Position numbers and translations under genes: made by a program
Shown here: positions 1 to 38,367 of the stretch, in pieces
Layout: each line of letters begins with the position of its first letter
How positions within the stretch are numbered: position 1 is the first letter of the stretch
From: a virus
Length of the DNA: 38,367 nucleotides
Strand: one strand, 5' to 3'
IMG/VR virus record: IMGVR_UViG_3300010885_003385
Span: 1-38,367 of that record
The notes under the pieces: model-generated
The model's database searches: none
Told to the model about the DNA's origin: nothing
What the model saw: the letters and a program-made list of their open reading frames with translations, nothing else

Positions 1-2
1 TC

Positions 3-125
3 ATCCTTGCGGGTAGTGAAACTGCTACTCTACGCCAATTAGAGTTCCCTGCCGTCACACATCAGAACGGATTCGGGGCACAATACTGTCGCCTGTGCGG
101 GCTTATTTGGCGTTATTTTGCCTAG
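3..125 (+). CDS. 3' end of a plus-strand gene entering from the left (product unknown)
   Basis: A frame is open from the left edge (codons from base 3) for 40 codons and stops at TAG 123-125. The visible C-terminus ends with a Cys-x-x-Cys pair (QYCRLCG, then LIWRYFA), which could be half of a zinc-binding site. The TAG lies in a CTAG palindrome (122-125), which also supplies the stop of the minus-strand gene beginning at 556, so the two genes would converge with overlapping stops. The other plus frames and most minus frames are interrupted. The segment is short and no family was recognised, so this could be a chance open frame in a somewhat GC-richer stretch. Confidence 0.45.
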   Translation: MLAGSETATLRQLEFPAVTHQNGFGAQYCRLCGLIWRYFA

Positions 126-556
126 TTTTCTTGAAGTTTCTTTATGTGTGAGCCATGTACACGTACTTGAATATGACCGTTATAATAGTCATTTGATTCT
201 AGTACTCGTCTACTAAACTGCTCACGAGCCTCTATGTAAGAGCATTCTGCCTTGGATTTGCAATAGAAAAGTATTTCTCTAGTGAAGTTGTGTGTGCCTA
301 ATTCCGCAACATCTTTGCTTAGTTCAGGTGAGCTACCGTAGTATTCACGCCAATCACTGTCAATTTTGCTACGAATTTTCTTCTTTTTCTTTGTGCCGTT
401 CTTTAACTTTATAGTCTTGTAGGTCGTTTTAGAGAATTTTGCTAGTTTTTTGCCTATGTACTTACGCCCGCTGAGAACATTTGTTATAAGATATACAAAT
501 CCTATACAGTCCTCTGGAAGCAGTTCTATTAATTGATTCTCGTAAGTCCATGACAT
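122..556 (-). CDS. SegE-like GIY-YIG endonuclease domain protein
   Basis: 144 residues. The N-terminus carries a GIY-YIG-type signature: GFVYLITN (residues 19-26) plus KYIGKK (32-37), followed by DWREYYGSS (68-76), a candidate acidic residue in SYIEAREQF (106-114) and YYN (124-126). This pattern matches the small SegE-like GIY-YIG family of T4-like phages (family knowledge), whose members include homing endonucleases. A very basic stretch (KLKNGTKKKKKIRSK, about 50-64) sits between the signature and the Arg motif and could contact DNA. It is the most distal gene of the minus cluster, 15 bp after the preceding gene. Homing activity is not shown: no intron or interrupted gene is seen here, so a free-standing nuclease or a domesticated accessory protein are both possible. 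Confidence 0.75.
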   Translation of the reverse strand: MSWTYENQLIELLPEDCIGFVYLITNVLSGRKYIGKKLAKFSKTTYKTIKLKNGTKKKKKIRSKIDSDWREYYGSSPELSKDVAELGTHNFTREILFYCKSKAECSYIEAREQFSRRVLESNDYYNGHIQVRVHGSHIKKLQEN

Positions 557-571
557 GCATTAGTTAGCAGT

Positions 572-823
572 CTAGTCCTCACTGGCCGAGCCTTTTTGAT
601 TGTGTTTACGTGCCTTTTTTTCTGCCATGTCTATGTCTTTCCAGCGGCGCCATTCCATTATAGAAGCTCGCCGTTTAGTACATACTCGCCTGATTTCTGA
701 TAGTAGTGCGCGAGTATCCATACCCGCTCTTTTAGTGCCTTCATTGAGCCATTTTTGATTCTGCTCAAAGTATAATCTGAATAGTCGCATGATTTCCGCA
801 TGCAGTTCTTCATCCTGATGCAT
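572..823 (-). CDS. small basic helical protein of unknown function
   Basis: 83 residues, rich in Arg, Lys and Glu, with an apparently all-helical composition (ELHAEIMRLFRLYFEQNQKW near the N-terminus, then RRVCTKRRASIMEWRRWKD). There is no signal peptide or membrane segment. Its ATG (821-823) overlaps the gp46 stop by one base (TAATG), so translation is probably coupled. I do not recognise a family with certainty. The charge pattern would allow nucleic-acid binding, but that is inference only. Its position directly after gp46 suggests a link to the recombination or replication module. Confidence 0.65.
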   Translation of the reverse strand: MHQDEELHAEIMRLFRLYFEQNQKWLNEGTKRAGMDTRALLSEIRRVCTKRRASIMEWRRWKDIDMAEKKARKHNQKGSASED

Positions 824-2601
824 TACTCATTGATCTCCAAATCGTTAGCATAACTGGTAAAGCCATTTTCTTTAATAACTTTTAGTACGTTATTAACACG
901 ACCAATTAATTCATCCTTATGCGAGATCAAGAATATATTTTTCTTGCGTTCACGTGCCATCTTTTTAAGCACAGCTAACGCACCCTCAACACCCGACGCA
1001 TCTAAGCCGTTGTCAATAAGTTCGTCCACAAACAACAAGTTAATCTGCTGATATAAACTTTCCCATACATCACGGAAACTCCACGATAGTGACAAGATAA
1101 GACGGTTACGCTCTCCTCGACTTAGATTATCAAAGTCTAAGTCTTGCCCTAGCTGTGTTATTAGAACTGTAAGATCATTCTGGAATAGAACAGTATGGGG
1201 TAAACCCATCTTGTCTAAATAGTAGGTTAATCTGTTGTTCAAATACGCTAGGTTTTGATCTATGATCTTCTTACGTATAAACGAATCTTTGCTTGTCAAT
1301 AACTTGAGCAAGAATTCTTGATGCTCTTTAAGACGTGTAAGTTCGTTAACACGGTCCCAGTTGATTTCTTGGATAGCAGTATGCCGCAGTTCGTCAATTT
1401 GCTCTTGATAAGGATCTGTCTCCCCGTCTTTAATTACAAGGTTAGTTTCCAAGGTTTTTAAATTGTTCTGATGTTTAAGAGCCTGCTCAACTGTGTCATA
1501 GTAAGTGTCCGGTCGAGTTGCGACCTCCCCGACAGCAGTAATTTCAGCCTGTATTTTAGCACGATCTTTAGAGACCTTGTCAAAATACTTTTTAGCTTCA
1601 TCTAAATGGCCCTGCGCTAACGTAGTCATTTCTTCGTGCTTGTGATCATGCAATTCTTGTTCACAAGCGTGACAGGTCTTGTTTGCCAGTTTGGCGAGCT
1701 CGCCGTCATACTTTGTGACGCTTCGCTCCGCTTGCGCTGTCGCGCTATCTAACGTAGCACGTTCCTTATTTAGGCTTTTCAGCTTCGCTGCCTTTTCTTC
1801 ATAGGCTTTGAGCTCCGCATGCTTCGCAAGCTCAGCGTCAATATCTACACTTTCTAATTCTACGATTGCACGAGCAATCTTTTCAATATCAGTATCACGT
1901 TGACTATTCCAAGCAGTCTGTCTTGTTAGCAAACTATCAACGCTTAGTTGGATTTTTTCATTACTTTTCTTTGCGGCTTCTATGTCTGCTGATTCTTGAG
2001 TAATGCTATCTTTAGTTTGTTTAATTAATTCTTTAAGTGTTTCTGCTTTTTCACTTAGTAAAGTAATACCTAGCAACTGTTCAATAATTACCCGCTGATC
2101 ATTTGCCCGCATGGACAAAAACGGCTCTGTATAAGTGTTAAGAGCAACTACGTGCTTGAACATGTCGTGACTCATTCCTAGCAGTTCATCTAAGTCCTTC
2201 TGAGTTTCACGCATGTCGCCTTGTGCGTCATCGGATTCTTCACCGTCTTGCTCTACATCGTTAACATAGAACTTCATCAGCGTAGGTTTACGACCTCGTT
2301 CAACACGATAGTCAATACCGTCTTTTTCGAAAGCAAGTGTGACCAACATATTTTTATTGTTAATCTTATTGATAAGATTATCTTTTTTAATGTTAGTAAG
2401 AGCATTGCCAAACAAGGCAAAACTTAGCGCATTAACAATAGTTGTTTTTCCAGTACCATTACGGCTACCGTTATCGTCCCCACCTTGATCTAAGTTTTCA
2501 CCTAGCACAAGTGTTAAGTTTTGTTGTGCGAAATTCACAGCCTGGGTTTGATTACCCACGCTCATAAAGTTTTTAACAGTTAATTCTTTAATTTTTATCA
2601 T
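823..2601 (-). CDS. 46: gp46-like recombination endonuclease subunit (SbcC/Rad50-type ATPase)
   Basis: 592 residues, an SMC/Rad50-like ATPase. Visible parts: an N-terminal Walker A with an extended loop (GEN at 34-36, then GSRNGTGKTT 45-54); two coiled-coil arms (about 180-300 and 315-440, rich in Lys, Glu, Ala and Leu); a zinc hook CHAC (C310, C313) at the apex; an ABC signature LSRGER (493-498); Walker B LLFVDE (522-527); and an H-loop ISH (559-561). In T4, gp46 with gp47 resects DNA ends for recombination-dependent replication. All catalytic motifs are present, so the protein is expected to be active. It overlaps the upstream gene by 4 bp (ATGA), as expected for an operon whose subunits are made together. 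The homology call is firm. Confidence 0.96.
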   Translation of the reverse strand: MIKIKELTVKNFMSVGNQTQAVNFAQQNLTLVLGENLDQGGDDNGSRNGTGKTTIVNALSFALFGNALTNIKKDNLINKINNKNMLVTLAFEKDGIDYRVERGRKPTLMKFYVNDVEQDGEESDDAQGDMRETQKDLDELLGMSHDMFKHVVALNTYTEPFLSMRANDQRVIIEQLLGITLLSEKAETLKELIKQTKDSITQESADIEAAKKSNEKIQLSVDSLLTRQTAWNSQRDTDIEKIARAIVELESVDIDAELAKHAELKAYEEKAAKLKSLNKERATLDSATAQAERSVTKYDGELAKLANKTCHACEQELHDHKHEEMTTLAQGHLDEAKKYFDKVSKDRAKIQAEITAVGEVATRPDTYYDTVEQALKHQNNLKTLETNLVIKDGETDPYQEQIDELRHTAIQEINWDRVNELTRLKEHQEFLLKLLTSKDSFIRKKIIDQNLAYLNNRLTYYLDKMGLPHTVLFQNDLTVLITQLGQDLDFDNLSRGERNRLILSLSWSFRDVWESLYQQINLLFVDELIDNGLDASGVEGALAVLKKMARERKKNIFLISHKDELIGRVNNVLKVIKENGFTSYANDLEINE

Positions 2602-2831
2602 ATGTCCAGCTTATCCCTAATGGCTACAACAGCACATTGATGGCATATATCTCTTCCTAAGGTATTAGTTACGACCTCGTAATCTTCTTCTTTAAATCCT
2701 TCGCCCGTACTATACCTTCTGCAGACGGTATCAGTGCCAGTCCAAAAATGTACAACTTTACTTTTTTCTTTTTTAGCTAGATAAACCCCAGTAGCAGGGG
2801 TTGGATCATTATTAACTATATGTTCTTTCAT
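2598..2831 (-). CDS. small Cys-containing protein between gp47 and gp46, possible zinc binder
   Basis: 77 residues. His28, Cys37, Cys63 and Cys66 (VVHFW, TVCRRY, DICHQC) could form one zinc site of the His/Cys-Cys...Cys-x-x-Cys kind; this is inferred from spacing only. There is no membrane segment. Both ends overlap neighbours by 4 bp (ATGA with gp47 upstream and gp46 downstream), which is good evidence that it is a real, co-translated gene. T4 also carries small uncharacterised genes near 46 and 47. No specific family is recognised. A role as an accessory factor of the gp46/gp47 nuclease is a guess from position. Confidence 0.7.
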   Translation of the reverse strand: MKEHIVNNDPTPATGVYLAKKEKSKVVHFWTGTDTVCRRYSTGEGFKEEDYEVVTNTLGRDICHQCAVVAIRDKLDI

Positions 2832-3838
2832 AGGCTATTATAAATCTCCAACAGGGTATTTTTATCAAACTGATCAGAGTCGATACTGATAATTTGACTT
2901 GACACAATCTGGTCTACACTTTCAAATGCTTGAATATCAATGTTGGTGTTAATTTCAAGATCTTTCTTTTCTGCGATTAGCGTAAGTTCGCGAATATCGT
3001 AATCAGCAATAAACTTTTCTTTAATAAAACTAGCTTCTTCAAAACTGATATCAATATCTAATGTAACACGTAAATGTTGTTTAGGCAGTATTATTTCATC
3101 TGCACGATCAATTAGTTCACTTAATTTAATAGTACGAAACGTTGGCTGTTTAGGCCAAGTGTGATACACAGGCTCTCCGCCCCACTCTAATACCATCATA
3201 CCACGTTCGTCATCCCATGCATCCGCATAGTTATGCGGAAAAGCATTGCCGATATAGATCATGTTCTTTTGTTGCTGACGCTTGTGAAAGTGTCCGCTAA
3301 AACCTAACTCATACCCTTTAAAACTATCTAGTTTGATCTCACCGTGATCTGGCATTTGCACCATTGCGTTCATAAAGAAGCTGGGTAATTCAAAGTGACC
3401 AAATATGTACTTGCCACCTTTCTTGCCTATCGACTTCCATTCGTCCCCAACGAGCCAGGGGCAGAGTGTAACGTCCCCAATGGTAGTCGGTTCATGTACC
3501 ACGTTGATTCCGGGAATATATTTTCCAAACTCGACAGAGTGTATATCCCGTTTGTCTTTGTAATATAAATCATGATTACCAGGGAAAAAGTAAAATGCAT
3601 CGAACGCCTTACCGAGCTTTTCCAAGGCCCGCAAGCTATAGTCCATAGTAGTGATATTAAGACTATTGCGATTGTGATGCCAATCACCCATAAATATTCC
3701 AACATCGCACCCCTCCTCTTTTGCTTTAGCAATATACCAATCTACAAAGTCTTCACAGTCTTGATTATGTACGCTTGAGTTAGATTTTAAACCGAAGTGG
3801 ATGTCGGTAAAACATGCTACTTTTTTGAATAAACTCAT
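2828..3838 (-). CDS. 47: gp47-like recombination endonuclease subunit (SbcD/Mre11-type nuclease)
   Basis: 336 residues, a calcineurin-like metallophosphoesterase. The metal-binding motifs appear in order: DIH (12-14), GDWHHNR (51-57), GNHD (87-90), GHFE (147-150) and GHFH (182-185). These are the five phosphoesterase motifs of the Mre11/SbcD family, so the nuclease should be active. The C-terminal about 100 residues (from about 225) would be the capping and gp46-interaction part. In T4 the gp46-gp47 complex makes the 3' single-stranded ends used by UvsX. The ATG overlaps the gp55 stop by 4 bp and its own stop overlaps the next gene by 4 bp. Length is close to T4 gp47 (about 340 residues). Confidence 0.96.
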   Translation of the reverse strand: MSLFKKVACFTDIHFGLKSNSSVHNQDCEDFVDWYIAKAKEEGCDVGIFMGDWHHNRNSLNITTMDYSLRALEKLGKAFDAFYFFPGNHDLYYKDKRDIHSVEFGKYIPGINVVHEPTTIGDVTLCPWLVGDEWKSIGKKGGKYIFGHFELPSFFMNAMVQMPDHGEIKLDSFKGYELGFSGHFHKRQQQKNMIYIGNAFPHNYADAWDDERGMMVLEWGGEPVYHTWPKQPTFRTIKLSELIDRADEIILPKQHLRVTLDIDISFEEASFIKEKFIADYDIRELTLIAEKKDLEINTNIDIQAFESVDQIVSSQIISIDSDQFDKNTLLEIYNSL

Positions 3839-4668
3839 TCACTGCTTTCCTCATTTCGTTTCATCGCGGCCGCATGTTCGCCAGCACCAGTTCTACTGTA
3901 ACTTGGATTCATACCATTAATTTCTAAGATATCATCACGAATATTTTGATTACGCTTTTCGATGTTAATAATACGAACAAAACTGTTAGTCACAGCCGCA
4001 GTAAAATAAGCAAACGGATTGTCTGATTTGCTTTCATCAAATTGTAATCCAATCTGTGTTAACTGTAAAATAGCTTGACCTTTCATCTCGTCATTATATG
4101 TGTAGCCGCGAACGTTACCTCGAGTAGCGTATCTCTCACATAATTTTAACATCATACGAGCTAAAGTGTTAGTTATTTGACCCGCATCTTTGTCAAAGTG
4201 TCCCTTGTCCAATGTACCCTTCCAGTGACTTTTTCCAACACATATTAATTTTTCGGGATCAGTATCGTCAAATTTCCAATGCTGGAATGGCGGAAAGTTA
4301 ACTTTGTCTCTATGGTCAGCAAGACTTTTAGGATTCTTTTTGCGTACATTATTAAGCGGAATATGATCAAATGTCATCACCCGGAATACAACATCCGTTT
4401 TTAGGATTTTTTTATAGTCAACTTCACAATCTGCTTGTTTGACTTTTTCACCAAGTGCTTTCCGCCGTTGATATTCTTGATCGCCCTGTCGTTTAGCTTG
4501 TACACGTTTGGCTTCAGCAATAGTTCGGATATTAATCTTATCAGTGTTTGGTACGATTAAATCATATTGGTGATATTTTGGATCTGTGAAGCTACAATAT
4601 GATGTTTTGCTTCTATGTATCTCTAACAACATGTCCTTGTTGTTTAGGTAGTTAACTTTTGCTGTCAT
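3835..4668 (-). CDS. 55: gp55-like sigma factor for late transcription
   Basis: 277 residues. The C-terminal half carries the recognisable core of the phage late sigma family: RGYTYNDEM (187-195), then FDESKSDNPFAYFT (210-223), a sigma-region-2-like helix, and IEKRNQNIRDD (236-246). The N-terminal YLNNKDMLLEI (7-17) resembles the start of gp55 proteins. Between these lie about 130 extra residues (about 25-155) that compact gp55 proteins such as T4's (about 185 residues) do not have. gp55 binds host RNA polymerase core and recognises the TATAAATA late promoter; TAAATA boxes precede the structural units in this window. GGAG at 4677-4680, 8 bp before the ATG, supports the start. First gene of its operon. 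Confidence 0.88.
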   Translation of the reverse strand: MTAKVNYLNNKDMLLEIHRSKTSYCSFTDPKYHQYDLIVPNTDKINIRTIAEAKRVQAKRQGDQEYQRRKALGEKVKQADCEVDYKKILKTDVVFRVMTFDHIPLNNVRKKNPKSLADHRDKVNFPPFQHWKFDDTDPEKLICVGKSHWKGTLDKGHFDKDAGQITNTLARMMLKLCERYATRGNVRGYTYNDEMKGQAILQLTQIGLQFDESKSDNPFAYFTAAVTNSFVRIINIEKRNQNIRDDILEINGMNPSYSRTGAGEHAAAMKRNEESSE

Positions 4669-4676
4669 TGATCATT

Positions 4677-4680
4677 CTCC
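4677..4680 (-). promoter_or_regulatory. Shine-Dalgarno GGAG for the gp55 gene
   Basis: GGAG on the minus strand, 8 bp upstream of the ATG at 4666-4668. It fixes that ATG as the start and leaves a leader of roughly 15 bases after the predicted promoter. Confidence 0.7.
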
Positions 4681-4689
4681 GGATGTGTT

Positions 4690-4718
4690 ATTATAAACTA
4701 TGCACTTTATAAAGTCAA
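4690..4718 (-). promoter_or_regulatory. host-type sigma70 (early) promoter of the gp55-gp47-gp46 operon
   Basis: Read on the minus strand: TTGACT at 4718-4713, a 17-bp spacer, then TATAAT at 4695-4690. This is a perfect -10 hexamer, a -35 hexamer with one mismatch and the optimal spacing, about 22 bp before the gp55 ATG. It is the only sequence this close to consensus that I noticed in the window. Its -35 hexamer abuts the plus-strand TAAATA box and shares base 4718 with it. Confidence 0.85.
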
Positions 4719-4725
4719 CTAAATA
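4718..4725 (+). promoter_or_regulatory. late promoter box ahead of the tube-cap gene
   Basis: ACTAAATA, a 6/8 match to the T4 late consensus TATAAATA and containing the TAAATA core, 22 bp before the ATG at 4748. It is the weakest of four such boxes; the similar placement of the others supports it. It is recognised in T4 by gp55 with host core polymerase. Confidence 0.6.
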
Positions 4726-4747
4726 TTATACCAAAAGGGATAATATT

Positions 4748-5743
4748 ATGGCAATCGACTTAAATTCATCAATAGCGGCCTCGACTAATGCTATAGGTGC
4801 GGCTTCTAGTGCAATTGGCTCTGCAGGCCGATTAGGCGGAGCATTATCTAGTGCGTTTTCGTCAGATAATCCTATTAGTGCTATCAGATCGATAAATTTA
4901 CCAGAAGCAGGTGAAGCTATAGGCGACATTACAGAAGCAATTAGTTCGTTTGGCGGTGATGCAAATGCTGATGATTGGCGTGTTAGATTAAGTTTAGCTA
5001 AATGGGTTAGTTTCAAAAATAGTCCAGTGTTATCACCACTAAAAGATGCCGGCGGTTTGATATTTCCGTACACTCCGTCAATTAAAATAGCCAGCGCATC
5101 GAACTACGAACCATCGCGCACGACACATACAAACTATTCTATGCAGTCTTTTAAAAATAGCGATCCTGGCGAAATAACAATTACCGCTCCGATGTACGTT
5201 GAAGATCAAACTCAAGGATTATACTGGATTGCTATGGTGCATTATTTACGTAGTCTAACCAAAATGTTCAGCGGATCTGATATGAAGGCAGGAAACCCTC
5301 CCCCGGTTATTATGTTAAACGGTTATGGAAATTATGTTTTTAAAAATGTTCCTGTAGTAGTTAAAATGTTTTCTACTACAATCGATGAAAAATCAGACTA
5401 CATCGGAGTCCCAGTAGTTGGTAGTGCTGCCGGAGCATTAGCTGGAGTGGCAGACAGTATCGGCGGGCTAACTGATTCTATTGGTGGCATCGCAGGCGAC
5501 GGCCTAGTCGGCGACATTGCAGGCGGCATCGGTGCAATAGCAGGCGGTGTTGGACAAGTTGCAGGTATGTTAGGATCATTTGGAGTCGGCGGCTCGATAT
5601 CAGGCGGCCTCAGTCATGTACCAACAGAAAGTAGTTTTACAGTCACACTAATACCAGTATACAGCAGAGATAGTGCTCGTAAGTTTAGCCTTGAAAGATT
5701 CGTCACTGGCGGATATTTAAACAATACATTTGGATACATTTAA
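4748..5743 (+). CDS. baseplate tail-tube cap protein (gp48-like, probable)
   Basis: 331 residues, starting at the ATG at 4748, which follows a Shine-Dalgarno-like AAAAGGGA (4733-4740). An in-frame ATG at 4700 is rejected because it would put the late promoter inside the gene. Conserved-looking blocks: SPLKDAGGLIFPYTP (96-110), GLYWIAMVHYLRSLTKMF (157-174), NPPPVIMLNGYGNY (183-196), and a C-terminus with FTVTLIPVYSR (297-307). I recall similar blocks in marine T4-like proteins annotated as tube cap or junction; a gp54-type tube initiator is the alternative. Residues 220-288 are an unusual Gly/Ala/Ile-rich insert. First gene of the late baseplate unit, with gp53 starting one base after its stop. 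Confidence 0.7.
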   Translation: MAIDLNSSIAASTNAIGAASSAIGSAGRLGGALSSAFSSDNPISAIRSINLPEAGEAIGDITEAISSFGGDANADDWRVRLSLAKWVSFKNSPVLSPLKDAGGLIFPYTPSIKIASASNYEPSRTTHTNYSMQSFKNSDPGEITITAPMYVEDQTQGLYWIAMVHYLRSLTKMFSGSDMKAGNPPPVIMLNGYGNYVFKNVPVVVKMFSTTIDEKSDYIGVPVVGSAAGALAGVADSIGGLTDSIGGIAGDGLVGDIAGGIGAIAGGVGQVAGMLGSFGVGGSISGGLSHVPTESSFTVTLIPVYSRDSARKFSLERFVTGGYLNNTFGYI

Positions 5744-5744
5744 T

Positions 5745-6047
5745 ATGGCAGCAATATATTCTAATTCAAGCCCTTGGTATATTACTAATATAACAAACAA
5801 CTATCTTGATATTTTAAGTATCAGACCAGTTGCCGCAGATATAGATGATTTTTTATATACTATAGAATCACAGTATACATATCGTCCTGATCTATTAGCG
5901 TATGACTTATACGGTGATGCGACCTTATGGTGGGTTTTTATTCAGCGTAATCTTGACATGTTGCAAGATCCTATCTTTGATTTTGTTCCCGGAACACAAA
6001 TCTATATTCCAAAAAACAGCAGTCTAAGAACTGTGCTAGGATTATAA
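5745..6047 (+). CDS. 53: gp53-like baseplate wedge subunit
   Basis: 100 residues. The ATG at 5745 is preferred over an in-frame TTG at 5730, because it follows the previous stop by one base (TAATATG). The core YRPDLLAYDLYGDATLWWVF matches the conserved centre of the T4 gp53 family: a Tyr-x-Pro-Asp...Leu-x-Asp motif followed by a Trp-Trp pair, ending in a LysM-like GTQIYIP. It is shorter than T4 gp53 (196 residues), as if only the core fold is kept. In T4, gp53 joins neighbouring wedges around the hub. Flanked by the tube cap and hub genes, as expected. Confidence 0.88.
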   Translation: MAAIYSNSSPWYITNITNNYLDILSIRPVAADIDDFLYTIESQYTYRPDLLAYDLYGDATLWWVFIQRNLDMLQDPIFDFVPGTQIYIPKNSSLRTVLGL

Positions 6048-6048
6048 C

Positions 6049-8295
6049 ATGGGATTGTTTGACGCAGCCGCCGCAACTATTAGTTCTGTTGGCGGTGCAG
6101 TAAGTAAATTTACACCTGGCGGACCTGCCTCGGGGATGGGCGGAACATCAGACCCGTCAACTGGAATACTTTCGGGAGTAGGTAATCTCTTTAAGAAAAT
6201 TAAAGGCCCCAAGTTTCCACTACCAAATCCGTTGCATGCATATGCCAGTTACACCTACTCCATCGGACTGGCTTGTATGAGCGAAGAAGAAGCTAATTTT
6301 CCCGATAAGACATACATGGCAGGCAAACGTCTCAAAGCATTGATTTGTAAATCAGCTAATGCTGATCCAAATAATAGAATTAAAACAGCATACGGAAAGT
6401 TTGATTTTTTTATTGATAATTTAGTGCTCCAACAAAACATAGGATTTGAAACGGCTAGTAATAATACAAACGTGACTAATTTTTCATTTACAATTACAGA
6501 ACCATATAGTATGGGATTGTTCATGATTGCATGTCAAACGGCCGCCCAGCAACAAAAACACGATAACTGGAGAGACGCTCCATTCTTATTAACTATTGAA
6601 TTTAGAGGTAATAAAGAAACAGGGACAATGTCTAAGATTCCTGGAACGAATCGATTTATTCCTTTTTATTTTAGTAATATAACATTGACTGCAACAGAAG
6701 TCGGCAGCGTTTATAAATGTGATTGCATGGCAATATGTGGCGCTGCCTTATTAACACACAATGCATTATTTAAAACTGACGTAGCCCCGGCAGGAAGAAC
6801 TGTTCAAGACATATTGCAAACAGGTGAAAAAAGTTTACAAAAAATTGTAAATGATAGATTACAAGAGATGGTTACAAAAAAAATTGTAGAAGTTGCTGAT
6901 CAGATTGTAATTCTGTTTCCTAATGAAATAGCTACTGGTGAGTCAGGCGCCACTAAACCAGTTATTAAAGAAGTTGCATCGAGTTCAACAGTTTCTGCAA
7001 ATCCTAGCGATGTGTATAAAAAATTAGGTGTTAGTGAAAGTAAAGTAAACAAGACATTAGTCCAAGAAATCAACGGCAAATCTGTAAATGCGATCGGCCA
7101 GGCAAAATTAGGATTTGACGAACAAAGAAAAAGCACACCGGCAGCCGGTAAAGAAAGTCTAGTATATAACACAAAATCAAGTACCTGGGTACGAGGAAAT
7201 TTAACTTCGGATCCTACGTTAGCTGAAATGAAATTTTCACAAGAAACTGATATTCCTAATGCAATAAATCAAGTTTTACTATTAAGTGAATATTCTGGTA
7301 AAGCACTAGATCCTGCAAATATTACACCAGAAGGTTATCGACAGTGGTGGAGAATTGACACACAGGTGTTTATTTTAGATAGCAAAGAACAAAAAGGCAC
7401 AGGGGTCAAGCCTAAGTTATTTGTTTATAGAGTTATACCGTATCATGCACACGCTAGTAGAATGCTAGCGCCTAATACTAAGCCACCTGGATTCGATAAC
7501 GGCGCTTTAAAAGCTAGTGTTGTAAAACAGTATCAATACATTTATACAGGCAAAAATGTCGATATCTTACGATTTAATATTGAAATAAATCAAGGGTTCG
7601 CTACTATAATGGCAGCTGATAACTTGACCTACACTCAAGATAAAGTAACAGCTGGTAATACCGGAGGTACTAATCAGGGAGTGAAAGATAATACTGCACC
7701 TCTACCAGTAGGTAATGATCCTCCTAAGAAAGCTGGTGAAAATCCGAGTATAGTTAGATACGCAGGAACAACAACTACAACTTCAAAATTAGGTGGCGCT
7801 GGATCAGGAGCTGAAACTCCTGCGGTCAGAGCCGCACGATTATTTCAAGATTGTATATCAAATATAAATGAGATGTATAATTTAGATATGGATATTATAG
7901 GTGATCCTTATTGGATCGCACACAGCGGCCTCGGAAATTATACATCGCCACCAGCAGGCGAAAATTTAAACAAAGACGGTAGTGTTAATTATCAAACAGG
8001 AGAAACTGACATACTTGTTAATTTTAGAACTCCGATAGATGTTAATCAAAGTTCTGGATTATATAAATTCAGCGGCAACACAAAATCTTCTCCGGTTACG
8101 ATGTTTAGCGGATTTTATAATATAACAAATTTAACTAGTTCATTCATCAGCGGCACATTTAAACAGAACTTGCAAGGTTTTAGACGTCCAGGTCAAGAAT
8201 TGAGTGTAGCTGAAGAAAAATCAAAACTGTTTAGTACAAAAAATCCTCCAGTGGTTGATACTCGCGGCGGAAAAGACGGAAAGGATGAAATGTAA
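6049..8295 (+). CDS. baseplate hub protein (gp27-type position, probable)
   Basis: 748 residues. After a Gly/Ser/Ala-rich start there is a domain at about 60-235 rich in beta strands (FDFFIDNLVLQQNIGFET, then NFSFTITEPYSMG, then FYFSNITLTATEVG), reminiscent of tail-tube/hub folds. A central block (about 455-530) contains YRVIPYHAHASRML and YIYTGKNVDILRFNIEINQG. The C-terminal block (about 600-725) has LDMDIIGDPYWI, VNFRTPIDV and a SGFYNI...FKQNLQGFRRPG ending. I recall this last pattern in baseplate hub proteins of marine T4-like phages. The stop overlaps the gp5-like ATG by one base (TAATG), as expected for a hub/spike pair. The exact equivalence to T4 gp27 is inference. Confidence 0.7.
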   Translation: MGLFDAAAATISSVGGAVSKFTPGGPASGMGGTSDPSTGILSGVGNLFKKIKGPKFPLPNPLHAYASYTYSIGLACMSEEEANFPDKTYMAGKRLKALICKSANADPNNRIKTAYGKFDFFIDNLVLQQNIGFETASNNTNVTNFSFTITEPYSMGLFMIACQTAAQQQKHDNWRDAPFLLTIEFRGNKETGTMSKIPGTNRFIPFYFSNITLTATEVGSVYKCDCMAICGAALLTHNALFKTDVAPAGRTVQDILQTGEKSLQKIVNDRLQEMVTKKIVEVADQIVILFPNEIATGESGATKPVIKEVASSSTVSANPSDVYKKLGVSESKVNKTLVQEINGKSVNAIGQAKLGFDEQRKSTPAAGKESLVYNTKSSTWVRGNLTSDPTLAEMKFSQETDIPNAINQVLLLSEYSGKALDPANITPEGYRQWWRIDTQVFILDSKEQKGTGVKPKLFVYRVIPYHAHASRMLAPNTKPPGFDNGALKASVVKQYQYIYTGKNVDILRFNIEINQGFATIMAADNLTYTQDKVTAGNTGGTNQGVKDNTAPLPVGNDPPKKAGENPSIVRYAGTTTTTSKLGGAGSGAETPAVRAARLFQDCISNINEMYNLDMDIIGDPYWIAHSGLGNYTSPPAGENLNKDGSVNYQTGETDILVNFRTPIDVNQSSGLYKFSGNTKSSPVTMFSGFYNITNLTSSFISGTFKQNLQGFRRPGQELSVAEEKSKLFSTKNPPVVDTRGGKDGKDEM

Positions 8296-9953
8296 TGGGT
8301 GATCTATCAAGTGGCAACGTAATTGCCTCACAAAATAAATTACCAAGTCCTGGCCCGTTTACTGCTAGGATAATCGGTTATTTAGATTCAACCTACATGG
8401 GGCTACTAGAGGTTGAGATTTTACGAGAATCTGGTAATAGCACTGCTGGCGGCGAACTACGACAGGTAAAATATCTAAGTCCGTTTTTTGGAAGAACCTC
8501 AGCTACCGGATTATCAGAGACTAATGACTTATTAGATCCGACTAACTACGACAACACACAAAAAAGTTACGGTATGTGGATGATTCCGCCCGATGTTGGA
8601 TCTTTAATATTATGTATATTTGTTGATGGAGAACCCGACCGAGGTTATTATTTAGGATCTATCCCTGACGAAAATATGAATTTTATGGTTCCTGGAATAG
8701 CCGCAACGAATAATGTCCTTGGCGGTGATACCTATACTAGGTATCCTGTTGCTGAATATAATAAAACTGTACACAACACTTCTGACAGAGTAACACAAAT
8801 TGTAAAACCTAAACACTTATTTGCTGACGTATTAAGTACCCAGGGATTGCTAGCAGATGACACACGGGGACTTACTACTAGTTCAGCAAGGAGAGAATTT
8901 CCTAGTCAAGTATTTGGTATTAGTACTCCTGGCCCGATCGATAAGCGTGTCAACGCCCCGCGCACCGGCACAGGAAAATCAGACTATAGAGTACCAAATG
9001 CAGCCACAAGTAGATTAGGTGGTAGTACATTTGTAATGGATGATGGCGATGATAAATTTATTCGTAAGACCGCGGCAAATGCTGGACCACCAGAATACGA
9101 ATCAATAGAAGCACTAGATAAAGATGCAATACCGACAGGCGATGTAACTATTCCGCATAACGATTTAATTAGATTACGTACTAGAACAGGTCATCAAATA
9201 CTTTTACATAATTCAGAAGATTTAATTTATATTGGTAATGCTAAAGGCACTACTTGGATAGAATTAACTAGCGGTGGCAAAATTGATATTTTTGCGTCTG
9301 ATAGTATTAGTGTCCACACAAAAGCAGATATGAATTTCCATGCTGATCGAGATATTAATTTAGAAGCCGGTCGCAATGTTAATATTAAAGGTGCTAATAG
9401 AGTACATGCAGAAAGCCCTGCTGAGATACATCTAGTAGCTGGTACTAACGGATTTATAACAACTGGTAAACAACTTAATTTAAATTCTGGAACAGACACG
9501 TTTATTACAACTGCCGCAACGTTGCAAGAAAAAGTTGGAACTAATTACTGGAATACTGTATTAGGTGATACCCGCACTTGGCGTGGAAGTGGAAAAGTAG
9601 ATTATTCTAATACAGCAACCGGTAGGACTGGTGCAGTAAGTGGAACACAAGCATCTGAAGCAACTAAAATATCGCCTCTATCGATATTTGATAATGTTTA
9701 TAATGCTGCCGGCGACAAAATTTCTAGTATTATGAAACGTGTTCCTAATGTTGAACCGTGGCCACAACATGAAAATTTAGATCCGTTGTTTATGACAAAT
9801 AGTGCTACTGATAGAGAAAATTCAGAAGCTATTAAATTTACAGCAAACTCAGCCAACCAGTTAGTTCCAAAATATTATAACTCATATACGACTGGTACAG
9901 ATACGTTTGACCCACCCCCACCCGCGGCTGACGCATCGTCTACCCAAGCATAA
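8295..9953 (+). CDS. 5: gp5-like central spike (OB-fold plus beta-helix, no lysozyme domain seen)
   Basis: 552 residues. Residues about 20-125 look like the gp5/VgrG OB-fold (KYLSPFFGRTS, GMWMIPPDVGSLILCIFVDG, DRGYYLGSIPD). Residues about 290-400 look like the spike stem: RTRTGHQILLHNSEDLIYIG, then WIELTSGGKIDIFASDSIS and a series of short alternating strands (DMNFHADRDINLEAGRNVNI) typical of triple-stranded beta-helices. T4 gp5 has a lysozyme domain between these two; the linker here (about 130-290) is low in recognisable motifs and shows no obvious T4-lysozyme catalytic pattern. The Pro/Ala-rich tail (about 535-552) could be a flexible end or plug. Acts at the baseplate centre to pierce the outer membrane. 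Confidence 0.88.
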   Translation: MGDLSSGNVIASQNKLPSPGPFTARIIGYLDSTYMGLLEVEILRESGNSTAGGELRQVKYLSPFFGRTSATGLSETNDLLDPTNYDNTQKSYGMWMIPPDVGSLILCIFVDGEPDRGYYLGSIPDENMNFMVPGIAATNNVLGGDTYTRYPVAEYNKTVHNTSDRVTQIVKPKHLFADVLSTQGLLADDTRGLTTSSARREFPSQVFGISTPGPIDKRVNAPRTGTGKSDYRVPNAATSRLGGSTFVMDDGDDKFIRKTAANAGPPEYESIEALDKDAIPTGDVTIPHNDLIRLRTRTGHQILLHNSEDLIYIGNAKGTTWIELTSGGKIDIFASDSISVHTKADMNFHADRDINLEAGRNVNIKGANRVHAESPAEIHLVAGTNGFITTGKQLNLNSGTDTFITTAATLQEKVGTNYWNTVLGDTRTWRGSGKVDYSNTATGRTGAVSGTQASEATKISPLSIFDNVYNAAGDKISSIMKRVPNVEPWPQHENLDPLFMTNSATDRENSEAIKFTANSANQLVPKYYNSYTTGTDTFDPPPPAADASSTQA

Positions 9954-9963
9954 AGGATAACAT

Positions 9964-10413
9964 ATGGCATCAAATTCTAATTTATATACTAAGATTAAAA
10001 TTCCGGCAAATACTACTAAGCTAGTTAAACAATCACCGACGAAGATGTATCGAGGATTTAGTACAGTTAGCAAAGCTACAGAAAACTTTGCATTGTATGA
10101 TTTTGAATTAATTAAACAAGACCTGTTAAATCACTTTTACACTCGTCAAGGAGAACGTTTAATGAATCCTGAGTTCGGAACTATTATATGGGACTTGTTA
10201 TTTGAGCCATTAACAGGACACATTAAGGATCTTATCTTGCAAAACGTTAATCAGATTGTTAACTATGATCCTAGAGTTCAAGCAGAAAGTGTTATAGTCA
10301 CATCGTACGACCAGGGTATACAGATCGAATTTACTTTAAAATATGTGACATACAACGTACAACAAAAAATACAGTTACGGTTTGATCAAGACAACGGGTT
10401 GTTAATAGCGTAA
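9964..10413 (+). CDS. 25: gp25-like baseplate wedge subunit (GPW/gp25 family)
   Basis: 149 residues. The block LYDFELIKQDLLNHFYTRQG (44-63) followed by ERLMNPEFGTIIWDLLFEPL (64-83) is the signature of the GPW/gp25 family, including the RxMxPxFG and EP motifs. In contractile tails gp25 ties the baseplate wedge to the first sheath disc and starts sheath assembly. The start is placed at the ATG after AAAGGATAAC, 10 bp downstream of the gp5-like stop. Length is slightly above T4 gp25 (132 residues). Last gene of the first late unit; a new late promoter box follows within 30 bp. Confidence 0.95.
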   Translation: MASNSNLYTKIKIPANTTKLVKQSPTKMYRGFSTVSKATENFALYDFELIKQDLLNHFYTRQGERLMNPEFGTIIWDLLFEPLTGHIKDLILQNVNQIVNYDPRVQAESVIVTSYDQGIQIEFTLKYVTYNVQQKIQLRFDQDNGLLIA

Positions 10414-10437
10414 TTAACTACTCATATAATTTTATTC

Positions 10438-10445
10438 AATAAATA
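10438..10445 (+). promoter_or_regulatory. late promoter box ahead of gp6
   Basis: AATAAATA, 7/8 to TATAAATA, in the 51-bp gap between gp25 and gp6, 19 bp before the gp6 ATG. No hairpin followed by T-tract is seen in the gap, so upstream transcription may read through. Confidence 0.72.
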
Positions 10446-10464
10446 CTGTACACTAGGATAGATT

Positions 10465-13400
10465 ATGAGTTCAACGGATAGACAAAACAACCTGCTAATT
10501 AATCAGGATTGGAAGAAAATATATCAAAGTTTCCGCAATGCAGACTTTCAAAGTTACGACTTTGAAAATTTACGCAGAACTATGATTGAGTATCTACGTA
10601 CTAATTATCCTGAAGATTTTAACGATTACATTGAGTCTAGCGAATACCTTGCCCTAATCGACCTTATTGCGTTCCTGGGCCAAAGCATAGCTTTCCGCGT
10701 TGACTTAAATGCTCGTGAAAACTTCTTAGAACTAGCAGAGCGCCGAGATAGCGTATTGCGTTTGGCACGTCTAATCAGCTATAACGCTAAACGCAATATT
10801 GCTGGACAGGGATTATTAAAGTTTAACACAATTCAAACGTCAGAAACAGTAGTTGACAGCAACGGTCGTAATTTAGCCGGTCAAGTAATTACATGGAATG
10901 ATCCAAGCAATACTAACTGGAACGATCAATTTATCAAAGTTATGAATGCGGCATTTCCTGCATCGCAACAGTTTGGAAATCCAAGTGCTCGAGCAACAAT
11001 TTACGGCATTCCAACAGGACAATATCGATTTAGTGGTAATAATACTGATCTGCCAATTTATTCATTTACTAAAATGGTGTCAGGTCGTCAGATGAATTTT
11101 GAAATTACCAGCACGACATTCAGCGGCCAATCATTTGTTTATGAAGAGCCACCAAAAATAGGAAATAGCCCTGCATGCATATACAGAGAAGACGGCCATG
11201 GCGCTGGCAGTGCAGGTACTGGGTTCTTCTTTAATTTTACAGAAGGTACATTAAATGTTGGCTCGTTTGTTATTGATCAACCTACTAGTAACGAATCAAT
11301 AGATGTAGATGCTCAGAATATTAATAATAATGATGTTTGGTTATACAGACTTGATCAAAACGGTCTCGAGACAGAGTTATGGACTCAAGTCTCATCAGTT
11401 ACTGGCAACAATATTATCTACAATAGCATTAATAAAAATATTAAAAATATCTATAGCGTTCTTACGAGAGCCGGTGATGCAGTTAGTTTAAGTTTTAGTG
11501 ACGGCACATTTGGTAATCTTCCTCTAGGAACTTTTAGAACTTATTATAGAGTAAGCAATGGATTAAACTATACAATAAACCCTGCAGATATTCGAAATGT
11601 ATCAATAACAATCCCATATACATCTGTATCAGGATCGCCCGAAACAATAACAATATCACTAAATCTAGTTACATCTGTATCAAACGCTACTCTTTCGGAA
11701 ACTAATACCGACGTTAAGACAAATGCACCACAGACATACTATACACAAAATCGTATGATTACAGGTGAAGATTATAACATTAGCCCACTATCGGTTACTC
11801 AAGAAGTTGCAAAAGTTAAAGCAATTAATAGAGCCAGCAGTGGTATTAGTCGATATTTTGATCTAGCAGACCCTACCGGAAAATATAGCTCGACGAATTT
11901 ATTTGCAGATGATGGCATTTTGTATCAAAATTCTTATACGTTTGATACACGATTCTCATATGCTACAAGAACAGACATTGAAGGGGTTATATATAACACT
12001 ATATTTCCAATTCTTAAAAAACCTAATCTACGAAATTTTTATTATTCAAACTACACTAAAATATTAAATCCTAGTTTAACATTTTCGTGGTTTAATATTT
12101 CTAGCGATTCTAGTTCATCTACAGGTTATCTAGGAGCATCTACAAGCTCTCCATATAAAGTTGGAACCGGCGCCACTAATGATTTAGTATATCTAGTCCC
12201 ACAGTCTTTAGTTAGATTTTCTGCACCAGTTGGATATTTCTTTGATACTAACAAAAATAATAAAATAACTGCTAGTACTACAACAAACTACGGTAAAATA
12301 GATGCAGTAAATTTAGTTGTAGGTCAAACATATACAATCTATAGTAACGCTGGTACTACTCCTCCACTTACTAATTTTATAAAATTAGGAGCATCTTCAA
12401 ACACTGTAGGAACTGTGTTTACTGCAACCGCAGCCGGAACAGGTAATGGAGTTGCTACCCTTACTGTAACACAAATTCCTACAGGTGGTGCATCTTATAT
12501 ATGGGCCGAGGTAGTATCCGTAACGGGCGATGGTACAGCAGTTGCACCACAAGGTGGCATACTATTAAACAGAGTAATTCCTTCAGCAGCCGTTGTGTCT
12601 CGAATTATCCCAAAACTCTCTACCTCAATAGATCCGACACTTATTACAACTATAATTGATTTAGTATTTGCTAATAAACCATTTGGCTTGCGATATGATA
12701 TTATACTGCAAGCATGGCAAATTGTTTTTGAATCTAATTTAGATACAGCTAATAATTTTAGTTTAATTAATCAAGGCAATACTTCAAATCTCGGATTAGA
12801 TTCTAGTTGGGTATTATTGTTTACAACGGATAACGAATTTTATACTGTTACTACTAGACAATTACAATACGTGTTTGAAAGCGATTCACAAGTTAGATTC
12901 TATTTTGATTCTAGTGAAAAGATTTATGATGTTACATCAAACACAGTTGTTAGCGATAAAATTAATATATTAAGTGTTAATACTCAGCCAGGTTATATTG
13001 CATCTGCGTTTACTTATGACTTAGCGTGGGACGTAGTTTCTGAAATTAATGGCGTTGATGGGTATGTTGATAATAAAAAGATAGCTATATCATTTGCTGA
13101 TTCTGATAGCAACGGTATAGTTGATAATCCTCAATTATTTTTAGATATTGTAGATCCAGTTACATCGCCACTTACAAAATATATCGTTCAAGAAAAGTAT
13201 TCAGTATCTATTGGGCAAGAAGACTATCGATACATGGACAATTCCGACGGAACTGTAATAATTAGACAAACTGAATCATCGGTTGGATCTTATACACAAT
13301 ACAACGACGGTCAGTATTTTTATTTTGTTACAACAAATGTTGTTAAAAAATTAAATTTAAAATCAGGTCAGCTAATACCTAATCTAGATTATAAAGTATT

Positions 13401-14097
13401 CATCGGCCGCGACAAATTAAAATTCCAATATACTCATAGTGCAGATTATGAATCTAGAATTGATCCGGGAGTAAGCAATATAATAGACATTTATGTATTG
13501 ACGAAAAACTATGATACACAATTTAGGCAATGGTTGAACGGTTCTGGTACATCTGAGCCGTTGCCTCCGGGCTCTGACGAATTGTACAACACTATTGCAC
13601 CGTCGTTGAATTTAATTAAATCAATCAGTGATGAGATTATATATCACCCAGTTAACTATAGAATACTGTTCGGAGCAACCGCCGATTCAAATTTACAAGC
13701 CATATTTAAAATTACTAAAAATGCTAACAGCGTAGTTTCTGATAACGATATTAAAGCAAGAACTATAAGCGCAATCAACCAATTCTTTAGTTTAGACAAC
13801 TGGGATTTTGGAGATACATTTTATTTCTCTGAACTATCTACATATATTATGACACAGTTAGCTCCCGATGTTACTAATTTTATTATTGTTCCACGAGAAA
13901 GCGGAGTATACTTCGGAGGGCTATTTGAAATAAAATGTCCAAGTAATCAGTTGTTCATCAACGGAGCAACAGTTGATGATATTGAGATTATTTCTGGAAT
14001 AACATCCGGCAACATTAAATCAGTTACAGGATCAGCGTTATCAACCGCTGCCTCAACACAAGTAATAACTAGTTCATCATTTGGAGCATCTAACTAA
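10465..14097 (+). CDS. 6: gp6-like baseplate wedge subunit with inserted domain
   Basis: 1210 residues, against about 660 for T4 gp6. The N-terminal 120 residues are the conserved gp6 start (DWKKIYQSFRNADFQSYDFE, SSEYLALIDLIAFLGQSIAF, RRDSVLRLARLISYNAKRN). The C-terminal part has the gp6/baseplate-J-like ending (LIKSISDEIIYHPVNYRILFG, then FFSLDNWDFGDTFYFSELST, then GLFEIKCPSNQLFINGA). In T4, gp6 dimers form the ring that drives baseplate opening. Much of the extra length is beta-rich sequence in the middle. It includes an evident inserted module from L617 to about residue 705 (VVGQTYTI, GASSNTVGTVFTATAAGTGN). The stop overlaps the next ATG by one base (TAATG). AGGA precedes the start. Confidence 0.93.
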   Translation: MSSTDRQNNLLINQDWKKIYQSFRNADFQSYDFENLRRTMIEYLRTNYPEDFNDYIESSEYLALIDLIAFLGQSIAFRVDLNARENFLELAERRDSVLRLARLISYNAKRNIAGQGLLKFNTIQTSETVVDSNGRNLAGQVITWNDPSNTNWNDQFIKVMNAAFPASQQFGNPSARATIYGIPTGQYRFSGNNTDLPIYSFTKMVSGRQMNFEITSTTFSGQSFVYEEPPKIGNSPACIYREDGHGAGSAGTGFFFNFTEGTLNVGSFVIDQPTSNESIDVDAQNINNNDVWLYRLDQNGLETELWTQVSSVTGNNIIYNSINKNIKNIYSVLTRAGDAVSLSFSDGTFGNLPLGTFRTYYRVSNGLNYTINPADIRNVSITIPYTSVSGSPETITISLNLVTSVSNATLSETNTDVKTNAPQTYYTQNRMITGEDYNISPLSVTQEVAKVKAINRASSGISRYFDLADPTGKYSSTNLFADDGILYQNSYTFDTRFSYATRTDIEGVIYNTIFPILKKPNLRNFYYSNYTKILNPSLTFSWFNISSDSSSSTGYLGASTSSPYKVGTGATNDLVYLVPQSLVRFSAPVGYFFDTNKNNKITASTTTNYGKIDAVNLVVGQTYTIYSNAGTTPPLTNFIKLGASSNTVGTVFTATAAGTGNGVATLTVTQIPTGGASYIWAEVVSVTGDGTAVAPQGGILLNRVIPSAAVVSRIIPKLSTSIDPTLITTIIDLVFANKPFGLRYDIILQAWQIVFESNLDTANNFSLINQGNTSNLGLDSSWVLLFTTDNEFYTVTTRQLQYVFESDSQVRFYFDSSEKIYDVTSNTVVSDKINILSVNTQPGYIASAFTYDLAWDVVSEINGVDGYVDNKKIAISFADSDSNGIVDNPQLFLDIVDPVTSPLTKYIVQEKYSVSIGQEDYRYMDNSDGTVIIRQTESSVGSYTQYNDGQYFYFVTTNVVKKLNLKSGQLIPNLDYKVFIGRDKLKFQYTHSADYESRIDPGVSNIIDIYVLTKNYDTQFRQWLNGSGTSEPLPPGSDELYNTIAPSLNLIKSISDEIIYHPVNYRILFGATADSNLQAIFKITKNANSVVSDNDIKARTISAINQFFSLDNWDFGDTFYFSELSTYIMTQLAPDVTNFIIVPRESGVYFGGLFEIKCPSNQLFINGATVDDIEIISGITSGNIKSVTGSALSTAASTQVITSSSFGASN

Positions 14098-17000
14098 TGG
14101 CTGATAGCATTAATCCATCGGGATCAAATAGCGTTTCTGCGAATTTTCTTCCAAATTTTTATAAAACTGATTCTAATAAGAAGTTTTTACAAGCAACAGT
14201 TGATCAGTTAGTACAGCCAGGTACTGTTAAAAAGATTAACGGATTCGTCGGCCGCAAGAATGCTAAGGCTGCGGTTGGTAGTGATGTGTATATCAACGCA
14301 CCAACTACGACAAGACAGAATTATCAGTTTGAACCTAGCTTTGTTATTAATGATACGATAGGTAATACAACTTATTTTAAAGACTATATTGACTATATTA
14401 ATCAGTTAGGGGTGTTTGGAAGTAATACTGCAAACCATTCTAGATTAAACTCTCAAGAATTCTATAGTTGGAACCCGCACATTGATTGGGATAAGTTTGT
14501 TAATTTTCAAAACTATTACTGGTTACCTTACGGCCCTGACCTTATTACCATCTACGGCCAGAAACAAAAGATTGAGAGCACATATACTGTATCAATAGAA
14601 TCTGAAGGTGACGGTAATGAGTATCTATTTACACCTAATGGATTAACACGCAATCCTGTACTTAGATTATACAGAGGACAAACATATACATTTAAAATTA
14701 AAAGTCCCGGCAATCCTTTTAGTATTAAATTACTACCGACACTAGGAACAGCTGACCGATATACAATACCACAGATTGACAAGTACGGAGTAGTTGATGG
14801 CACAATAACTGTAACACTACCGTCAGATACACCGAGTATATTGTATTATCAAAGCGAAACTGATTTAGCACTAAGTGGTGTAATACAAGTATTATCATTA
14901 GATGATAATTCTATTATCGATGTTGAACAAAATATATTAGGCAAAGCACAATATGTATTAGCCGACGGAACACCGTTGACTAATGGCATGAAAGTGAATT
15001 TTGGCGGAACAGTAATTCCTGTAAAATATGCTACCGGAAACTATTATGTAGAAGGTGTAGGAACAGCAATTACTCTAGTCAACGAATCTATTCTTGAAGT
15101 TGTATTTCCTTTTTCTAGTAACATTGCTGTATTATTTGATTCAACACCGTTTGATACTTTACCGTTTAGCGACGTTGAGGGATACGCTGGTAAGACTGAT
15201 TATATTCTTTCTAATCGAGGAAGTGCTGACCACAATCCGTGGGCAAGGTATAATCGATGGTTCCATAAAGATGCTATAGAAGCTAGTGCAAAATTTAATG
15301 GGAATACATCGTCATTAGACCAAACAGCACGAGCCACCCGTCCTATTATTGAATTTGAAGCAAACTTAAAGTTATTTAATTTTGGTACTAAGGCAATTAG
15401 CGATATTGACCTAGTTGATACATTTACTAAAGATGTGTTTTCTACGGTTGAGGGATCGTTAGGATATAATGTTGACGGCACACCACTAGCATCAGGCCAT
15501 AAGATATTATTTACTGCCGACACTGATCCTCTAGTTAAAAATAAAATATATCAAGTAGAGTTTGTTAATATAGAAGGAAGACGACAAATTCATTTAATCG
15601 AACTTACTTCACCGTCTAACAATGATGTAGTATTAGTAAGGCAAGGTTTAAAAAATCAAAGCCAGATGTACTGGTATAATGAAACGATCAATAATTGGGC
15701 AGCGGCCCAGCAAAAACTAACAGTAAATCAACCACCATTGTTTGATGTAGTTGATGCAAACTCACATAGTTATGGTGATATTTTATATTATCCGGGTAGT
15801 ACATTTATAGGTACAAAATTGTTTTCTTATAAAGTTTCATCTGCAGGTAGCAACGATGTTGTTTTAGGATTCCCATTAACTTATAAAAATATTAACAACA
15901 TCGGCGATATAGTTTTCAATTTTGATCTAACTACTGACAAATTTAATTATAAAAAAGACAATCTTAGCATTGCAACGCTCAAAGTCGATTTAGGATACCT
16001 AGTAAATCGTGACTATGCTGGCAATGCTTTATATGTCAACGGATGGAAAACCTGTGAAGTAAAAAATACTCAAGCCGCTGTTAGAATTTATAAAAATTCA
16101 AACATTAAAAATACATTCAACATTGATATTTTTGACGATATATCGAACCTAGAAGATTTAGTTGTTAAAGTTTACATTAATGGTATCTTACTAGATAACA
16201 GCTATTGGTCTATTGTCACAGGCTCTGCTTACAAATCAGTTAAATTAGTTACTCCGTTAAAAGATTCTGAAGTATTAACAATTAAAGCGTATGCATCTCA
16301 GCCAATTAATAGTAATGGCTACTATGAAATACCGTTAAACTTTCAAAACAATCCTCTCAACGATTACATGACTGACTTCACCCAGGGTGAAGTAAAAGAT
16401 CATGTTAGTTCAATAATAGAAAATCTGCCGCTCTCAGTAGACGTGTCACCCGAGAGTGCTAGTACAACTACTATCAGTGGACAAACATTTGATCCCGATC
16501 ATCCAAATATTAGAGACATTGGCGGCATAACTCAATACGGTACAAAGTTTGTACAGCATAGTGGCCCTGGAAGTTTATCAACATATCATATAACTTCACA
16601 GACAAACAATATAGTAAGATCTATAGAAAAAGCAAGAGACGATTATAATAATTTTAAGAAAATATTTCTAACGATTGCTGAAAAACTAGGAGTAGATTCT
16701 ACTCCGGCTAAACAAGTAGATCAAATTTTAGATAGGATTAACAAAGATAAGCCAACCAACTTGCCATATTATTTTAGTGATATGGTTCCTTATGGTTCTG
16801 CTATACGAACAGAAATCAAAGTAGTTGATTATCGAATTAAAACTTATCCTTTAACTAACGTTTTTACATTAGCTACATTGAGCAATAAAGCAATTGGGAT
16901 ATATTTAAACGGTGTTCAATTAATATACGGAAGTGAATATACGTTTGATAGCTCTGGATTTGTAATTATTGCAGATAAAGTAGTGATGACTAATACTGAT

Positions 17001-20000
17001 ACTATTAGTACTTACGAATATGACAATACTGACGGTAGTTTTGTACCAGAAACCCCGACTAAGTTAGGCATTTGGCCAAAGTACGAACCTAAAATTTATC
17101 TTGATACTACTTTAGTTACCCCTCGGATGATGATTCAAGGGCATGACGGCAGCTTAACATTGGCATTTGGAGATTATCGAGATAACATTATTTTAGAATT
17201 AGAAAAACGTATCTTTAATAATATTAAAGTAGAATATGATCCTAAAATATATAATATTTTTGATGTTATTCCGAGCTACGGCCACCAAACATACAGCAGA
17301 ACAGAATTTGATCAAGTACTTGCTCCGAATTTTTACAAGTGGACATCATCAATTAACAGAGATTTTTCTAAACCGTTAAGTTACGATAGAAACAATCCAT
17401 TTACTTACAATTATAAAGGGCATGCTACTCCTGATGGAAAGAATGCACCTGCGTATTGGAGAGGTATTTACACTTGGATGTATAATACTGATAGACCACA
17501 TACCCATCCTTGGGAAATGCTAGGCTTTACCATCGAACCTAGCTGGTGGCAAAGTGTATATGGACCTGCTCCATATACTAAAGATAATACAGTGTTGTGG
17601 ACAGATATTTCACAAGGTGTTGTTAAACAGCCAGGCGTGCCGCCGACCGTACTACCACAATACATTAAGCCTTGGTTAATGGCACACTTACCAGTGGATG
17701 ATTCAGGTGTATTAGTTAGTCCCCTCCAGTCAGATGTTGTATCAGGTGTAATTACTCCGTCGACTACAAATAATTTTGTATTCGGTGATAATAGCCCAGT
17801 TGAAGCAGCCTGGAGAAGAAGCAGCCACTATCCTTTTAGTATACTAATAACTTCTATGTTATTAACACCATCTAAAACTTTTGGATTAGTATTAGACCGA
17901 TCACGAATAGTAAGAGATTTGACAGGTCAACTTGTATATAAAGCAACAAACAGACGTATAAAACCGTCAGACATAGTTCTACCTAATATTTCTACAAGCT
18001 CTACTAGAGTACAAACTGCAGGTATTATCAACTATATTGTAAATTATATTTTAAGTGATAGTTTAAAATCTTACACTTCATACAAGTATGATTTATTAAA
18101 TTTATCAGCTAAACTTAGCTATCGTATTGGCGCTTTTAGTAGTAAAGAAAAATTTAATTTACTACTAGATAGTAAGTCTCCACTAGGTTCAGGTAGTATA
18201 TTTGTCCCGCAAGAAGATTACGATATTGTTTTAAATAGCTCTAGCCCTCTTAAGAAAATTACATATAGCGGAATTCTAGTAACAAAATTATCTGACGGAT
18301 ATGAATTAAAAGGTTACAGCCTAACAAGACCATACCTTAATTATTACAACTGGGTGCAGACTGGTAATCCGATTAATGTTGGCGGTATCTCTGAAGGATT
18401 TGCACAGTGGACTGCTAATCAGCAATATGCCGCCGGCACTATTGTTAAATTTAATAATGTGTATTATAGAGTACAAGTTACTCATACTGCTACTGGAACC
18501 TTTAATTCATCTTATGTTCAAGCATTAAAATCAATTCCGATTATAGGTGGAAGAACTGTTCTATCACGTAAGTTATGGGATAGAACTGAAGCAATTACAA
18601 TACCATACGGCACTAAATTTGATACGATACAAGAAGTGTATGATGTAATTATTGGATACGGAGAATGGTTAAAGGATCAGGGATTTGTATTTGACGATTA
18701 TAATTCTAATCTAGATGCAATTACCAATTGGGAAACTAGCGCCAAGGAATTTCTATTCTGGACCACTCAAAATTGGTCCTCAGGCCAGGATAAATGGGCA
18801 GAGTGGACACCTAATACCCCAGTAGTATTTGATTCTATATTACGATATAACGGAGATTATTACAAGGCTATTAAAACTATTCCAGCAACTGCAATATTTA
18901 ACCCAGAAGATTTTATAAAATTAGATGGATTGAGTACAGTCGGCAGTAGTGTTATTAGTTTAAGTCCATCTGCTGGAAGATTAACTTTTAATTCAGATTT
19001 GTGCGTAATAGATGATATTAGAAATGCGTTTAATGGCTATGAAATATTTAAAGTAGACGGTACACCGCTTCAATCTAATTTTATTCAGTCGTATAGAAAA
19101 GAAAACTATGTTACGTATTCACCTCGAACTGCTGATGGAATATATTGTGCAACATTCTATCTAGTACAAAAAGAACAAGTAGTAATTCTTAAAAATACTA
19201 CTATGTTTAATGATACGATTTATAATCCCCCAAGCGGCTACAAACAAGATCGAATTAAAGTATCAGGTTATGTAAGTGATGGTTGGTATGGCGGCTTCGA
19301 CATTCCGGGATTTATATTTGATCAGGCTATTGTAAACTCATGGGAGGCATGGAAAGATTATGCCCTGGGTGATATTGTTAAGTACAAAGATTTTTACTAT
19401 AGTGCTATTCATTTCCTTCCTGGCTCTGAAGTGTTTAATCCAACTAACTGGGTAAAACTTGATACGAGACCTACCTCTCAACTATTGCCAAATTGGAATT
19501 ATAAAGCAAATCAATTTACTGATTTCTATAGTCTAGACAGCGATAACTTTGATATTAATCAACAAAAAGTTGCCCAACATCTCATCGGATATCAAAAGCG
19601 TCAGTATCTTAATAACATTATTCAAGATGATGTTAGCGAATTTAAATTCTATCAAGGGATGATTCGTGAAAAAGGAACACAAAATGTTCTCAATAAATTA
19701 TTTGACGTATTAAGTGCAGACGGAAAAGAAAGTTTAAACTTCTATGAAGAATGGGCTGTTAGGGCCGGGCAGTATGGTGCTAGTTCTGGATTTGAAAGTA
19801 TTGAATTTACTTTAGATGAATCACTATTTAAAAATAATCCGCAAGGATTTGAATTAGTAAATCAAGTTAATTCAACTAATTATTATGATTTTATTATTAG
19901 ACAAACTCCTAACTTAGTTTATGTAAAACCGTTAGGGTATGCTTCTGCACCTTGGCCTAAGTTAAAGAATTATAATCCGTATTTGCGAAGTGCAGGTTAC

Positions 20001-23000
20001 GTAAAATCAAATGATGTTGCATTTACTTTTAAAACAATTGACGAAGTACTCACAGCTAATATTGATTTGTTTAATAACGGTGATTATATTTGGTGCACAT
20101 TTGAAGGTATATCATGGAATGTTTACAAGTATGCCGACCTTCAGTTACGTGTATTAAAAGGTGAATTAAACGCAGGAGTTGTATATAATTCTTCTAATAA
20201 AACACTTACAATCAAGTGCGAGGATTTAATATCTCTACCTGTAGGAACGTATGTTGGCCTATCCGGTGTTGTAGGATTATCCGGTTTTTATAAAATTACA
20301 TCTGTAGAATTAAACACATTCACAGTATCAACTACTCTATCAGGCTGGCCCCCAAAGCCACCAGAAGGTGCCCAACCATCATGGACACCGGCAGATGATT
20401 TAATAGTGTTTGCGTTAATCAGCCAACGAACAGCATCAATCGATACTATTGATACAGCTTTATCCAAGGCAGTATCGCCGGGTGATCTATTATGGACTGA
20501 CGACAGTGGTACTGGAAAATGGGCATCGTGGGAATATAATCAGGTTTACTCAGAAGTTGATATTAAGAATTCTCTTCCTATACCTGAATTAAAATACGGA
20601 AAAACACTAGCTATTAGTACATCTGGAAATGTTGTAGCAATATTAAACGGCCCAGGCGAAACAATAATCTATCAACGATCTAACTTGTTGTGGGTTCAAC
20701 AACAGACTTTATCTAGACCAAGTATCGCTAAAGAGGTTTTTGGTGTAGATCCGAATACTACTGTAGTTGGCCGGACAGTCACTTCTAGCGTAATCGGCGA
20801 CTCTGCCGCATTTTCTCCTGACGGTACTTGGCTTGCTATTGGTTCACCATTAGCTAAGAATGCATCTACAAAACTAGTCGGTGTGTGGTCCAACTCTACA
20901 ACATATGCTGTTGATGATATTGTATCAATAGGTAACTTGTACTATCAAGCATTGCAATCTGGCATTATCGGAATTAATCCAGCAAGCGTTAATTTAGTAT
21001 GGGAATTACTACCGTATCTTAGCACAGATATTGTTGGAACAAACACAGATAAGACATTGCATGGCGCAGTGACCCTTTACAAAAGAAACCCAATCGGACT
21101 ATATGATTTAGTTGATACTATACTAAGCCCTGCGTTCCGAGACGGAGAACGTTTTGGTTCAAGTTTAGTATTTGGAGATAATGAACTTTACATATCTGCT
21201 TTAGGATACGATACAAATCGAGGACGAGTTTACAAATTAAATTATACTACAATTGAACATGTTTCTACAACTTACAACTCAGTAGGCAGTGCGTTTGGAG
21301 CAGTAGCAGTTACTTCTACTACCGGAGTACAAGCAGGCATGTCGATCATCGGAACAGGATTCACCTCAGGGCAAACTGTTCTATATACATTAACTAAACT
21401 ATTTTTTGCTATTGGCGATGATATTTCAAGAGTTAAAATTGGTATGTTTGTGAGCGGAACAAATGTAACTTTTCCTACTGAGGTGTACTCAGTATATTAT
21501 GATTCAACCGCAGTTCGCCGAGGCTATGTAGTAGTTCAAGCCCACCAAGATTTATCAAATATTTCAAATGTTACGTTTTCTGATGGTACAACATCATTAA
21601 CTCGTACAGTAGTACAAGTAACACCGATGAACATAGTATTAAGTGGTAGCCCTAATTCTACCCCTAGCGGTGTTATTAAATTTGTAACAGTAAGCTGGAC
21701 GTATGACTTATCTAAAATTTATGCAGGAGAAACAACTCAAAGTAATTTTGGAAATTCTATATCATTAAGTACTGATACTAGCGTACTAAGCATATCTGCT
21801 TGCGCAGGATCAGTTCCGGGCAAAGTATATGTTTATAAAAAGGCCAGCGGAACATTTAGTACAACACCAACACAAACAATCTTAGGTACTGATTACGATT
21901 TCGGACAAGCGATATCACTATCGACTAGCGGCGAATACTTGGCAATATCAGACGATCTTACAGATGGTGTCCGCACAATACAGCAGGGCGGAGTTAGTGT
22001 GTATAAGTTCAATGGATCTACATACAGCCTGTACCAAGCATTAGAAAATCATCAACCTCAAATAAATGGAAGATTCGGAAGCGAAATGTCCTTCATGAAT
22101 GATTTTAAAACATTAGTTGTCTATAGTACACACGGCGATACTGAGGCAATTGTAACATTCAATGAAGATCAAACTGAGAATCCGACTATTTCAGGTCAAC
22201 CAACTACCTTTGATAAAAAGTCTACAAATTTTATAACAACTAATACAAATACCGGCCGTGTAGACATATACGATAGGTATGCATCAAAGTGGGTCTTCAG
22301 TGAAACATTGTCAGCTAATACAAGAACTGCCGATAGCTACGGTGCGGCAATCGCGATTGGCAATAATAATGTGTTTGTGGGAGCACCGTTTACAACTGAC
22401 CAAGGATTACGTTCGGGTAAAGTTTATAATTATATTAAAACACCAAATACATACTCGTGGACGATTAAGGATATTGAAATTGAAAAACCAGATCCATATA
22501 AAATTAAGCAGGCATTTTTATACAACAAGACAACAGACCAGTTATTGAATAAACTTGACATTATCGATCCATTGCAAGGAAAAATTCCAGGTATTGCTTC
22601 TGAAGAATTAAAATATGCCACTTTTTATGATCCAGCGATTTATTCTATTGGAGTAGATGTTACTGTTGATCCTAATGCTCAATGGACTACCGATCAAGTT
22701 GGTCAACTATGGTGGGACCTTAGAACTGCTAAATTTATAGAAAGTTATGATTCGTCAGTTGCATATCGAAACAGTACATGGAATACTTTAGCGCACAGCG
22801 CAAGCATTGATGTATATGAGTGGATATCAACAACACTGCTTCCAGTAGACTGGGATAAAAAAGCTGACACCGAAGTTGGATTAGCACAGGGAATTAGTGG
22901 TACCTCATTGTACGGAAATAGTGCATATTCTATTAAAAAGAAGTATGATACAATAAGTCAGACGTTTAAAAATACATATTGCTACTGGGTAAAAAATAAA

Positions 23001-26000
23001 AAAGTTGTTCCTAATATAACAGGAAGACATATTTCTGCCGCAGAAGTTTCTAATCTAATTGCAAATCCAAGAGGTCAGGGATACACGTATGTTGCGATAA
23101 CTGGAATAAATTCATTTAGTATAGTTAATGCCAAGCCATTGTTAATTGACAAAGATATAGCATTGTCAGTAGAATATTGGACAATAGATAAGACTGATCA
23201 AAATGTGCATAGTCAGTGGAAGTTAATTAATTCATCTACAAGTACAACTATTCCTAAAAATATTGAAAAGAAATGGTTTGACAGTCTATGCGGCAAAGAT
23301 GACTACGATAGGGTAGTGCCAGATATAGATTTACCAGCTAAGTTACGTTATGGCATTGAAAATCGCCCACGTCAGGGCATGTTTATCAATCGCATCGAAG
23401 CACTTAAACAAGTAGTGGAAAAAGCAAACACAGTATTATTAAAGAATCAAATTGTTGAAAATAGAAATTTATCAGCACTACAGTCGGCAGATGTTTATCC
23501 AAGTTTGATTTCAGGTCAATACGATACCACAGCGGATACTGCCGCAGAATTAGTCTATGCTAATATTGGAGGATTTAGACGTCCTACAATAACACCGACT
23601 ATCATCGACGGAAAGATTACAGGCATTAATATTGTATATGCAGGACAAGGTTATACTGCCGCACCGTATATTGACATAGTTGGGTCCGGGGAAGGAGCAA
23701 CGATAAAAGCTACAATTAGCACAGACGGTCTTGGAAAAATTACAGGCGCAACTGTTATAAATTCTGGATCGGGATATGATAATAATACTGTAGCATTGAT
23801 TAGAGATTTCTCAGTATTAGTATATCAGGATGAAAATGCATCAAACAACTGGAGCATTTATTCATACGATCCGATTGGTGCAATTTGGTCAAGAATAAAA
23901 ACTAAAACATATGATGTTACTGATTATTGGTCTAAAGTTGATTGGTACTCGCCTGGATATAGCTCGTTTTCAGCCGCAGATTATTCTGTAAATACCTACT
24001 CGGAACTATCTCAGATATCAGATTCAGTAGCTATTGGAAAATTAGTAATTGTAAGATATACTGGCACATCGGGATGGCAACTGCTAGTAAAATATGCAAA
24101 TTCATCTAGTATTGACTGGACACAATCATATACAGTAGTCGGTATAGAGAAAGGAACGATACAGCTTAATTCCGATCTATATAGTTTCTTAGGAACTCCT
24201 GTAGGTTATGATGCTTCAACTTATGATGGAACATTATTTGATACAGTTGCATCAAATGAATTAAGAATTATTTTAACAGCCTTACGAGATAATATCTTTA
24301 TTGATGATTTATCTAGTGCATATTTAGATTTGTTCTTTGTTAGTGTACGATATATATTTACAGAACAGATTTATGTTGATTGGATATTTAAAACTAGTTT
24401 CATCAAAGCAAAGCATAATGTTGGCGAATTAAAACAGCCGGTAACATATCGTAATGATAATTTAAGTAACTTTGAAGATTACGTTGATGAAGTTAAACCA
24501 TACAGAACAAATATTCGAGAATATGTAAGTTCGTATGAGAAAGTTGACACTAGTCAAACATCTATTACTGACTTTGATTTACCATCAGCCTACGAAAATA
24601 AAATACTATCAGCTATACTAACTTCGATTAATAATAACACTATTAATGTCGCCGACCCAGTCGTACAGACATATCCGTGGAAGCACTGGCTTGATAATAT
24701 TGGATACACTATAACATCTATAGAATTAGTAAGTTCAGGGTCGGGTTATATCTCAGACCCTACTGTGGTTATTTCTAATGGAGCAGGAACAGGTGCAACA
24801 GCAAAAGCATTAACATCTAACGGAGTAGTTAGTAGAATTATATTGTTAACACACGGTAAAGGTTACCTGTCAGCACCGACAATTACGTTTACTGGAGGAT
24901 TAATAGAAGGTGGAACTCCTGCAAGAGCAGTTGCAATAATTGGAACTAGTTCAGATCCTATAATAGGTAATAACGTTGTGCGTTCTAATTTAATAAAAAT
25001 AAAATTTGATCGTATTACACAATCTTATTTTATAACTACTTTGCAACAAACAGAAACAAAAACCGGATCTAATGGATTGTATCAGTTTAAGTTAACTTGG
25101 GCACCTGATATTAGAATAGGAACATCGAGTATTACTATTAACGGTGTATCAGTATTACGAGATTTATACAAATTAAGTATTGTAAAATCTACAACTAAAG
25201 GATATACAAGTTATAGTGGACTTTTAGAATTTTCTACAGCACCAGCCGCTGGCTCAATTATTTCTATAACTTATTTAAAAGATTGGTCGTTATTAAATGC
25301 CGCTGATCGTATACAGTATTATTACAATCCAAAATCTAGAGACTTGGGAAAAGATTTAGGTCAGTTAATGACCGGAGTAGACTACGGCGGAGTTATTGTT
25401 GATGGTCTCAATTTTGATCTCAGCACCGGCTGGGATTCAAACGGCTACGGAACAGACGCATGGGATGAGTTCGATGAAGGATTTGATGATTATATAACAG
25501 TAGTATCTGCAAATACACATTCATTTATCTTACCGTATGTACCAGCAAATCTAACAGTGCTTAATGTTTATTATATAAAAAATATTCTAGACACATACAC
25601 ATCTAACGGTGCACAGACTCAGTACAAGTATAAGATTGCAAACACAAGACCAATCGCTACAGCATCTGTCTTAGTTAATTCAACTGGCGTAGTTACTAAA
25701 ACTACAGGTTCGGGCAGTAGTGGAACTAGTTTAAAACTTGTAAATACGACAGGTATTATTGTTGGAATGGGGATTGTCGGCGGAGGATTTAATTCATTAC
25801 ACAAAGTAACAGAGATAGTCAATTCGACTACCTTAAGAATTAACAAAGCACCGATATCAGCTATTGGCATAACTTTAGATTTTGTTAATAACTCTGCAGG
25901 ATCTAGTACAATACTGGTATCAAGTACCTCCTCACTAAAAGCGGGCGATGTAGTAACTAGCACGGCAGTTAATGCATTTAATTCCAATGCTAAAATTAAG

Positions 26001-29000
26001 ACAATTGTAAACAGTACTACACTTATACTAGATCAGATTTTAATAGCTAATATTCCTAATAACTCAGCTATAACATTTTCTCGAGTATTATTAACTCCGG
26101 CCGACATAACAATATATGCAACTGGTACGATTACACTGACTAGCCCGTTAGCATCTGGTACTACCCTTACAATTGAAGGCCCAGCGGCATCAATACGACT
26201 TGACGATCCATTCTACGGAACAGCGCAACAAACTAATCATAATGCTATTATGTTATCGCCTGTAGCTAACGGATTGAATAGTGCGTTTACAATTCCAAAT
26301 ACATTTGTAGTTAATAATAAAGATGAATTTATTTGGAGAAAGAGTACAAGTGACGGTTCCGTTACGCCTCAGGTTGATTATGATTCAGCAATTAGCGGCG
26401 GTGACACTTCTAAAACTATTACAGGGGCATTTGCTTCAGCAACAGGATTAGCCGCTGATGATATTATTCTCGACGGTGACGGATTTGTAACACCGACTTC
26501 AAGTCCAGCACCGGAAGAAGTTGTTCCAGGCCAAGTAGTTGATACTGTAGCTATTAAGGTATACGATCAACCAAATTCTGGATCAGCCTCAGTTAAAATT
26601 GACAATTATATTACCAACGGAATACAATCAAGTTTTGTTATATCACAAACACCTAACAGCCCAAGAGCTGTTATTGTTAAAGTTGGAAACACTATTAAAA
26701 ACTATAATACAGACTACACACTTGATTATAAAAATAAAACAATAACATTTGTTACCGCTGTATCAACAACAGTTCCAGGACCAGCCGCTGGTACTACTAT
26801 TACAGTGATAAATTTAGTAGCAACACCCCCAACTGCTGGCCAAACAGTTACTATTTTTAGTATTGGTTTTAGCGGAGCAAATATTTTAGATCTCGATCAT
26901 GCAACAGGCAACGGAACAACAGTTGAATTTATCACCAAGGCTCCGTGGATAGATGAAACGACATCATTGATATATCTAAACGGCAAAGCGGCAATTGCTC
27001 AATTGTTTAAAACAGATAATACTTATGAAAGTCCTAACCGTGTAGGAATTAGATTTAATACGGCTCCTGCAATCGGAGATTTAATTAATTATATTATTGT
27101 TAGCGGTAACCAGCAAACATTTGCTGTAACTACTACTGAAAAAATTACACCTACAGTTTCTGCATCAGTATTTCCTCTAACGTATCCGATCGGAAATTCA
27201 CTACCAAACGAAGCTAGTATTATAGTTAGAGTTGATCAAACAATATTACCAGGCCCGAGCAATACCTATTATACAATTGGTAGTAATAGATTAACATATT
27301 CAATCGATCCGAGCACATTTGCATCCGGATCGTTGAACTCATCAGATATAACTATTTTAGTAGATGGCAAATTATTAAAACTAGGTTCTGACTACTCAGT
27401 TGACCTTACCGGAATTAATATAAAAATTAATAAACGTGTTTACAACATAAACAAAGGAAAACAATTAGTTATAATAGTATCAGCAGGTGCTGGATATGTT
27501 TATTATCCACCAACACAAAATACTGTAACATTATTAGTTGGAAAAACTGGTATAGGACCATATCAAGTAACATTTAGAATTACTCAACAAGATGCTCCGC
27601 CACTAACCGGTGTAAATTATATTGTTGACGGAAATTCTAATCCGTTATACAACGGAACATATGTCTGTACTGCTAGCACAGTAACATCAATTACCTTACA
27701 GTATGCATCAGATCCAGGTACGTACTTGATAGCCCATGAAACTACAATAACGCCAGTTGCGGGCAGTATAGTATTTGCTCAAGCATATACATCTTCTAAT
27801 TACATAGAAGTTATTAGTTCGTATCAACATGATATTTTAGATATTAATAGAACAAGTATTAGTGTATCGTTCTCACAATCAGTTGTAGCAGACACTCCGG
27901 AATACTATTACTATAAAGATATCGCAGGCGGACAGCTAGTGCTATCGAGACCAGTAATAGATGACGGTTATGTATGGGTGACAAAAAATAATATGTTACT
28001 ATCACCAACAGTTGATTATAAAGTTAATGATGACAGAAGCAGTATTACATTAGCAGTTTATCCTCAGTCAAATGATAAGTTTATGCTGATTACGTTTAGC
28101 AGTAATGTTATTACTTCTGGCGTTGCCTACATGCAATTTAAAGATATGCTTAATAGGGTACATTATAAGAGATTAAGTCTTAATAAGAAAACAACACTAG
28201 TACAGGATTTAAATTATAATGATTTACAAATTATAGTTGCTGATGCTAGTAATTTTGATAAACCTAATCTTACACAAAATAAACCAGGGGTAATTGAAAT
28301 TAAAGGAGAACGTCTTGAATATTTCTCCTTAGTTGGAAATGTATTAAGCAATATCCGTAGAGGTACATTGGGTACAGGAATTCCTAACAAACATACAGCA
28401 GGTTCGATTGTACAGGATATCGGTCCAAGCGAAACGATCCCATATACCGAAACAACTAATATAGAACAAGTAATATCTGACGGCACAACTAATGTTCCTA
28501 TATCGTTTATTCCGAAACTCACAGCAACTACTTCACTAGTTAATCAACATAATTATGATACTGTTGAAGTCTTTGTAGGCGGCTACGATATAGCAGAATG
28601 GACACCTAGCACCAATTATTTTGTTGGATCTATATTTTCATATGCTAGCTACACTTATAAAGTAACAGCAAATCATATAAGCGGATCCGCATGGGGTAGT
28701 TTAGTTACTACTATACAACAAGATGGCACTATAATTTCTAAAAATATTAGTGCTAATTCAGTATACACTTTCTTTATAGGAAATATTAGATTACGTAAGA
28801 AATCATATACTATGCATAATAGCAATATTGCTCCTAACAGTTCAGAAGGTGACATAATACTTCCAGCAGATTTTACAGTAGATGGCACGAGCAAAAAAAT
28901 TACATTATTAACTCCATTATCCGTTGGTACTAGAATAACCGTTGTACAACGAACAGGAATTAATTGGGATATTAGCTTAAATAATGATAGTAAGATTGCT

Positions 29001-29138
29001 AATTTCCTAAGGGCAACTCCGGGAATTAGCTATTCTCCGCTAAGAACAAGTGTTCCTACAGGCCTTAGCGTAACAAGTTTTGATAGTAATAACGGAACAT
29101 TCGATATAAGCAATATAACATTCGACAAACAAGGATAA
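14097..29138 (+). CDS. giant gp7-like baseplate wedge/adhesin protein (5013 residues)
   Basis: A single uninterrupted 15-kb frame, 39% of the window. Position after gp6 and an N-terminus I recall from marine T4-like gp7 proteins (FLPNFYKTDSNKKFLQATVD, NHSRLNSQEFYSWNPHIDWD) point to the wedge backbone; T4 gp7 is only 1032 residues. Other parts: five aromatic Trp/Tyr-Tyr modules resembling chitin-binding (CBM5/12) domains near W1438, W1570, W1752, W2264 and W4835; a likely seven-bladed FG-GAP propeller (about 2167-2782); GxGY beta modules (3183-3227 and 3551-3590); a gp7-like block FKTSFIKAKHNVGEL at about 3432; three TTGxxxGM modules (about 2409, 3884, 3942); many short LNGxxL...DYT beta-sandwich units; and a conserved block GERLEYFSLVGNVLSNIRRG near 4738. 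No T4-type gp8 gene follows it. The functional split between wedge and host binding is inference. Confidence 0.85.
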   Translation: MADSINPSGSNSVSANFLPNFYKTDSNKKFLQATVDQLVQPGTVKKINGFVGRKNAKAAVGSDVYINAPTTTRQNYQFEPSFVINDTIGNTTYFKDYIDYINQLGVFGSNTANHSRLNSQEFYSWNPHIDWDKFVNFQNYYWLPYGPDLITIYGQKQKIESTYTVSIESEGDGNEYLFTPNGLTRNPVLRLYRGQTYTFKIKSPGNPFSIKLLPTLGTADRYTIPQIDKYGVVDGTITVTLPSDTPSILYYQSETDLALSGVIQVLSLDDNSIIDVEQNILGKAQYVLADGTPLTNGMKVNFGGTVIPVKYATGNYYVEGVGTAITLVNESILEVVFPFSSNIAVLFDSTPFDTLPFSDVEGYAGKTDYILSNRGSADHNPWARYNRWFHKDAIEASAKFNGNTSSLDQTARATRPIIEFEANLKLFNFGTKAISDIDLVDTFTKDVFSTVEGSLGYNVDGTPLASGHKILFTADTDPLVKNKIYQVEFVNIEGRRQIHLIELTSPSNNDVVLVRQGLKNQSQMYWYNETINNWAAAQQKLTVNQPPLFDVVDANSHSYGDILYYPGSTFIGTKLFSYKVSSAGSNDVVLGFPLTYKNINNIGDIVFNFDLTTDKFNYKKDNLSIATLKVDLGYLVNRDYAGNALYVNGWKTCEVKNTQAAVRIYKNSNIKNTFNIDIFDDISNLEDLVVKVYINGILLDNSYWSIVTGSAYKSVKLVTPLKDSEVLTIKAYASQPINSNGYYEIPLNFQNNPLNDYMTDFTQGEVKDHVSSIIENLPLSVDVSPESASTTTISGQTFDPDHPNIRDIGGITQYGTKFVQHSGPGSLSTYHITSQTNNIVRSIEKARDDYNNFKKIFLTIAEKLGVDSTPAKQVDQILDRINKDKPTNLPYYFSDMVPYGSAIRTEIKVVDYRIKTYPLTNVFTLATLSNKAIGIYLNGVQLIYGSEYTFDSSGFVIIADKVVMTNTDTISTYEYDNTDGSFVPETPTKLGIWPKYEPKIYLDTTLVTPRMMIQGHDGSLTLAFGDYRDNIILELEKRIFNNIKVEYDPKIYNIFDVIPSYGHQTYSRTEFDQVLAPNFYKWTSSINRDFSKPLSYDRNNPFTYNYKGHATPDGKNAPAYWRGIYTWMYNTDRPHTHPWEMLGFTIEPSWWQSVYGPAPYTKDNTVLWTDISQGVVKQPGVPPTVLPQYIKPWLMAHLPVDDSGVLVSPLQSDVVSGVITPSTTNNFVFGDNSPVEAAWRRSSHYPFSILITSMLLTPSKTFGLVLDRSRIVRDLTGQLVYKATNRRIKPSDIVLPNISTSSTRVQTAGIINYIVNYILSDSLKSYTSYKYDLLNLSAKLSYRIGAFSSKEKFNLLLDSKSPLGSGSIFVPQEDYDIVLNSSSPLKKITYSGILVTKLSDGYELKGYSLTRPYLNYYNWVQTGNPINVGGISEGFAQWTANQQYAAGTIVKFNNVYYRVQVTHTATGTFNSSYVQALKSIPIIGGRTVLSRKLWDRTEAITIPYGTKFDTIQEVYDVIIGYGEWLKDQGFVFDDYNSNLDAITNWETSAKEFLFWTTQNWSSGQDKWAEWTPNTPVVFDSILRYNGDYYKAIKTIPATAIFNPEDFIKLDGLSTVGSSVISLSPSAGRLTFNSDLCVIDDIRNAFNGYEIFKVDGTPLQSNFIQSYRKENYVTYSPRTADGIYCATFYLVQKEQVVILKNTTMFNDTIYNPPSGYKQDRIKVSGYVSDGWYGGFDIPGFIFDQAIVNSWEAWKDYALGDIVKYKDFYYSAIHFLPGSEVFNPTNWVKLDTRPTSQLLPNWNYKANQFTDFYSLDSDNFDINQQKVAQHLIGYQKRQYLNNIIQDDVSEFKFYQGMIREKGTQNVLNKLFDVLSADGKESLNFYEEWAVRAGQYGASSGFESIEFTLDESLFKNNPQGFELVNQVNSTNYYDFIIRQTPNLVYVKPLGYASAPWPKLKNYNPYLRSAGYVKSNDVAFTFKTIDEVLTANIDLFNNGDYIWCTFEGISWNVYKYADLQLRVLKGELNAGVVYNSSNKTLTIKCEDLISLPVGTYVGLSGVVGLSGFYKITSVELNTFTVSTTLSGWPPKPPEGAQPSWTPADDLIVFALISQRTASIDTIDTALSKAVSPGDLLWTDDSGTGKWASWEYNQVYSEVDIKNSLPIPELKYGKTLAISTSGNVVAILNGPGETIIYQRSNLLWVQQQTLSRPSIAKEVFGVDPNTTVVGRTVTSSVIGDSAAFSPDGTWLAIGSPLAKNASTKLVGVWSNSTTYAVDDIVSIGNLYYQALQSGIIGINPASVNLVWELLPYLSTDIVGTNTDKTLHGAVTLYKRNPIGLYDLVDTILSPAFRDGERFGSSLVFGDNELYISALGYDTNRGRVYKLNYTTIEHVSTTYNSVGSAFGAVAVTSTTGVQAGMSIIGTGFTSGQTVLYTLTKLFFAIGDDISRVKIGMFVSGTNVTFPTEVYSVYYDSTAVRRGYVVVQAHQDLSNISNVTFSDGTTSLTRTVVQVTPMNIVLSGSPNSTPSGVIKFVTVSWTYDLSKIYAGETTQSNFGNSISLSTDTSVLSISACAGSVPGKVYVYKKASGTFSTTPTQTILGTDYDFGQAISLSTSGEYLAISDDLTDGVRTIQQGGVSVYKFNGSTYSLYQALENHQPQINGRFGSEMSFMNDFKTLVVYSTHGDTEAIVTFNEDQTENPTISGQPTTFDKKSTNFITTNTNTGRVDIYDRYASKWVFSETLSANTRTADSYGAAIAIGNNNVFVGAPFTTDQGLRSGKVYNYIKTPNTYSWTIKDIEIEKPDPYKIKQAFLYNKTTDQLLNKLDIIDPLQGKIPGIASEELKYATFYDPAIYSIGVDVTVDPNAQWTTDQVGQLWWDLRTAKFIESYDSSVAYRNSTWNTLAHSASIDVYEWISTTLLPVDWDKKADTEVGLAQGISGTSLYGNSAYSIKKKYDTISQTFKNTYCYWVKNKKVVPNITGRHISAAEVSNLIANPRGQGYTYVAITGINSFSIVNAKPLLIDKDIALSVEYWTIDKTDQNVHSQWKLINSSTSTTIPKNIEKKWFDSLCGKDDYDRVVPDIDLPAKLRYGIENRPRQGMFINRIEALKQVVEKANTVLLKNQIVENRNLSALQSADVYPSLISGQYDTTADTAAELVYANIGGFRRPTITPTIIDGKITGINIVYAGQGYTAAPYIDIVGSGEGATIKATISTDGLGKITGATVINSGSGYDNNTVALIRDFSVLVYQDENASNNWSIYSYDPIGAIWSRIKTKTYDVTDYWSKVDWYSPGYSSFSAADYSVNTYSELSQISDSVAIGKLVIVRYTGTSGWQLLVKYANSSSIDWTQSYTVVGIEKGTIQLNSDLYSFLGTPVGYDASTYDGTLFDTVASNELRIILTALRDNIFIDDLSSAYLDLFFVSVRYIFTEQIYVDWIFKTSFIKAKHNVGELKQPVTYRNDNLSNFEDYVDEVKPYRTNIREYVSSYEKVDTSQTSITDFDLPSAYENKILSAILTSINNNTINVADPVVQTYPWKHWLDNIGYTITSIELVSSGSGYISDPTVVISNGAGTGATAKALTSNGVVSRIILLTHGKGYLSAPTITFTGGLIEGGTPARAVAIIGTSSDPIIGNNVVRSNLIKIKFDRITQSYFITTLQQTETKTGSNGLYQFKLTWAPDIRIGTSSITINGVSVLRDLYKLSIVKSTTKGYTSYSGLLEFSTAPAAGSIISITYLKDWSLLNAADRIQYYYNPKSRDLGKDLGQLMTGVDYGGVIVDGLNFDLSTGWDSNGYGTDAWDEFDEGFDDYITVVSANTHSFILPYVPANLTVLNVYYIKNILDTYTSNGAQTQYKYKIANTRPIATASVLVNSTGVVTKTTGSGSSGTSLKLVNTTGIIVGMGIVGGGFNSLHKVTEIVNSTTLRINKAPISAIGITLDFVNNSAGSSTILVSSTSSLKAGDVVTSTAVNAFNSNAKIKTIVNSTTLILDQILIANIPNNSAITFSRVLLTPADITIYATGTITLTSPLASGTTLTIEGPAASIRLDDPFYGTAQQTNHNAIMLSPVANGLNSAFTIPNTFVVNNKDEFIWRKSTSDGSVTPQVDYDSAISGGDTSKTITGAFASATGLAADDIILDGDGFVTPTSSPAPEEVVPGQVVDTVAIKVYDQPNSGSASVKIDNYITNGIQSSFVISQTPNSPRAVIVKVGNTIKNYNTDYTLDYKNKTITFVTAVSTTVPGPAAGTTITVINLVATPPTAGQTVTIFSIGFSGANILDLDHATGNGTTVEFITKAPWIDETTSLIYLNGKAAIAQLFKTDNTYESPNRVGIRFNTAPAIGDLINYIIVSGNQQTFAVTTTEKITPTVSASVFPLTYPIGNSLPNEASIIVRVDQTILPGPSNTYYTIGSNRLTYSIDPSTFASGSLNSSDITILVDGKLLKLGSDYSVDLTGINIKINKRVYNINKGKQLVIIVSAGAGYVYYPPTQNTVTLLVGKTGIGPYQVTFRITQQDAPPLTGVNYIVDGNSNPLYNGTYVCTASTVTSITLQYASDPGTYLIAHETTITPVAGSIVFAQAYTSSNYIEVISSYQHDILDINRTSISVSFSQSVVADTPEYYYYKDIAGGQLVLSRPVIDDGYVWVTKNNMLLSPTVDYKVNDDRSSITLAVYPQSNDKFMLITFSSNVITSGVAYMQFKDMLNRVHYKRLSLNKKTTLVQDLNYNDLQIIVADASNFDKPNLTQNKPGVIEIKGERLEYFSLVGNVLSNIRRGTLGTGIPNKHTAGSIVQDIGPSETIPYTETTNIEQVISDGTTNVPISFIPKLTATTSLVNQHNYDTVEVFVGGYDIAEWTPSTNYFVGSIFSYASYTYKVTANHISGSAWGSLVTTIQQDGTIISKNISANSVYTFFIGNIRLRKKSYTMHNSNIAPNSSEGDIILPADFTVDGTSKKITLLTPLSVGTRITVVQRTGINWDISLNNDSKIANFLRATPGISYSPLRTSVPTGLSVTSFDSNNGTFDISNITFDKQG
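20595..22440 (+). other. FG-GAP (integrin-alpha-like) beta-propeller domain inside the giant protein
   Basis: Seven Phe/Tyr/Ile-Gly repeat starts followed by alternating strands ending in a VY-type strand, at residues Y2167 (YGKTLAIS), I2233 (IGDSAAFSPDG), F2353 (FGSSLVFGDN), F2551 (FGNSISLSTD), F2602 (FGQAISLSTS), F2660 (FGSEMSFMND) and Y2748 (YGAAIAIGNN). Blade 2 is interrupted by the W2264 aromatic module. A TTGxxxGM module of about 150 residues lies between blades 3 and 4. Seven blades is the number in integrin alpha propellers. WD40 or Kelch folds are less likely, given the repeat-start Gly and the GxVYxY ends. Confidence 0.7.
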
Positions 29139-29142
29139 AAAG

Positions 29143-30459
29143 ATGGCACAACAACTCTTAAACGCAGGTTCAACTGCAAACGACGGCACTGGGGACACCC
29201 TTCGTTCAGGTGCGATAAAAATAAATGCAAACTTTACTGAACTGTATTCAAATAGTAGTAATAATATTCCAAGTCAGACTGGAAATTCAGGTTTATTTTT
29301 AGCGACCAACGGAACTACATTAAGTTGGGCTAACCCCTCAGCTAACTCATTACCGACACAAACCGGCAATACTGGAAAGTTCTTAACAACTAACGGAACT
29401 ACTTCTAGCTGGGCAGACGTTGCTATTGGTAATGCTAGCACAGTAACTAATGGGGTTTATACTACCGGTACCTATGCAGACCCTAGTTGGATTACTAGTT
29501 TAGCAGGTAGTAAAGTTACTAACGCTGTACTAACAACTACAGTATATGCAGACCCTGCTTGGTTAACATCGTTAGCTGTTAGTAAAGTTACTAACGCAGT
29601 ATCGAGTGCTAGTACTTATGCAGACCCTAGTTGGATTACTAGTTTAGCAGGATCAAAGTTAACTGGAACAGTATTAGCGACCAACGGCGTGGTTACATCC
29701 GGTACCTATGCAGACCCTAGTTGGATTACAAGTCTAGCCGCTAGTAAACTAACTGGAACAGTAGTAGCAACAAACGGTGTAGTAACATCTCAGACATATG
29801 CAGATCCTGCTTGGATTACCAGCATCGGCGAAACAAAGGTGTTACCAACACAAACAGGACAAACTGGAAAATATTTAACTACTAACGGAACAGCAAGTAA
29901 TTGGGTGACGATAGATACTATTCCTACCCAATCTAGTAATAGTGGAAAATATTTAACTACTAACGGTACTGCACTTAGTTGGGGAACACCGAGCGGTACG
30001 ATCCCGACTCAAACTGGTAATAGCGGAAAATACTTAACGACAGACGGCACGACTGCAAGTTGGGCGACGGTAGCTGGACTAGTAGCTCGAACAACAGTGA
30101 CAGCTACTACTGCAAGTATAGCTAACAATGCCAATGCAGATGCCAATATTACTGGATTTAAATCCTATGCACTATTAAAAATTCAAACATCGGCAGCAGC
30201 CTGGGTTCGAATATATTCAGATGCCGCATCTAGAACTTCTGATGCATCGAGAGCATCTACCACTGATCCGTTACCTAGTGCTGGAGTTATTGCAGAAGTA
30301 ATTACAACCGGTGCCCAGACGATTCTTATCAGTCCGGGGGCATTTGGTTTTAATAGTGAAAATTCCCCAACTACTACAATCCCAATAAACATTACAAACC
30401 TTTCCGGGTCTGCCGCGGCAATTACTGCTACGTTAACAGTACTACAACTGGAGGCATAA
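29143..30459 (+). CDS. repeat-rich tail-fibre-like virion protein
   Basis: 438 residues. The N-terminus NDGTGDTLRSGAIKINANFT (13-32) is a motif seen at the start of many T4-like structural and fibre proteins, probably an attachment helix. It is followed by two interleaved repeat families. One is PTQTGNSGKYLTTNGTxxSW, five copies near 43, 70, 235, 261 and 287. The other is TYADPSWITSLAGSKVT, five copies between about 110 and 230. Such repeats are typical of trimeric fibre shafts. The C-terminal domain (about 312-438: SYALLKIQTSAAAWVRIYSD, then ISPGAFGFN) resembles a compact beta domain I recall at the ends of marine phage structural proteins; it is probably the tip. Starts 5 bp after the giant gene. 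Confidence 0.78.
   Translation: MAQQLLNAGSTANDGTGDTLRSGAIKINANFTELYSNSSNNIPSQTGNSGLFLATNGTTLSWANPSANSLPTQTGNTGKFLTTNGTTSSWADVAIGNASTVTNGVYTTGTYADPSWITSLAGSKVTNAVLTTTVYADPAWLTSLAVSKVTNAVSSASTYADPSWITSLAGSKLTGTVLATNGVVTSGTYADPSWITSLAASKLTGTVVATNGVVTSQTYADPAWITSIGETKVLPTQTGQTGKYLTTNGTASNWVTIDTIPTQSSNSGKYLTTNGTALSWGTPSGTIPTQTGNSGKYLTTDGTTASWATVAGLVARTTVTATTASIANNANADANITGFKSYALLKIQTSAAAWVRIYSDAASRTSDASRASTTDPLPSAGVIAEVITTGAQTILISPGAFGFNSENSPTTTIPINITNLSGSAAAITATLTVLQLEA
29266..30063 (+). repeat. in-frame degenerate repeats in the fibre-like gene
   Basis: Ten in-frame repeat units of two kinds, 17-21 codons each, with strongly similar DNA (for example tatgcagaccctagttgga recurs near 29473, 29617 and 29707). 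They encode the shaft of the fibre-like protein and could recombine to change shaft length. Confidence 0.8.
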
Positions 30460-30460
30460 T

Positions 30461-32107
30461 ATGTCCGACACTCAAGAATATGTTGTTACAGCAAAGACTA
30501 TGGACGATGCCACGTCTCTTCTCGAAGATTTAGAAACTCCTGGTGGCGACCTTTATATTCCCGACAGGGCAGTAGAGGTAACCCAACGTAGAGAGATTAG
30601 TAGAAACACACATTTCTTGTTAACTGCTGACGAAGCTGAACAGTTACGTAACGATTCGAGAGTTATCGCAGTAGAACTAATTCCTAGTTTACAAGGTATA
30701 GAAGTAACCCCGCATTGGACTCAAACTGGAAACTTTGAGAAAAGTGTAACTATTGATACTAATGATAAAAACTGGGGATTATATAGATGCACAGCAGGAT
30801 CAAATCTAGCAACTTGGGGTCTTAATGGATCATTTACACAAACAACGCAAACTGTAACTACTACTAGTTCAGGAAAAAATGTAGACGTTGTAATAGTCGA
30901 TGCACATATAAATTTTAATCATCCAGAGTTTGCAGTGAACATAGATGGCACAGGCGGATCTAGAGCTATACAATATGATTGGTTCCAACATAGCGCGGCA
31001 CTAGGATATTCTTCTACTGGAACATATAGTTATGCTAATATTTCAAGCGCCCATGGTACACATACCGCAGGCACAACAGCAGGAAATACTCAAGGTTGGG
31101 CTCGTGATGCAAACATTTATAATATGGAATTCGGCTACGCAGGCGGCAATGGCCCGTCTGGCTCTTGGGAGCTATTCATATTTGATTATATTCGATATTT
31201 CCATAAAAATAAACCAATTAATTCAACAACTGGAAAACGTAATCCAACTATTACAAATAACAGTTGGGGATATAGTTATGGCTCCATTTTTCTTAGCGGA
31301 CTTACCTCAGTAACATATCGAGGAACTACTACAGCACTATCAGGAACTGATGCTGCCAAAAGAACTGTATTAGAAGCAAATGGAATTCCGGTACCTGGCG
31401 GCACTTATCTATATCGTTCACCGGCAAGATATGCCGCGCTTGATGCAGATATTCAAGACGCAATAGCAGACGGCGTTATTGTAGTAGGCAGCGCCGGAAA
31501 TAGTTACTGGAATTGTGCAACTTCAGACCTAGCAGATTATAATAACACTCTCAACAACGGCTCATATTACCTTACTCGCGGCTCTTCTCCTAGTGCCGCT
31601 GACCAAGTTATTTGCGTCGGATCTACAGCTACTTCTACTCTTGAATATAAAAGTAATTTTAGTAATTACGGTAAGCGAGTTGATATATGGGCTCCGGGAC
31701 AATATATTGTTTCTAGCGTGTATGATGCAAATGCCGCTACGGAATTTGGAATTACTCTTGCAGACGACCCGAGAAATTCTGCGTATAAAATAGGAAGTAT
31801 ATCGGGAACTAGTATGGCAGGCCCGCAAGTAACAGGATACTTAGCGTGTTTGTTAGAACAATTTCCTAATATGCGTCAAACAGCCGCATTAGCTTATTTA
31901 ATTGCTAACTCAACAAAAAATCAAATTGGATCAACTGGCGGACTTGCAGGAGATTACACATCACTCGGTGACAATTCAAATAATAGATATTTGTACTACG
32001 TAGCAGTTCGCCCTATAACAGGAGCAGTTTCACCGATGACTAGGTACCAAAATAGGCCAACAACCGGTTCAACATACCCAAGATCAAAGATACGAAGATA
32101 CGGTTAA
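30461..32107 (+). CDS. subtilisin-like serine protease (S8 family) in the virion gene cluster
   Basis: 548 residues with a complete S8 catalytic set: Asp147 (VVIVDAH), His198 (SAHGTHTAG), oxyanion Asn347 (GSAGNS) and Ser451 (SGTSMAGPQ). Residues 1-80 (EYVVTAKTMDDATSLLEDL, then HFLLTADEAEQLRNDSRVIA) resemble an I9-type inhibitor propeptide, suggesting synthesis as an autoprocessed zymogen. No signal peptide is seen, so it would act inside the infected cell or as part of the virion. It starts one base after the fibre-like stop (TAATATG), so co-translation is likely. The Arg/Pro-rich C-terminus (about 520-548) could anchor it to the virion. Role is not known from sequence: fibre maturation or digestion of host surface protein are both possible. 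Confidence 0.92.
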   Translation: MSDTQEYVVTAKTMDDATSLLEDLETPGGDLYIPDRAVEVTQRREISRNTHFLLTADEAEQLRNDSRVIAVELIPSLQGIEVTPHWTQTGNFEKSVTIDTNDKNWGLYRCTAGSNLATWGLNGSFTQTTQTVTTTSSGKNVDVVIVDAHINFNHPEFAVNIDGTGGSRAIQYDWFQHSAALGYSSTGTYSYANISSAHGTHTAGTTAGNTQGWARDANIYNMEFGYAGGNGPSGSWELFIFDYIRYFHKNKPINSTTGKRNPTITNNSWGYSYGSIFLSGLTSVTYRGTTTALSGTDAAKRTVLEANGIPVPGGTYLYRSPARYAALDADIQDAIADGVIVVGSAGNSYWNCATSDLADYNNTLNNGSYYLTRGSSPSAADQVICVGSTATSTLEYKSNFSNYGKRVDIWAPGQYIVSSVYDANAATEFGITLADDPRNSAYKIGSISGTSMAGPQVTGYLACLLEQFPNMRQTAALAYLIANSTKNQIGSTGGLAGDYTSLGDNSNNRYLYYVAVRPITGAVSPMTRYQNRPTTGSTYPRSKIRRYG

Positions 32108-32141
32108 CCATTAGCGATTAAACTAGCAGTTAATAATCATT

Positions 32142-32149
32142 GATAAATA
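32142..32149 (+). promoter_or_regulatory. late promoter box ahead of the 204-residue virion protein
   Basis: GATAAATA, 7/8 to TATAAATA, in the 63-bp gap after the protease gene and 21 bp before the next ATG. The purine-rich AAAGAGAA just upstream of the ATG serves as ribosome binding site. Confidence 0.72.
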
Positions 32150-32170
32150 CAAGATAAAGAGAACATTACT

Positions 32171-32785
32171 ATGCAGAGCAAAGACTTAACGGGAGTTCAT
32201 ATAGAAGGTCATATCAAGATCTTTGATCCCATTTCTAATGAAATTTATGTTAACAAGCGTAACGCTATACATTATGAAAACATGAGTATAGCACTAGCTA
32301 ATACTCTATCTAATAGCGGTAACGGTTTTGTTTATGAAATGGCCTTTGGAAGTGGTGGAACATCAGTAGATCCGACAGGTATTATTACATACTTGACACC
32401 AAATAGTTCCGGAGCAAATGCAAGTCTTTACAGCGAACAATTTAAAAAAGTTGTAGATGAACGTAGCAGTAACAACGTTGATCCTACACGTAATTATACA
32501 GAAGCCCGCCACGTTACTGGTACAAACTATACAGATTTATTTGTGACTTGTTTATTAGATTACGGAGACGGAAATTCAGCAGGCCAACAAGCATTTGATA
32601 ATGCTACTTCAACATCAACAGCATTGGTATTTGACGAGTTGGGTTTAAAAAGTTATAGTGCATCTGGAACAGGTTTGTTATTAACTCATGTTATATTTCA
32701 CCCTGTACAAAAATCGTTAAACCGTTTAATACAAATTGATTATACAGTTCGTATTCAAAGTTTAACCGGCCTGGCAGGAGTATAA
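32171..32785 (+). CDS. putative virion structural protein
   Basis: 204 residues, no signal peptide or membrane segment. N-terminal GHIKIFDPISNEIYVNKRNA (13-32), a Gly-rich FVYEMAFGSGGTSVDPTG, and a C-terminus LTHVIFHPVQKSLNRLIQID suggest a compact beta-rich virion protein. I recall similar proteins in the baseplate/fibre region of marine T4-like phages without an assigned role. It leads a late unit under its own promoter box and precedes three fibre paralogues, so a connector or fibre-attachment protein (a gp9/gp11-like job) is a reasonable but unproven idea. Confidence 0.65.
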   Translation: MQSKDLTGVHIEGHIKIFDPISNEIYVNKRNAIHYENMSIALANTLSNSGNGFVYEMAFGSGGTSVDPTGIITYLTPNSSGANASLYSEQFKKVVDERSSNNVDPTRNYTEARHVTGTNYTDLFVTCLLDYGDGNSAGQQAFDNATSTSTALVFDELGLKSYSASGTGLLLTHVIFHPVQKSLNRLIQIDYTVRIQSLTGLAGV

Positions 32786-32788
32786 TCT

Positions 32789-34966
32789 ATGAGTTATAGC
32801 GTTAGATTTACTGAAATTACTAATCCTAGTAAACCTGCAATAGTAGTCGCTGATCAGACACTGAATAATCAAACTTCAGTAACTCTTATCGGTAAAAATT
32901 ATAAAGGATTTGCTCCAGTACTTGCTGAAAACTTTTTACATTTATTAGAAAATTTTGCTAGTCCTTCAGATAATCCGCCAGCTAATCCAGTTCAAGGACA
33001 GTTGTGGTATGATAATACACATAATTTTTTAAATGTGTATGACGGCACCGCTTGGTCAGCCGCCGGATCTCTAAAGAAATCAAGTGCTACTCCGGAATCA
33101 GTTAGTAGTGCTAAGGGCGATTTATGGGTTGACACTAATAATAGTCAACTTTATTTGTATTCGGGAAGTAACTGGTTATTAGTTGGTCCTCAGTATAGTG
33201 CAGGCAAGCAAACAGGTCCGATAGTAGAATCTATAATTGATACTAGCAATGTTGCACATAGCGTGATAAGTTTTTATGGCGCCACTAGCAACATTACTGA
33301 TACTAGTAATTATAGAGTAGGTATAATTAGTAAAGATACATTTACACCTAAATCAATCGTTTCAGGATTTCCAGTCATCCGACAAGGTTTTAATTTATCA
33401 TTAACTGATAGTAATAGTGAAACATCTCCAAGCAAAATTTGGGGAACATCGGAAAGAGCCGAAGCGTTAGTAGTCGATGGCGCTACTATTCTTGCTAAAA
33501 ATTTCCTAAGAGGTGATGTGTCAAGCACTAGTACTTCAGCACTTAATATTAGAGCAAATGCTGGTCTTAGTATAGGTAGTGATCTAAGTTTTAACTTAGG
33601 TGTTGACGGATCATCTACAATATTTTATTCTAAAAACGATGGAGATGCTATTGATTTTAAGTTAAAATATAATTCAATAACTAATACAGTAATGCATATT
33701 GGTGCTACTACTAGAATAGGTATTGGAACAAATAATGCAGATCCCTTAGCAACTTTAGACGTTGCTGGCGCAGTTCTTATTAAAGATGATCTTGTTAAAC
33801 CCGAACTAGGTAGATTAAAAGTTGCTGGGACGGCTGACACGACTGATGTCGGCGGCGCAAGTATACAAACTTTAGGTGGCCTATCAGTAGTAAAGAAATC
33901 TACGTTTACAAACGACATTAGATTAACTGGTAAACTTTATCTTACTACTACTACTGGCTCTTCGGCAATTTTACCGACTACAGACCAGCAATACGATATA
34001 GGTGGCGCATCCAATAAATTTAGAAATGTTTATGCTCAAACATTCGTTGGAAATTTCTCCGGTGCATTTTCGGGTGTTTTAGACGGCAGTGTAACAGGTT
34101 CTGCCGCTAGACTTTCTAGCCCGACGACTTTTAAATTACAAGGACAGCTTGATAGTGATTCTCAATCGTTTGACGGACAAACAAATAACGGTACATTAAC
34201 TCTTAATACAGTATTAAATGAAACTGCAATCTCCTCTCAAACAATTACAACAACACCAGATGATTCAGATTATTTTTTAGTTCAACGTAAAGATGTTGGA
34301 CTATTAAAAGTAAGCAAACAATCTTTACAAAATAATTTGCCAGTAATGCCAGTCGGTGCGATACTACCGTTTGCAGGTCCAGCCGCACCGAGAGGGTATT
34401 TGTTGTGTGACGGCGCAGAAGTTTCTAAAACAACATATCAACGACTATATGATGTTATTAAAGATGCATATATAAGAGATATTACACTTGAACCGTTGCA
34501 AGGTTACGGAACATTTAGATTACCTGATTTAAGGGGTAGATTTGCTTTAGGTAAAGATAGTATGAACAACGGCATATCAGTTCCATTAGCTATTAATCCC
34601 ATCCAAAATATGCAAACAGTAACAGCTCCTGCTAACAGAGTTACAAGTGTTACAGCTGACAACATAGGATCCGGCGCAGGTTTTGACACTGCTACACTAT
34701 CAGTTAGAAATTTACCACAACATATACATACATTACAATCTGGTACAAATGCTTATTATAGTATGCCAGCTAGCCAAGGAGCAGCCTCAACCGACTCGGT
34801 CACAGTAGGTACTGGTAATATCCAAGTAGGCGTTGGTACATCAACGGCATATGGTAATCCTAAAACAGGCGCTATAACCGGTGAAACACAATACGGCCAG
34901 GCGATAGATATTATGAATCCTTACTTAACTATTAATTATATTATTTTTACTGGTAATCTACAATGA
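32789..34966 (+). CDS. tail-collar fibre protein (gp12/gp37-like tip), paralogue 1
   Basis: 725 residues. The N-terminal attachment domain shared with the next two genes has LIGKNYKG (33-40), ENFLHLLENFA (47-57), GQLWYD (70-75) and VYDGTAW. The middle is beta-rich fibre (about 120-510). The C-terminus is a phage tail collar domain: PVGAILPFAGPAAPRGYLLC (521-540), RLPDLRGRFALG (577-588), an HxH metal-binding pair H645/H647 (PQHIHTL) and the typical ending NPYLTINYIIFTG. HxH motifs bind iron or zinc in T4 fibre tips (family knowledge). This is a strong candidate receptor-contacting protein. The stop overlaps the next ATG (ATGA). Confidence 0.88.
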   Translation: MSYSVRFTEITNPSKPAIVVADQTLNNQTSVTLIGKNYKGFAPVLAENFLHLLENFASPSDNPPANPVQGQLWYDNTHNFLNVYDGTAWSAAGSLKKSSATPESVSSAKGDLWVDTNNSQLYLYSGSNWLLVGPQYSAGKQTGPIVESIIDTSNVAHSVISFYGATSNITDTSNYRVGIISKDTFTPKSIVSGFPVIRQGFNLSLTDSNSETSPSKIWGTSERAEALVVDGATILAKNFLRGDVSSTSTSALNIRANAGLSIGSDLSFNLGVDGSSTIFYSKNDGDAIDFKLKYNSITNTVMHIGATTRIGIGTNNADPLATLDVAGAVLIKDDLVKPELGRLKVAGTADTTDVGGASIQTLGGLSVVKKSTFTNDIRLTGKLYLTTTTGSSAILPTTDQQYDIGGASNKFRNVYAQTFVGNFSGAFSGVLDGSVTGSAARLSSPTTFKLQGQLDSDSQSFDGQTNNGTLTLNTVLNETAISSQTITTTPDDSDYFLVQRKDVGLLKVSKQSLQNNLPVMPVGAILPFAGPAAPRGYLLCDGAEVSKTTYQRLYDVIKDAYIRDITLEPLQGYGTFRLPDLRGRFALGKDSMNNGISVPLAINPIQNMQTVTAPANRVTSVTADNIGSGAGFDTATLSVRNLPQHIHTLQSGTNAYYSMPASQGAASTDSVTVGTGNIQVGVGTSTAYGNPKTGAITGETQYGQAIDIMNPYLTINYIIFTGNLQ

Positions 34967-37179
34967 GCTATATAATAACAAAATCCGATGGAACAATTTT
35001 AACTGAGCTAGTCGATGGAACTACTGACCAAGTTCATTCTAGTCTCACCCTAGTAGCTAAAAGTGCAAGTGCATATGGCACAGCTCTTAATCAAAACTTT
35101 GTATATCTGTTGGAAAATTTTGCTAACTCAGTACAACCGAGAACACCAATAGTTGGCCAGCTTTGGTTTGACACTACACAAAATAGATTAAAAGTTTATG
35201 ATGGTGTTAATTTTAAGGTTAGCGGCGGCACAATAGTATCTGCATCTTCACCGAGCGGAATTAATGCAGGTGATATTTGGATTGATAGCAATAATGGCCA
35301 ACTGCGATTCAATGATGGCACAGCAACAGTATTAGCAGGTCCGGTCTTTACAAGATCTCAAGGGTTAAGTGGTTTTGTTGTAGAAAGCATAATTGGAACA
35401 GATGGACTTACACACATTGTTACAAATATGTTTGTAGGTACAACTTTACTCGGTATCTGGAGTAATACACAATTTACTCCTAGTTCTCCAATTTCTCAAT
35501 ACACTGGACAGATATATGTTGGATTTAATGCAAGTACATTTACCGGCGTTAAATTAAGAGTTCCAGTAACACAAGCTGACACATTACTAGCCGCTGACGG
35601 TTCTATTAAGACAGCAGAAAATTTTATATCAACAAGCGATGATTCAGCTACGGCAGGAACACTTACTATCAATAATATTAAACCATTAGTGTTAGGTGCA
35701 AGTGGCAACACTGAAATTAATGTATCATCGACACTATTTAATATTCAATCAAACACATCTGGTCAGAACTTCAAAATTACTACTAGAAATGGGTCAACAT
35801 ACCCAACAGCATTATTTGTTGATGCTACTAATAATTATATCGGGCTTTTCAATTCAGCACCAACTGCAACATTACATGTTGGTACAGTTTCAAGCCCTGG
35901 AAGTTTAATTGTTGAAGGTAACTTAACAGTTAATGGTACCACAACAACTATTAATTCAACAACTATTAACATTGATGATAAAAACTTTGAATTAGCTAAG
36001 GTTACTACTAATATCGGTACAGGAAGTATAACAAGTGTTTCAGGACCTTTTAACTTAGGGTCTGTTGCAGTTACAAAAAGTGGTACTAGTGTTACTGCCG
36101 CCGCAACATATGCTGGAAAAACACAGTTATCTACCAGCGGTAGCGGTACAGGCGCAGTGTTTACAATCGTTAAATCTGGTGCCGCCACGAACTATAGTAC
36201 AGCTACTATAACAGTTACTTCAGCTGGCAGTAATTATGCTGTAGGTGATACTATTGTAATTTCAGGAGCAGATTTAGGCGGTACAGCTCCTACAAATAAT
36301 TTAACATTAACAGTTGTAAGCAGTGCATTAGGTAGCCCGTGGATTGCAACTATTGCAAGTATCTCTTCAACCAGCGCGGCAAATGTCGGCAGTTTTATTA
36401 CTGCAACAAGCGGTACAGGTGTACTATATGGAGGCACACCTACAAGCGTATTAGTAACAACTGTTGTCAGCGGAACTAGTATTAAATACACTGTTACTGG
36501 CGGCACAACACCTGTAATAGGAACTTTAACTGATATTACTATAGGTGCATCAGACATATACGCAGACGGCGGCGGATTTACACTTAAAGGTACAACAGAT
36601 AAGACATTTATCTGGACAAATGTAGGGGCATATTGGAGTAGTTCTGAGCATATAAATTTAGTATCTGGTAGAGCATACAAAATTAACGGTACTACAGTGT
36701 TAGATACAAATACATTAGGTGCTGGGATTACAAATTCAAGCCTGACTAGTGTAGGAACATTAACATCTTTAAACGTAACTAACTTATCAATAACTGCTGA
36801 TCTAAGCGGTAACGTAACATTAGCGAATAGCACACCGGCATTTACAGACGGAAATATAGTTTTAGATCCCAAGGGCGCAGGCATTATCAGCGCAAGTAGC
36901 TCTAAAATAAGCAATGTAGCCGATCCTGCTTCTGCACAAGACGCCGCAACTAAGAATTATGTAGATACCCAGGTAAAAACACGATCTGTAGCCATAAGTT
37001 TAACGACAACTGGCCTAACTAACGCTCAAATTGCAATAACATATCTAGCTAAATTGTTCCCGAATACCGAATGGTTAGATAGTTCTATCTGTAGAGCAGT
37101 TTGCACAGACGGTGCCGGCACAGCAATTAGAAAGTTTACAATGCAATCAGGTGTCTGGGTTTATCAGAATGACCTGTAA
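34963..37179 (+). CDS. tail-fibre protein, paralogue 2
   Basis: 738 residues. It shares the attachment domain of its neighbours (NQNFVYLLENFAN, GQLWFD 65-70, KVYDG), though the LIGKNYxG element is replaced by LVAKSASAYG. Beta-rich fibre follows. A glycine-rich module spans 393-452 (SGSGTGAVFTIVKSG, TSAGSNYAVGDTIVISGADL), a type I recall across marine phage structural proteins. The later part has KNYVDTQV and a C-terminal domain with FPNTEWLDSSICRAVC, KFTMQSGVWVYQ. There is no tail collar domain, so its tip differs from paralogue 1. The 4-bp overlap with the upstream gene implies coupled translation. Confidence 0.8.
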   Translation: MSYIITKSDGTILTELVDGTTDQVHSSLTLVAKSASAYGTALNQNFVYLLENFANSVQPRTPIVGQLWFDTTQNRLKVYDGVNFKVSGGTIVSASSPSGINAGDIWIDSNNGQLRFNDGTATVLAGPVFTRSQGLSGFVVESIIGTDGLTHIVTNMFVGTTLLGIWSNTQFTPSSPISQYTGQIYVGFNASTFTGVKLRVPVTQADTLLAADGSIKTAENFISTSDDSATAGTLTINNIKPLVLGASGNTEINVSSTLFNIQSNTSGQNFKITTRNGSTYPTALFVDATNNYIGLFNSAPTATLHVGTVSSPGSLIVEGNLTVNGTTTTINSTTINIDDKNFELAKVTTNIGTGSITSVSGPFNLGSVAVTKSGTSVTAAATYAGKTQLSTSGSGTGAVFTIVKSGAATNYSTATITVTSAGSNYAVGDTIVISGADLGGTAPTNNLTLTVVSSALGSPWIATIASISSTSAANVGSFITATSGTGVLYGGTPTSVLVTTVVSGTSIKYTVTGGTTPVIGTLTDITIGASDIYADGGGFTLKGTTDKTFIWTNVGAYWSSSEHINLVSGRAYKINGTTVLDTNTLGAGITNSSLTSVGTLTSLNVTNLSITADLSGNVTLANSTPAFTDGNIVLDPKGAGIISASSSKISNVADPASAQDAATKNYVDTQVKTRSVAISLTTTGLTNAQIAITYLAKLFPNTEWLDSSICRAVCTDGAGTAIRKFTMQSGVWVYQNDL

Positions 37180-37205
37180 GCTATTAGAAATTTAAGATAA
37201 AACAG

Positions 37206-37213
37206 CATAAATA
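37206..37213 (+). promoter_or_regulatory. late promoter box ahead of the third fibre paralogue
   Basis: CATAAATA, 7/8 to TATAAATA, 24 bp before the ATG at 37238. AAGGAAA (37223-37229) supplies the ribosome binding site. It lies in a 58-bp gap without a visible hairpin. Confidence 0.72.
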
Positions 37214-37237
37214 TATAAGAATAAGGAAACGAGTCAG

Positions 37238-38367
37238 ATGTCATACACCATAAATAGATATAACGGTACACAAATTACAGTAGTAGCCGACGGCACTGTT
37301 GACGCTACCCTTGATCTTAAATTAATCGGTAAAAATTATGCTGGTTACGGCGGCGTACAGAATGAAAATTTTGTATATTTGCTAGAAAACTTCGCTAATA
37401 CTACCCAACCACCTAAACCACTTTCAGGCCAAATTTGGTTTGACAGCGCCAACAGCAAGTTAAAATTCTTTGACGGTAATAAATTCCGCACAACAGGCGG
37501 CGCAGAAACTGGATCAACCCGCCCAACAGGCTTAACAATTGGCGATTTTTGGTTTGATACTATTAATAATCAACTTAATGCATGGAACGGTAGTGACTTT
37601 ACACTAGTCGGACCGCAAGTTGCCGCTGGATATTCAACTACGCAAGTTAGATCGAGAACTGTTCGATCACTCAGCGGAACCACTTATCCTATCGTTGAAG
37701 CATTAAGTAACAATGCTACAATATTTACAGTTAGTGCTGCCGATAGTTTTCCATTAGATCCGACAACTGAAGCTTCATTAGTTGCTTCTAATTTTAGTAC
37801 CATACGCAGAGGTATAACACTTGCTTCTACAGCTAATGATTCACAACCAGGCCAGACTACAGATGCTACTAGGTTCTGGGGAACATCAACTAACTCGGAT
37901 AGGTTAGGCGGATTTGCTGCCGCTGATTTTGTAAAATCTGCCAATGCAGGATTTACAGCATTAGTTAATTTTGCTGATGTAGGATATACTGTTGGTAGTC
38001 CTGTAGCAAGATTGCATGTATTTAATGAAGGTAGCTTAACTCCGATTATTGAAAATCAATCAAACGAACAAATACAGTTTAGAACAAGAAACGCTTCTAC
38101 TGCGGCAGTATATAAGCCGATGACATTAGCCGGCGCAGATATTCTCCCAGGACAAGATGCTACATCGAATATTGGTTCTGCTACGGTAAAGTTTGTAACA
38201 ATTTACGGAGCAAACTTCACTGGAATTTCAGAAAAAGCTAATACACTATTATTAGGAAGCAGTTTTGTTTCTGCTAGTACTGCATCGGCAGCTAGCACCA
38301 TTGTTGCTAGAGATAGTAACCAAAATATTGCTGCCAACTTATTCAGCGGTACGGCTACGGCGGCACA
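37238..38367 (+). CDS. tail-fibre protein, paralogue 3 (3' end outside the window)
   Basis: Open from the ATG at 37238 (after AAGGAAACGAGTCAG) to the right edge, 376 full codons with no stop, so the gene is truncated by the window. The attachment domain is clear: LIGKNYAGYGGVQNENFVYL (29-48), LLENFAN, GQIWFD (64-69) and KFFDGNKF. Later blocks TRFWGTSTNSDRLGGFAAAD and a GADILPGQDATSNIGSATVK region align with matching blocks in paralogue 1 (KIWGTSERAEAL; AILPTTDQQYDIGGASNKF). The missing C-terminus would tell whether it carries a collar domain or another tip. Confidence 0.85.
   Translation, partial: MSYTINRYNGTQITVVADGTVDATLDLKLIGKNYAGYGGVQNENFVYLLENFANTTQPPKPLSGQIWFDSANSKLKFFDGNKFRTTGGAETGSTRPTGLTIGDFWFDTINNQLNAWNGSDFTLVGPQVAAGYSTTQVRSRTVRSLSGTTYPIVEALSNNATIFTVSAADSFPLDPTTEASLVASNFSTIRRGITLASTANDSQPGQTTDATRFWGTSTNSDRLGGFAAADFVKSANAGFTALVNFADVGYTVGSPVARLHVFNEGSLTPIIENQSNEQIQFRTRNASTAAVYKPMTLAGADILPGQDATSNIGSATVKFVTIYGANFTGISEKANTLLLGSSFVSASTASAASTIVARDSNQNIAANLFSGTATAA

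Follow-up and report, generated by a model that had tools for sequence, protein, structure and literature searches.

T4 gp7 is a baseplate wedge subunit of 1032 aa, with its core at about aa 640-770. It is also the docking place of gp9, which holds the long tail fibre and binds one gp7 domain through its N-terminal domain (PMC3004832). The gp7 homologue of phage XM1 bears spikes on an insertion of its core domain and at its C-terminus (PMC10457771). Oversized wedge proteins are an already known class. At the gp7 position cyanophages encode proteins of 7022 aa (S-MbCM6), 4446 aa (P-HM1), 4156 aa (S-SM2) and 4225 aa (ACG-2014f), of which the P-HM1 protein is annotated as gp7 and the S-SM2 protein as gp7, wedge initiator; gp7 occupies the same gene position in T4, P-HM1, S-SM2 and ACG-2014f. 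These cyanophage giants have a gp7 KGT core near the N-terminus (about aa 200-700), and the phages that encode them have a gp8 gene.

Other giants belong to the family PHROG 10938, whose members directly follow gp6 in Ettore (3857 aa), Phosso (4555 aa), Atu_ph07 (4449 aa), 121Q (about 3323 aa) and RaK2 (3326 aa), with further homologues in SCTP-2 and Vibrio phage 2.275.O. In phAPEC6, gp245 (381.88 kDa) yielded 17 unique peptides from virions and is encoded next to gp244, a 131-kDa wedge protein (PMC7247149). We compute a mass of 381.87 kDa for the 121Q orthologue and, since the masses agree, take it to be phAPEC6 gp245 and virion-associated, noting that this is a distant orthologue and not the protein of the phage studied here. 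The analysis below offers a link between the gp7 wedge subunit and such large virion genes of jumbo-type phages, most of which lack annotation, and corrects which part of one such giant is to be regarded as its core.

A giant gene in the gp7 position

The window, a 38,367-nt stretch of viral DNA from IMG/VR, carries a T4-type baseplate operon on its + strand, to which all window coordinates below refer. It runs from gp53 (5730-6047; PF11246, 3.9e-6) through a 748-aa protein, a gp5-like hub (8295-9953; phrog_13211, 6.3e-42) and the sheath initiator gp25 (9964-10413; PF04965, 2.9e-11) to the wedge subunit gp6 (10465-14097; phrog_10646, 1e-297, and phrog_219, 1.5e-14), the stop of which overlaps the ATG start of the giant (P0001, 14097-29138). 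Downstream follow a gp9/10 N-domain gene, a subtilase gene, a 204-aa gene and then fibre genes. If gp7 is defined as the gene that comes immediately after gp6 in the gp53-gp5-gp25-gp6 block, the giant is that gene, and we think it very probable that it has the position and role of the wedge subunit gp7.

As the earlier note had it, the gene is a single unbroken frame of 5013 aa, with a computed mass of 552.5 kDa and a length 4.86 times that of T4 gp7 (the note had put it at about five); if there were six copies, they would total 3.3 MDa. Its aa 1-1000 have relatives in at least 592 IMG/VR stretches. The frame is open in all 30 related IMG/VR records (span 4521-5659 aa) and is therefore not a chance ORF. 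Searched in five pieces, the protein matches the PHROG 10938 profile in four (E 6e-95, 3e-131, 4e-45 and 3e-57), no match to that profile being found in the last. Like the PHROG 10938 giants of RaK2, 121Q, PA5oct/Ettore, Atu_ph07, Phosso and SCTP-2, with which it shares homology at aa 16-2020 and 2775-3500 (about 23-31%), it has the same 204-aa partner protein nearby, and in most of these phages gp6 as a neighbour; unlike it, the PHROG 10938 proteins reach 3.3-4.6 kaa and carry no detected CBM motif. Scans for distant relatives with Phosso as query found none.

That the protein is undescribed as a kind, as had been suggested, does not hold. The cyanophage giants occupy the same position and have mobile modules in common with it, so neither its length nor its multidomain make-up is new as such, and with 7022 aa in S-MbCM6 we dropped the notion that 5013 aa might be a record.

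The C-terminal tail co-occurs with the adjoining connector gene

What is new is that the C-terminus of the giant exists in two states, with or without a tail of about 25 aa, and that its state is coupled to the presence of an adjoining gp9/10 N-domain gene. In the tail-less state the giant ends PGIWYxxYK and the 204-aa gene begins about 50 nt past its stop. In the tailed state the two genes are separated by a cassette of 0.9-7.3 kb, and the giant ends in extra sequence such as TFDSxxGTFDSxNITFDQG; here the tail is SFDSNNGTFDISNITFDKQG, with three FD motifs (aa 4994-5013, 29076-29135). The first cassette gene encodes a gp9/10 N-domain, starting between -3 and +11 nt from the giant's stop in 41 of 41 tail-bearing loci; in the window it is a 438-aa protein that begins 4 nt past the stop (29143-30459; PF07880, 7.3e-7).

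Tail and gp9/10 N-domain gene, scored in separate searches, are concordant in 71 of 71 relatives (40 with both, 31 with neither, none mixed); note that the rule for calling a tail was fixed after the first table had been seen, with four rows (L106, L123, L137 and L160) reassigned by eye. Counted on a tree of giant aa 2760-3840, nine independent contrasts on supported branches are all concordant (sign test, p=0.0039). All 31 distinct tails keep the three D residues unchanged and end TFD[QKR]G. Among the other genes of the fetched loci there is no tail, three small matches being truncated giants, and in the PHROG 10938 phages inspected we find neither an FD tail nor a gp9/10 N-domain gene annotated directly after the giant.

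In T4, gp7 is the binding partner of the gp9 N-domain. By analogy, the tail may dock the gp9/10-type fibre connector encoded immediately 3' of it; we consider the case for and against this evenly balanced. Three FD motifs would suit a trimeric connector, and a more tentative version of the model is that a monomeric giant arm docks a trimeric gp9/gp10-type connector with one FD motif per subunit, gain or loss of tail and gene together swapping the fibre cassette. Such a coupling suggests how tail fibres might be plugged in or exchanged, and it makes the last 25 residues a precise, testable site for the attachment and exchange of peripheral fibre modules on contractile-phage baseplates.

The alternative that survives best, although we regard it as rather unlikely, is that the tail is a hitchhiker: a connector/protease cassette recombines at the 3' end of the gene and supplies the final codons itself, no docking being involved. 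Tail and connector gene are always adjacent, so that one recombination moves both; the cassette also varies widely in size, and there are other gp9/10 N-domain genes with no FD tail before them. Yet with at least nine switches none of the 71 relatives keeps a tail, intact or decayed, where the connector gene is missing, nor has any the gene and no tail, and the three D residues and the TFD[QKR]G end persist across diverged phages, where neutral sequence would have lost them. A different cassette, in relative L180, comes without a tail: its insert encodes an S53/sedolisin-like protein (identified by eye) and no gp9/10 N-domain gene.

The coupling applies to the adjoining gene. We rejected the FD tail as a partner of every gp9/10 N-domain gene, other such genes in G001 and G003 having no tail upstream, and dropped the idea that tail-less phages are devoid of any gp9/10 N-domain protein, G001 having such proteins elsewhere. 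Both of these long relatives also encode a second giant that itself begins with a gp9/10 N-domain. In G003 it is a 4710-aa protein (L314, G003:C1:135071-149203, minus strand), in G001 a frame of 3574 aa (G001:C1:33607 onward).

What separates the giant from the 204-aa gene (29143-32107 in the window) is a variable cassette in which protease genes recur. Here it holds an optional subtilase S8 gene (30461-32107; PF00082, 1.8e-27), found in 9 of 60 relatives, in which the triad motifs HGTHTAG and GTSMA can be spotted by eye. The 204-aa gene itself (32171-32785; phrog_11259) is downstream of the giant in all 60 relatives having enough sequence, and all seven of the isolated jumbo phages inspected encode the protein near their giant (34-51% identity). 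The protein is probably an indispensable component of the baseplate or neck.

Purifying selection and modular architecture

The giant is under strong purifying selection along its full length. Compared with its nearest relative, L173 (84% identical), differences fall 622/358/1765 by codon position, with dN 0.088 and dS 0.93, so that dN/dS is about 0.095 over the whole gene; within the variable stretch at aa 2000-2790 it is 0.13. Per 100-aa block, identity to the nearest relative ranges from 0.62 to 0.97. The phage is a large freshwater one, and the giant belongs to its tail-tip machinery as a strongly conserved component.

These figures bear on the earlier note's proposal that the protein is a giant adhesin, its arms forming a skirt that senses or binds the host surface via carbohydrate-binding modules. 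Modules of that kind are present, as the note had recognised. A CBM5/12-like module at aa 1437-1467 (18405-18497) matches chitin-binding domains by profile (Pfam 2.6e-8, PDB profile 5.6e-4) and by fold (Foldseek TM 0.74 to the ChiA1 chitin-binding domain), and a second at aa 1749-1781 (19341-19439) is found by motif, the Pfam search returning two stretches; a weak match at aa 4834-4866 (28596-28694; E 0.0012) is under the Pfam cut-off. There is also one FG-GAP repeat at aa 2742-2777 (1.4e-7) in the variable insertion region at aa 2000-2790 (20094-22466), which is probably a beta-propeller, and gp7 domains are peripheral in T4. However, selection is purifying throughout, no receptor-like hypervariable tip is seen against the nearest relative, and the CBM-like domains are small, vary in motif number among relatives and are absent by motif from the isolated ones. 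Moreover, separate fibre genes lie further down the operon, one with a collar domain. We therefore consider an adhesin unlikely.

The remaining map combines family-conserved domains with mobile beta-modules. At the N-terminus, aa 1-150 (14097-14546) form a conserved domain with an LPxFYxT helix and ...FYSWxPhIDwDKFvNFxxYYW, 25-41% identical to isolated jumbo phages. It is followed by a module at aa 175-267 (14619-14897) that also occurs in the C-terminus of a cyanophage gp10 (90%) and in P-HM1 gp7 (82%); that it is cupredoxin-like is our reading of its sequence. A family signature, YWRGIYxWMYNTDRPHxxPWEMLGFxxEPxWW, lies at aa 1090-1190 (17364-17666), with 49% identity to isolates at aa 1101-1150 and AF2 pLDDT of about 80-92 across most of the block. 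Two GxGY modules lie at aa 3164-3235 (23586-23801; GxGYxxxPxVxI repeat) and aa 3536-3620 (24702-24956), and GxGY occurs in all four cyanophage giants (up to 95-97%). The stretch at aa 3800-4560 is variable, and relatives carry insertions of up to about 190 residues at aa 2200-2450 and of several hundred at around aa 4000-4100 and 4800.

Segment-wise structure prediction and fold search, as the earlier note had advised, recovered the CBM modules and no gp7 fold. Across aa 1000-2060, AF2 and Foldseek give matches to CBM modules only. The model of aa 2760-3840 matches no solved structure at E below 0.001 and, in a viral library, mainly relatives of the same family. One uncultured-phage protein, A0A6J5L0K2 (BFVD), 58% identical over the modelled region, is labelled just 'YHYH domain-containing protein'. 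AF2 is confident over most of aa 2790-3370. Within this, the family-conserved block at aa 2795-3150 (22479-23546) is mostly confident, and the fold search finds no solved structure for its model at E below 0.001; the block may be an unseen fold.

A moderate match to the gp7 core

T4 gp7 carries ...YDFYSTKGIEASYKFLFKVLYNE..., a motif common to gp7s and giants. Minimal gp7-like proteins (ACP17, 482 aa; DLP_6, 1288 aa) and the cyanophage giants have FYxSKGTxxSFxxLFRxL, and giants of the PHROG 10938 type carry FYQGMIREKGTQNVLNKLFDVL at aa 1797-1920 (19485-19856). The most conserved 100-aa block of the giant (81% in relatives) falls within this region, and the match to the [ST]xKG helical core of gp7 is a moderate one at the sequence level. 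The KGT motif is at 1859, whereas in cyanophage gp7 it is near the N-terminus, and outside the core and the mobile modules we detect no alignment between the cyanophage proteins and the giant.

Direct searches for gp7 with Pfam, PHROGs, PDB sequences, whole-segment hhalign, HMMER and BLAST gave no match, hhalign of the core directly against T4 gp7 stays below 1%, and P2 gpI, tried as a bridge to gp7, gave no match either. We compared by hhalign a gp7-core profile enriched with IMG/VR sequences. Against this profile T4 gp7 reaches 98.3% (E 2e-14) and the KGT block, with the N-terminus spliced on, 74% (E 2.7e-5); the KGT region by itself gives 55%, a diverse contiguous block alone 47% (E 2e-4). 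The spliced KGT block scores 35.9, against at most 24.7 for 300 column-shuffled decoys and at most 24.0 when 60 other segments of the giant are substituted; with an earlier, poorer profile it was the top of all tiles, at 25.8 versus 25.1 for the best of 810 decoys. Random segments replacing the N-terminus (aa 8-62), by comparison, score at least as well in 4 of 60 cases. These decoy and substitution controls support the KGT half of the core and do not establish the N-terminal half: aa 1-150 is a possible first half of a split gp7 core, and as such no better than random segments. Modelled by AF2 without its presumed partner gp6, aa 1797-1920 reaches a low pLDDT of about 28-50 and matches no gp7 fold, a model that speaks neither for nor against the core match.

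The gp7-like backbone of the earlier note thus stands as regards position after gp6 and a moderate core match, and shifts as regards where that core is: aa 1797-1920 had been missed. The N-terminal block that had been named is conserved across the family, as is the one near 3430-3480, which lies in a conserved block at aa 3360-3510 (24174-24626; VDWVFKTSY...EVKPYRTKIR) with no gp7 or cyanophage match outside GxGY and is not gp7-like. Nor is the block near 4730-4790, which overlaps the GERIEYF...RRGTLGT module at aa 4690-4765 (28164-28391), 37.5% identical to PA5oct-type proteins and weakly matched by hhalign in one cyanophage giant, ACG-2014f gp7 (38%).

We think it likely that the giant and gp7 share common descent. 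That an unrelated giant structural protein took over the gp7 gene position would agree with the failure of HMMER, BLAST and direct hhalign to match T4 gp7 families, but we hold it to be very unlikely, since no part of the giant except the KGT block stands out against the enriched profile, the position after gp6 is constant, and some of the giant's modules recur in cyanophage giants whose gp7 core is certain.

Proposed arrangement and surrounding genes

Overall, we lean, with somewhat better than even confidence, towards a gp7-equivalent wedge subunit of a T4-related, jumbo-type myophage that combines a KGT core, scaffold arms and a connector-docking tail. The core at aa 1797-1920 would hold the giant to gp6 at the inner baseplate. 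Around it extend arms of about 1800 residues before and 3100 after, made of the family-conserved domains and the mobile CBM5/12-like, GxGY, cupredoxin-like and FG-GAP beta-modules; they may reach outward as a scaffold that bears peripheral connectors and fibres.

A gp8 profile that, built without T4, does recover T4 gp8 at 97.8% finds no gp8 in the window or inside the giant. We dropped the possibility of a gp8 fused into the giant, the sole part matching the gp8 profile being the GxGY module.

At the far end of the window (32789-38365) lie at least three fibre-type genes with a similar N-terminal stretch, MSY...YGxxxNENFVYLLENFAN...P..GQLWFD, which suggests one attachment domain with different tips.
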